Of a stretch of DNA of 64,000 bases, positions 1 to 64,000 are shown piece after piece. Each line of letters begins with the position of its first letter. The first letter of the stretch is position 1. Source of the DNA: Amphiura filiformis (taxonomy: Eukaryota; Echinodermata; Ophiuroidea; Amphilepidida; Amphiuridae); contig NW_027305510.1 of NCBI RefSeq assembly GCF_039555335.1, positions 620,001 through 684,000 on the forward strand. The letters are read 5' to 3'. The notes under the pieces are model-generated. The model was not told the origin of the DNA. It did no database searches and was given only the letters and a program-made list of their open reading frames with translations. A program made the translations under genes and the position numbers.

Positions 1-210
1 TTGTGACCTCTCCAAGCGGAGCAATTCAGACATTTTAGCGCGCTTCGCACACATTTCAACATAAGTTCATAAATACCGTTTTAAGACCAAAACTCTACTT
101 CATACATAAATAAATGGTATTTGTGAAAATTCAACCACTCTGCACTCGACCATCATCATGCTAGCGAGTGATTACCCACTCGCCTTTAAAATCTAGACAA
201 CAAGGCCAGA
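1..210. repeat. Fragment of the same dispersed element that interrupts the 48-bp array
   Basis: The stretch around 160-210 contains gctagcgagtgattacccac, then cctttaaaatctagac and caaggcc. It matches the right end of the 318-bp element at 29032-29349 with a few changes. The left part (1-150) is not clearly matched. Bases 211-560 hold nothing I recognise apart from AT-rich sequence. Confidence 0.55.
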
Positions 211-565
211 GTATCAAAAATGAATGCGGAATGAGGGTTTTTTAAAGATTTTTTAAAACTAAATTTTGAATTAAGATTAGAGTGTTTTAAAAAAGTACAC
301 ATGATAAAATTGTGGTTGATTTACACAATTGAAGTACAAATATCAATTGTTTTATACCTAAACAATGCGAGTATCGAATCAAGTTAACTTTTCTTCCAAA
401 TTTGTCTCAGAATTTCATGATTTTATGGCAAAAACTAAAAAAAGGAAATAAAAAATAATACTGCCGTTTCAGCTGACATGGACGCGCTAAGAAAAACGAA
501 CGCGTGTGTGGGATTTTAACCTTAGCACTTTCCACAGACAAAATACACAAAAGCTTGACATGTGA

Positions 566-882
566 AGGGCACTGTGGCTCAGTGGTTACGGCCTTGGACT
601 CATAATCCGAGAGCTTGCTCGGCGTGCGTGGGTTCGATTCCCGTCCCACCACCGTGTTGCGCCCTTGGGCAAGGCGCTTTGCCTCGCTTGCCTCACCCCA
701 CCCAGGTGCAAAGGGAAGCTGTTAGGGGTAGTCACAGTCGTTGTACTGATGGACCCTGCGCCACTTGTAGGCTGCAAACATGGTTCCGACATATTCTAAT
801 GACGGCGGAATAAATATAAAGCGCTTTGAGGCTGTTTACGGCATAAAGCGCTATATAAATATCTACATTTATTTATTTATTT
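566..882 (+). mobile_element. tRNA-derived SINE
   Basis: The head is tRNA-like: an A-box-like segment (tggctcagtggttacgg), an anticodon-arm-like segment, a long variable arm (agagcttgctcgg) and a clear B box (gggttcgattcccg). The long variable arm points to a Leu/Ser-type (class II) tRNA ancestor. A non-tRNA body of about 200 bp follows (cttgggcaaggcgctttgcc, cacccaggtg) and then an A/T-rich tail with ttta repeats. The acceptor stem does not pair well, so this is a retroposon and not a working tRNA gene. Confidence 0.8.
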
Positions 883-1589
883 TAACCAAAGTTTCTGCCG
901 CTATTTGGCCTCCGAGCTGCTTTGGCTCTTTTGCTGAATGACAAAAATGATAACTACACCCGGATCATCATTCAAATTGATCTGGGATTCAATAAGAACA
1001 CAAGATTGTTGTGATTTTGGTAGAATGCCAAATAGTGATTCAACCATTTGTTAAAATCATGTTACGCATTAATTCTCTTAAAAATCTGTGATCAGAGGGC
1101 AGCATATCAATTATTTAACCGTGATTCGGCATGACTTTGTTAGCTACAGTGGGCAGCATACAGAGTTATCTTTCCCGGAGCCCAAGAATGAGCCCTCTTC
1201 CCAGGTCCTCTTCTATACCCTAACCACCCCAGAGCCTCTGAAAAACACATTGATGGGTACCGTAAGCAGAGGATCCCGTGGGTTGTGGTACGTACTGTCC
1301 TGGGAGTTGGGGTTAGTTAACGGTGAAGTGCATCGTCATCTGATTAGTTCTCTAATTCAAAAGAATTTGACCAAGATCATGATATGTATGGAATAAATCG
1401 TACATGAGAACAATTTCTGTATTTTCATATATCTTGTTTTATTTGCTTTATATAAAATCTGAAAATCAAATATTTGATAAACATAATTATTATCAATATG
1501 TGAAGGATATTTTGTTTAGTACTTCTTCAATAGCTCTATCTTTGTTCTATATACATCTTTTCTTGGGGTCATGGTTTATAATACACAGA
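883..1589. other. No gene or known repeat recognised
   Basis: About 700 bases of AT-rich sequence. Short open frames occur at 1088-1396 and 1404-1661, but they resemble no family I know and have no splice context, so I treat this as non-coding. Confidence 0.5.
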
Positions 1590-1772
1590 TTTAGGGTTCC
1601 TCTACCGGAAGTCAATTTGTGCCGAAATTCCTTCCCACAATGCAATATGCGTATTGCATAACAAAGAATATTGATTAACCTCCAAACTGTATCTATTGTT
1701 ATGCAAAACGCATTGTGGGAAAGAATTTCGGCACAAATTGACTTCCGGTAGAGAAACCCCCGGAGAAACCCT
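1590..1772. mobile_element. Foldback (hairpin) element
   Basis: Long imperfect inverted arms: tctaccggaagtcaatttgt followed by gccgaaattccttcccacaa on the left, and the reverse complement (ttgtgggaaagaatttcggc, acaaattgacttccggtaga) on the right. They are separated by a short AT-rich centre near 1660-1700. It is typical of a MITE and has no coding capacity. Confidence 0.75.
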
Positions 1773-2014
1773 GAATCCGCGTATTGGGCAGAGGAAAAAA
1801 AATTATTTTAACTGGAGTAATAATATAAAGAGGCAGAAACATGTACTTAAATAATAAAATAGCATGTTTGGTGAAAATAGTCACTGGCATCAAACAAGTT
1901 TCTAAGTCTGCAGAGTGGAAGTTAATTTACCGTTAAATTATGCTGAACTAAAAATTTAATTCCATTTCAGAATGTTGGTTTTTCCAAAATTTAATTTAAT
2001 TTGGAGTGAACAAT

Positions 2015-2720
2015 ATTGCCATGTAGAAATAACCCGGATGTCGGACCGACAGAATAATACAAATTATATGGCAAATTACTAAAATTTGATATTTTTGATA
2101 ATTTTTATATTTAACAGTCCTCAAGGCAAAATTTATAAATCTATTGATATGTACTTAATAAGAGTGAATGTAGCTGGGATGAAAAGCCAACCATCAATTG
2201 AAAATTTGGCCTTTCATATTAAGATGTAGATTTTTTCCCAAAAAAGATTGCTAGAAAAATTTTTTCCTGTACAAATGAATACTGAATTTTTTTTTGTATT
2301 TTCGCAAATTGCAAAATATTTACATATTTTGTTGATTTTTTGGGTCATTTCAACAACAAAAAAAGCCCGACCGACCGACCCTATTTTAAAGGTCGTCCGC
2401 CCGTAGAACAGGGGTTTTTTTTCGTCGCCTAAGACATTTTTTTGGTCGGTTTGGGGGAAAAAATCTGTATCTTCAATACAAAAGGTCACAATTTTCATAT
2501 GATGGACGGCTTTTTATCCCAGCTACATACACATATCATTAGATTTATACAATTTACTTCGAGGACTGTTAAATTTCAAAAATATCAATTTTTAATCTTT
2601 TTGCCATGAACTGTGTATTATATTCGCGAATTAAAAAAAAAAAAAAAAATTATTTGATATCAGAAGGATATTCCTCGTTTCCAAAATGCAATTGGATGTC
2701 TGATGTGCTCTCAGGTCCCA
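2015..2720. mobile_element. Two-armed foldback element (family also present at 12.9-13.3 kb)
   Basis: The left arm reads atgtagctgggatgaaaagc with aacagtcctcaaggcaaaat upstream of it. The right arm has the reverse complements (ggctttttatcccagctaca, gaggactgttaaatttc). A related single arm lies at 12925-13335. A poly-A run is at 2630-2650. No transposase is seen. Confidence 0.65.
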
Positions 2721-2941
2721 CAAAATAATGAAAACATAACGGTATATAAAACAAATATTGACTCTATTACAGGCATGAGAATTTTCAGTTTAAAAACTGA
2801 ATTCAGTTTTTTATAGTCAAAATTTCCGCAACTTTATTTAATTTCAGCCTGTATTTGGTACTTTTTGCCCAATTTCACGCAAGCATTTTCAGTTTTTTCA
2901 GGTTTTTTTAGGAAAGTGCAGTCTCATGCCTGCTATTATTC

Positions 2942-3062
2942 GGGACATGGTTAAGATTATAGGCCCGCGGTGATCTCAAAACCATGCTATGACCCTTGGC
3001 TGCGCCTCGGGTAATAGCTTGGTTTAGAGATCACCTTGGGCCTATAATCTTAACCATGCCCC
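2942..3062. mobile_element. Short foldback MITE
   Basis: Inverted arms gggacatggttaagattata and tataatcttaaccatgccc, with further pairing inward (ggtgatctc with gagatcacc) and a GC-rich turn (ggctgcgcctcggg). Confidence 0.75.
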
Positions 3063-3224
3063 TCATAGCAGTCAATATTTGTAAAATATGGCATGTAAAT
3101 ACCAAAAAGTTTCTTCTCCCTTTCCATAGTTAAACCAGGTCTAAATGTGACCATGACCGGTCCAACTTGTTTTATGCATATGGACTTCAGTGTTTCCAAT
3201 AGTAGGTGTGGCTTAGATGAACAC

Positions 3225-3451
3225 ACTATAGCTAAAATAATAGTTTCTCGATCATGAGCGTATGAATCTACTGCGTGCACTGCGTAATGTCGCAAGTTTA
3301 GTGGAATGACATGATAGCGTGATCGATTGTGCACGCACAGGAAATGCAGCGCTACCCAAAGCGTGTGTGGTAGGCGTTGTACGCACGACGCAATTGTCAT
3401 TGCGTGCCTATTGAGCTCTCATGATCTAGAAACTATTATTTTAGCTATAGT
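3225..3451. mobile_element. Foldback MITE
   Basis: Terminal inverted repeats: actatagctaaaataatagt on the left and actattattttagctatagt on the right, extended inward by ctcgatcatgag and ctcatgatctag. The interior is GC-richer and holds a minus-strand open frame that I regard as chance. Confidence 0.75.
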
Positions 3452-3867
3452 CGTTTCATGCCATGGTGGTAACAATAGTGAGTGCATTATAACTCAAATT
3501 CATTAATTGGTGGTGTGATTGGGATCTAGTTAGCCCATGTATATTTGTGATGCAGCACATCAAAAGGAGGGAATTTGTGGCAAAGTGCGTTTCAAGATAT
3601 AGATTAAAATAGACAGAAAAAAAATAAGGAAAATAATAAGAATTTGGGATACAATTTCACTATGAATGCCTTGATCAATTTGAGCAAATGAGGTGCCATT
3701 TTAAAGCTTGCAAAATGCTTTCAAAGCAAAAATACTCAAAATTGACTTCACCTGCAAAGTCCCCCCCCCACCCCTCTCGATGTGCTGTGTCACATTTAAT
3801 TAATTTCTTATAATAATTTCCTTGCTCAAGTTATATATTTTCAAGTGTCAAGCTCAGATTGGAGAGT

Positions 3868-4072
3868 ATAGAGGCCGTCAGCGTGACGTCAAATGCCGCC
3901 ATCTTGTGGGTACACTCTGTGATGTTCGTTCGATCTCCATGCGTGAACAGCAAAATCACCGCGTTGATGCGTGATAACAACTGCGTGGCAAGCTGCGCCA
4001 TGCGTGTATTGTCCGACGAATGAACACGCAGATCATTTTTACAAGATGGCGAAAGGCTGAAGACCTCTATTA
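3868..4072. mobile_element. MITE carrying YY1-like motifs, copy 1
   Basis: Ends are tagaggccgtcagcgtgacg and the inverted counterpart gaaaggctgaagacctcta. Inside are gccgccatcttgtgggta and acaagatggcg, both close to the YY1 core (AAGATGGCGGC). A second copy lies at 52185-52406. It sits just downstream of the VPS26C stop codon. Confidence 0.7.
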
Positions 4073-4132
4073 TGTCCATCTGTTACGGTATATGGAATGT
4101 TCATTTGAAGTGATTGTATCCATGCAAACATA

Positions 4133-4215
4133 TCAAAATCTTGTAAGCTTGATGGGAAAGTTCTCTGTGATGAGATGATCATCATGTAGTACCACCACTA
4201 AGTTGATCTCAAATT
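4133..4215 (-). CDS. VPS26C: VPS26C exon 7 (last coding exon)
   Basis: Acceptor ttttatttcag at 4216-4226, then frame EFEINLVVVLHDD, HLITENFPIKLTRF and TGA at 4133-4135. The family C-terminus is EFEVNIVVLLHPDHLITENFPLKL-like, so the match is strong. Phase 1 entry matches exon 6, which ends with one base of the codon. Confidence 0.93.
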
Positions 4216-7200
4216 CTGAAATAAAACAACAAATGTGATTGGTTAATCATTGTTAATTACATGATTTATTCATCTGAGTAACCAATCCAAATAGAGGTTT
4301 AAGATCTCTTTGTAAATTACTTCACCCGGACTACTCCTCTCAATGTAATGAACTGGTTTAATCCATTTAAAATCTACACTCCCCCTGTGGAAGATCTTGG
4401 AAAATATTCTGCATGGGGATCGACTATGCATTTCAAATGGAATGAGCACATTAGGCAACTTTAAATTCCATGCACTGTCTAAAGATTCAACCTGAAACTT
4501 CCAGAGAGAGAGAGTGAGTTTCTAATATTTCAAATTCATACTTCCCCTGTGGAAGATATTTCCAAAATCTTCCACTATGGGAGTGGACTTTAAATGGATT
4601 AGTCCGCTGAAGCCCAAACTTTGATTAGGGGGTATCATACGTGACCAAAGATGCACTTAAAAAGGGTATATTATTCATGATCAGGTACTATACGTAATCA
4701 TGAATAGGGTATCAAAAACACCCAAATCTGAAAAAGATGTATTTGGGATCTGGTTGAAAAGAAGGTATTCCTAGGTTTTTTTGGCTGTACACTGACGTCC
4801 CAAGTTCTGATTCGTACACAGTGAAAGGCACAGAAATCAAAATAAAATGGGACTAGATTTCGTTTGAATGTATCACTTGCTTGAGGGAATGCCAATACTT
4901 GTTTCAGGTGGGAAATGATGTTTATACTTAAGGAGTGCAATTTCAGTACTCGCAAATACTTGTTTAGGATTTTTTTGAGACATATGGTCATGCACGATGC
5001 CACTAACCAGGGCCCCACCACACTAAAAAGCTTAAAAGAACTTTATTCCTTTAATTTGGTTCACCCAAAATTCGGTAGTGACGTCAATGCTTTTTCACGG
5101 TTGCGCCGCAAGCGTGCTGACAAACCGCCCCTGTACGTGTGCGTGTACACCCAGGGCGTTTAACTTTACGCGAGCGATTCGATACTGCGGCAGGCGAAAT
5201 ACGCACGTACGTCACTATCGAACTTGAGGTGAACCAAATTATAATCAGCTAAATATGGGCTATTCCAGTTGAAATCCATACAGCCTATGGAAGACATCAC
5301 CTTAATCTCCCACACAGATGGTGTAGTTTTCAAACGAGGTTGCCTGAATATGTGACTCAATTTGAAATCTGCACTCCCTGTGTGAGAGATTAAGTTCATG
5401 TATTTCATATGGGGTGTATGGATTTTAACTGGAATAGTCCAATGTACACTGGAAACATAATGTCTTCTCATCTTACCAACTTTAAAATTACTAGTTGCTA
5501 ACGTAGGACAAGTAAAGAGTCTAGAGAACACCATATAGATGGGGATAGTCAGCCCTCTACACACACTTACCAACTTTGAAATTACTAATTGTGGGATAGG
5601 CTTTTACGACGGGAATTCATAACAATTAGTGGGTTTTTAGCGGGTTCGCCGTCGGACAAGTTTAGCACTGTTCTAAACTTGTCCGACGGCGAACCCGCTA
5701 AAAACCCACTAATTGTTTGAATTACTAGTTGTAAACTGGAACCTAATGACTTCACATCTACACTTACCAACTTTGAAATTACTAGTTGCTAACGTAGGAC
5801 ATGTAAAGAGTCTAGGGAACACCATATAGATAGGAATAGTCAGCCCTCTACACACATCACCTTCACCTATCTGGATATTCTGGATTTCAGTAGCTGAAAA
5901 TCAAATGGAGCAAATTACATGAAGATGATATGGTTGAAGTACATTTTCAAGAATTCAAGGGTAGGGGATTTAGACCTGTATGTGCACCACACAGTGTCAA
6001 CACCCTGTATTATAAATATTTTTTTCCATACAGCTCAATACTCCGTTGAAATCAATATTCTATTATTGACACAGATAAAGAAAGTTTCCATATGCATTGT
6101 GTTATAGGACGTGCGCCTGGAATTTAACTAAATGGGCTAAACGCGTTCCTTTATACCTATAAAGTATAATTGTCATTCTCAAAATTAAATATATCTCAAT
6201 TTTTACATTGGATTTCAAATTTTTTACATTAAAAATGCAGTAAAAGATATCCACAGCAAGCTGCAAGGCCCCGCTAATTAGTGTACTGCTTTTCGAGTGA
6301 GTGTACTGGAAACAAAACCCTGGTTTTACCTGAAAACAAATTTTTTCTTGTAATAGAAACATCATATGGGGTACTAGAGCATGCACAAATCGTAATAATG
6401 TGTAGAATATAGAAACGCTGTGGTATCTCATATGATAGTCATGGTATGCTTAGCCTGAGTCGCTCGGCCTATCTCGAACAAAATCGCGATGCGTAGCTGT
6501 TAAAAAACGAGAGGATTCGCTATACTATCACGGCAATTTTTAACACAAAGATATAGGGATGATGACGATGTGCACCATCCACAGAATTAGAGAAAGAGAA
6601 TCAGGACTTGATCGCCATCTTTATACAGGCATGGAGCAACAAGAGCACCAATGGTGCTGTAGCTCATTTTCCCTAATTAAATATGCAAATTAGTTAATTA
6701 ATATGCTTAACATTTGAGTATTTTTTGTTTATATCAATTACTTTGTACCAAGTTCTAAATTTCTATGATCTTCACACAAAAACAAATTACACCTGTCTCA
6801 CCTTAATATAAACCAGGGCCAAATTTTTACGAGCTGCATAGTCAATAAGATAACAATAAGGTTAATTGGACCACTAAGTACTTATCTTGGAGACAAACAT
6901 CTGGGTGAGAAGGAAAACTAGAAACAATTATATTGAGGGTTTAGGACCATACACTGCAAACCCAAAGTGCCTATATTTCAGCAGATCCTCTAAAATTGGT
7001 TTGGCAGTAACAATGAGGGATTAATTACTAAATATAGGCACAAATTTAGACCACTATTTGGGGAGTATACAATCCAGAAGATCAGACCTCAAATGTAGTC
7101 TGATAAATAGACTCAAAATTAGACACTATAAGCCCAAAACAGCATTGGGTGCATTTTACACATGGGTGGTTCTGGAATAAGAAACAAACATGGGTATCAT

Positions 7201-10200
7201 TATGGGCTCTTATAAATCATTGCAAAGGAGCAATTTCCATGGATTTCAATGGTGATGTTATTAATAGTATTATTTGAGCAGTAATTTTACATAGTTGTAC
7301 AACAATCAACATTGAATAATAGTTAGTGATCTTCAGAAAAAGTGTATAACAAACCAATTGGGAGGGAGCTAGCAGACCATGAATGTGTCTATAATAATTG
7401 TTTCCATAAGTAATTTTGTCCAGTATCAGTTTTAAGGCTAATACTCTAGATTCATATCTAATCTCCAATACTAGAAGTTTTGCTGAATTTAGACGTTCTG
7501 GGTTTGCAGTGATAGCTGCTCCATAGACATTTGGGTAATTTCTGCATTCTATATTGTACACATTTTACACCTGGCAGCTATTGCAGATAGGGTTTTCTTG
7601 CCCTAAACCCCTAATGTGTACTTTATCTCTTATATACAAAATTGTAAAAACACATCTAGGTAGGGTTTATGCAATAGCTGTCAAGTGCTTTATTTTTAAG
7701 ATTATGTATAGGGTAGCTATTGCAGATACGACCTTCTCGATATAATTACTTTCACAACATGTTTGCCTGACCTAATTAAGTGTATTTAATTAGCTCTCAG
7801 TTTATTTGCTCAGTATTTTATGACTGCTAAGCCTTTATAGTTGTTTACTGGTCCCCCCAAACCTCCCAATTGGAAAAATTACACATTATTAGCACATAGC
7901 AGCACCATTGAGTTATTAGTTAGCCTTGGTGCAATATCTATGGACTTGCAAAATTTATGGCAAGCAACACTGAAAAGCAAACATTGAAGCCGCACGGAAG
8001 CAACAAAATTCAACATCTCTTTTACAAAATCGCCAGATCAAGGAGTTTGAACAGTGTTTGTAATATGATCAGCACCACAAACAGTCTGCAAAGGAGACTA
8101 TATTCTATGAAATTTGGTAAAAATTTTCGTAACAAAATGCTCCAAAAATCACACTTTCCGTCCGAATTTTCCTTGCTAAATAAGTAACAATCATGAACGA
8201 TCATGCAAAGATCGCTCCCTAAAATTACCACATCCATTGCTCAAACGATGTAGCAAGAGAAAGTAAAAACATACAGAAATCCGGACTATGCCTATAGTTC
8301 ATTGCTTACGCAATGAGCTAAAAATTGGGGGCATTCCGATTCCCTCGGAATACGCTTATTCCGATTCCCTCGGAATACGCTCGAGGCATTCATTGTCATG
8401 CAAGCGCGACATGGATGATAGGCGCATTTGAAAGACGCACTTGATGCGACCTGCACACGAGTTTCAGATGAGACACAGAATTGTTTTTGTTCGTCTCTGC
8501 GCACCGTCGGCAAGGACCCAAATACCCCTAATTTTCTCCCCATAGCTGACACCGCGATTGTACGTGGCAGTATAGGGAGTCCCGGTTCTCCTTCTCTATA
8601 TCTGTGGCACCATCCAAACATGTTATACTGTGTCTTGTCTCAAGTTGAGAGTGCCGTCAGTGATAAATAATGTGGTTGCGCAGACAAACCACACTTCTAT
8701 GCGTGTGTATGTGCCCCAGGGATTAGATTATCTTGCATACACGATGCTAAACTGTCACTGCGGCATCCATCGTGGCGTTACTCTCAACTTGAGGCAAGAC
8801 ATACACTATAGCCAAGGAGAGTCTACACTTCCCATTATAAAAGATAGAGCTGCCCTAAAAAAAAAACCAATGATTTATAGTATGCTATGCACAGGCACAA
8901 CTATGTTCCCGTGTCTTTGCCTCACACAGTGACAGGATCAAGTCTTGAATGATATAATATGTCAATGAACAACAGGTGAAGAGGGTATTCTTGAATACAA
9001 CTCCACAGAATCATTCCCAGGGCCTAGATTTTGTCTTGGTTTGCGAGAATCAAAATCCATCATAGTCACTACACTGATTGTATGATACAATGAGAGAAGT
9101 TGATTCTTGCAACCAAATCTTCGAAATCTAAGCCCTGATTCTTCCAGATTCTGGTGCCAGGGTCTGACACAAAATTTGCCCAGATTTGATGACTGAGGGC
9201 GCCAGTCTAGCAGCGTTGTATTTACCAAGTGTAGTGGAGTAAAATGCTCCCCCATTTTGAACAACCTGCTACACAAATTTAAGCTTGTATAGCAATTTTT
9301 ACAATGTAAACATATGCTAATATCATAATAAAGAACATCACCTAAATTTTTTGCTAAAAATTGCTATGCAAATTTTTCGAGGTAAATCAAACGCTGCAGT
9401 CTAGTGTAACCATTTTTATATCATTTGAAGTCACTTACCATCTCTAGCATAGCCTTCTGCGCAGCCACATGTTTCCACTCTAACCAGTTGTATTTCCACA
9501 GATTTAATTGGTGCATCACACTGCTCTATTACTACATGACCTGTCAAGGGATTCTTGATGCAGCATACGGCGGAGTCTAATCTACCTTTCACACAGAACT
9601 TTGGAAGACCACCCTTCTGTAAAAGGAAAAGATTCAATGACCATTAACAATCTTTCATAAACTCTTCGATAGCGAGAACCAATCAGAGCAAGCGTTAGAA
9701 AAATCCAAACCATGCATGGGTGTGTCTAATTGCACTCCGCGTGCTACGCGCTGTGTTTCGCGCGCGTATGCGTCGCGTAGGATTGATTCATTTTTTGGGC
9801 GGGTTGATGCATTTATATTTGGTTCTATTTTCCAATATTTTTGGAGATAATTTTGTTAAAAATCACGAGTTTTTTTCTTCTCGTGTATGAAATAGGTTAA
9901 AGAACTTGTATTACTTGTTGCTCGATAAATTAGACAAAATAATGCACTTGCGCCGATGTTGATGCGTCTAATGCACTCCACCCTTCGGGGCTCGTGCATT
10001 AGACGTATCAACATCAGCGCGCGTGCATTATTTTGTCTAATTTCTCTCCCAACAAGTAATGCGCGTTCATTAACCTATAAGTAATGAAAGGACAGCTTAG
10101 GCTAATGGTTAGGGTACTTGCCTTTGGTGCATGAGGTCTAAGGTTCAATTCCTGGTGGTGGCAACTTACTGGCAGGGGGGTCGGATGGGATTATGCAATA

Positions 10201-13200
10201 ATGCCATTTTTGAAGTCGCCATTGGATTAACACATAATCATGAAATATTCACAAACAATTCTAAATGTGTAATGTAGTGCTAAAGCACCAAACTGTAAGA
10301 ATATTATTTTTCAATTCAACTGCTAACCGTCTATTTTGAACGGGATGTCATGCTTCTAAGTTCTACATGTAGTTTCATCAGCCTTGTATGTCACATGTCC
10401 TATACCACCTGACTTACTGGGGTATATGTCTTCAAACAAAGTGGTAATTGAATTGGTAACATCAAAGAATAATTCAGACTGCCATCCTTGTGTTAAATTT
10501 ATAATTGGTTGCCTGAACCATGAGAGTACACCATTCTTCAGAGGGGATGTTATTTAGAGAATCATACCTATACAATACATGTATATAATGACTGTCAGTT
10601 TTGAAAAGTGTAGGGCATTTAAACCAATACTAATCTTGTTTGTACTCAATTTAATACATTTTTCAAGCTGATTCCAAATATGGTCATGAAAATGTACAAT
10701 TCCGACATTTTTAAAAGAAATTTTAAAGAAAATTTGGAACTTGTCTGCAGTCGACACCCATGTGGTGAGGATTGAGATACTTACATCTTTAACATTCTGT
10801 AATGACTCTGGTGTTATTGTGAATGGAACTGCTTTAGGCTGTGCTTTCTCCTTCTGATCTTTATATTCCAAAATAAACTCTACTGTTTTACCAAGGTCCT
10901 TAGCTAGCAATGGCCTCTTCATTTCTACTTTGATGGTATACTGTAATAGAAAGATAAGGGAGCGGTCATTGTTTATGCCAGGAGGGGAATGCAAAATAAA
11001 CTCTACTGTTTTACTAATGTCAAACCAGAAAGAATCTCTTCATTTCTATTTTGATGGTATACTGTAATAGAAAGATAAGGGAGCGGTCAATGTTTATGCC
11101 AGGAGGGGGACGCAAAATAAACTCTACTGTTTTTCCAAGGTCCTTAGCTAGCAATGGCTCTTTCATTTCTACTTTGCTGGTATACTGTAATATAAAGATA
11201 AGGGAGTGGTCAATGTTTATGCCATAATCTGGTATTGCTCTGAAACAATATTATATCATACCTGGACATTAACAAACACTCCGTGATATGTTTCATACAG
11301 TGATTTGTTAACTTTGGGTTTCATACCTCATCCAATATAATCTGGTATTGCTCTCAAACCATCCAATATTATATCATACCTGGACATTAACAAACACTCC
11401 ATGATATGTTTCATAAAGTGATTTGTTAACTTTGGGTTTTAATGGCAATTCAAATGGAATCTCTGTCTTCCCTGCTGGAATCTTGCCTGGTTTGGAGACG
11501 GGTACAATATAGTTGAGAAGCTGTATTGGCTGTAAAAACAATGTGAAAAATAATTAGGTTCACTTAATATGTTCCCAGATAAAAAGATAATTGTTTGGCT
11601 TTTGAGTTTTGACAGAGGGGTTGTTTATCAGGGCTCAAAGAATACAGGGGCCATGAGGTAATGGGGCGATTCTCTCAGGTAGCGGCTGCAAAATGAGCAA
11701 TACTCAATGGAAACGGGCAATTTGTCTCAACAAAATTGATTTCAAAACAGTCATGTAAGGGATGCTTAGAAAATGTACATATTTTTTGTATTAAATCACC
11801 AGCCCATCTCAGTTTCACTCAGGGATCATTCTATGTCATAATCCAATTGTACACATAACAGCTCATCAAGTTTTCATGTGATTTTAAAATTGAGAATGCT
11901 AGTCACAAAATTATGAAAATGGAACTAGTCTCTCTGACCAAGTTTCATAGTCAAATAATGTGGTAGAGCAATTGAAACTGCATGAACAATAGTCTGAATA
12001 TCCAGTCCCAGATCAAAATATTCTTAAACTGACATCTGGGTCTGAACTGTTTCCCTTCGAAATCTTGATGGCAAACGGGACAAAAGACGCACATGAAAAC
12101 ACTTCACAGCTTTTTAATCCCCTATTCATATGATGTGTGAATCACTCTATTGTGGAACATCCTTCTGATACTTTAGTGTTTGGATTTAACCGGAACCATT
12201 TAGACAGGTCTTTTGTCTACCTCTCTGTTTGTAAACAGACAAGTATGACAAAATTGTCATCCTCGCTCAATAGAGGTTGTGCGTGAAATTATTGATTGGC
12301 TCCAAACAAAGGATTTGAACCGGTGTCCTTCACTGTAATCATGGCGTAGTGCATTTTGTTATGTATGTTAGAGGAACTGTCGTGGTAGATTGCAATCATG
12401 CTTTTGTTGAATGCATTTGAGTAGTGCACAACCTCTATAGGAATGTGGGCTGTACATCCACTACATAAACAAGACCTTACATTGAAAGCTTACTACATTG
12501 TACATCTGCCATGTTACTTACTTTGAGTGAGTTATAGAAAGCTTCAAAGAGACCAACACTCTTAGAGCTGAGTTGTAAATTAACAGAGCCATCTACTGTC
12601 AGCGTAATGCCTTGATGTTGTACATCTGATTTGCTTGCAACAACCACTACACCTGCTAGCGTGTCCTGAATATTAAACAAAAAGACACATTTTAGTAAAA
12701 CTTCATTTTGTACATTATAAAGACCTACCACCTTGCAGTGTTTAAAAAGTTTTACAGAAATCCTAAACACTTGGATTTACAGTGTAAGTAATTAAACCGA
12801 TCCTAACAAACTTGACATTCATGTCAACACGTTATTGCTTTGGTTTGTATACCTCATTTAATAAGTCAATACCCCCCAAATGAATCGTCACAGTTTCCAA
12901 CATTTCAAAGATAGTCCCTTGACGTTGCTTAAGGGATATAGAATGAGTGTTTTGAGCGTTTCGACAGTATTTTTTGTCGGACATGAGAGTACATCAGACA
13001 TATCGAATTGCATTCTGAATACGAAGAATGTCTTTCTGATATCAAATAATTTTCATTTTTTGAAATTCACGATCGATATAATACAAATTTTATGACACAT
13101 TATTAAAATTTGATATTTTTCACATTTTTGATATATAACAGTCCTCGAAGTAAATTTTATAAATCTAATGATATGTTCTTTAAAAAGTGTATGTAGCTGG

Positions 13201-15475
13201 GAGGAAAAGCCAACGATCAATTGAAAATTGATTCTTTCGCATTGAAGACATACATTTTTTTTCCAAAAAAACCAAAACATTTTAGGTGTTTTGGTGAAAA
13301 AATTTATATCTTCAATGGTCGTGCATCTTGAATTCGCAATCAAAAAAAGGTGGCGACGTTACGTTTTTCCAAAGTCAACTCCAATTAAATTATGATATCT
13401 CTGCCAAGCAATAAGTTACTATCATGCTTGTGGTCTCATTTTATTGCTAAATAAAATGCACTTTCAACCCTCTAAAAAGAAATTCTTTAGCCTTTGTAAT
13501 ACTGACACTGTGCTTCATAGAATTCAGAATGGGCAGGGTGGCGGAGGTGGGGGATGTGGTACACACAAACTCTATGGGATTGATATTTTAGTGCATAATC
13601 TGCTTCTGTAAAGGCTGTAAATTGGATTTGGACTCTATTTAGCATCTAAAATACTCATGACCTTACAGCTAAACACTTCTACTAATAGTTTTTAATCATT
13701 TATGATTGGTTTAGTCTAGAAAATACAAACTTTTCATATACAAAACTACCCGTTTTCATATTAAACACTGTAGTAGGTAATGCGGATGTTACTGTAAAAT
13801 TTTAATTACCTATCGTATCAAAGTCGAAGTATATTTTCTGAAGGGAAATTTAATGAGGAATCTAAATATGGACTTAATTTTTCTGTATGGGTTAGCAAAA
13901 TGTTTTAGTTCAAAATATGTCAAATTGTAAAAAATTCCAACATACTTTGGGACACCCTGTATTCCGAGATTACTTAAGACAGCGTTCAAGCTTTGACTTA
14001 CGTTTGGCGGACAAACCGTGAAAAAAGTATTTAGGGGTGAAAACAGTCAAAATTCTTAATTACTTAAATGTTATTAGGGGTAAAATGTGACATATTTTCA
14101 GATTTTGGCACTAAAACCCCTTATTTTTCACTGATTTTGAGAAAATTCATTTTTGGTCCAATTTTGGCGAAAATGGCCGTTTTGGGGTGACAAAAATTTT
14201 TACTTGCTAATTTCTTGTGAGTGTATGAACATGAAAACTATCAAATAGTGCCTAATTTTCTATGCTAATTGTGTAACAAGGGTACAACTGTGATATTAAA
14301 AGCATTGAATGGGATCAATATTTCTTTATTTTCGTAGCAGGGGTAGAAACTCAAAGGTTCGGGTGACAATTGATTTGGAAAAAAGTATAGGCCTAATATT
14401 TGCCTCATTTTCGATTTGAAAATGCCATATCTCCACAATGGATGTTTAAAATAAAGAAGTTGCCCTATTCTTTATAATGCTTTAGATACCCGGAACGTTA
14501 CGTTTAAAGCAATTGAATTTATACAATAATATTGAAAACGTGTCCAAACGATAGGAAATGGGCCGTCATGGTCATTTCACAAATTTTCCACTCTTTCAAA
14601 CTCAAATTTTACACAATAATACTAGTGTCAAAATGGTCCACCAAATGGCTTCAATTAGGTCTTCATTTTGCAAAAGTTTCTCACTTCTGAGGGGGGCACG
14701 CGCACATCCCCTTCAGACACTAGTCCGAATAATCAGTCCCAGAACAAAATATTAATTTCTGACATAATCGTGTTCTGGGTCTGAACTGTTTCCATATGAA
14801 ATCTTGATGGCAAATTGGACAAAAGAAGCACATGGTTCTACTTGACAGCTTTTTAATCCCTATTCATGTTACGTGAATCATGCTATTGTGGACCATCCTT
14901 CTGATACTTGAGTGTTTGGACAAGCGGAACGGTCTTTTGTCTACCTCTCTGTTTGTAAACACGAATAGGAAAGATAGCGTAATAGTACGGCACTACTCAG
15001 ACACCCCCTGCGTCGCGCAAGCGCGAAGGGATGACATCTTCATGGCCATATGGTTCGTCGCCCTCTAGAAATCTCATGTATTTTGTGCCCCCCGTATTTT
15101 TTCTCTCTGCTCTGGATCGATCCGCTTGTTCTTAAAAACCTGGCCTGGGTTTTCTGGCATGTATGACTGAATATCATTGACAGTAGATGAAGATTGAGCT
15201 TTGTTTCGCAGAATGCAGCCTGTATTGATATAATCATAGGATAATGCATGCATCATGATCACCGATCAAACTTGATTTATGTTGATAAGCTTAAAAATTG
15301 GTGCAAAATTATGCAACCATTCCTGATTCAGTTCAGTTTTGCACATCACAATTCACATTTCACAAAACTATCATGGAATCGTTGTCATGGTTCCCATCAA
15401 TCACTAAATACTTACCCCTTCATTGTATATTTTGTTGACTTTTTTCAATCTGATATCAAGCACTGGTTGAGACAT
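4133..15475 (-). CDS. VPS26C: VPS26C (DSCR3) gene: retriever subunit, whole coding span, seven exons
   Basis: VPS26C is the arrestin-fold subunit of retriever, the endosomal cargo-recycling complex with VPS35L and VPS29 that works with the CCC complex. Joining 15475-15416, 12665-12522, 11529-11380, 10940-10785, 9616-9439, 5893-5768 and 4215-4133 gives 298 codons plus TGA with no frame break; the human protein is close to this length (297). Every junction has GT donor and AG acceptor on the minus strand. Diagnostic segments are VQHQGITLTVDGSVNLQL, YETYHGVFVNVQ, QLVRVETCGCAEGYARD, VCRGLTIPIYMVFPRLFTC and TENFPIKL, all in the expected order. Identification rests on remembered family sequence, not a search. 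The gene is odd in having partial copies of three exons (near 5.5, 11.0 and 11.3 kb). The upstream flank is only about 580 bp before the 48-bp array begins. Confidence 0.93.
4230..4620. repeat. Degenerate palindrome-like repeat in VPS26C intron 6
   Basis: Contains aaaatctacactccccctgtg and related blocks (cttcccctgtggaagatatt, tccactatgggagtggactt) resembling the family A MITE interior but more diverged. A short GA run is at 4505-4520. The rest of 4620-5050 shows nothing I recognise. Confidence 0.4.
5053..5240. mobile_element. Foldback MITE in VPS26C intron 6
   Basis: Ends aatttggttcaccc and aggtgaaccaaatt are inverted, with further pairing of ggtagtgacgtcaatg and cgtacgtcactatcg. The interior is GC-rich and contains CRE-like tgacgtca. 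Confidence 0.65.
5257..5441. mobile_element. Family A palindromic MITE, copy 1
   Basis: Starts gggctattccagttgaaatc and ends with the inverted gattttaactggaatagtcc. The interior has the family blocks ggaagacatcaccttaatct and gtgtgagagattaagttcat. It lies in VPS26C intron 6. Confidence 0.85.
5472..5590 (-). pseudogene. Partial tandem copies of VPS26C exon 6
   Basis: 5472-5564 repeats the 3' part of exon 6 with its donor (minus frame VCRGLTIPIYMVFSRLFTC, then NFKVGK into intron). A further short copy of the exon end and donor lies at 5566-5590. The copy has no 5' exon part or acceptor of its own. The first copy differs from the true exon at P to S in the MVFPRLF motif. Only 5768-5893 has both splice sites and the full exon, so I take it as the functional one. 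Confidence 0.85.
5621..5717. mobile_element. Perfect 45-bp hairpin
   Basis: Left arm 5621-5665 (aacaattagtgggtttttag...) and right arm 5673-5717 are exact reverse complements by eye, with a 7-nt loop (cactgtt). It is inserted among the partial exon 6 copies in VPS26C intron 6. This is probably a very young MITE or snap-back element. Confidence 0.9.
5768..5893 (-). CDS. VPS26C: VPS26C exon 6
   Basis: Acceptor ttttcag before 5893 and donor gtaagtg at 5761-5767. Reads TEIQNIQIGEGDVCRGL then TIPIYMVFPRLFTC and TSNFKV, the most conserved block of the C-terminal arrestin domain. It completes the codon left by exon 5 (GAT G + CT). Confidence 0.95.
8631..8803. mobile_element. Foldback MITE in VPS26C intron 5
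   Basis: Left end tgtcttgtctcaagttgaga and right end tctcaacttgaggcaagaca are inverted repeats. Inner blocks gtgccgtcagtg and cactgcggcatc pair imperfectly. Confidence 0.75.
8866..8938 (+). repeat. Short dispersed repeat (also at 41128-41205)
   Basis: The block gatttatagtatgctatgca with caggcacaac recurs as gatttatagtgcgttacgca with caggcagaac near 41.13 kb, where it sits inside a family A MITE. It may be a SINE fragment; no tRNA box is clear. Confidence 0.45.
9439..9616 (-). CDS. VPS26C: VPS26C exon 5
   Basis: Acceptor cttttacag before 9616 and donor gtaagtga at 9431-9438. Reads KGGLPKFCVKGRLDSAVCC, PLTGHVVIEQCDAPIKSVE and then QLVRVETCGCAEGYARD. The last segment is nearly invariant in VPS26C and separates it from VPS26A/B. 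Confidence 0.95.
9646..10082. mobile_element. Foldback/MITE family B, copy 1
   Basis: The core holds inverted arms gacaaaataatgcacttgcg and cgcgtgcattattttgtcta around a GC-rich turn (cacccttcggggctcg). Outer parts (gagaaccaatcagagcaagc, tatttggttctattttcc) recur in opposite orientation at 53380-53745, and the outer part also at 56391-56515. Confidence 0.7.
10085..10215 (+). mobile_element. Short tRNA-like SINE fragment
   Basis: A-box-like taggctaatggttagg and B-box-like aaggttcaattcctgg occur at tRNA-like spacing, followed by a short unique tail. The stems do not pair well enough for a gene. It lies in VPS26C intron 4. Confidence 0.5.
10785..10940 (-). CDS. VPS26C: VPS26C exon 4
   Basis: Acceptor ctattacag before 10940 and donor gtaagtatc at 10776-10784, 52 codons in phase 0. 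Reads YTIKVEMKRPLLAKDLGKT, VEFILEYKDQKEKAQPKAVP and FTITPESLQNVKD. The family has YTIRCDMKRSLLAKDL and DFTITPETLQNVKE at the same place. Confidence 0.95.
10870..11228 (-). repeat. Three tandem ~120-bp units carrying the 5' part of VPS26C exon 4 and its acceptor
   Basis: Units begin near 10870, 10993 and 11113. Each contains aaataaactctactgttttn, the start of the exon, tggtatactgtaatagaaag (the acceptor on the minus strand) and gtggtcaatgtttatgcc or its variant. The first unit is the real exon. The two extra units (10993-11228) carry acceptor-plus-exon-start without a donor, so they act as potential decoy 3' splice sites. Confidence 0.9.
11228..11336 (-). pseudogene. Partial tandem copy of VPS26C exon 3 with its donor
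   Basis: Repeats ataatctggtattgctctna, the donor region atatcatacctggacattaa and the exon end up to tttgttaactttgggttt. The exon 5' half and the acceptor are missing. The functional exon is 11380-11529. Confidence 0.88.
11380..11529 (-). CDS. VPS26C: VPS26C exon 3
   Basis: Acceptor tttttacag before 11529 and donor gtatgatat at 11371-11379, 50 codons in phase 0. Reads PIQLLNYIVPVSKPGKIPAG, KTEIPFELPLKPKVNKSL and YETYHGVFVNVQ, a good match to the end of the N-terminal arrestin lobe. Confidence 0.95.
11987..12240 (+). repeat. Dispersed repeat C, copy 1
   Basis: Shares long blocks with 14720-14962: gggtctgaactgtttccc, gaaatcttgatggcaaa, cacagctttttaatcccc and cttttgtctacctctctgtt. Both copies are in VPS26C introns (2 and 1) in the same orientation. 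No terminal repeats are evident. Confidence 0.7.
12522..12665 (-). CDS. VPS26C: VPS26C exon 2
   Basis: Acceptor taatattcag before 12665 and donor gtaagtaac at 12513-12521, 48 codons in phase 0. Reads DTLAGVVVVASKSD, VQHQGITLTVDGSVNLQL and SSKSVGLFEAFYNSLK. It corresponds to the first beta strands of the arrestin fold. Confidence 0.95.
12925..13335. mobile_element. Single arm related to the foldback element at 2.0-2.7 kb
   Basis: Shares agtacatcagacatatcgaa-type sequence, tgatatcaaataatttt, aaaatttgatatttttcac, aacagtcctcgaagtaaa and tgtatgtagctgggaggaaa with the earlier copy. Located in VPS26C intron 1. Confidence 0.6.
13336..14719. other. VPS26C intron 1, no feature recognised
   Basis: AT-rich and without convincing exons. 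Short open frames here have no family resemblance. Confidence 0.5.
14720..14962 (+). repeat. Dispersed repeat C, copy 2
   Basis: Second copy of the repeat at 11987-12240 (gggtctgaactgtttcca, gaaatcttgatggcaaat, ggtcttttgtctacctctct). It is diverged, with several small indels. Confidence 0.7.
15416..15475 (-). CDS. VPS26C: VPS26C exon 1 (start codon)
   Basis: ATG at 15473-15475 begins MSQPVLDIRLKKVNKIYNEG and runs into donor gtaagtatt (15407-15415) in phase 0, joining exon 2 (DTLAG). The human start is MGTALDIKIKRANKVYHAGE, so length and pattern agree. No upstream in-frame extension is needed. The 5' leader and promoter should lie in 15476-16055; I see no TATA box that I can defend. Confidence 0.9.
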
Positions 15476-16055
15476 TGTGTTGATGTCTTGTGATCACTGC
15501 ACTTGGATGTTTGTTGTTTGTTGACCCCGGAAGTGCAGCTGCCTGATGAAAACATACAAACGACTGCAATCAAAGACTACGTTAACAAAAGCTTCTTTTA
15601 AAAGGGAAAATGATGAGTACTAGTTGTGAACAGATGGGAGCCGCAGTTTATTCTTTTTGACGGCGGTGTTCATTCATTAAAGCCATAATGTACGATCTTA
15701 TAATATGAAATTGGTTAATTTTTTTCAAACCTGTTTTTTTTGCATATTTGTAATGTCTACACATGTCCCAACTTGCACTTAAATGGAATCGGCCAAATTT
15801 GTTGCCTTTGTAGGTCAACAGAGCAAAGTTCAATATATTATCATAATTTAAAAAGTATGATAATATGTCCTCCCATAGAACTGCATGTTAAGGCCAAAAT
15901 ATCCAGTGGGGTTCTTTCACTTTACCTTGTTATTTCAACTTGAAATGGACAGCAACCCTTCCCAACAGTTATTACTAATATCATAGTATTTCAACACGTT
16001 TTGAATAAAGAATAACAAAATTCAAATTTGACGGAAATCGTACATTAAGGCTTGA
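15476..16055. other. VPS26C upstream flank, presumed promoter
   Basis: This 580-bp stretch separates the VPS26C start codon from the 48-bp array. It includes a locally GC-richer piece (gaccccggaagtgcagctgc at about 15523) that contains the ETS-like core ccggaagt, common in housekeeping promoters. The rest is AT-rich. Confidence 0.4.
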
Positions 16056-17204
16056 TTGTCAAACCCGTACACCAAATGACTTTAATTGCATGGGCCTTCC
16101 TTTATTTTGTGTCAAACTGTACACCAAATGACTTCAATTGGGCATTCCTTTATTTTGTGTCAAACTGTACACCAAATGACTTCAATTGAGCCTTCCTTTA
16201 TTTTGTGTCAAACTGTACACCAAATGACTTCAATTGGGCCTTTCTTCATTTTGTGTCAAACCGTAGGCCTACACCAAATGACTTCAATTGGGCCTTCCTT
16301 CATTTTGTGTCAAACCATACACCAAATGACTTCAATTGGGCCTTCCTTCATTTTGTGTCAAACCGTACACCAAATGACTTCAATTGGGCATTCCTTTATT
16401 TTGTGTTAAACCGTACACCAAATGACTTCATTTGGGACTTCCTTTATTTTGTGTAAAACCGTACACCAAATGACTTCAATTGGGCCTTCCTTCATTTTGT
16501 GTCAAATAGTACACCAAATGACTTCAATTGGGCCTTCCTTTATTTTGTGTCAAACTGTACAGCAAATGACTTCAATTGGGCTTTCCTTTATTTTGTGTCA
16601 AACCGTGCACCAAATGATTTCAATTGGGCCATCCTTTATTTTGTGTTAAACAGTACACCAAATGACTTCAGTTGGGCCTTCCTTTATTTTGTGTCAACTG
16701 TACACTAAATGATTTCAATTGGGCCTTCCTTCATTTTGTGTCAAATAGTACACCAAATGACTTCAATTAGGCCTTCCTTTATTTTGTGTCAACCCGTACA
16801 CCAAGTGATTTCAATTGGGCCTTCCTTCATTTTGTGTCAAACCGTACACATGATTTCAATTGGGCCTTCCTTGATTTTGTGTCAAACAGTACACCAAATG
16901 ACTTCTATCATGTCTATTGGGCCTTCCTTTATTTTGTGTCAAACCGTACACCAAATGACTTCATTTGGGCCTTCCTTCATTTTGTGTCAAACCGTACACC
17001 AAATGACTTCAATTGGGCCTTCCTTCATTTTGTGTCAAATAGTACACCAAATGACTTCAATTGGGCCTTCCTTTATTTTGTGTCAACCCGTACACCAAGT
17101 GATTTCAATAGGGCCTTCCTTTATTTTGTGTCAAACCGTACACCAAATGATTTCAATTGGGCCATCCTTTATTTTGTGTTAAACAGTACACCAAATGACT
17201 TCAG

Positions 17205-18463
17205 TTGGGCCTTCCTTTATTTTGTGTCAACTGTACACTAAATGACTTCAATTGGGCCTTCCTTCATTTTGTGTCAAACCATACACCAAATGACTTCAGT
17301 TGGGCCTTCCTTCATTTTGTATCAAACCATACACCAAATGACTTCAATTGGGCCTTCCTTCATTTTGTGTCAAACCATACACCAAATGACTTCAATTGGG
17401 CCTTCCTTCATTTTGTGTCAAACCATACACCAAATGACTTCAGTTGGGCCTTCCTTCATTTTGTATCAAACCATACACCAAATGACTTCAATTGGACCTT
17501 CCTTCATTTTGTGTCAAACCATACACCAATGACTTCAATTGGGCCTTCCTTCATTTTGTGTCAACCATACACCAAATGATTTCAATTGGGCCTTCCTTCA
17601 TTTTGTGTCAAACCATACACCAAATGACTTCAATTGGGCCTTCCTTCATTTTGTATCAAGTGATTTGAATTGGGCCTTCCTTTCTGTCAAACCGTACACC
17701 AAATGATTTTAATTGGGCCTTTCTTCATTTTGTGTCAAACCGTACACCAAATGATTTTAATTGGGCCTTCCTTCATTTTGTGTCACATAGTACACCAAAT
17801 GACTTCAATTGGGCCTTCCTTTATTTTGTGTCAACCCGTACACCAAGTGATTTCAACAGGGCCTTCCTTTATTTTGTGTCAAACCGTACACCAAATGATT
17901 TCAATTGGGCCTTCCTTCATTTTGTGTCAAATAGTACACCAAATGACTTCAATTGGGCCTTCCTTTATTTTGTGTCAACCCGTACACCAAGTGATTTCAA
18001 TAGGGCCTTCCTTTATTTTGTGTTAACCCGTACACCAATTGATTTCAATAGGGCCTTCCTTTATTTTGTGTCAAACCGTACACCAAATGACTTCAATTGG
18101 CCCTTCCTTTATTTTGTGTCAAACCATACACCAAATGACTTCAATTGGGCCTTCCTTCATTTTGTGTCAAACCGTACACCAAATGACTTCAATTGGGCCT
18201 TCCTTTATTTTGTGTCAAACAGTACACCAAATGACTTCAATTGGGCCTTCCTTCATTTTGTGTCAAACCGTACACCAAATGACTTCAATTGGGCCTTCCT
18301 TCATTTTGTGTCAACCATACACCAAATGATTTCAATTGGGCCTTCCTTCATTTTGTGTCAAACAGTACACCAAATGACTTCAATTGGGTCTTCATTCATT
18401 TTGTGTCAAATAGTACACCAAATGACTTCAATTGGGCCTTCCTTCATTAGTGTCAAACAGTAG
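17205..18463. repeat. Higher-order repeat segment, first copy (pairs with 19939-21191)
   Basis: Matching variant units recur at a constant offset of 2734 bp: units at 17205, 17242 and 17670 recur at 19939, 19976 and 20404, including shared rare changes (gtatcaagtgatttgaattg, gtcacatagtacacc). Near its right end the second copy has a local deletion (cataccatac region near 20868). Confidence 0.85.
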
Positions 18464-21400
18464 GCCCTACACCAAGTGACTTCAATTGGGTCTTCATTCA
18501 TTTTGTGTCAAATAGTACACCAAATGACTTCAATTGGGCCTTCCTTCATTAGTGTCAAACCGTACACCAAGTGATTTCAATTGGGCCTTCCTTCATTTTG
18601 TATCAAGTGATTTCAATTGGGCCTTCCTTTCTGTCAAACCGTACACCAAATGATTTTAATTGGGCCTTTCTTCATTTTGTGTCAAACCGTACACCAAATG
18701 ATTTTAATTGGGCCTTCCTTCATTTTGTGTCAAATAGTACACCAAATGACTTCAATTGGGCCTTCCTTTATTTTGTGTCAAACTGTACAGCAAATGACTT
18801 CAATTGGGCTTTCCTTTATTTTGTGTCAAACCGTGCACCAAATGATTTCAATTGGGCCATCCTTTATTTTGTGTTAAACAGTACACCAAATGACTTCAGT
18901 TGGGCCTTCCTTTATTTTGTGTCAACTGTACACTAAATGACTTCAATTGGGCCTTCCTTCATTTTGTGTCAAACTATACACCAAATGACTTCAGTTGGGC
19001 CTTCCTTCATTTTGTATCAAACCATACACCAAATGACTTCAATTATTGGACCTTCCTTCATTTTGTGTCAAACCATACACCAATGACTTCAATTGGGCCT
19101 TCCTTCATTTTGTGTCAACCATACACCAAATGATTTCAATTGGGCCTTCCTTCATTTTGTGTCAAACCATACACCAAATGACTTCAATTGGGCCTTCCTT
19201 CATTTTGTATCAAGTGATTTGAATTGGGCCTTCCTTTCTGTCAAACCGTACACCAAATGATTTTAATTGGGCCTTCCTTCATTTTGTGTCAAATAGTACA
19301 CCAAATGACTTCAATTGGGCCTTCCTTCATTTTGTGTCAAACCGTACACCAAATGACTTCAATTGGGCCTTCCTTTATTTTGTGTCAACCCGTACACCAA
19401 GTGATTTCAATAGGGCCTTCCTTTATTTTGTGTCAAACCGTACACCAAATGATTTCAATTGGGCCTTCCTTCATTTTGTGTCAAATAGTACACCAAATGA
19501 CTTCAATTAGGCCTTCCTTTATTTTGTGTCAACCCGTACACCAAGTGATTTCAATTGGGCCTTCCTTCATTTTGTGTCAAACCGTACACCAAATGATTTC
19601 AATTGGGCCTTCCTTGATTTTGTGTCAAACAGTACACCAAATGACTTCTATTGGGCCTTCCTTTATTTTGTGTCAAACCGTACACCAAATGACTTCATTT
19701 GGGCCTTCCTTCATTTTGTGTCAAACCGTACACCAAATGACTTCAATTGGGCCTTCCTTCATTTTGTGTCAAATAGTACACCAAATGACTTCAATTGGGC
19801 CTTCCTTTATTTTGTGTCAACCCGTACACCAAGTGATTTCAATAGGGCCTTCCTTTATTTTGTGTCAAACCGTACACCAAATGATTTCAATTGGGCCATC
19901 CTTTATTTTGTGTTAAACAGTACACCAAATGACTTCAGTTGGGCCTTCCTTTATTTTGTGTCAACTGTACACTAAATGACTTCAATTGGGCCTTCCTTCA
20001 TTTTGTGTCAAACCATACACCAAATGACTTCAGTTGGGCCTTCCTTCATTTTGTATCAAACCATACACCAAATGACTTCAATTGGGCCTTCCTTCATTTT
20101 GTGTCAAACCATACACCAAATGACTTCAATTGGGCCTTCCTTCATTTTGTGTCAAACCATACACCAAATGACTTCAGTTGGGCCTTCCTTCATTTTGTAT
20201 CAAACCATACACCAAATGACTTCAATTGGACCTTCCTTCATTTTGTGTCAAACCATACACCAATGACTTCAATTGGGCCTTCCTTCATTTTGTGTCAACC
20301 ATACACCAAATGATTTCAATTGGGCCTTCCTTCATTTTGTGTCAAACCATACACCAAATGACTTCAATTGGGCCTTCCTTCATTTTGTATCAAGTGATTT
20401 GAATTGGGCCTTCCTTTCTGTCAAACCGTACACCAAATGATTTTAATTGGGCCTTTCTTCATTTTGTGTCAAACCGTACACCAAATGATTTTAATTGGGC
20501 CTTCCTTCATTTTGTGTCACATAGTACACCAAATGACTTCAATTGGGCCTTCCTTTATTTTGTGTCAACCCGTACACCAAGTGATTTCAACAGGGCCTTC
20601 CTTTATTTTGTGTCAAACCGTACACCAAATGATTTCAATTGGGCCTTCCTTCATTTTGTGTCAAATAGTACACCAAATGACTTCAATTGGGCCTTCCTTT
20701 ATTTTGTGTCAAAATGTACACCAAATGATTTCAATAGGGCCTTCCTTTATTTTGTGTTAACCCGTACACCAATTGATTTCAATAGGGCCTTCCTTTATTT
20801 TGTGTCAAACCGTACACCAAATGACTTCAATTGGCCCTTCCTTTATTTTGTGTCAAACCATACAAACTTTAATTGGGTCTTCCTTCATTTTGTGTCAAAC
20901 CGTACACCAAATGACTTCAATTGGGCCTTCCTTTATTTTGTGTCAAACAGTACACCAAATGACTTCAATTGGGCCTTCCTTCATTTTGTGTCAAACCGTA
21001 CACCAAATGACTTCAATTGGGCCTTCCTTCATTTTGTGTCAACCATACACCAAATGATTTCAATTGGGCCTTCCTTCATTTTGTGTCAAACAGTACACCA
21101 AATGACTTCAATTGGGTCTTCATTCATTTTGTGTCAAATAGTACACCAAATGACTTCAATTGGGCCTTCCTTCATTAGTGTCAAACAGTAGGCCCTACAC
21201 CAAGTGACTTCAATTGGGTCTTCATTCATTTTGTGTCAAATAGTACACCAAATGACTTCAATTGGGCCTTCCTTCATTAGTGTCAAACCGTACACCAAGT
21301 GATTTCAATTGGGCCTTCCTTCATTTTGTATCAAGTGATTTCAATTGGGCCTTCCTTTCTGTCAAACCGTACACCAAATGATTTTAATTGGGCCTTTCTT

Positions 21401-21910
21401 CATTTTGTGTCAAACCGTACACCAAATGATTTTAATTGGGCCTTCCTTCATTTTGTGTCAAATAGTACACCAAATGACTTCAATTGGGCCTTCCTTTATT
21501 TTGTGTCAACCCGTACACCAAGTGATTTCAATTGGGCCTTCCTTCATTTTGTGTCAAACCGTACACCAAATGATTTCAATTGGGCCTTCCTTCATTTTGT
21601 GTCAAACCGTACACCAAATGACTTCAATTGGGCCTTCCTTTATTTTGTGTCAAACAGTACACCAAATGACTTCAATTGGGCCTTCCTTCATTTTGTGTCA
21701 AACCGTACACCAAATGACTTCAATTGGGCCTTCCTTCATTTTGTGTCAACCATACACCAAATGATTTCAATTGGGCCTTCCTTCATTTTGTGTCAAACAG
21801 TACACCAAATGACTTCAATTGGGTCTTCATTCATTTTGTGTCAAATAGTACACCAAATGACTTCAATTGGGCCTTCCTTCATTAGTGTCAAACAGTAGGC
21901 CCTACACCAA

Positions 21911-23881
21911 GTGACTTCAATTGGGTCTTCATTCATTTTGTGTCAAATAGTACACCAAATGATTTTAATTGGGCCTTCCTTCATTTTGTGTCAAATAGTA
22001 CACCAAATGACTTCAATAGGGCCTTCCTTTATTTTGTGTCAACCCGTACACCAAGTGATTTCAATTGGGCCTTCCTTCATTTTGTGTCAAACCGTACACC
22101 AAATGATTTCAATTGGGCCTTCCTTGATTTTGTGTCAAACAGTACACCAAATGACTTCTATTGGGCCTTCCTTTATTTTGTGTCAAACCGTACACCAAAT
22201 GATTTCAATTGGGCCTTCCTTCATTTTGTATCAAACAGTACACCAAATGACTTCATTTGGGCCTTCCTTCATTTTGTGTCAAATAGTACACCAAATGACT
22301 TCAATTGGGCCTTCCTTTATTTTGTGTCAAACCGTACACCAAATGACTTCAATTGGGTCTTCATTCATTTTGTGTCAAACAGTACACCAAATGACTTCAA
22401 TTGGGCCTTCCTTCATTAGTGTCAAACAGTAGGCCCTACACCAAGTGACTTCAATTGGGTCTTCATTCATTTTGTGTCAAATAGTACACCAAATGACTTC
22501 AATTGGGCCTTCCTTCATTAGTGTCAAACCGTACACCAAGTGATTTCAATTGGGCCTTCCTTTATTTTGTGTCAAACCGTACACCAAATGACTTCAATTG
22601 GGTCTTCATTCATTTTGTGTCAAACAGTACACCAAATGACTTCAATTGGGCCTTCCTTCATTAGTGTCAAACTGTAGGCCCTACACCAAGTGACTTCAAT
22701 TGGGTCTTCATTCATTTTGTGTCAAATAGTACACCAAATGACTTCAATTGGGCCTTCCTTCATTAGTGTCAAACCGTACACCAAGTGATTTCAATTGGGC
22801 CTTCCTTTATTTTGTGTCAAACCGTACACCAAATGACTTCAATTGGGTCTTCATTCATTTTGTGTCAAACAGTACACCAAGTGATTTCAATTGGGCCTTC
22901 CTTTCTGTCAAACCGTACACCAAATGATTTTAATTGGGCCTTTCTTCATTTTGTGTCAAACCGTACACCAAATGATTTTAATTGGGCCTTCCTTCATTTT
23001 GTGTCAAACCGTACACCAAATGATTTCAATTGGGCCTTCCTTCATTTTGTGTCAAACCGTACACCAAATGACTTCAATTGGGCCTTCCTTTATTTTGTGT
23101 CAAACAGTACACCAAATGACTTCAATTGGGCCTTCCTTCATTTTGTGTCAAACCGTACACCAAATGACTTCAATTGGGCCTTCCTTCATTTTGTGTCAAC
23201 CATACACCAAATGATTTCAATTGGGCCTTCCTTCATTTTGTGTCAAACAGTACACCAAATGACTTCAATTGGTCTTCATTCATTTTGTGTCAAATAGTAC
23301 ACCAAATGACTTCAATTGGGCCTTCCTTCATTAGTGTCAAACAGTAGGCCCTACACCAAGTGACTTCAATTGGGTCTTCATTCATTTTGTGTCAAATAGT
23401 ACACCAAATGATTTTAATTGGGCCTTCCTTCATTTTGTGTCAAATAGTACACCAAATGACTTCAATTGGGCCTTCCTTTATTTTGTGTCAACCCGTACAC
23501 CAAGTGATTTCAATTGGGCCTTCCTTCATTTTGTGTCAAACCGTACACCAAATGATTTCAATTGGGCCTTCCTTGATTTTGTGTCAAACAGTACACCAAA
23601 TGACTTCTATTGGGCCTTCCTTTATTTTGTGTCAAACCGTACACCAAATGATTTCAATTGGGCCTTCCTTCATTTTGTATCAAACAGTACACCAAATGAC
23701 TTCATTTGGGCCTTCCTTCATTTTGTGTCAAATAGTACACCAAATGACTTCAATTGGGCCTTCCTTTATTTTGTGTCAAACCGTACACCAAATGACTTCA
23801 ATTGGGTCTTCATTCATTTTGTGTCAAACAGTACACCAAATGACTTCAATTGGGCCTTCCTTCATTAGTGTCATACAGTAG
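21911..23881. repeat. Higher-order repeat of about 1449 bp
   Basis: The stretch 21911-22432 recurs at 23360-23881 (offset 1449) with the same order of unit variants. It is bounded by the agtaggccctacaccaagtg variant, which itself recurs at about 18.46, 21.19, 21.89, 22.43, 22.68, 23.34, 23.88, 24.13, 24.37, 25.33 and 26.30 kb. Confidence 0.85.
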
Positions 23882-24537
23882 GCCCTACACCAAGTGACTT
23901 CAATTGGGTCTTCATTCATTTTGTGTCAAATAGTACACCAAATGACTTCAATTGGGCCTTCCTTCATTAGTGTCAAACCGTACACCAAGTGATTTCAATT
24001 GGGCCTTCCTTTATTTTGTGTCAAACCGTACACCAAATGACTTCAATTGGGTCTTCATTCATTTTGTGTCAAACAGTACACCAAATGACTTCAATTGGGC
24101 CTTCCTTCATTAGTGTCAAACTGTAGGCCCTACACCAAGTGACTTCAATTGGGTCTTCATTCATTTTGTGTCAAATAGTACACCAAATGACTTCAATTGG
24201 GCCTTCCTTCATTAGTGTCAAACCGTACACCAAGTGATTTCAATTGGGCCTTCCTTTATTTTGTGTCAAACCGTACACCAAATGACTTCAATTGGGTCTT
24301 CATTCATTTTGTGTCAAACAGTACACCAAATGACTTCAATTGGGCCTTCCTTCATTAGTGTCAAACTGTAGGCCCTACACCAAGTGACTTCAATTGGGTC
24401 TTCATTCATTTTGTGTCAAACCGTACACCAAATGATTTTAATTGGGCCTTTCTTCATTTTGTGTCAAACCGTACACCAAATGATTTTAATTGGGCCTTCC
24501 TTCATTTTGTGTCAAATAGTACACCAAATGACTTCAA

Positions 24538-26290
24538 TTGGGCCTTCCTTTATTTTGTGTCAACCGTACACCAAATGATTTCAATTGGGCCTTCCTTCAT
24601 TTTGTGTCAAACCGTACACCAAATGATTTCAATTGGGCCTTCCTTCATTTTGTATCAAACAGTACACCAAATGACTTCATTTGGGCCTTCCTTTATTTTG
24701 TGTCAAACCGTACACCAAATGACTTCAATTGGGCCTTCCTTCATTTTGTGTCAAATAGTACACCAAATGACTTCAATTGGGCCTTCCTTTATTTTGTGTC
24801 AAACTGTACACCAAATTACTTCAATTGGGCTTTCCTTTATTTTGTGTCAAACCGTACACCAAATGATTTCAATTGGGCCATCCTTTATTTTGTGTTAAAC
24901 AGTACACCAAATGACCTCAGTTGGGCCTTCCTTTATTTTGTGTCAAACTGTACACCAAATGACTTCAATTGGGCCTTCCTTCATTTTGTGTCAAACCATA
25001 CACCAAATGACTTCAATTGGGCCTTCCTTCATTTTGTGTCAAACCGTACACCAAATGACTTCAATTGGGCCTTCCTTTATTTTGTGTCAAACAGTACACC
25101 AAATGACTTCAATTGGGCCTTCCTTCATTTTGTGTCAAACCGTACACCAAATGACTTCAATTGGGCTTTCCTTCATTTTGTGTCAACCATACACCAAATT
25201 ATTTCAATTGGGCCTTCCTTCATTTTGTGTCAAACAGTACACCAAATGACTTCAATTGGGTCTTCATTCATTTTGTGTCAAATAGTACACCAAATGACTT
25301 CAATTGGGCCTTCCTTCATTAGTGTCAAACAGTAGGCCCTACACCAAGTGACTTCAATTGGGTCTTCATTCATTTTGTGTCAAATAGTACACCAAATGAC
25401 TTCAATTGGGCCTTCCTTCATTAGTGTCAAACCGTACACCAAGTGATTTCAATTGGACCTTCCTTCATTTTGTGTCAAACCGTACACCAAATGATTTCAA
25501 TTGGGCCTTCCTTCATTTTGTATCAAACAGTACACCAAATGACTTCATTTGGGCCTTCCTTTATTTTGTGTCAAACCGTACACCAAATGACTTCAATTGG
25601 GCCTTCCTTCATTTTGTGTCAAATAGTACACCAAATGACTTCAATTGGGCCTTCCTTTATTTTGTGTCAAACTGTACACCAAATTACTTCAATTGGGCTT
25701 TCCTTTATTTTGTGTCAAACCGTACACCAAATGATTTCAATTGGGCCATCCTTTATTTTGTGTTAAACAGTACACCAAATGACCTCAGTTGGGCCTTCCT
25801 TTATTTTGTGTCAAACTGTACACCAAATGACTTCAATTGGGCCTTCCTTCATTTTGTGTCAAACCATACACCAAATGACTTCAATTGGGCCTTCCTTCAT
25901 TTTGTGTCAAACCGTACACCAAATGACTTCAATTGGGCCTTCCTTTATTTTGTGTCAAACAGTACACCAAATGACTTCAATTGGGCCTTCCTTCATTTTG
26001 TGTCAAACCGTACACCAAATGACTTCAATTGGGCTTTCCTTCATTTTGTGTCAACCATACACCAAATTATTTCAATTGGGCCTTCCTTCATTTTGTGTCA
26101 AACAGTACACCAAATGACTTCAATTGGGCCTTCCTTCATTTTGTGTCAAACCGTACACCAAATGACTTCAATTGGGCTTTCCTTCATTTTGTGTCAACCA
26201 CACACCAAATTATTTCAATTGGGCCTTCCTTCATTTTGTGTCAAACAGTACACCAAATGACTTCAATTGGGCCTTCCTTCATTAGTGTCA
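24538..26290. repeat. Higher-order repeat of 868 bp
   Basis: 24911-25249 and 25779-26117 are equivalent at offset 868, including the rare units aaattacttcaattgggctt and aatgacctcagttgggcc. Confidence 0.85.
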
Positions 26291-27299
26291 AACAGTAGGC
26301 CCTACACCAAGTGACTTCAATTGGGTCTTCATTCATTTTGTGTCAAATAGTACACCAAATGACTTCAATTGGGCCTTCCTTCATTAGTGTCAAACCGTAC
26401 ACCAAGTGATTTCAATTGGGCCTTCCTTTCTGTCAAACCGTACACCAAATGATTTTAATTGGGCCTTTCTTCATTTTGTGTCAAACCGTACACTACACCA
26501 AATGATTTTAATTGGGCCTTCCTTCATTTTGTGTCAAAAAGTACACCAAATGACTTCAATTGGGCCTTCCTTTATTTTGTGTCAATCCATACACCAAGTG
26601 ATTTCAATTGGGCCTTCCTTCATTTTGTGTCAAACTGTACACCAAATGATTTCAATTGGGCCATCCTTTATTTTGTATCAAACAGTACACCAAATGACTT
26701 CATTTGGGCCTTCCTTTATTTTGTGTCAAACCGTACACCAAATGACTTCAATTGGGCCTTCCTTCATTTTGTGTCAAACTATACACCAAATGACTTCAGT
26801 TGGGCCTTCCTTCATTTTGTGTCAAACCATACACCAAATGACTTCAATTGGGCCTTCCTTCATTTTGTATCAAGTGATTTCAATTGGGCCTTCCTTTCTG
26901 TTAAACCGTACACCACATGATTTTAATTGGGCCTTTCTTCATTTTGTGTCAAACCGTACACCAAATGACTTCAATTGGGCCTTCCTTTATTTTGTGTCAA
27001 ACCGTACACCAAATGACTTCAATTGAGCCTTCCTTTATTTTATGTCAAACCATACACCAAATGACTTCAGTTGGGCCTTCCTACATTTTGTGTCAAACCG
27101 TACACCAAATGATTTTAATTGGGCCTTCCTTCATTTTGTGTCAAACCGTACACCAAATGAATCAATTGGGCCTTCCTTTATTTTGTGTCAAACCGTACAC
27201 CAAATGACTTCAATTGAGCCTTCCTTTATTTTATGTCAAACCATACACCAAATGACTTCAGTTGGGCCTTCCTTCATTTTGTCTCAAACCGTACACCAA

Positions 27300-30200
27300 A
27301 TGATTTCAATTGGGCCTTCCTTTATTTTGTGTCAAACCGTACACCAAATGACTTCAATTGGGCTTTCCTTTATTTTGTGTCAAACCGTACAACAAATGAT
27401 TTCAATTGGGCCTTCCTTTATTTTGTGTCAAACCGTACACCAAATGACTTCAATTGGGCTTTCCTTTATTTTGTGTCAAACCGTACAACAAATGATTTCA
27501 ATTGGGCCTTCCTTTATTTTGTGTCAAACTGTACACCAAATGACTTCAATTGGGCCTTCCTTCATTTTGTGTCAAACCGTACACCAAATGACTTCAATTG
27601 GGCTTTCCTTCATTTGGTCTCAAACAGTACACCAAACGACTTCAATTGGGCCTACAAACAGTACACCAAATGACTTCAATTGGGCCTTCCTTTATTTTGT
27701 GTCAAACAGTACACCAAATGACTTCAATTTGGCCTTCCTTCATTTTGTATCAAATGACTTCAACTGGGCCTTCTTTTATTTTGTGTCAAACTGTACACCA
27801 AATGACTTCAATTGGGCTTTCCTTTATTTTGTGTCAAACCGTACACCAAATGACTTCAATTGGGCCTTCCTTCATTTTGTCTCAAACCGTACACTAAATG
27901 ACTTCAATTGGGCCTTCCTTTATTTTGTGTCAAACTGTACGCCAAGTAATTTCAATTGGGCCTTCCTTCATTTTGTCTCAAACCGTACACCAAATGACTT
28001 CAATTGGGCTTTCCTTTATTTTGTGTCAAACAGTACACCAAATGACTTCAATTGGGCCTTCCTTCATTTTGTCTCAAACCGTACACCAAATGACTTCAAT
28101 TGGGCCTTCCTTCATTTTGTGTCAAACCATACACCAAATGACTTCAATTGGGCTTTCCTTTATTTTGTGTCAAACAGTACACCAAATGACTTCAATTGGG
28201 CCTTCCTTTATTTTGTCTCAAACCGTACACCAAATGACTTCAATTGGGCCTTCCTTCATTTTGTGTCAAACCATACACCAAATGACTTCAATTGGGCTTT
28301 CCTTTATTTTGTGTCAAACAGTACACCAAATGACTTCAATTGGGCCTTCCTTCATTTTGTGTCAAACAGTACACCAAATGACTTCAATTGGGCCTTCCTT
28401 CATTTTGTATCAAACAGTACACCAAATGACTTCAATTGGGCCTTCCTTCATTTTGTATCAAACAGTACACCAAATGACTTTAATTGGGCCTTCCTTCATT
28501 TTGTGTCAAACCGGACACCAAGTGACTTCAATTGGGCCTTCCTTCATTTTGTATCAAACAGTACACCAAATGACTTCAATTGGGCCTTCCTTTATTTTGT
28601 GTCAAACCGTACACCAAATGATTTTAATTGGGCCTTCCTTCATTTTGTATCAAACCGTACACCAAATGCATCAATTGGGCCTGCCTTTATTTTGTGTCAA
28701 ACTGTACACCAAATGACTTCAATTGGGCCTTCCTTCATTTTGTGTCAAACAGTACACCAAATGACTTCAATTGGGCCTACCTTCATTTTGTCTCAAACCA
28801 TACACCAAATGACTTCAATTGGGCCTTCCTTTATTTTGTGTCAAACCGTACACCAAATGACTTCAATTGGGCCTTCCTTCATTTTGTGTCAAACCGTACA
28901 CCAAATGACTTCAATTGGGCCTTCCTTCATTTTGTCTCAAACCGTACACCAAATGATTTTTTATTGGGCCTTCCTTTATTTTGTGTCAAACCGTACACCA
29001 AATGACTTCAATTGGGCCTTCCTTTATTTTGCAGGCCTTGCCGTTTGAGGCGAGTGATCGCTCTCGCTCGCCACCGCTCGCCCAAACTCCATTCCTAGTG
29101 AGCGATTTTCCACTAGCCATAGACACTAAATATCGCTCGCAGCAAATCGCCAAAATTGAACTACGTTCGTAACAATGCCTGAAAGCGAGCGGGTTTCATA
29201 TTGGTATATGAATTGTCTTTTAGACCTGAAAGTGATACGACCACTTCATACTAGAGGGGTTCAGCTCTGAGAGTGATTCAACCACTCGCCTAGCATTATG
29301 CTAGCGAGTGATTGACCACTCGCCTTTAAAATCTAGATGGCAAGGCCTGATTTTGTATCAAATAGTACACCAAGTGACTTCAATTGGGCCCTCCTTCATT
29401 TGGTTCAAACAGTACATCAAATGACTTCAGTTGGGCCTTCCATTATTTTGTGTCAAACCGTACACCAAATGACTTCAATTGGGTCTTCCTTCATTTTGTC
29501 TCAAACCGTACACCAAATGACTTCAATTGGGCCTTCCTTTGTTTTGTGTCAAACCGTACACCAAATGATTTCAATTGAGCCTTCCTTCATGTTGTGTCAA
29601 ACCGTACACCAAATGACTTCAATTGGGCCTTCCTTCATTTTGTGTCAAACCGTACACCAAATGACCTCAATTGGGCCTTCCTTTATTTTGTGTCAAACCG
29701 TACACCAAATGACTTCAATTGGGTCTTCATTCATTTTGTGTCAAACAGTACACCAAATGATTTTAATTGGGCCTTCCTTCATTTTGTGTCAAACCGTACA
29801 CCAAATGAATCAATTGGGCCTGCTTTTTATTTTGTGTCAAACTGCACACCAAATGACTTCAATTGGGCCTTCCTTCATTTTGTGTCAAACCGTACACCAA
29901 ATGAATCAATTGGGCCTGCTTTTATTTTGTGTCAAACTGCACACCAAATGACTTCAATTGGGCCTTCCTTTATTTTGTGTCAAACCGTACACCAAATGAC
30001 TTCAATTGGGTCTTCATTCATTTTGTGTCAAACAGTACACCAAATGATTTTAATTGGGCCTTCCTTCATTTTGTGTCAAACCGTACACCAAATGAATCAA
30101 TTGGGCCTGCTTTTATTTTGTGTCAAACTGCACACCAAATGATTTCAATTGGGCCTTCCTTCATTTTGTCTCAAACCATACACCAAATGACTTCAATTGG

Positions 30201-31240
30201 GCTTTCCTTTATTTTGTGTCAAACCGTACACCAAATGATTTCAATTGGGCCTTCCTTTATTTTGTGTCAAACAGTACACCAAATGACTTCAATTGGGCCT
30301 TCCTTCATTTTGTCTCAAACCGTACACCAAATGATTTCAATTGGGCCTTCCTTTATTTTGTGTCAAACCGTACACCAAATGACTTCAATTGGGCTTTCCT
30401 TTATTTTGTGTCAAACCGTACAACAAATGATTTCAATTGGGCCTTCCTTTATTTTGTGTCAAACCGTACACCAAATGACTTCAATTGGGCTTTCCTTTAT
30501 TTTGTGTCAAACCGTACAACAAATGATTTCAATTGGGCCTTCCTTTATTTTGTGTCAAACTGTACACCAAATGACTTCAATTGGGCCTTCCTTCATTTTG
30601 TGTCAAACCGTACACCAAATGACTTCAATTGGGCTTTCCTTCATTTGGTCTCAAACAGTACACCAAACGACTTCAATTGGGCCTACAAACAGTACACCAA
30701 ATGACTTCAATTGGGCCTTCCTTTATTTTGTGTCAAACAGTACACCAAATGACTTCAATTTGGCCTTCCTTCATTTTGTATCAAATGACTTCAACTGGGC
30801 CTTCTTTTTTATTTTGTGTCAAACTGTACACCAAATGACTTCAATTGGGCTTTCCTTTATTTTGTGTCAAACAGTACACCAAATGACTTCAATTGGGCCT
30901 TCCTTCATTTTGTCTCAAACCGTACACTAAATGACTTCAATTGGGCCTTCCTTTATTTTGTGTCAAACTGTACGCCAAGTAATTTGAATTGGGCCTTCCT
31001 TCATTTTGTCTCAAACCGTACACCAAATGACTTCAATTGGGCTTTCCTTTATTTTGTGTCAAACAGTACACCAAATGACTTCAATTGGGCCTTCCTTCAT
31101 TTTGTCTCAAACCGTACACCAAATGACTTCAATTGGGCCTTCCTTCATTTTGTGTCAAACCATACACCAAATGACTTCAATTGGGCTTTCCTTTATTTTG
31201 TGTCAAACAGTACACCAAATGACTTCAATTGGGCCTTCCT
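27300..31240. repeat. Higher-order repeat of 3031 bp spanning the inserted transposon
   Basis: The irregular unit string near 27598 (catttggtctcaaacagtac, cgacttcaattgggcctaca) recurs near 30629, and flanking variant order agrees. The two copies lie on either side of the element at 29032-29349, so the duplication copied array sequence but not the element. Confidence 0.8.
29032..29349. mobile_element. 318-bp TIR element inserted in the 48-bp array
   Basis: Terminal inverted repeats caggccttgcc and ggcaaggcctg (11 bp perfect), with a subterminal ggcgagtg/cactcgcc pair. It is flanked by attttg on both sides (29026-29031 and 29350-29355), an apparent 6-bp target duplication of a site that lies within the array unit. 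It has no coding capacity. Related sequence lies at the left edge of the window (160-210). Confidence 0.85.
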
Positions 31241-32565
31241 TTATTTTGTCTCAAACCGTACACCAAATGACTTCAATTGGGCCTTCCTTCATTTTGTGTC
31301 AAACCATACACCAAATGACTTCAATTGGGCTTTCCTTTATTTTGTGTCAAACCGTACACCAAATGACTTCAATTGGGCCTTCCTTTATTTTGTATCAAAC
31401 AGTACACCAAATGACTTCAATTGGGCCTTCCTTCATTTTGTGTCAAACCATACACCAAATGACTTCAATTGGGCTTTCCTTTATTTTGTGTCAAACAGTA
31501 CACCAAATGACTTCAATTGGGCCTTCCTTCATTTTGTATCAAACAATACACCAAATGACTTCAATAGGGCCTTCGTACATTTTGTGTTAAACCGTACACC
31601 AAATGACTTCAATTGAGCCTTCCTTCATTTTATGTCAAACCGTACACCAAGTGACTTCAATTGGGCCTTCCTACATTTTGTGTCAAACCGTACACCAAAT
31701 GACTTCAGTTGGGCCTTCCTTCATTTTGTATCAAACCATACACCAAATGACTTCAATTGGGCCTTCCTTCATTTTGTATCAAGTGATTTCATTTGGGCCT
31801 TCCTTCATTTTGTGTCAAACCATACACCAAATGACTTCAATTGGGCCTTCCTTCATTTTGTGTCAAACCGTACACCAAATGACTTCAATTGGGCCTTCCT
31901 TCATTTTGTGTCAAACCATACACCAAATGACTTCAATTGGGCCTTCCTTTATTTTGTGTCAAACCGTACACCAAATGACTTCAATTGGGCCTTCCTTCAT
32001 TTTGTGTCAAACCATACACCAAATGACTTCAATTGGGCCTTCCTTCATTTTGTGTCAAACCGTACACCAAATGACTTCAATTGGGCCTTCCTTCATTTTG
32101 TATCAAACAGTACACCAAATGATTTCAATTGGGCCTTCCTTCATTTTGTGTCAAACCATACACCAAATAATTTCAATTGGGCCTTCCTTTATTTTGTGTC
32201 AAACCGTACACCAAATGATTTCAATTGGGCCTTCCTTTATTTTGTGTCAAACTGTACACCAAACGACTTCAATTGAGCTTTCCTTTATTTTGTGTCAAAC
32301 CGTACACCAAATGATTTCAATTGGGCCTTCCTTTATTTTGTGTCAAACCGTACACCAAATGATTTCAATTGGGCCTTCCTTTATTTTGTGTCAAACCGTA
32401 CACCAAATGACTTTAATTGGGCCTTCCTTTATTTTGTGTCAAACTGTACACCAAATGATTTCAATTGGGCCTTCCATTATTTTGCGTCAAACCGTACACC
32501 AAATTATTTCAATTGGGTCTTCCTTCATTTTGTGTCAAAACACCAAACACCAAGTGACTTCAAGA

Positions 32566-33590
32566 AAATCAAGAAAAAAACTGCACACAAATATGCAAAT
32601 GTAATTTGAAGTTCTTTTTATTCCGATCTTGTCAAAAAAGAAAAAAAATATGTACACGACTCGTAATTGAGGTATATTAGCTTTAGTCTAAACAAGACAT
32701 ACAGTTCATACAGTGTACACAGTTACATACAAAATACACAAAGTTGATTGGCATGTGCAGTTTTTGTGCACTTCTATTAAGGACATAATTTATGTTGGTA
32801 AAAATCATTGTTGACCAGGATTAGAACAAGGGACCTCTGGCAGGATGTGTGCACATCAGAGGTGTAGAATCCACTGACTGATACCTTGCCTCAGTAGCAT
32901 AGCTATGTGGATGAAAGGATGGGGGAGCAACATCTTGCTCACTTATGGGATGCTGCACAGGAATTTGAAGGTCTTTCCTGCCCCACACATACACAACCCT
33001 CTGTACCGGTATACGAAATTTGATGCATTTTTGAAAGTTGCAAATGAAAATGATCACGCAATTGCAATTCTATGCATGGCGAAGCAGTGAAGCTTACTTG
33101 CCCCGACAAGCCCTTGTTGACTATCCCAAGTGCCCCAGTTTATTAATTGTTATTCAAAACACATGGATTGTTACAATGCTTTACTGATGAATACTATACT
33201 AGGGCATGGTGTGATCGAAAGGGTGGGGGATGGTGTGGGAGGAGTTGGGTTGGGGTGGGAGAAGTGGGGATGGGTTGGGAGGGGGGGAAATATGCAAGTC
33301 TTGGACATAATGGGTTTGAAACATATCAACATTAGGTTTGTGTTAACTGAACTGTGAAATACATAAATCTTTAATATAGAATCATTTACAAATCAAAACT
33401 TTCTTATAAAGCACATTATTATGATTTTATTTACACATTCAATAGACTACATTACAAATGTTCTGTAACCAGAATCTACACTGTGTGCACACTACAGTCT
33501 ATTATAGACATCACTGTATCAAAATATCCAAATATACATCAAATCTGCGAGTTTACAACAACATTTTCTCTCAAATAGATGCCAATAAAT
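32566..33590. other. Right flank of the array, no gene recognised
   Basis: AT-rich, with a G-rich run at 33218-33290 (gggtgggggatggtgtggga and similar). Short open frames here resemble nothing known. Confidence 0.5.
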
Positions 33591-33777
33591 GGGCTATACC
33601 ACTTGAAATCCTTACACCCCCTATGGAAAATATGACCTTGATCTTCCACACAAGGGATGGGTATTTTTTAAATGGAGTCACCCACTTAGGTAACCCCGTT
33701 TGAAATTCACACTCCCTGTGTGGGAGATTAAGGTTGTGTCTTCCATAGGGTGTATGGATTTCAACTGGAATAGGCCA
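33591..33777. mobile_element. Family A palindromic MITE, copy 2
   Basis: gggctataccacttgaaatc at the left, gatttcaactggaatagg at the right; internal blocks of the family present. Confidence 0.85.
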
Positions 33778-33915
33778 ATACTAGGCACTCTCAAATCTTT
33801 GTTGGGTGGACGTAACAAAATCTTCCGCAAGTTTCAAAAACCATTTCCATTTTCCGAATAATACAAGAACATTGCAATTGCAATGAAATATAGAACTCAT
33901 GAGACACTCTCACAA

Positions 33916-34094
33916 TGGGCAATTCCAGTTGAAATTCATATCCCCTATGGAAGACATGCCCTTAATCTCCCACACAGGTTTAGATTTCAAATGAAGTCAC
34001 CCATTCAGGTAAACCCATTTGAAATTCACTCTTGGGGGAAGATTAAGGTCATGTCTTCCATAGGGGGTATATGGATTTCAACTGGAATAGCCCA
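33916..34094. mobile_element. Family A palindromic MITE, copy 3
   Basis: tgggcaattccagttgaaat at the left, gatttcaactggaatagccc at the right; only about 140 bp from copy 2, same family core (ggaagacatgcccttaatct). Confidence 0.88.
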
Positions 34095-34161
34095 GTGGTT
34101 GTCATAATTTAATACCATCTTCAGCTGTCAGTATTCACAACCCTGTTACATACAATATAAC

Positions 34162-34380
34162 CAGCGTTCGAAATTTTGGTTGTCCGTTCGCCCGGGACAA
34201 CTAAAAAAGTCGCCGGACAACCAAGAATACTGATTCGGTTGTCCATCGGACAACCATAAATCTGTAGCCTTTGTCACCGTTGTAGGCCTACAGACAACCA
34301 AAAACTTGAGACGGACAACCAGAAATTGTAATCTGGTTGTCCGTGGGACAACCATTTATTTTTCCTTAATTCGAACACTG
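34162..34380. mobile_element. hAT-like MITE with 8-bp target duplication
   Basis: Ends cagcgttcgaaattttgg and ccttaattcgaacactg are inverted. The flanks are aatataac on both sides (34154-34161 and 34381-34388), an exact 8-bp duplication, which is the hAT signature. The interior has repeated ggttgtccg and cggacaacca blocks in both orientations. No transposase is encoded. Confidence 0.88.
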
Positions 34381-34700
34381 AATATAACACCATCATATTA
34401 CTTTTCAAGTTTGTTGACAGGTCATAGTACTATTGCATTGCATTTCAGTATTATAAATACATCCCTATATAAAGGACCTGCAACTTTTAAGTTCCCCCTA
34501 CAACTTTTCAGAATCAATCAAACAAAAAGATTTTTACAAAATTATAAAAATTATTCGTAGCACATTGTGTTTGACACAACTGGTCAAATTTACACTGTCA
34601 CATATCGTTGCATTGGGTCACTGGGTCACAATGGCTCATTGTGTAAGAAAAGATGCATTTTTGAAAGTTGCACTTTGCACCATCTAACTCTCAAACATCA

Positions 34701-35035
34701 TCATCCTTCGGCTGCGGAGCAGGCGACTACAAGCTCCCTCCAGCTACATCGGTCTTGAGCCATTGCTGATAGTTGATCTTGACTCAGCATGCTGTCCATA
34801 TCCCCCAAAAGACACTGGATGTATTTCCAGAACAAGGTCCATCCAGGTTTCCTCTTGCCATGAGTTGGGACATATATACATCCAATTTTACTGGTTCATC
34901 ATCAGGCAAGCGGAGTATATGCCCTAGAAATTTTAGTTGACGAGTCCTAGCTTTCTCAAGAAGTGGTGCTGTCTCTGTCAGATTGTAGATGGTAGTATTT
35001 GGTAACCCTGACCTATTCATGGTTACATTCTGCAT
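34701..35035 (-). pseudogene. 3' fragment of a LINE reverse transcriptase ORF, frameshifted
   Basis: The first part reads TRQLKFLGHILRLPDDEPVK on the minus strand. After a small indel near 34865 the sense continues in another frame with HGKRKPGWTLFW, then LSAMAQDRCSWRELVVACSA and AEG, followed by TGA at 34701-34703. This order (GHILR, AQDR..W, CSAAEG end) is the usual C-terminal tail of non-LTR retrotransposon polymerases. The upstream RT catalytic core is absent, so it is 5' truncated and dead. Confidence 0.8.
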
Positions 35036-35268
35036 GCTTTGTAACAGTCAGTGGATTAGACCAAAGTGACACTTTCCAAACTGCATCTTTTTTACGTAAT
35101 AAGCCATTATGATCGAATGTAACAATGTGTGGCATTGTAAATTGGACAGAGTGTGTAATAGGCTGCCAATAAATTTTATCATTTTGTAAAACACTTGTAG
35201 ATTCATTTCAAAAAGTCTCAAGAGGAACTTGTGAACGGTCCTTTTATCACGGGAGTGGGTGTTTGCAA

Positions 35269-35450
35269 TGGGTTATTGCAGATGAAATCCATAAACCCTA
35301 TGTAAGACATGACCTTAATCTCCCACACAGGGGCTGTACATTTCAAATGAAGTCATCCATTCAGATAACCGCATTTGAAATTCAAACTCCTTGTATTGAA
35401 GGATAAGGTCATGTGTTCCATAAGGGTGTATGGATTTCAACTGAATAGCT
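35269..35450. mobile_element. Family A palindromic MITE, copy 4
   Basis: gggttattgcagatgaaatc and gatttcaactgaatagct ends; family interior (gtaagacatgaccttaatct). Confidence 0.82.
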
Positions 35451-36001
35451 TGATGGCATCTATACTGAGAGAAATCCTTGTTGTCATTAGTGATACAAAG
35501 TCAGGTTGAATGTACAGTGTTATGTACAAAATCAATTATAAAAAAGAATATAGTACAAACCCATGGCTGATCAATACCAACATGGTATCACAAACTAAAT
35601 ATATCGCAAAATATTATTTCCATCTAAAGTTACTTTGGCTAGCTTCGAATTTTTCTCACTGATAGCTTCACATTCAAGACTCGAGTCCTTGCTATCGAAA
35701 TCTAGTAGAAATGGATGAAACATTGCACCATGTAAATCTCCCCAATGTAACTTGGCCGTTATAAATATGCCTGTAACTTACACACTATGTGTACATATTG
35801 ATCAGTCATGGCTATTATGGTAGAGAAACATGCTTAAATCAAGCAAAGCATTTATGCATTTTAAAACTTTATAAGTTTTAAGATGGTTATGGGAATAAAA
35901 GGAAGCTCCAATCCAAACAAAATGTCAAATCTGTGGAATTTAATTGGAAGTATATCTTAATGTATCAATACCGGAAAAGTTGCACCACATCACTCCAGCT
36001 T
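35451..36001. other. Intergenic, one weak open frame
   Basis: A minus-strand frame without ATG runs about 35608-35775 (reads HWGDLHGAMFHPFLLDFD) after a weak acceptor. I know no family for it, so I do not call it a gene. Confidence 0.25.
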
Positions 36002-36212
36002 TAACCCCGAGCATTACCTGCTGATCTAACATTGCCACTGATTGGTCAATTACATGATATCTTCATTTTAATCACCAATCAGAATGGAGCTTTGCAAATA
36101 ATTCACCCCAATTTTTTTGCGTGGTGAAATTATTTTAACAATGTTGCTAATTGGTCCAATTGATAATGAAAATTTCTTTTTGACCAATAGGCAGGTAGTT
36201 CTCATGGGGTTA
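36002..36212. mobile_element. Imperfect foldback element
   Basis: Ends taaccccgagcattacctgc and ggcaggtagttctcatgggg pair. Inner attggtcaatt and ccaatcag/ctaattggtc blocks pair imperfectly. Confidence 0.6.
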
Positions 36213-36429
36213 AGAGCAGTCAGTTAGTGGTCTCACATCAGATTCAATAATAAACTTCTACTCAACTTAATTGAGCCTTCATTGATTCCATATTATATTG
36301 AAGAGTTGGGAAAAGGTTAAAGGGCATTGGGCTTCAACCACTGATCATTGAAATAAACAAATTAACCCTAACCGTACTAAACAATACAAAACCACAGTTC
36401 ACAAAACATAGGCACAGGCAGGTATCATA

Positions 36430-36640
36430 CGTGATGTGATTGCATCATCATGCGAACAGATCATATGGTCGCGGAAACCTTGGCTGGGGCAAGCTAGACC
36501 CCCCCCGCAAGGTAGGCCCATGCACATATCTGGCACCCGAGGGTCAGTGGTTCAAACCGCACCTGAGAAAAAAAGTTTTCTCTTCTTCTTTCCTTCCCTC
36601 TCCAAAAAGCAGCGATGGTGTTAGGGTTAAATAACAAAAG
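36430..36640 (+). repeat. Possible SINE fragment
   Basis: Contains a B-box-like ggttcaaaccgc after gggtcagt, then an A-rich and pyrimidine-rich tail (ttctcttcttctttccttcc). There is no clear A box, so the tRNA origin is uncertain. 36641-37260 shows nothing I recognise. Confidence 0.3.
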
Positions 36641-37264
36641 TATCATGAAATGGTAACCTGTACAAAAATACAGGTTACTCCATCAATATGTGGAGGAATT
36701 ATTTATAATTCTGTTTCCTATTTCAGACAATGGTCGAGATGCAATGCTCTTAGCTTATAACATTTCCTCAAAATTCCAAAATCATAGAATCGATAAAAGT
36801 AAGTTTTGTATACTGCCACTTCAGTATTGTAATTTATAAGGTTTTCAACTTAATTACCAATGCATTAATGCTTACCATTGTAACAGCAACATTTCCCTAC
36901 CGTATTTCATATAAATTTGAGGTATATTTCTGTACATGAATGAATACATAGCAATAAACACAAAACACAACACACTTCATTGTATTATATAATGTGACCA
37001 GACAAAGCTGTCAGTGCTTGACATTCTCAATGGGGCCGAGTAGGACTGTCTAAAAAAATTGCTTTAAAACTTGTATTGTAAGATTCATTTTAACCAGCAC
37101 TTTATAAACAAAACTAACAACAGAGGCAAAATCTATCTTCTTAAGTTCAAGGCCCATTCAGTGATCCCAGTGAAGGTGAAATGAAAATTTGACTAAAATC
37201 AATGAAAACAGCAGTATTGACTAGTTCAAACCCCATTCAAATACACAAAGCTAATTTCTCAACT

Positions 37265-37625
37265 TAAGTAAGCAACTATTTTAAACTGTTGCAAGTATTT
37301 TAAACTGTTGCGATTTGGTAGTTCACAGCATCTTGCGAATGGTAGTGAACTTTGGCGAAAATTGCACTGATCATTTCATAACGAGTGTGTAGGAGAATTC
37401 AAATATCACAGATGTACTTTTGCAGGCCTGTGGTTCTTGTTGTAAAGAGGGCTGAAACAACAACACTTTTGTAAAACGTACATAACTCATTAACAACAAT
37501 AAATTAAATAAGTTTTCAAAGTACATGATTTTGCAAAACTTCTATTTAAGTATTATTTTTAAATAATATATTGATTTAAATAACGAAAATCAATTTTTTT
37601 GGCTGCTTCGACCAACAATACCGCA
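37265..37625. repeat. Dispersed repeat D, copy 1
   Basis: Shares agcaactattttaaactgtt, gagtgtgtaggagaattcaa, ctcattaacaacaataaatt and gaccaacaataccgc with 55675-56022. It has a tandem duplication at its start (tattttaaactgttgc twice). No terminal inverted repeats are visible. Confidence 0.75.
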
Positions 37626-37740
37626 TCTACCCTTAAGTAGAGAAATTACATATTCATGTAAACTGTTATTAATTTATTTTATCTTCAATAAACATCTTTC
37701 GGCTTTAACTTCTAACAGGCTGTGTTAGCACATCTATGAC

Positions 37741-37926
37741 ACTATAGATGGAACATTCAACTACGCTTGTTACTCCGCGACTAATCATGCTAACTACACA
37801 CGTGTACAATGCTACTACACGTCCATATTAGCCAGGCTATCTGCGTACAACTGCTTACTATGCACAGCCACGCAAAGAGTATGTTCCACAATGTACACGA
37901 ATTTGATAATTTTTCTATAACATAGG
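37741..37926. mobile_element. Foldback MITE E, copy 1
   Basis: Same family as 60601-60803: ggaacattcaactacgcttg, ccgcgactaatcatgctaac, ctgcttactatgcacagcca and acgaatttgataatttttct occur in the same order. The arms are diverged in this copy. Confidence 0.7.
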
Positions 37927-38283
37927 TGCCAAAATCGGCACCTATTAGCAAATCACTGAGTAGGCCTTTTACAGAGAGTGTCTGAACTCACCATAATGAA
38001 GTTCCTCAACGTATCTTTAATACTGTATTTATAAAGTGCCCATTTGTCTGTGAAAATTTGGCCAATTCAATTTTTCTCTTTTTCTTTGCAAACTTTGAGA
38101 CAGGCCTCTTTTGGCCTTAGAAGCCATTCTAAAGGGAACTGGTCATGTATAAAAGGTAGACGCAAAGAAAACAAACTCATTGTTTCTAATAAAGTTTTGA
38201 TAATATATCATTATGGACATTTATACAAAAACAAACCAACAATATTCTTTGTGCATGTAACAGCTGCTCTGGTATTGATATGA

Positions 38284-38488
38284 GGCTATTCCAGTTGAAA
38301 TCCATACACCCCATATGGAAGACATTACCTTAATTGCCCACACAGGGGTGTAGATTTCAATGGAGTCACCCATTCAGGTAACCCCAGTTTGAAATCTACA
38401 CACTGTACACTGTGTTTGGATGTCTGGATGATGAAGGTCGTGTCTTCCATAAGGGGGGGGGGGTATGAATTTCAAATGGAATAGCCCA
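38284..38488. mobile_element. Family A palindromic MITE, copy 5
   Basis: ggctattccagttgaaatcc and atttcaaatggaatagccca ends; a run of ten or more G at about 38452-38463 replaces part of the right arm. Confidence 0.85.
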
Positions 38489-38563
38489 CTTGACACTTCT
38501 TCAACAGGTACATACAGTCACAAACCAAGAAAATAAAGATATGTGCATGAAATAAACAAAGTA

Positions 38564-39393
38564 CAGTGGAAACTCGTTAATACAAGATCGCCGGGGTCGG
38601 CATGTTTAGCTCGTATTAAGCGGAGTTCGTTTTAAAAGTCAAGTACAAAATATGTATCGGAAGACTGCATGTGTTAAGCCTAAAGTCGGCTCAGTGGGCT
38701 GTACAAGCAAAACTTCACTGGTCGAGTCTGCATAGCCGTCTTCATTATTTTATACTAGATTTGCAGCCTCCGAGCAATGTCACAATTTGAAATTCCCTCA
38801 ATCGGTATGATAGGCTAATAGTTGTTTTTGATTTTCGGTAAGAGGCATTTTTCTCACAGCTTTCTGATGAAATTCAGATGATTTTCTGAAGCTGATTATT
38901 GTAAACAATTATATGGCGATATCGATTTCCCTACTTCCAGCAGCTAGTAAACATGCCTTGAAGGGTTTCCCACTTTCGATCCCAAGGACGGACTTCCGCG
39001 TTTGCGATTGGCTAATCTGATATGTCGTCAGCAATAATTGGCCTTAAATGGCAAATTTCGTCATGACTTGATTTTATAACATCTAAAAATAGGAAAGGAA
39101 TCCTCATTTGCCGTAAAAGTGATGTCTCGCGTGTATTTTGTCAACTTTTCACATGATTTACATCATAAATTTACCTTGGGAAATTAGCTTGTTTTATCCA
39201 TCATAAAAACAATAGAAAACAAAAGCTTTGACTGACAGCAAGTGCTCGTATTATGGATTTCGCTTTTATTTACCTCAGTATTAAACAGGTTATTTTGTAC
39301 AGTAAATAATAGGGGAAAATCGGGACCACGAGTTTCTGTTCGTAGTAAGCGGTTTCCCGCATTAAGCGATCTCGTATTAACGAGTTTCCACTG
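38564..39393. mobile_element. 830-bp pogo/Tigger-like non-autonomous element
   Basis: Ends cagtggaaactcgttaatac and gtattaacgagtttccactg are inverted (20 bp perfect), with TA on each side (38562-38563 and 39394-39395). TA targets and a cagtgga..tcgttaata terminus fit the Tc1/mariner-pogo group. The interior has stop-riddled frames only, so any transposase is lost or was never present. Confidence 0.85.
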
Positions 39394-39705
39394 TAGTTAC
39401 ATCTGAGGCTCTAGACCATCATATTTGGGTGAAGTCTTTTGAGGAGGGTTGTTATCATTGAACGCGTACCAGAGGCAAAGTCTCCATCATGTTTATCATT
39501 TCTGAGTTTACACCTGTTTATGCACATAATTTGGAAAAATAAAAAATATACTGTACACCTCTGCAAGTTGCGTCTTAGCTGGAAATTTGACACAAATCGG
39601 CCCACGGTATCTCATTGTTTTGCTCCAAAATGTTGTGATACCAAGTGCACCACCATGCAATGGTGATAAGGTATATTACTGACTGAGATCATGGGCAAAC
39701 GTAAC

Positions 39706-39871
39706 AAGGCATTAGCTAGAGGGGTGTCTTCAGGGTGTCCAAAATACCTTATTCTACAAAATCAGGGTGTCCACTTCCTATTCACTCCATTATAAAAATA
39801 AGAATTTCAGGGTGTCCAAATTGAAAACAGGGCGTCCAAATGACACCTGGACACCCTCTGGCTAATGCCTT
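39706..39871. mobile_element. Small foldback element
   Basis: aaggcattagctagaggg at the left and ccctctggctaatgcctt at the right, with internal cagggtgtccaa repeats. The surrounding sequence also pairs loosely (gatcatgggcaaacg and tgtttgcccatcgatctcga), so it may sit inside an older palindrome (39685-39985). Confidence 0.65.
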
Positions 39872-39989
39872 GAAACGTAATGCATGCTGGGAAGGAAAAG
39901 GGATCAAATTTGTGATTTCAGGTGACAAATTTTATAGCTTTTGAGCCCTTTTCATTCCTAGCATGCATCATGTTTGCCCATCGATCTCG

Positions 39990-40472
39990 ATCAGCAATAT
40001 ACCATATATATCGGCTATCTGCAACTCGGGACATATTGCAAATCTCCTTTGCAACTTTTCACATCTATGGGCAAATGTTACGTTGAATCATACTAATCTA
40101 AAAATCTTACTTTTTGAATCAGAAATCACAAATTCCTTCTTACAAACACATACATGTACAGAGCACCTGAATGAAGATATATTTGTGTACAAATTTACAT
40201 GAACCTTCTTCTAGCAAGCAGCAAAGTTCATCTGTGTTGGTAGACCTCATAAATAGTCTAATCTGCCATCACAACTGGCAACCCAAGTTCGGACTGACTT
40301 TTTGACATTTGGTAGCAGCCCTGTTATTTCTGGTACAAGAACCTCAACTGTAAGACAAAACTGACTTCAAGGCTTGACTGAAAAAAGTGGTAATGTATTG
40401 TTGATTAAAAAAGCTTGTAAATTCTGTAAGTGAGGGCTCAAATTGTGTTTAACAAATTCTACAGACATCCAA
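39990..40472. other. Intergenic; low-confidence terminal-exon candidate
   Basis: After a good acceptor (gtcttacag) at 40348-40356 the minus strand reads EVLVPEITGLLPNVKKSV and RTWVASCDGRLDYL to TGA at 40247-40249. No family is recognised, the opposite strand is also open, and no matching upstream exon joins in frame. I would not annotate it as a gene. Confidence 0.2.
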
Positions 40473-40658
40473 TGGGCTATTCCAGTTGAAATCCATACAC
40501 CCCCTATAGAAGACATGACCTTAATCTCCAACACAGGGGTGTAGATTTCAATGAGGGTTACCTTAATGGGTGACTCCATTGAAAATCTACACCCCTTGTG
40601 TAGAAGATTAAAATCATGTCTTCCATACGGGGTGTACAGATTTCAACAGCAATAGCGC
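40473..40658. mobile_element. Family A palindromic MITE, copy 6
   Basis: tgggctattccagttgaaat at the left, right arm degraded (cagatttcaacagcaatagc). Confidence 0.85.
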
Positions 40659-41060
40659 AATAAATTGAATTATGAGTTAATTTCAAAATAAAATAACATG
40701 CCACTCACTATCTTTTAATGAATTCCAAAGTGACATTGAACACACAAACTTGACGTTCATTTTGACTTGATAATACCAAACACACTTTATTCATGTCAAT
40801 ATTGGTCTGAATTTACTAAGTCATAAATAAATATTAATAATAAGAAAATCATATTCAAATAAAAAAGAGCAATAGTACAGAACATACTAGTTTGCTTAGA
40901 TACAAATGTCACAACACATAATTATGAATTTCCAAAACAAAGAACAAATTTAAAAAAAAACCAAAAAAACGAAAATGACAAAGAAGAATGGTATTATGGT
41001 CACAGTTGTACATTTAACATAAACACCTGAACACCACACACATCCAAAACTTTTGGAGGG

Positions 41061-41324
41061 TGCTATTCTATCTAAAATCCATACACCCCCTATGAAAGAC
41101 ATGACCTTAATCTCCCACATAATGTGCAGTGATTTATAGTGCGTTACGCACAGGCAGAACGCCTAGACCTTGATCCACAAGCCTCAAAACACTTTACAGG
41201 TGTGTGGATTTCAAATGGAATTACCTATTCTGGCAACCCCATTTGATGTCTACTACCCCCCTGTGTGAGATATTAAGGTCATGTCTTTCCCAAGGGGTGT
41301 ATGGATTTCAACTGGAATAGCCCA
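41061..41324. mobile_element. Family A palindromic MITE, copy 7, with a nested insertion
   Basis: Outer ends tgctattctatctaaaatcc and gatttcaactggaatagccc. About 85 bases inside (41123-41208, including gatttatagtgcgttacgca) are foreign to the family and match 8866-8938. Confidence 0.8.
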
Positions 41325-41567
41325 ATAGGTTAGTTTCCCAGTCTATTCATCATAGTACCTTGTATATTTACAAACTACAAAATTTACAATAAAACTAAAA
41401 TATTTGCCTTTTTCATCACAATTAATCTTTCATTTGGTATTCACAATCAACCTCTAGTCTCCTCCACTGCCAGTTGAGTTCGCTAACTGCACACAAACCG
41501 TCTACCAATGATAACAAACAAGCCCACGACATCATCAAGCACTACTTGAAACATTGTCTTTCAAATC

Positions 41568-41952
41568 GCCATAGAAGTGGTGATGTAACAGGATTAATTA
41601 CCATAGCGAAAGGTGAAAACAATTTTTGAATGTATTGCCCGGCGCTATAAATAGGCTGCACTCATCACCTGCCATGGCTGTGGATGTGTGCAATCATAAA
41701 TTTGAATACAATACCGCTCTTTTCAAAGACACTTTTTGTACAGGTGCGAGTGAAACGTACATGGACTCCGCATAATGTGAAAATTCCATAGAATTACAAT
41801 CCAGGTCTTATTTCTTTAATAATTATTACTGATTATAATCAGTGGTGCGATGAAGAGTTACAGCATACAACTAGTGCAGGGCAATACATTCAAAAAAAAG
41901 TTTTCACCAATCGCTATGGTAATTAATCCTGTTACATCACTACTTCTATGGC
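41568..41952. mobile_element. 385-bp foldback element
   Basis: Long arms: gccatagaagtggtgatgta then acaggattaattaccatagc on the left; gctatggtaattaatcctgt then tacatcactacttctatggc on the right, extending to the internal tgaatgtattgccc/gggcaatacattca. It lies just 3' of the POU2F stop. Confidence 0.85.
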
Positions 41953-42167
41953 AAATACCTTATTTGGCTAGCTACACATATTCATGAATTGTGACCACTG
42001 TCACATGGAGTGATTATATACCACAGAGCCTTCCATATTTTGTAGTTTGCTGTAAAGACGGATCTTACTCGTGGTATATCTAGTCAGGGACAGCTTCATA
42101 CTTTAATATTGCCAGACAGTTTGTGTGAGAAGCCAAGCGGATGTGGAGAAGGCTACAACTTCTTAGT

Positions 42168-42275
42168 GGGCTATTCCAGTTGAAATCCATACTCCCCCTA
42201 TGGATGACATGCGACTTATCTTCCACACAGAGAGTCTCCCATAGGGGTTGTATAGATTTCAACTGGAAGAGCCTA
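42168..42275. mobile_element. Family A palindromic MITE, copy 8 (internally deleted)
   Basis: tgggctattccagttgaaat and gatttcaactggaagagcc ends with only about 70 bases between them. It is within 105 bp of the annotated POU2F stop codon. Confidence 0.82.
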
Positions 42276-42379
42276 TTAATTATACAAAACATGTGTATCA
42301 ATTATTGTTATCAGCGAGATGTTCACTAAGTACTACAATGCCGGTTGGTACAGGTCCGGCAGTGTCAGTCACCGTGTCC

Positions 42380-43438
42380 CTACAGGTGCTCCCGGCACCG
42401 TGTACCTACAGACGCTCCCGTTGACAATAACCTATCATCTGCCATGGATTTCTGAGGTGTTGCCATTGCCAATAACCTATCATCGGCCATTGACTTGTGA
42501 GGTGTGGTAGTTAATTTAAGAGGTATGTTTCCAGCTGCTTCCGCCGCCCGCTTGAGAGAGTGCGTTGGCGCCGATTTACTCGAGCTATTTACAGTTATCG
42601 TTGCGATTCCGTTTGTGTTGGCACTTTGTATGCTTGTAGTAGTGTTACTATTAGCGACGCTCACGGCGTACGCCATGTTATTAACAGCTTGAACGATTGC
42701 TGAATTCAATGAAACTGTCGCCGGTGAGCTAGCTGCTATTCCGTTGTTGTCGCCACCTTTGACAGGCGTTGCTGTGTAAATCATCTGATTACCGCCGGTC
42801 GACACCACTCCTGGGCTAGCGGTCACCACACTTGGTGTAGTCACCACGGTGGCCAAATTAAGCGCCCCCGAATTGGAAGTGGGTGACTGCGTGGCTAAGT
42901 TTAATACCCCTGAATTGACTGGTGATTGCGTGGCTAAGTTTAATACCCCTGAATGTGTGTTGACTGCTGGCGACTGGAATGCAGCGGGCAAAGTGGGTGA
43001 TAAACCAGGACTCAATAGGGACCCGTGGTAAGAGCCGTAATTGAACGACGGCGGATTGATTCTCTTCTCTTTCTGCCGTCTATTACAGAACCAAACCCGT
43101 ACGACTTCTTTTTCCATTCCCATTTGCTCTGCAAGAAGTGAGATTTCTTCTGAAGTAGGTTTACTATTAGCCAAGAACGCCTTCTCCATAGCTATTCTCA
43201 CGTTGGTCTCAATACTGGTACGTTTCTTCCGCCGCCTCGATAAACCATCTGGACTCATAGCTGGTCCTAGGATGATGGGATTGGTTACCGTGATGTCCGC
43301 ATCATCCAGCCATCTTTGTAACAACGGTTTCAACTTGCACATGTTCTTAAAACTGAGATTAAGGGCTTCAAACCGGGATATCGTTGTTTGGCTAAAGTCA
43401 TTACCATAAAGCTTACCCATAGCTAGACCAACATCACC
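42380..43438 (-). CDS. POU2F1-like: POU2F last coding exon: POU-specific end, homeodomain, tail
   Basis: Acceptor ttaattacag before 43438, 352 codons, TAG at 42380-42382. Residues 1-50 finish the POU-specific domain ([32 protein letters not shown]). A 25-residue linker follows, then the homeodomain at about 77-136 ([13 protein letters not shown] ... [16 protein letters not shown]) with the Cys at homeodomain position 50 that marks POU proteins. The tail is Ser/Thr/Asn/Val-rich with internal repeats ([11 protein letters not shown] three times; a 45-bp tandem duplication giving KSMADDRLL twice). The final residues ([14 protein letters not shown]) look unlike the family. Another frame stays open past this stop to 42298, so the true C-terminus may differ by a frameshift or splice. 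The homeodomain region has no intron here, unlike vertebrate genes. Confidence 0.92.
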
Positions 43439-46400
43439 CTGTAATTAAACAACAACAAAAAACATCTAAATTAGTGCACATTCATTCACACTTACAATTA
43501 TTTTATGGGAGCAGGCCACAATTATGGTGATGAAAATGTACAGTTCTGATCATTTTCAATTTCTAAAGAAAATTTGGTTGGCACACATGTAATAAGGGTT
43601 AAGACGAAGTAAAGTTACAAACAGGGCCACGATATAGATGGCAAAAACTGACTCCTGTCTGTGTGTGATTTTTATTATCATATTGACCATTTTAGCTTCA
43701 AAAGTGCCCATTTGTGCACACTTCGTACAAATTTGTTCCACTTTGAACCATTATTGTTTTGATGGATCCAAGTGTGTGAAAATATTGGATCCAAAACATA
43801 ATAAGGATAAAATTGGATGCTTTACGCCCAATATTTATTGGTCTCGCTATAAGTTGTAAAATATTGGACTCGACTACGTCTCGTCCAATATTTTAAAACT
43901 CATAGCTCGACCAATAAATATGGGCTCAACCGATCCAATTTTATATCAAATTAAATCATTTTAGCTTCAATATGGGAAAATCTTTCCCACAATTTGCGTG
44001 CATATATACCATCCGAAGAGCCATGGGACAAATATGTTGCTGTGCCCGGGGGCCAGCAAAAGCTAAATCTGGTCCAACTGCAAATGTTAGTGAAAATGGA
44101 GCCCCAGACCTGCTAGTATAACATCATTAGTTACCTGTGTGAAGCCTAGTTTTATTCTCCTCTGCTTAAAGCTTCTTGCAAACTGCTCCAACTCCTCTAG
44201 ATCCGTTGGCTCCTCCGTAGGCTGAATCGGTATCTTATGTGTCTGTTGTAGATGCAGCTGTTGTTGGGCTGTGATGATGCTAGGACTTGCTGCCACCAGG
44301 GTGGGCGCGGTCACCTGTTGTGTTGGGGTTGTAGTGGTAGTTGATGTCTGAGTGGTGGTAGCACTAGCAGCAGCAACTGCCTGAGAGAGAAGCTGCTGTC
44401 CTGCTGCTGTATTGATGATAGCTTGTTGTAAGGGAAGGCTCTGTGAATAGAAATGGATGTTTTATTAGGCCTAAAAAAATTGGCCATTGACAAACAATGG
44501 GGACTTAAAGGTTGTTCCGTATTGTGTTTTGTACCTCACATTGAGGCCTGTACCAAAATGGGTTAGAAAGTTTTGAGGTAAATTACACTAGCCGTTTGAT
44601 ATTAGAAGTAAAAAATGTGTTTTGCAACAGCCCATAGAACGGTATACCACAATTGGGGATGAGGCTGTCACTCTTTCATAACAACATCTAATCGGAATAT
44701 ATTTTAGGCCTAAAATTTCACCAGGATTATGAAAAAAATAATGAGCTTGCTTCCGATGCCAAAATCTCAATTTTGATAGGAAAAAGTGGGTGAACGATGC
44801 TGTCGATCAAGTCACCCATCTATAAAAAAAAAAGTGAGTAGTTACAGTATGGGGTAGATGTATATTGTATTTAAATGATTAATTTTGATAAGAAGAAAAG
44901 AAAGGTGTTTAACTTTGCCATTAGATGATTGATATGCCGTTATTTGACCAGGTACTTGTGACTTTCAAAAGAGATTTTAAACACCTTACTTTGCATAATT
45001 CAATACATTAAGAGATTTGCTTTGCTCTTTTAAATCAAGGTAAAAATCAATTAATATTCAATTATGCATTAATGCAGGACCACGCTATTAAGCCTCATTT
45101 GCATATTGTCTCAAGAGTGGTCAACAACCACTTATTTCAAATAAATGGCGATATTAATTGATTTTTGAAAGGCAGTGTTTGAAAATAGAGTGCGAAAGGA
45201 AGACCATTTCATTCCTAATACATTTGGGTGTATTCACAATACATTTGGGTATATTCCTAATACATATGGGTGTATTCTTAATACTTTTGGGTGTATTCCT
45301 ACTACATTTGGGTGTATTCCTACTACATTTGGGTGTATTCCTAATACATTTGGGTATATTCCTAATACATTTGGATGTATTCCTAATACATTTGGGTGTA
45401 TTCCTAATACATTTGGGTGTATTCCTAATACATTTGGGTGTATTCTAATACATTTGGATGTATTCCTAATACATTTGGTGCGTTCCTACTACATTTGGGT
45501 GTATTCTAATACATTTGGGTATATTCCTAATACATTTGGGTGTGTTCTTAATACTTTCGGATGTATTCCTAATACATTTGGGTGTGTTCTTAATACATTT
45601 GGGTGTGTTCTTAATACTTTCGGATGTATTCCTAATACATTTGGGTGTGTTCTTAATACATTTGGGTGTGTTCTTAATACTTTCGGATGTATTCCTAATA
45701 CATTTGGATGTATTCCTAATACATTTGGGTGTGTTCTTAATACATTTGGGTGTATTCCTAATACATTTGAATGTATTCCTAATACATTTGGGTGTGTTCT
45801 TAATACTTTTGGGTGTATTCCTAATACATTTGGGTGTATTCCTAATACGTACATTTGGGTGTATTCCTCATACATTTGGGTGTATTCCTAATACATTTGG
45901 GTGTATTCCTAATACATCTGGATGTATATAAGGGCTATTCCATTTGAAATCCATACACCCCCTGAATTGAATATCACAGAATTCTCTATACAACACCGCG
46001 CTGCACAATGGAATTTCTATAAGTAAATGTTGCTACAATATATATAAATTGCGCTGATTTAATGCACCGGCTAGGGAAGTCTTTGTACCTTCTGTTACGG
46101 AAAGAAGCAAGAGGTATATACTACCATTAACTAACAGACAGTTTAACATTATGCAAAAACTTAATGTTAATATTGTGCAGCTAGGGTAGTAGCTTATACT
46201 ATAGTCAATACACAATTGTGAAGGTGTGTGAGCAACTAGTTTTGTACAATAGGTAACTTTTCCAATCATGTGCTAGGGTTTTATTACCGTACTGACGCGA
46301 GTATAGTCCCACCTTCGAGTATAGTCCCACCCCTAAAGTTTCAAAAATTTCAGAATTAAAAAAAAAAAAATAAAAAAAATTTAAATTTTTTTTGTTATTT

Positions 46401-48197
46401 ATTTTTTCGAGCTTTGGAGTGTCCCAGGACCTAGACCTAAATGCTAGGATCATTCATGGTTGACCTAAAAAATAAAATAAAAATTTCAAGATATTTTGTA
46501 TTTTTAATATGAAAATTGATACTTTGTATTCCTGTCAGACTCTATTAATGATTTCAAAATGCATTCAAATTCAATGCATTTTGAAATCATTAATAGACAA
46601 TGACATGAATACAAATTATCAATTTTCATATTAAAAATACAAAACATCTTGAATTTTTTTTTTTTTTTATTTTTTTTTTTTTTTTTTTTTTTTATATTTT
46701 TACTATTTATAAAAATAAAAAACTTTAAAAAAAACTTCTTTTTTTTTTTAAATTCGAGTATAGTCCCACCCCCCAATTTTGAAAAATGTTCACCCAAAAA
46801 CGGGGTGGGACTATACTCGCGTCAGTACGGTACTATTATCATGGATGGACCTAGTATGTGCCTAGTAGTGTTCTTAATAAAGCTATTTACAAACTAAATT
46901 AGTGCCACCCGCACCAAGCATTTCCAAGTTTGTGTGTGCTGAATGTATACGTATCCACCTCAATATTTGTGGAGTGATGAAGTTTACATGTTAATAATGC
47001 AATAAATGTCAAGTCCTCCAACCCCAAGGAAAGTTGATAAATCCCACACATGATCCGAAAATGGGCTATTCCAGTTGAAATCCATACACCCACCTATGGA
47101 AGACATGATCTTAATTTCCCACACAGGGAGTGTAGATTTCAAATGGAGTCACCCATTCAGGTAACCCCATTTGAAATTCACACTATTGTCTTCCTGTATG
47201 GAAGATTAAGGTGAAGTATCATCTGTAATCAGGGGTGTATGGATTTCAAATGAAATATTCCTTCTCTTTCAATTAACTCTCTTTCAAAAAGGAATAAACA
47301 ATTTAACCTGTAATTAATTGCACCAAACATTCGCAATTTAACTTGCATACACAAAAATAAAGACCTGATGCATTTCATGCAAAAAAACAACAACTTATCT
47401 TGGTCTTGTTTTAACGGCAACACTTTGAAATGCTTGGTGTGGGAACATGCAAAGTTAATCTATTAAATAGGTGCCCGCAAGCGAGCCAGCCAGAGCACCT
47501 ACTAACAAAGTGCTTATCGTCGTTGGGCAGGAAAAACCTCCTATGTATCATTAGCCCCTGAACATGTTTAAAGCAAAACCTATGTAACCTGTTAGCAGTT
47601 TTGTTTTAAACATGTTCAGGAGCCAAAAGCGCATAGGAGGTTTTTCCTGCCCAGCGACGAAATTCGAGGGATTAGTGCAAGAATGTCCTTTATGCAATAG
47701 CTGCCCTATAGAAAATTTGACAATTTCTGTATTTAATAGTGTACACACGCCACCTGGCAGCTATTGCAGACAGGCCTTTTTTGCACTATAACCCTCAAAT
47801 TGTTTGCGTACATTTTGAGGCACTTGCTGAAACATGCTGGTCGGATTCTGTTGGGTAGCTGCTGTTGGCTGTTGCTGTAAGAAAAGCTGCTGTTGCATGT
47901 TGGGAGCCACCTGCTGTACATCAAATTAGGAGCAATAACACATCACAGTTATGGGTTACAAGCAAAATTATAGAACGGTATACCACAATGCATAGCAAAT
48001 CAGTGACAGGATTACTTGGTCAAGACATTAATTAATATAAACTGATATAATTTAGGCATGCAAGTACCGTATTGGTCCGAGTATAGTCCCACCCGTTTTT
48101 TATGTGAAAATTTTTCACAATTGGGGGTGGGATTATACTCAATTTCAAAAAAAAAAATTTTAGGTCCAGGAACACTCCAAAACCGAAAAAAATAAAC

Positions 48198-48228
<31 letters not shown>

Positions 48229-51200
48229 ACAATTTCTGAAATTTTTCGAAAAATGGGGGGTGGGATTATACTCGAACGTGGGACTATACTCGGACGAATA
48301 CGGTATATGTATTCAATGTATCATACTTGTTCCATGAACTGCTCAGGGTGCTCAACAAAGTCATTTTGGTTGAGCATTTATATTTTATATTGATAAATGT
48401 TTACATTTTATCACTGCATTATGTAAAAATGTCCTAAAATATAGATTTTATGTGTAGATGGTTCCATGTTTGACACATGTCCGTGTCGTTTGGATCCTGC
48501 ACACAATGATGGAAGATCACTGTGTAGTTGGATCATGCATAATGATGGAGGATCATGGGTAGTAAAGGCGCTGGGTGGGCACTCACAGGGTCATGGGTAG
48601 TAAAGGCGCTGGGTGGGCACTCACAGGGTCATGGGTAGTAAAGGCGCTGGGTGGGCACTCACAGGGTCATGGGTAGTAAAGGCGCTGGTGGGCACTCACA
48701 GGGTCATGGGTAGTAAAGGCGCTGGGTGGGCACTCACAGGGTCATGGGTAGTAAAGGCGCTGGGTGGGCACTCACAGGGTCATGGGTAGTAAAGGCGCTG
48801 GGTGGGCACTCACAGGGTCATGGGTAGTAAAGGCGCTGGGTGGGCACTCACAGGGTCATGGGTAGTAAAGGCGCTGGGTGGGCACTCACAGGGTCATGGG
48901 TAGTAAAGGCGCTGGGTGGGCACTCACAGGGTCATGGGTAGTAAAGGCGCTGGGTGGGCACTCACAGGGTCATGGGTAGTAAAGGCGCTGGGTGGGCACT
49001 CACAGGGTCATGGGTAGTAAAGGCGCTGGGTGGGCACTCACAGGGTCATGGGTAGTAAAGGCGCTGGGTGGGCACTCACAGGGTCATGGGTAGTAAAGGC
49101 GCTGGGTGGGCACTCACAGGGTCATGGGTAGTAAAGGCGCTGGGTGGGCACTCACAGGGTCATGGGTAGTAAAGGCGCTGGGTGGGCACTCACAGGGTCA
49201 TGGGTAGTAAAGGCGCTGGGAGGGCACTCACAGGGTCATGGGTAGTAAAGGCGCTGGGTGGGCACTCACAGGGTCATGGGTAGTAAAGGCGCTGGGTGGG
49301 CACTCACAGGGTCATGGGTAGTAAAGGCGCTGGGTGGGCACTCACAGGGTCATGGGTGGTAAATGGAACAAATATGGTATGTATACATAAGTTGGTTGAG
49401 TTATTTTGACTAACTTTCAGTTAAGACATGCAACATTTGAATCACTGATACCGCAAATTTGAAAGTCATACATCGGGCTATTCCAGTTGATATCAATACA
49501 CCCCCTATGGAAGACATGACCTTAACCTCCCACACAAGGGGTGTAGATTTCAAATGGAGTCACCCACTTAGGTAACCCCATTCATAATTCACACCCCCTG
49601 TGTGAAAGATTAAGGCAATGGCTTCCATAGTGGTGAATCGTTTTCACCCGTAAGAGCCCATTGGGATAACCGTATGGGTACAAATAAATAACTAGGATTG
49701 AGGTTTACAAGAACACTTACAAGCAACCAATCCTAAAACACACAAATTTAAATTTGAACTACTAAAAACATTTAAGGTGTCACATACTGTGCAGATTTAT
49801 GATTATGTGTTATTAATATTCACAACGAGCATTATCTCGGCCAGTCATTTACATGAAATATGTGTGGAAACATAATTGGTATAAATATTGCATATCTTGG
49901 ATAACTATAAACAACTTTATCATTTTGTCTTTTTGCCATTGTCACCGCCCCCAGTCTAGCATTCAAATGTATGCAGTAACTGGACTAATTCATTTGAAAT
50001 TCATACACCCCCTATGGAACACATGACGTTATCTCCCACACATGGGGTGTAGATTTCAAATGGGGTTACCCATTCAGGTAACCCCACTGAAATTCACACT
50101 CCCTATGTGGGAGATTAAGGTCATGTCTTCCATGAGGTGTATGCATTTCAACTTGAATAGCCCATTTTCTCAAAAAATGTGCAGATCAGGTTGCTGCAAC
50201 TTGGTGGTTAACATCTCGCATACATGTCCCATATAGGCTTCCATAGTCATGATATCACAACAGTGGGGGTGATCCATGGACTAGTATAAATCAATACACT
50301 TGACCATGTTACATGGGAGAGAGTCATATGAATGATACAGCATGGTTAAGTAAATATGTATTGTCCAAGTTACGCTTTGGAGCAGTGCAGAGGTTTTAGT
50401 ATCTCCTGCCTGGGTGTATACTATGGCAAATATATACAGCATCACTCAGGGTATACGATATTGAAAGCTAAGCATGATATATGGTCTATTACTATTTCTG
50501 GATTGGCAAGGAGTTTAAATGAGGAGAATGCATTATTTATGTCCCAAGTAACTATTTGACTGCATCAGAGATGCCAACATTAACATCCAGAAAATAGGGA
50601 GGATTCAAACACAAAATAGGGAGGTTGCCAAACTTGGGTGTCAAAATGGACAAAAATGTTTCCAAATATAGGGAGCCTCCCCTCTAAAATAGGGAGGGTT
50701 GGCATCTCTGCTGCATAAGCCACACACATGCAGAGTAAGGAACTTGAAGGGTGTGCTTATTGTAAACTGTGTTAGGAAGTCAAACTGAGCTTTTCATGAA
50801 AAACAAGGATATTCCAATTGAAATCCATATACACCCCCTATGGAAGACACCTTAATCTCTCACACAGGAAGTGTAGATTTCAAATGGAGTCACCCACTCA
50901 GGTAACCCCATTTGAAATTCACACTCCCTGTGTGGAACATTAAGGACATATCATGTCTTCCATAGGGGGTGTACGGATTTTCTTTACCTGCCTCCCAATC
51001 AGCCAATAAGATGCAAAGAAGGGTGTTATAATATGAGTAACCATACTTTTTTTTACCTTGATGTGGCAGTGACGTCAACACGTTGCGGCAGCTGCTTTGA
51101 GCACGCATCAATGCAGTGTCTTTATGCGCATGTGTGTATACACCAGTACTTCGAGCAAACACTGGCGATTTAAAGCTTCATCACAAGTAATGACGTCACT

Positions 51201-54200
51201 GCCACATGGTGAAAAATGGTATAGTATACTTCCACTAGTGAGTAGACAAGCATGCAGTCAAACATGCATGCATACTGCACACACCCAACCTTTATGTACG
51301 CAACAACAATGCACTAAAGATATGCATTCAAACATCCAACACACACATTAATGTCATTATGCATGCACATTGTACAGTACTGTTTTTGAACAGGTTTATT
51401 TTTCAAAGTCCTTTGAATTTACCAAAATGTTACCCCAAGCTCCCCCTTTGCTATGATAATCCTGTATTAAGTTCACTGCAGGCATACTTATGGCGAAAGC
51501 TTTCCGCAACATGACTGTATTTCCAGTTTTCGCCAACTTTTCAGAAAATAATTGGCTTTCCTGCAGTGACAACGAAGACTCCTATCCATTTCTAACACAG
51601 ACACAGACCTACATTATTTAAAAGTACTAAATTTACTCAAAAAGGCCAAACTGAAAATAACACTGAGTATTCTATAAAATTAAGAAATGCTGATTCTTAT
51701 TCAATTTCAACCAATCTTGGCAACCAATCTGAGCGTAAACTATTTTGGCTCCCATATTTGACAATCCAATAAGTTAAGATTCCCCAGTGCATACAAATGG
51801 GGCAATAAGCAGTCCACCTTAGCTGCTAAATATAAGTTACAGCAAACACTTACTTGGCCTGCTTGTAGAAAAACATACTGCTGCTGTAAGTTGCCTGCTG
51901 TCTGCTGCTGTATAAGCTGCTGTAACTGTGCCTGATCTGTAGCTGCAATCTGCTGTAGCTGACCACTTGGAGCAGCTGCTAGGAATTGCTGACCACCTGC
52001 TGTGATCTGAAGATGGGATGAGATAATTGGACAAACGTAAGTACAGGCTGCGAGTTATACATTTAAATGATTTTTTTTATGTCAAGAAAAATCAAGGCAT
52101 TAACAGCTGTTATCATTATGATAAAGCTGATGGGTTGGCGCCTAGATAGCTGATAACCTTCTTTTTGAAGCTGGTCTGTTTCACAATAGAGGCCGTCAGC
52201 CTTCTCCACGGGATCCGCCATCTTGTGGGTACTGCCGTTCTGCATGTCACACGTTTGACATTACGCCCCCGATTAAGCGGCACCTCTTCAGTCAAGCGTT
52301 AACGCGGTGATCTTAGCAACAAGGCACTTTCATACCCACAAGATGGCAGTGTTCGACGTCATACCCACAAGATGGCAGCGTTGATGTCACAATGACTACC
52401 TCTATTTCATCACAATGACTATTTTCATCAAATCTTCGTTTTGGCCAAAAAATGTTGAGAGTATACTTTTGGTCACCATGGATAACACTCCAATATGGTT
52501 ACGTTCCCATACTCTACATGTAGGGCATAGAGCGATTGAGTCCGGGCTTTCCTGGTCTTTGGTTTAGTTAATTTCAGTTTTTACCAAAACTCTTGAAAGT
52601 ATAAGTTTTTGATTACCAGAAGTAACACTCCAATAATGTGACTGGGTAGATAGAGTCTAGAGCCTTTGAATTAGTTGAATATTGAAACTTTGGCGTAATC
52701 AGAAAGCATCTTTCAAATCTGCCAGTGAAAATTAAGTACTTTTTCTGTTGACTGACGGAATATTAAAAAAAAAAAAAAAAAAAAAAATGCGAGTATATGT
52801 AAATATGAATTTTATTAATCAACCTTTCATTCTGACCACCAACAAATGCTATATTTACATAAACTTTTATGTAAATTTGAAGTGATTGTTTTGTCCATTA
52901 AAGAAATAAATAAAGAAGTCTTGAGAATAATAAGTCAACAGTGATTGAATAATAATCACTTAATTTTGCCATACGAAAGGCAAATGACTGCATGCTGTCA
53001 ATAAATGTGAATTTATAAGTGATTATTGTCCACAGAAGATTAAAACTGATACAATAAATCAACTTTTGAGTGAATTTCTAAGTGTTCATTATGTCCGGTG
53101 AACTTTGCATAAATCTGACATGGTTGATGCATTATTGAGCAAGTTAACTTATCAAGTGATTCATTGAATTGGAAATCACGCCATTAGTATGCGTATGCAA
53201 ACAAACTCAAGTGCGCAGAGAATCGCGTACAATTTGTATCATCAACTCTCAGTAAATAATTTAAGCGTAGTGTTTTATAAGATTTGGTCAATAGATATAC
53301 ATTGTTCTTACGGTTAACAGACAAGATTTTTTTTTTGTGCAAATCGCCAGTGAAAGTGAATTGAATTGTTTATAGGTAAAATGAACGCGTATTACTTATT
53401 GGGAGAGAAATTAGTTCGGGGCTTGTGCATTAGACGCATCAACATCAGCGCATGTGCATTATTTTGTCTAATTTCTCTCCCACTAAGTAATACAAGTTTA
53501 TTAATCTATTTCATACACGAGAAGAAAAAAACACATGATTTGTAATTGTTTTTTTACAACAAATTATCACTAAAAATGTTGGAAAACAGAACCAAATATA
53601 AATGCATCAACCCACCCGAAAAATGAATCAATCCTACGCGACGCAAATGCGTGCGAAACACTGCACGTAGTACGCGGAGTGCAAAATATACACAATCAAT
53701 GCATGTTTCGTACTTTTCTAACAGCTTTTCTGATTGGCTGCTTTGATATAGGAGTGTATGAAGGTATTTCAGTTGAAATTCATTATTCCCCCTCCCATAC
53801 AGGCAGTGGGAAAATCCATATGAAATCCATATATCCCCCTCCCATACAGGCAGTGGGAAAATCCATATGAAATCCATATATCCCCCTCCCATACAGGCAG
53901 GCCCGTACGCAGGATTTCATTTGGGGGGGTGCTGATTTTGAAAGAGTGGACCTTTTTCCAAGGGGGGGGGGGCAATTTTGTGAAAAGTGGACCAAATTTG
54001 GACCTTTTTGTCCAAAAAAGCGTAAAAACCCCATTTTTTTGCTCGCTACCGCTCGCAAATTATAACATTTTGGGACTTTTTGTACACTTTTCCAGATTTG
54101 GGGGGTGCTCAGCACCCCCTGCGTACGGGCCTGCATACAGGCAGTGGGAAAATCCATTTGAAATCCATATATCCCCCTCCCATACAGGCAGTGTGAAAAT

Positions 54201-57200
54201 CCATATGAAATCCATATTGTGTGAGAGGCCACAGACCAAAAACAAGGAAAATCACTAAAAACAGCGTAAAATCAGGGTAAAACGCCAAATATGGGCTGAA
54301 AATAAAAGAAAAACACGTAAATTTTGGCAACAAAAAAAGAGGAAATCAGCTGAAAAGAGGAACTCTCACATCCCTGTATAACATTTCCTGATGCAGACGC
54401 CCTCAATATTTGTCAACATTCTTCTTTTACATGATTATATTGTACTTTATTAAACTAACATACCCTGCAAAAATGGTATGGTACTGTAGTTTTGTCAAAA
54501 TCCGAGATTTTGAATAAAACGCAGGAACTGTCATTTTATTATTACGATAGAAATATTAGTGGAACACATACCTGCAAAGCTTGCTTTTGTAATAAACAAA
54601 TGTTACACTGATAGGCCAAATTCATTTTTATTTAATGATGCAATTTTATCAGTTTCGTCGTCGAGCTACGGTTAAAGGAGGAAATAGGAAAAGTGATCCC
54701 GCCCGAGAATCAAACCCAGGACCTCTGGTTTACGAGACCAGCGCCTCAACCACTTGGTCACAGGAGCTTCATGACTTGGCAGCTTCATGATTAGGCAGAC
54801 TGGGAATTCAACCTATATGCAGTCACTTAACCCAAAAACCGCTGGTCTTGTAAACCAGAGGTCCTGGGTTCAATTCCCAGGCGGGATCACTTTTCCTATT
54901 TCCTCCATTAATCATTGCTTGACGGCGAAACTGATAAATTTGCATCATAGTTTGCTTATTCCCGTCGAAAAAAGCCACTGTTTTTCACATTTTTATTTTA
55001 CCTTTTTCATGGTGCCAACTTTGTCCTGAGTGGGCCAGATCGCACTCAACTTTGTTGAATAATTGAGGATTTAGTTGGATATAATCTGTTGATTTAGATG
55101 CTGCTTATTATACCAAGTTCAATTTTGGTTGTAAAGTACCGTGAAGTATCACAGGCTATGAATAACCTTCAAGTGTGAGAGAGAGACCGTATCCAAGTTA
55201 CAATGAACACACTATAAGTAGCCCGACTACTCAATGTGGCTGGCGTAACCAGCAATGCCTATTGACAAAGCACTTTCTACTATGGCCAATGCAAACACAT
55301 TAAACACCTAGTTCTTTTCAAACCACTTCAAGAATAATAAAATATGAGTTTTAAACAACTCTTATCTGTGGATGGCTGTGCTAAGGTAATGCCACTCCTT
55401 ATACATTCATATATGGACAAAATAGACCATCTAAAAGTTGTTTAAATTACCATTTTCTTAACATACAGGCAATTAGCATCGTCAGCTTGCTAATGAATTA
55501 TAGTCATTGCAAAGCCTGGGCTGTTCTAGTTAAAATCCAAACATCCCATACGGAATAGGTTACCTTAATCTCCCACAGAGGGAGTGTAAATTTCAAATGG
55601 GTTTACCTGATTGAGCGACTGCATTTGGTATCTACACTTCTGTGTGAGACATTATGGCCATGTCTTCCATTAGGGTTAGCAACTATTTTAAACTGTTGCA
55701 ATATAGTTCACAGCATCTTGAAAATGGTAGTGAGCTTTGGCAAAAATTGCATTGATCATTTCATACCGAGTGTGTAGAAGAATTCAAATATCACAGATAT
55801 ACTTTTGTAGGTCCTGTGGTTCTTGAGTTAAGTTGTAAAGCGGGCTGAAACAACTTTTGTAAAACTTACTCAACTCATTAACAACAATAAATCAAGCAAG
55901 TTTTCAAAGTATACGGTTTGTAGAATGAACTTTTGCAAAACATCAAAGTGTTATTTTTCAATTTAATATAATGATTTAGATAATGAAACTCAATTTTTTG
56001 GTTGCTTCAACCAACAATACCTAGTCCAGGTCATGTCTTCCATTGGGGGTGTATGGATTTCAACTGGAATAGCTCCATTAGTGGCCTTCAAGTCTACATT
56101 TTATGGTGGTTTTTTTTAAAATGCTGATTCCATGAATAATCACTTTGAACTTCACTTACTACATTTCTACTCAGATTAATGTTTTGCATAAATCAATTAA
56201 GAAAGTAAAATGTTTATTAATTTTGAGTAGTTTTAGTTGACATTGAAGAATACTTGAATCTGGTCATATAATATATTATTGAATTTTAAGTATTCACCAT
56301 TATTATCATTATTCCTTCATTTTCTCATTCAGTCAAAAACTTAATGATAATAAAATTTGATTTAATATCAATTCATACGTACACTCCTAGATAGTGAGAA
56401 CCAATCCGAGCAAATTTTATTAAAATATGAGGCGTGCATAAATGTTGTACAATTGCACTGGCACGCACTCCGCGTAGAACGCGCAGTGCTTTCGGACACA
56501 TTCATTTTTCTTGCGGGTTAAAGATGCTTTCGCAGACCGATATTGAAACTTTGATGAAGACGTTGACATTACATTGGGATATTACACACACCCCTATGGA
56601 AGATATGGTCTTATCTCCTACATAGGGGGTGTAGATTTCAAATGGAATCAGGTAACCCCATTTGTAATTCACACCCCCTGTGTGGGAGATTAAGGTCTTG
56701 TCTTCCATAGGGTGTATGGATTTCAACTGGAATAGCCCATTTCAACTTCTGGTTGTCGGTTTACATGTTAACCACATTCAGTCAAAAGTTTGAAAATTTG
56801 TTGTGGGAGTGTCCAATAAGAAACTATACTTACAGGCCTGGAAAATATAGGGAACTTGGGAACCTGGTTCCTGGGAAATTTTGTGATTTGGAGGGAAATT
56901 GTCAAGTTCTAAATAAAGAAATACATGGTGGGAAATGTCCTGTGCACTTTTTCCAGCCGTGCATACTTATTTGACAACTCAAATTTGAACCATGGGACTT
57001 CTATATGACTGTTTGATTTGTTCTTCCATTTTTCATACCATTTCACAATCAAAATCCCCACCAATCTTGAAGTTAATTTATATCAACTTTTTGCATGACC
57101 ATATCATTGATATTATCAAAGAAAAACAATCAACTTATGTGACAAAAATTGTTAAAAGATAAGAGAAGTAAATGTCAAAAACAATCATGGATTGTGTATG

Positions 57201-60200
57201 TCAATTTTTTTGATAAAAATACTGTTTTAATAATTACGAAATAAAGGAATATTACCAAGGCATGAACCCCCTATATCCCTCCGAACATCAAAATAGTCGG
57301 CCTATTATCGTGAGAATATTCCAATCAGCGTATATTGATCGCGGTATTGAACACTTTATTGTGACATTAATATCATTGTTTATACATTTTAAGCATTATT
57401 CATGACACAGATTTACAAATTTTACAACACGGATTACAACACGGAAAATGGATTTTAGAAAACGGTAAACTTCGGATAAAATGAGTACTAAATAAGTATA
57501 TAAATTATAATATTATGAATGTGCATATAAAATCTATGACATAGAATAACCACATCAACAACCTGTGAAGGTAACAGTACGGTTATAAAGTGTAAAGGAA
57601 AATTAGTGCAGTGCTCAAGCTAGAATTCTAAGTCATCGTGCAAACACACATTGAATACCACACATAAACAATTAAAGCGGATCAGAGTCGAGCATGACCT
57701 AGCGGTGTTTGTACTTAAATATTGAGAGATAAAAAGCCGACACACAAGACGAATGGTATGGGTTAAAGAAGAGTCAAATTTTTTACTTAAAGGGTGTAAT
57801 TTCCACCCCATGTGCATGATTTTTCTTGGGAGGATGGAAACACCAAAAACTTTCAGTTTAATATATTATTGGCCTGAACTCCAGAACTGCAAGACCTATG
57901 GAAATATGATGCGATCATTGGCTTTCTTGGTTCATTTCCTATGAGTACACTAAAATGTTTCAGTTTTAATGACTTAAACTGGAAAAATAGGACTCCTATC
58001 ATTCCACTTAAGGCACAAAAAACAATTAGTATACACCGCTTGACAAGTGATGTCATTGCCTGGCAGTATGCGCACAAATTATGGCAATTTCCATTGTTCT
58101 TTGCCCTGCAGTGTGCATACAAATCATAGTTTGCTCAAGGCATGTGCATGTTAAATCGCCCACCACATTGCATGTAGTACAAGAGAGCCATTGAACAGTG
58201 TAGCGGTTCGTTCAAGCATATTGATAGACCAGTCCCTCATCGTTGTTGATAAACAATGATGTCAAGTGGTCTATAGACAGTATATTGTTAGGGATATGTG
58301 TGTTAGAACAAAGCTAAGGTTAAATGATACCATCATAAATTTACTATGGTTAACATTATGTACAGCATGCATGAGAATGGGACAGTGTGAAGTATGGTTG
58401 AATTGCACGTGCTTACAAAATGAGCACATTAATGGTCCATTACTAAATAAATAAATGATTTAAATCATTAGTTAAGAAAGTTGTGAGTTCAGGAATGAGT
58501 GCTACATAGAGACTTGGCTTTGAAGAAGATGTGAAGAAAGTGTGTTATTCCAGTTGAAATCCCTACCCCCTATGGAAGACATGAACTTAAATATCCACAC
58601 AGGGAGTGTGATTTCAAATGGGATTACTGAATGGATGATTCCATTTGAAATCTTCACCCCCTGTGTAGGAGATTTAAGGTAATGACTTTCAAGGGGTGTA
58701 TGGATTTCAACTGGAATAGCCCAATGATATAAATGTACCAACCAACCACAAACTCACCATGTTAGCAGCATTATGCTACAATTATATAAATTACACAAAT
58801 GAAATGAATGCATATATAAATATGAGGGGTACCGGTAATTAAAGTGCAGTACAATAAAAGAACACAAGCAGTAGCGACAGCATGGAATTTTTCAGGGTGG
58901 AGATGGGGGTCCCAATTGAAATTATTGTGGGGGGGGGGGCAAAGAAATGAAAATTGAGCGATTATGGCCAAAATAGTGGATTTTCTGCCCTTTACTTTAT
59001 CCTGGTCGGAAGGGCAAATTGGGAAAGGGGTGAGGGGAAAATCCCAAGTTTGGGAAGAAAATTCCTTCCATGCTGCCGCTGCTGAACACAAGTTGCAGAA
59101 AATATTAAATACAAAGTGACAATACTAGTGACACAAAGCGATATAACACCTGATTCTGCGGCTGGTAATGTTGCAATTGAGCCTGCTGTTGCTGCTGCAC
59201 CCACATCTTGTTATCCTTGGTAACGACAGCCTGTGTGCCTGCAGCTGCATATGGCTGCTACAGTGAGAATGGGTTGGTGGTGGTGGAAGGATCAATCAAG
59301 CGGACGGACAGACGGATTGACAGACGGATTGACAGCAGCATGCCGTATTAGGAGGGAAGCAAGCAAGCAAGCAAGATGCATATGGATGAGTTATCATTGC
59401 ATTAGATTCAATTGAGTTTGTCTACAGGATTAGCAGTGATTTACCTTATGTCATCAAAATCAGATTTTTGCATTTTTGGAACACGCATCTAGAATGTTCT
59501 GCAAGAGATTATACCCAAAGAGTACCGACTCAAAATTGGCAGGTGTGTAGCCCGGGTGTGTAGCACTATATAGGAAATGGTTTGCTGCTCATTGTCAATG
59601 TGGACAAATAGTGTACTTCCTGTGTTTTTCGGCAAGAGCACAAAATTGAACGATAACTTGCATCTTTACGCTCGAGTGTTACAAATGATTGCGCACTTGG
59701 CGCTTATTGCCTGTTCTTGGCACAACGTGTTACATGCAGAATGCAAACCACCACACATGGCAACATTGTAACTGAATGTGTAAGCAATCGAAGCTTACAG
59801 GTTACATAGCAAAATAATCTGGAGCTACATTGCCCACCATGAGTAACACACTAACTTTGTGGAGTCGGTACTCTTTGGTTCTACCCTCCATGAACTAGAC
59901 AAACATTGCGGAGTCTGTACTCTTAGGTTCTACCCTCCATGAGTGACACACTAACATTGTGGAGTCGGTACTCTTTGGTTCTACCCTCCATGAATGACAC
60001 ACTAACATTGTGGAGTTGGTACTCTTTGGTTCTACCCTCCATGAGAGGCAGCTATAAATCACTCTTGCAAATGCAACTTGAGATGAGCTGTCCTGTAGAG
60101 AAGCATTGCTCTCGCTCTTCTCCTCTCTCCCCGGTTTACAACTGGAATAGCCCTGCATACTCAAGGCCAGAGATGAACAGCTATGTATTATGTCCAGAGA

Positions 60201-62351
60201 TACTCACTGGTCAAAAATGCCTTTTTCTTTTCAAATTTCAAATCACAATAAATTGCTAGATTTTAATTATAATCATTTGGGTTATAAAACTTTTGCCAAG
60301 GACGTTTAAGGATTCTGAAATAGTTGAAACACAAGATATGCGCATGACAGGTATGTTTAATGATAAGAATGTTATGCGTATGCCTCATAATTCTGCTATT
60401 GCACGAGGCACATTCCAATACAAATACCGGAAATACTGCGATAAAAAAAGTACCTCGTATTGGACAAACTACCTCATTTTTAGTTCCCTGTAACAATGAG
60501 GAATTATCTTTTGTCTCCCCTTTGTATTAGTTATACAATCACCTTCAAGACCAGTAGCAATTCAAGACCATCTCTTTACATTCCACTTCAAAACGAGTAC
60601 TATAGAAAAATTATCAAATTCGTGGACATCGTGGAACATACTCTTTATGCGTGGCTGTGCGTAGTAAGCAGTTGTGCAGATAGCCTCGCTAATATGGACG
60701 CGTGAGAGTAGCGTTATGCTGCGTGTAGTTAGCATGATTAGTCGCGAGTAACAAGCGTAGTTGAATGTTCCACGATGTCCACGAATTTGATAATTTTTCT
60801 ATAATACAAGTACTAATATTCAAGATCTTTAGGTCACTATCTGTATGGAGCATTGCTTTGATTATTGATTTGTTAAATACTAGGTGGTATAATACTTAAC
60901 ATTGGGTGGAATAAGCATTCATTTTGTACCATGTTTAGCTACTTTGGGTGGAATACGTACTACTTTTGTACCTTGTTTTGCTTGGGTGGAATAAGTACTC
61001 CTTTTTTGTACCTTGTTTTGCTACTTTGGGTGGAATAAGTACTCGCTTTGTACCTTGTTTGCTACTTTGGGTGGAACAAGTATTGTTTTGTACCTTGTTT
61101 TGCTACTTTGGGTGGAATAAGTACTCGCTTTGTACCTTGTTTGCTACTTTGGGTGGAATAAGTACTTGTTTTGTTCCTTGTTTTGCTACTTTGGGTGGAA
61201 TAAGTACTTGTTTTGTTCCTTGTATTGCTACGTTGGGTGGAATAAGTACTTGTTTTGTTCCTTGTATTGCTACGTTGGGTGGAATAAGTACTTGTTTTGT
61301 TCCTTGTTTTGCTACTTTGGGTGGAATAAGTACTTGGTTTGTTCCTTGTTTTGCTACTCGTATTGCCAGGATGACAAAGATAATCTTCCATTGTTCAGGG
61401 GAGCTTTAAAATGAGGTGGTTTGTCCAATACGAGGTACTTCCGTTTTCACATTGAAAGCATCAGTATTTCCAAAACTTGTTGAAACTTCAATAATAGTCA
61501 CATCCTTGCATATCTATATGCTCATAAAATTCATCCAGCAGAGTGCAATTTCTACTTTTACTATATTCTACAGCAGGACAAGTGTAAGAAACACAAGCAA
61601 AAAAACTATTATCTGTTGCAGATCCAGTGGCACCTCACATATTTCCTTGGACCTATGGATGTATTGCAATAGGTATTAGCATTTGAATGTGTAGTCCTAT
61701 GCACTCATAATGACAACACATGCTCCTCCGATGAAAATATCCTACCCAGGACAAAATGCATGAGCAGGAATGTAGCTACAGTGGGCGGTGGTGAGCGGCA
61801 GAGCTCAGTTTTGGAGCCCACCACTCAGCTGCAACTTTAGCACTGCAGCCCACCACTCAGAGGCCAAAATTGCACAATTTTATTGGATTAGTCGAGAATT
61901 TGGTCCATTTTGGCAAAAAATTGCCAAATATGCAAGATTTTCATTAAATGCTGCCCACCACAAAAACTATCCTAGCTAAAACCCTGTGCATGAGGTGTCA
62001 CTGGAGCTGGAAAATACAACTACTACTAAAATGTGCCGGCCTGAAGGCTAGTATGCAGTTTTTAGTCATAGAGCAACACACAATCATTTACCACACACAT
62101 CGCATGTCTTGGAAAGCGCCCTCCTTGATCACTCTACTTACCAGCTGTATCTGTTGACCCGTCTGTTGTGTAAGTAACTGTAATTGTTGTGGTGTCAAAG
62201 CCTGCGTCAGGACCTGGGGCTGTGGCACGGCTTGTGTCACCGTCTGTAGCTGGGCTTGTTGTTGAGCCTGGGCTTGTAGGGCCTGCATGGCTTGCTGTAT
62301 TGCGGCAGACTGCTGCAGGGCTTGGGCTGCTTGGGTGGTAGTTGTAGTAGC
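42380..62351 (-). CDS. POU2F1-like: POU2F (Oct1/Oct2-type) transcription factor gene, 3' six coding exons
   Basis: Class II POU factors bind the octamer ATGCAAAT through a POU-specific domain and a POU homeodomain and activate transcription through glutamine-rich regions. Exons 62351-62142, 59257-59150, 52006-51854, 47913-47812, 44440-44135 and 43438-42380 join to 645 codons plus stop, all in phase 0. The order is Q-rich (four exons), [20 protein letters not shown] (start of POU-specific), [39 protein letters not shown] and [14 protein letters not shown]. Human POU2F1 has the same architecture. The starting methionine and first N-terminal exon(s) are not in the window. Introns are 0.7-7.1 kb and hold several minisatellites. 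Orthology to the single invertebrate POU2F gene is likely; vertebrate paralogue naming does not strictly apply. Confidence 0.93.
43809..43943. mobile_element. Foldback MITE in POU2F intron
   Basis: Arms aattggatgctttacgccca, atatttattggtctcgctat and their inverted partners (ataaatatgggctcaacc, gatccaatttt), with a short turn gactcgactacgtctcg. Confidence 0.85.
44135..44440 (-). CDS. POU2F1-like: POU2F exon: Q/T-rich segment and start of POU-specific domain
   Basis: Acceptor ctattcacag before 44440, donor gtaactaat at 44126-44134, 102 codons in phase 0. Begins [18 protein letters not shown], passes a Thr run ([11 protein letters not shown]) and ends [20 protein letters not shown] then IKLGFTQ. 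The split after GFTQ before GDVG is a conserved POU intron position. Confidence 0.94.
45220..45925. repeat. 21-bp minisatellite (about 34 units)
   Basis: Unit cctaatacatttgggtgtatt and variants (gtgttcttaatactttcgga). Because 21 is seven codons, both strands stay open (IPNTFGC on plus; HPNVLGI on minus). Single-base indels shift frame repeatedly. Intronic, not coding. Confidence 0.95.
45931..45965. mobile_element. Family A MITE fragment
   Basis: Only the left end remains (gggctattccatttgaaatc, catacaccccct), directly after the 21-bp array. Confidence 0.7.
46287..46830. mobile_element. 544-bp TIR element with TA flanks
   Basis: Ends ccgtactgacgcgagtatag and ctatactcgcgtcagtacgg are inverted, flanked by TA (46285-46286, 46831-46832). 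Nested inside is a second palindrome (46492-46655; attaatgatttcaaaatgca and its complement) and a long poly-T tract. A shorter relative is at 48067-48303. TA duplication fits a Tc1/mariner-type mover. Confidence 0.85.
47062..47260. mobile_element. Family A palindromic MITE, copy 9
   Basis: tgggctattccagttgaaat at the left; right arm modified near 47220-47260 (gtatggatttcaaatgaaat). Confidence 0.85.
47517..47660. mobile_element. Foldback MITE in POU2F intron
   Basis: tcgtcgttgggcaggaaaaa, cctcctatg and cctgaacatgttta on the left; taaacatgttcagg, cataggaggtttttcctgcc and cagcgacga on the right. Confidence 0.85.
47812..47913 (-). CDS. POU2F1-like: POU2F glutamine-rich exon (34 codons)
   Basis: Reads [20 protein letters not shown] then [14 protein letters not shown]. 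The acceptor is a tandem cagcag (47911-47916), so one Gln can be included or skipped. Donor taken as aat|gtacgc at 47806-47811; an alternative upstream donor (caa|gtgcct) would shorten it. Phase 0 at both ends. Confidence 0.82.
48067..48303. mobile_element. Short TIR element with TA flanks (relative of 46287-46830)
   Basis: ccgtattggtccgagtatag at the left and ctatactcggacgaatacgg at the right, TA on each side (48065-48066, 48304-48305), with poly-A and poly-T tracts inside. Confidence 0.82.
48553..49365. repeat. 38-bp minisatellite, about 21 nearly identical units
   Basis: Unit gggtcatgggtagtaaaggc plus gctgggtgggcactcaca. Only a few differences are visible (a lost G near 48688, gctgggaggg near 49219, ggtggtaaat at the end). 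Such uniformity implies recent expansion or active homogenisation. Length 38 is not a multiple of three. It lies in a POU2F intron. Confidence 0.97.
49475..49660. mobile_element. Family A palindromic MITE, copy 10
   Basis: gggctattccagttgatatc at the left; right end degraded (ttttcacccgtaagagccca). Confidence 0.82.
49661..49982. other. POU2F intron, nothing recognised
   Basis: AT-rich sequence between two family A copies; no exon-like segment. Confidence 0.5.
49983..50164. mobile_element. Family A palindromic MITE, copy 11
   Basis: actaattcatttgaaattca at the left, catttcaacttgaatagccc at the right. Confidence 0.83.
50566..50710. mobile_element. 145-bp TIR element
   Basis: Ends cagagatgccaac and gttggcatctctg are perfect 13-bp inverted repeats, flanked by ctgcat on both sides (50560-50565, 50711-50716). 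The interior repeats aaaatagggagg. It could be a short hAT-type MITE, though the visible duplication is 6 bp. Confidence 0.85.
50809..50980. mobile_element. Family A palindromic MITE, copy 12
   Basis: atattccaattgaaatccat at the left; right end truncated at gtgtacggattt. Confidence 0.82.
51041..51224. mobile_element. Foldback MITE with CRE-like sites
   Basis: ccatacttttttttaccttg and gatgtggcagtgacgtca at the left, tgacgtcactgccacatggt and gaaaaatggtat at the right. Both arms contain tgacgtca. 51225-51850 shows nothing recognised. Confidence 0.75.
51854..52006 (-). CDS. POU2F1-like: POU2F glutamine-rich exon (51 codons)
   Basis: Acceptor catcttcag before 52006, donor gtaagtgtt at 51845-51853. 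Reads [40 protein letters not shown] and [11 protein letters not shown]. Phase 0 at both ends; part of the activation region. Confidence 0.92.
52185..52406. mobile_element. MITE carrying YY1-like motifs, copy 2
   Basis: aatagaggccgtcagcc at the left, atgactacctctatt at the right. Holds gccatcttgtgggtac once and its inverse gtacccacaagatggc-like form twice (acccacaagatggcagtg, acccacaagatggcagcg). Relative of 3868-4072. Confidence 0.72.
52407..53379. other. POU2F intron, no gene feature
   Basis: AT-rich with a 24-base poly-A run at 52765-52788. No exon-like segment. Confidence 0.55.
53380..53745. mobile_element. Foldback/MITE family B, copy 2 (opposite orientation)
   Basis: Shares catcaacatcagcgcatgtg, ctaatttctctcccactaag, agaaccaaatataaatgcat, caatcctacgcgacgca and cttttctgattggctg with 9646-10082, inverted. 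It lacks one arm of the hairpin. Confidence 0.72.
53765..54225. repeat. 47-bp minisatellite interrupted by a transposon
   Basis: Unit ccatatgaaatccatatatc plus cccctcccatacaggcagtg and ggaaaat, about 2.5 units before and 2 after the element at 53898-54133. It seems derived from a family A-like sequence (begins gtatttcagttgaaattca). Confidence 0.85.
53898..54133. mobile_element. 236-bp hAT-like MITE with 8-bp target duplication
   Basis: Perfect 16-bp ends caggcccgtacgcagg and cctgcgtacgggcctg. Flanks catacagg at 53890-53897 and 54134-54141 are identical 8-mers. Removing the element and one flank restores an intact 47-bp unit. The interior has G-runs and no ORF of note. Confidence 0.93.
54638..54947. 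repeat. Inverted pair of tRNA-Thr-like sequences
   Basis: Arms about 110 bp long. The minus-strand half (54693-54769) reads accaagtggttgaggcgctg, gtctcgtaaaccag (anticodon CGT) and gtcctgggtttgattctc. The plus-strand half (54821-54890) reads gctggtcttgtaaaccagag (anticodon TGT) and gtcctgggttcaattcccag. Outside the tRNA-like part the arms still pair (gatgcaattttatcagtttc with gaaactgataaatttgcatc). Acceptor stems do not close in either half, so these are probably pseudo-tRNAs in a foldback structure. Confidence 0.8.
54950..55516. other. POU2F intron, nothing recognised
   Basis: AT-rich, without repeats or exons that I can identify. Confidence 0.5.
55517..56080. mobile_element. Family A palindromic MITE, copy 13, split by repeat D
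   Basis: Left part 55517-55674 (tgggctgttctagttaaaat ...) and right part from about 56023 to gatttcaactggaatagctc at 56080. Repeat D (55675-56022) sits between. The block catgtcttccatt is present on both sides of the insertion, as a 13-bp target duplication. Confidence 0.85.
55675..56022. repeat. Dispersed repeat D, copy 2, nested in a family A MITE
   Basis: Matches 37265-37625 along its length (agcaactattttaaactgtt to caaccaacaatacc). A 13-bp flanking duplication and no terminal inverted repeats would fit retroposition, but no tRNA-like head is seen. Confidence 0.78.
56391..56515. repeat. Family B fragment, copy 3
   Basis: gtgagaaccaatccgagcaa, gcacgcactccgcgtagaac and cattcatttttcttgcggg match the outer part of family B at 9.65 kb. 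Confidence 0.6.
56574..56739. mobile_element. Family A palindromic MITE, copy 14
   Basis: Left end degraded (tgggatattacacacacccc); right end gatttcaactggaatagccc intact. Confidence 0.82.
56740..58540. other. POU2F intron, no gene feature recognised
   Basis: About 1.8 kb of AT-rich sequence. Local open frames (for example 57853-58122 minus) have no family resemblance. A weak TIR-like pair (caggcctggaaaat, ttttccagccgtgc) at 56845-56965 could be an old hAT remnant. Confidence 0.5.
58541..58723. mobile_element. Family A palindromic MITE, copy 15
   Basis: tgtgttattccagttgaaat at the left, gatttcaactggaatagccc at the right, family interior present. Confidence 0.86.
58869..59084. mobile_element. 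216-bp hAT-like MITE next to a POU2F exon
   Basis: Ends cagtagcgacagcatggaat and ttccatgctgccgctgctg are imperfect inverted repeats; flanks aacacaag at 58861-58868 and 59085-59092 are an exact 8-bp duplication. The element ends 65 bp from the exon 59150-59257 donor. Confidence 0.9.
59150..59257 (-). CDS. POU2F1-like: POU2F glutamine-rich exon (36 codons)
   Basis: Reads [20 protein letters not shown] then [16 protein letters not shown] in phase 0. The acceptor is a tandem tagcag (59255-59260), giving an optional Gln. The donor gtgttatat is a poor match to consensus, so the exon may be alternatively used. Confidence 0.83.
59333..59375. repeat. Short tandem repeats
   Basis: gacagacggattgacagacg is repeated around 59308-59337, and aagcaagcaagcaagc at 59357-59373. 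Confidence 0.7.
59834..60043. repeat. 51-bp minisatellite, four units
   Basis: Unit tgagtgacacactaacattg, tggagtcggtactctttggt, tctaccctcca. 51 is 17 codons, so frames stay open on the minus strand. In a POU2F intron. Confidence 0.92.
60136..60153. mobile_element. Family A MITE end fragment
   Basis: Only tacaactggaatagccct remains. Confidence 0.5.
60601..60803. mobile_element. Foldback MITE E, copy 2, with perfect 39-bp arms
   Basis: Left arm 60601-60639 (tatagaaaaattatcaaatt, cgtggacatcgtggaacat) and right arm 60765-60803 are exact reverse complements by eye. Relative of 37741-37926. Confidence 0.9.
60900..61350. repeat. About 41-bp minisatellite, about 11 units
   Basis: Unit ttgctactttgggtggaata, agtacttgttttgttccttg plus a base or two. 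Units of 41 and 42 bp alternate; where they are 42 the frames stay open on both strands. In a POU2F intron. Confidence 0.93.
62142..62351 (-). CDS. POU2F1-like: POU2F glutamine-rich exon (70 codons), most 5' exon seen
   Basis: Acceptor catcttcag before 62351, donor gtaagtagagt at 62131-62141. Reads [60 protein letters not shown] and [10 protein letters not shown]. The [12 protein letters not shown] stretch resembles the LTPAQQQLLLQQ segment of human POU2F1. Phase 0 at both ends; more upstream coding sequence must exist beyond the window. Confidence 0.92.
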
Positions 62352-62692
62352 CTGAAGATGAAGGCAAGAGAAATCGTATGGTTTACAAACACACAATCTG
62401 TTTCTGGGCATTGTGAATCAATGAGAGGCATTTCTAGTTTCTCTTTTAACAGATTGACAAATTACACCCAACCCAAGATGAAGTATAGTCAAAACAAAGA
62501 AGCATACAACTATCATCTTGTATAGACTGCTGACAGTATTCTTCCAGATAGCTTTAAAACCACCATGCTGAAGCTGGCCCGAGATATTCATAACCTCTGC
62601 ACTATAGACGCTATGAATTAAATTCAGTCTTCCCCTCCCTATGTCATTACATTATATCCACCAAGTCACAACCACCAGTGATTGAACCCAGG

Positions 62693-63080
62693 GGCCCATT
62701 TCACTAAACTTCTATAACCGTTCGTTAACTTCCGAATTCGAATACCCAATACTAGACTAACTTTACAAAGGGTCCCTGTAGTAAATCCCTATTCTCTGTC
62801 GTAGTGCACGTTAGTAACCATTGGTTACTGCTCCAAGCCTGAGCTCATACACCTGTTCCAAATTTTGATATGCCATAGGCTTTGTGTTGTGATCATTTCA
62901 ATCAGTGGTTTGTAACTAAGAAAGCGTGATCCAGTTGACCTAGTAATGGTCATATTCTAACGTGCACTACGACAGCGAATTACTTCCTAAGGGTACCGTT
63001 CATAAGTAAGTTTAGTGAAATGGAACTTACGACTCGATTTCGAGACTTACAAAAATTCGCAAAGTTTAGTGAAATGGACC
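62693..63080. mobile_element. Foldback element upstream of the POU2F exon
   Basis: ggcccatttcactaaacttc and gtagtgcacgttagtaacca at the left; ctaacgtgcactacgac, agtttagtgaaatggaac and a second agtttagtgaaatggacc at the right. Confidence 0.78.
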
Positions 63081-63241
63081 CTTGTCTTCATAGTACATGG
63101 TGTTAGGTAGAATTATCATAAGTCAGTGCAAAATTTGCTACATTAGTGGAACCAAGGTTTTTTTGCACCCTTATACCCTAGGTAACAAGACCTGAGTTGG
63201 TTCCATTTTTTTCGAATGTAATCTTGGCCATTTTGAAATTC

Positions 63242-63745
63242 AAAATGGCCACTATATTTAGCCTTTTAAAGCCATATTTGTCCCGAAAATGCACAAAGTC
63301 ATATTTTTTTAATGATTATTTATACTTTTGATTGTCAAAATCCACTAAGAACATAATTAGGATCATTTTCTAGAATCCAAGATGGCTGCCAAATCCAAAA
63401 TGGCCGCCAATTTGTCTAAAATGTTCTGCCAGCTATAAGGACATTGATTTCTTTTCTTTTTTGCTGATTATTTTCACTACTAATGTTTCTGAGAAGCCAC
63501 TGAGAACTAAAAACTTAATTTGGTCCATTGTCTCCAATCCAAGATGGCCTCTAAATCCAAAATGGCCGCGCTTATTAAAATATAGTATACCGCTTTAGGC
63601 AATTATTATCATTGAGAGTAAAATACACGTATCTCATTTCTGTTAGATATGGATAAGAAAATGATTGTAAACATCTTAAAGTAGTGCAACAACATTGTTT
63701 AAGGAGAAATAAGGTGCATTTCACCTTTCAAAATGGCCGCCAAAA
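63242..63745 (+). promoter_or_regulatory. Cluster of YY1-like motifs (possible repeat-borne)
   Basis: aaaatggccac (63243), aagatggctgcc (63379), aaaatggccgcc (63397), aagatggcc (63541), aaaatggccgcg (63559) and aaaatggccgcc (63730) match or approach the YY1 core in one orientation. The phrase aatccaagatggc...aaatccaaaatggcc occurs twice, so this may be an internal repeat of a transposon and not a regulatory element. Confidence 0.4.
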
Positions 63746-63861
63746 TGTGTTGAAATTGGCTAAGATTAATATGGCACCATTTATGCAATGAAATGCAGAA
63801 AATCATGTTTTTAAAAGTTGAAATTTTATTATTGTAATTCAACTTAAGACATTTATGATAG

Positions 63862-63999
63862 AGCTGACCTTGAGGCATTTAAATGCCTAGTTGTTATCAT
63901 CCATGTTATCAGTATTTTCAAGTTCCTCAGCACAGCTGTATTGGTACACTCTTCATCTGCTCCACAAGCACATGCTACTGTACAAGTCAGATTGTGTCG
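63862..63999 (-). pseudogene. Degenerate Cys-rich open frame at the window edge
   Basis: The minus strand reads LTCTVACACGADEECTNT, then after a frame change ends acidic (EELENTDNMDDNN, TAG). A short Cys cluster followed by an acidic tail is seen at the end of some transposon-encoded proteins. It is cut by the window edge and needs a frameshift, so I treat it as a decayed fragment of unknown origin. Confidence 0.25.
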
Positions 64000-64000
64000 T

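Follow-up and report, generated by a model that had tools for sequence, protein, structure and literature searches.

Locus-specific tandem arrays longer than 10 kb have been described in the human genome by Warburton and colleagues (PMC2588610), with units ranging from 20 to 1823 bp and, in several cases, higher-order structure. Among the arrays they describe, the one at Xp22.33 has a 61-bp unit, a total length of 18.6 kb, and irregular repeats of 1.6 and 2.4-2.5 kb. In the account given by a review of satellite DNA (PMC5615363), minisatellites have units of 10-100 bp and are conventionally euchromatic, but repeat classes overlap, as do their length ranges, and the term "satellite DNA" is now widely applied to long tandem repeats.

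The 48-bp array analyzed here lies within a 64-kb stretch of DNA (the window). It resembles the Xp22.33 VNTR, as portrayed in PMC2588610, in having a unit of tens of bases, a total length above 10 kb, and irregular higher-order blocks, with a block scale of 1.6 and 2.4-2.5 kb at Xp22.33 versus offsets of 0.87-3.03 kb for the longest blocks of the 48-bp array. Unlike the Xp22.33 array of that study, it is from another species, has another sequence, and is split by a transposon-like insert. In anatomy it belongs with the human locus-specific arrays of more than 10 kb (PMC2588610). As in the minisatellites outlined in PMC5615363, the unit falls within 10-100 bp and the array lies near genes; given the overlapping ranges in that review, an array of 16.5 kb could be named either a minisatellite or satellite DNA. 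A further parallel is with the Tetris / TIR-220 arrays of Drosophila virilis (PMC4079207), where a tandem array likewise accompanies a TIR-bearing DNA element. Whereas the Tetris / TIR-220 repeats reported there lie within the transposon arms, the 48-bp unit has no match within its neighboring element (15675-16058).

We consider it very probable that the array is a large non-coding VNTR-type minisatellite, situated in the spacer that separates the 5' end of VPS26C from a POU2-type gene, and growing mainly in blocks. It need not have any function in its own right.

Structure and gene neighborhood of the array

Tandem Repeats Finder (TRF) recovered the 48-bp array at 16057-32563, also reporting the multiples of 96 and 144 bp, and wraparound alignment to the consensus divided it into 341 head-to-tail units, one of them flagged as partial. 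The initial annotation, which had proposed the TRF run as a check, described about 340 units of 48 bp in one run of 16.5 kb; number, size, and period were confirmed, but the run is not continuous, being interrupted by a 318-bp insert (Table 1). That annotation saw no gene context; the neighbors of the array have now been identified as VPS26C and a POU2/Oct-1-type gene.

Table 1. Positions in the window of the array, its duplicated blocks, and adjoining features
Feature	Position	Strand	Details and source
Other VPS26C exons (ORF pieces)	5712-5900, 9434-9643, 10557-11039, 11377-11553, 12480-12776 (span 5712..12776)	-	bounds approximate, not splice-mapped
VPS26C first coding exon	15416..15475	-	MSQPVLDIRLKKVNKIYNEG, then GTAAGT donor
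TIR-flanked MITE-like element	15675..16058	.	22-nt arms, 86%
Left array part	16057..29031	+	TRF, wraparound alignment
1066-bp block	16913..17978	+	base-for-base copy of 19647-20712, offset 2734; exact-repeat scan
1059-bp block	21822..22880	+	99.8% identical to 23271-24329, offset 1449; repeat comparison
721-bp block	24562..25282	+	99.4% identical to 25430-26150, offset 868; repeat comparison
668-codon open stretch	27042..29048	+	ORF list; traverses both open phases, ends inside insert
Neighbor of the 642-bp block	27244..27777	+	99.8% identical to 30275-30808
642-bp block	27774..28415	+	99.1% identical to 30807-31448, offset 3033; repeat comparison
MITE-like insert, 318 bp, splitting the array	29032..29349	.	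perfect 11-bp TIR CAGGCCTTGCC/GGCAAGGCCTG; inverted-repeat search
Right array part	29350..32563	+	degenerate last unit; TRF, listing of terminal units
POU2/Oct-1-type gene, POU and homeodomain exons	42380..44461	-	Pfam; Oct-1 E 2.2e-61

The units are well conserved, with 94.7% identity to the consensus over their aligned bases. Most are 48 bp long (253 of 341, the remainder measuring 31-57 bp), 251 contain no indel, and together the readable units amount to 16.2 kb (16,189 array bases). There is no decay toward the edges, as mean mismatches stay between 2.05 and 2.85 per 20 units across 17 windows of the array (2.4 in the first window from the left and 2.15 in the last), although the final unit is degenerate. 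The single CpG of the unit (columns 9-10) is variable, with 8.8% T and 15.5% A, but the non-CpG C columns 23 and 42 vary more toward T (31% and 37%), and a methylation signature of CpG decay therefore cannot be claimed. Secondary structure was likewise discarded as a reason for the unit: neither two units folded as DNA (z = -1.31) nor the opposite strand folded as RNA (z = 0.33) gave a striking value.

No Rfam family matched within the array at the gathering threshold. Exact searches with unit patterns found no match in viral contigs or prokaryote genome contigs, and plasmids and phages contained none to a 1201-base segment of the array; such collections are not meant for animal genomes and hence are little informative. 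We recognized no report of the array among the literature matches listed, which cover open-access text.

The array lies in the spacer between two predicted minus-strand animal genes, VPS26C, of which it faces the 5' end, and the POU2/Oct-1-type gene. The first VPS26C exon together with the next exon piece matches residues 4-67 of the solved VPS26C chain 8p0x_P (E 4e-24), and further pieces, when joined, align with residues 20-169 and 190-270 of this 297-residue chain (E 2.8e-91). A distance of 582 bp separates the VPS26C ATG from the array edge, which lies upstream of it. On the other side, the POU2/Oct-1-type ORF stops near 42380, where a splice to a further exon is possible. Between the array and this gene, ten minus-strand ORF pieces gave no family above cut-off (DarP, at 18.3 bits, fell below it); as the scan of this spacer covered 8 of the 30 ORFs of at least 65 aa, on the minus strand only, a small gene may be present there. 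VPS26C itself contains repeated sequence: part of an exon occurs in tandem at 10869-11250 (TRF; 121-bp unit, 2.9 copies), and a second, tandem copy of the VCRGLTIPIYMVF exon, 88% identical over 128 bp, is found within 5443-5856.

Open reading frames and coding constraint

In the consensus unit, frames +0 (CQTVHQMTSIGPSFIL) and +2 (SNRTPNDFNWAFLHFV) are open and the remaining four of the six are closed. The two stop-free plus-strand frames of the initial annotation are thus real, as is its 668-codon ORF, which extends 17 bases into the 318-bp insert and meets its stop there. Its description of small indels that move the sequence between the two open frames without closing it was only partly accurate. 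Frame switching does occur, but all three phases are in use (132, 127, and 82 of the 341 units), the third among them, and stops are found in every plus-strand frame, numbering 171, 175, and 142 over the whole interval including the insert.

A consensus with two open frames is not unusual and is expected from shuffles of the unit. At least two of six frames were open in 74.4% of 20,000 base shuffles and in 98.5% of 20,000 dinucleotide shuffles, and at least two of the three plus-strand frames in 42.6% and 84.2%, respectively (20,000 each). TRF lists six other arrays in the window with a period divisible by 3, and those that are not two-copy arrays, three in number, were compared; their periods are 21, 42, and 51, and of the six consensus frames 4, 4, and 3, respectively, are open. 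The double openness would be the outcome of a period divisible by 3 combined with few stop triplets in the unit on the plus strand.

The longest open run exceeds the nulls that treat events as independent, which leans against purely neutral openness. In neutral simulations, 668 codons were reached in 1 of 300 runs with the true unit and in 10 of 300 with shuffled units. The real unit order, with the insert left out, gives an open run of 870 codons; permuting the real units gave a 99th percentile of 676 codons, with 870 attained in 4 of 1000 cases. For an array that evolves through duplication of blocks, we take a block null to be the fairer one; with blocks of 5, 10, and 20 units left intact (500 permutations each), 668 codons were reached in 6.4, 11.6, and 18% of cases. 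Much of the excess is accounted for by the clustering that such duplication creates, though not surely all of it.

Indels and substitutions bear on whether a protein is encoded. Only 5 of the 52 distinct indel events, or 22 of 188 occurrences, have a length that is a multiple of 3 (20 of 186 occurrences when counted by a slightly different procedure), and the other 47 events and 166 occurrences shift the frame. In frame +0, the 70 distinct substitutions comprise 48 nonsynonymous, 18 synonymous, and 4 stop changes, against 49.9, 17.2, and 2.9 expected; in frame +2, the same number comprises 52, 15, and 3, against 52.1, 15.7, and 2.1. The expectation is neutral and corrected for transitions and transversions, and the counts were compared with it using neither an outgroup nor a formal test. 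On this comparison, stop-making changes are not avoided, there is no synonymous excess, and nonsynonymous and synonymous changes are close to neutral in both open frames.

The open stretches of up to 668 codons, longer than independent-event nulls produce, would argue for a gene or exon that encodes a repetitive protein through one or both of the open frames. Some whole-protein Pfam scores also exceed the curated cut-off, FLILHELTA in both of two ORFs examined and DUF7241 and K1-lyase_N in one of the two, but in neither ORF did any one stretch pass the limit, and the three families are mutually unrelated; we read the scores as noise summed over the repeats. None of three long array ORFs had a match in NCBIfam, which is a prokaryote library. 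Moreover, the longest ORF terminates within a transposon-like insert. We regard such a gene as exceedingly improbable: coding in one or both frames is rejected by the indel spectrum, the near-neutral substitution counts, and the phase use, and the indel spectrum contradicts a gene in a single frame. The non-coding reading of the initial annotation has therefore withstood the observations that it named as able to overturn it, with indels not confined to multiples of 3, no single frame kept, and substitution counts near neutral (without a formal test). Its view of openness as a by-product of period and composition, free of coding constraint, is supported by the shuffles, the indel spectrum, and the near-neutral substitutions. 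A tandem period divisible by three can thus keep two frames open over long stretches with no need to invoke coding, a point of caution for gene finding.

Probable growth of the array in blocks

Duplicates within the array (ungapped, at least 400 bp, at least 97% identical) cover 10,067 of its 16,189 bases, or about 62%. Thirteen such block pairs are listed, with offsets from 144 to 6872 bp; the longest are given in Table 1. The same pattern is visible in single units. Identical pairs make up 0.9% of adjacent units and 1.3% of random pairs, but 19.2% of units that lie 58 apart. As identity is no commoner between adjacent units than between random ones, recent growth has not been by single-unit duplication, and the small excess over random at distances of 2, 3, and 5 units (3.0, 3.0, and 3.6%) indicates that some shorter copying has taken place too. 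Recent growth has mainly been through the copying of tens of units together, along with some events that involved a few units.

Unequal exchange, or recombination repair, may have expanded and homogenized the array by copying many units in a single event. We infer unequal exchange as the usual explanation, and other forms of recombination repair would leave the same picture. The near-identity of the blocks suggests recent change in the array. Its 16.2 kb of readable units can be regarded as a record of array growth, mainly in many-unit blocks.

Alternative explanations and neighboring repeats

The array could instead serve VPS26C, offering many copies of a protein-binding motif as an enhancer, silencer, or insulator ~0.6 kb upstream of the start codon. 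Its edge is 582 bp from the ATG, and the consensus unit contains ATTGG, a CCAAT-box core on the strand of VPS26C; however, ATTGG (columns 28-32) is at the consensus base in ~93-99% of units, a level that many other columns match, and we find a regulatory array of this kind quite improbable. There is a slim chance that it is a promoter-proximal, rapidly changing VNTR that tunes VPS26C through block duplications, or that it is transcribed and yields two-frame repeat peptides. If VPS26C were affected by the array, the array would be a natural length-variant regulator. What interest it retains lies in its place just upstream of VPS26C and in its clear block history.

A different origin, in which the array locally represents a satellite family spread through the genome or a transposon with internal repeats, is suggested by the TIR-flanked element (22-nt arms) that the array meets at its first unit, and transposons are able to seed arrays, as in the case of Tetris described in Drosophila virilis (PMC4079207). 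We think this unlikely, as the unit is found nowhere else in the 64-kb window, where the two matches outside the array are only 12 and 18 bp (E 0.42 and 0.027), and a blastn comparison of the two array flanks (13001-16080 against 32521-36000) gave a single match of 13 bp (E 0.13). Collapsed or falsely duplicated blocks in the assembly are very unlikely as well. The 1066-bp pair is identical to the base, as misassembly might yield, but each of the other 12 listed pairs shows 1-10 differences, at many offsets, and the insert, with its target duplication, is found whole at one place only. The preferred reading thus remains a non-coding minisatellite growing mainly in blocks.

The 318-bp insert is flanked on both sides by a 6-bp ATTTTG and, given this target-site duplication and its TIR, would by structure be a non-autonomous DNA transposon; a partial second copy, 86% identical over 65 bp and derived from near its right end, lies at 143-207. 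The right end of the element at 15675-16058 coincides with the first array unit, making it a possible seed or boundary of the array.

Other repeats also occur in the window. An abundant, dispersed palindromic MITE-like repeat of ~190 bp, matching itself on both strands, occurs at 5256-5441 and in 14 other places (e.g. 33590-33777, 40472-40661, 49981-50168, and 58546-58726), with copies 72-88% identical to that at 5256-5441. The one Rfam match in the whole window, to tRNA at 54694-54767 on the minus strand (35.7 bits), was not called by ARAGORN (bacterial code) and is possibly a tRNA-derived SINE. The 21-bp and 42-bp arrays that served as internal controls, each with four of six consensus frames open, are located at 45211-45927 and 60902-61358 in the presumed POU2 gene region. 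The same presumed region holds a 38-bp tandem array (48549-49363) of 21.5 copies, whose 99% identity indicates a very recent expansion.
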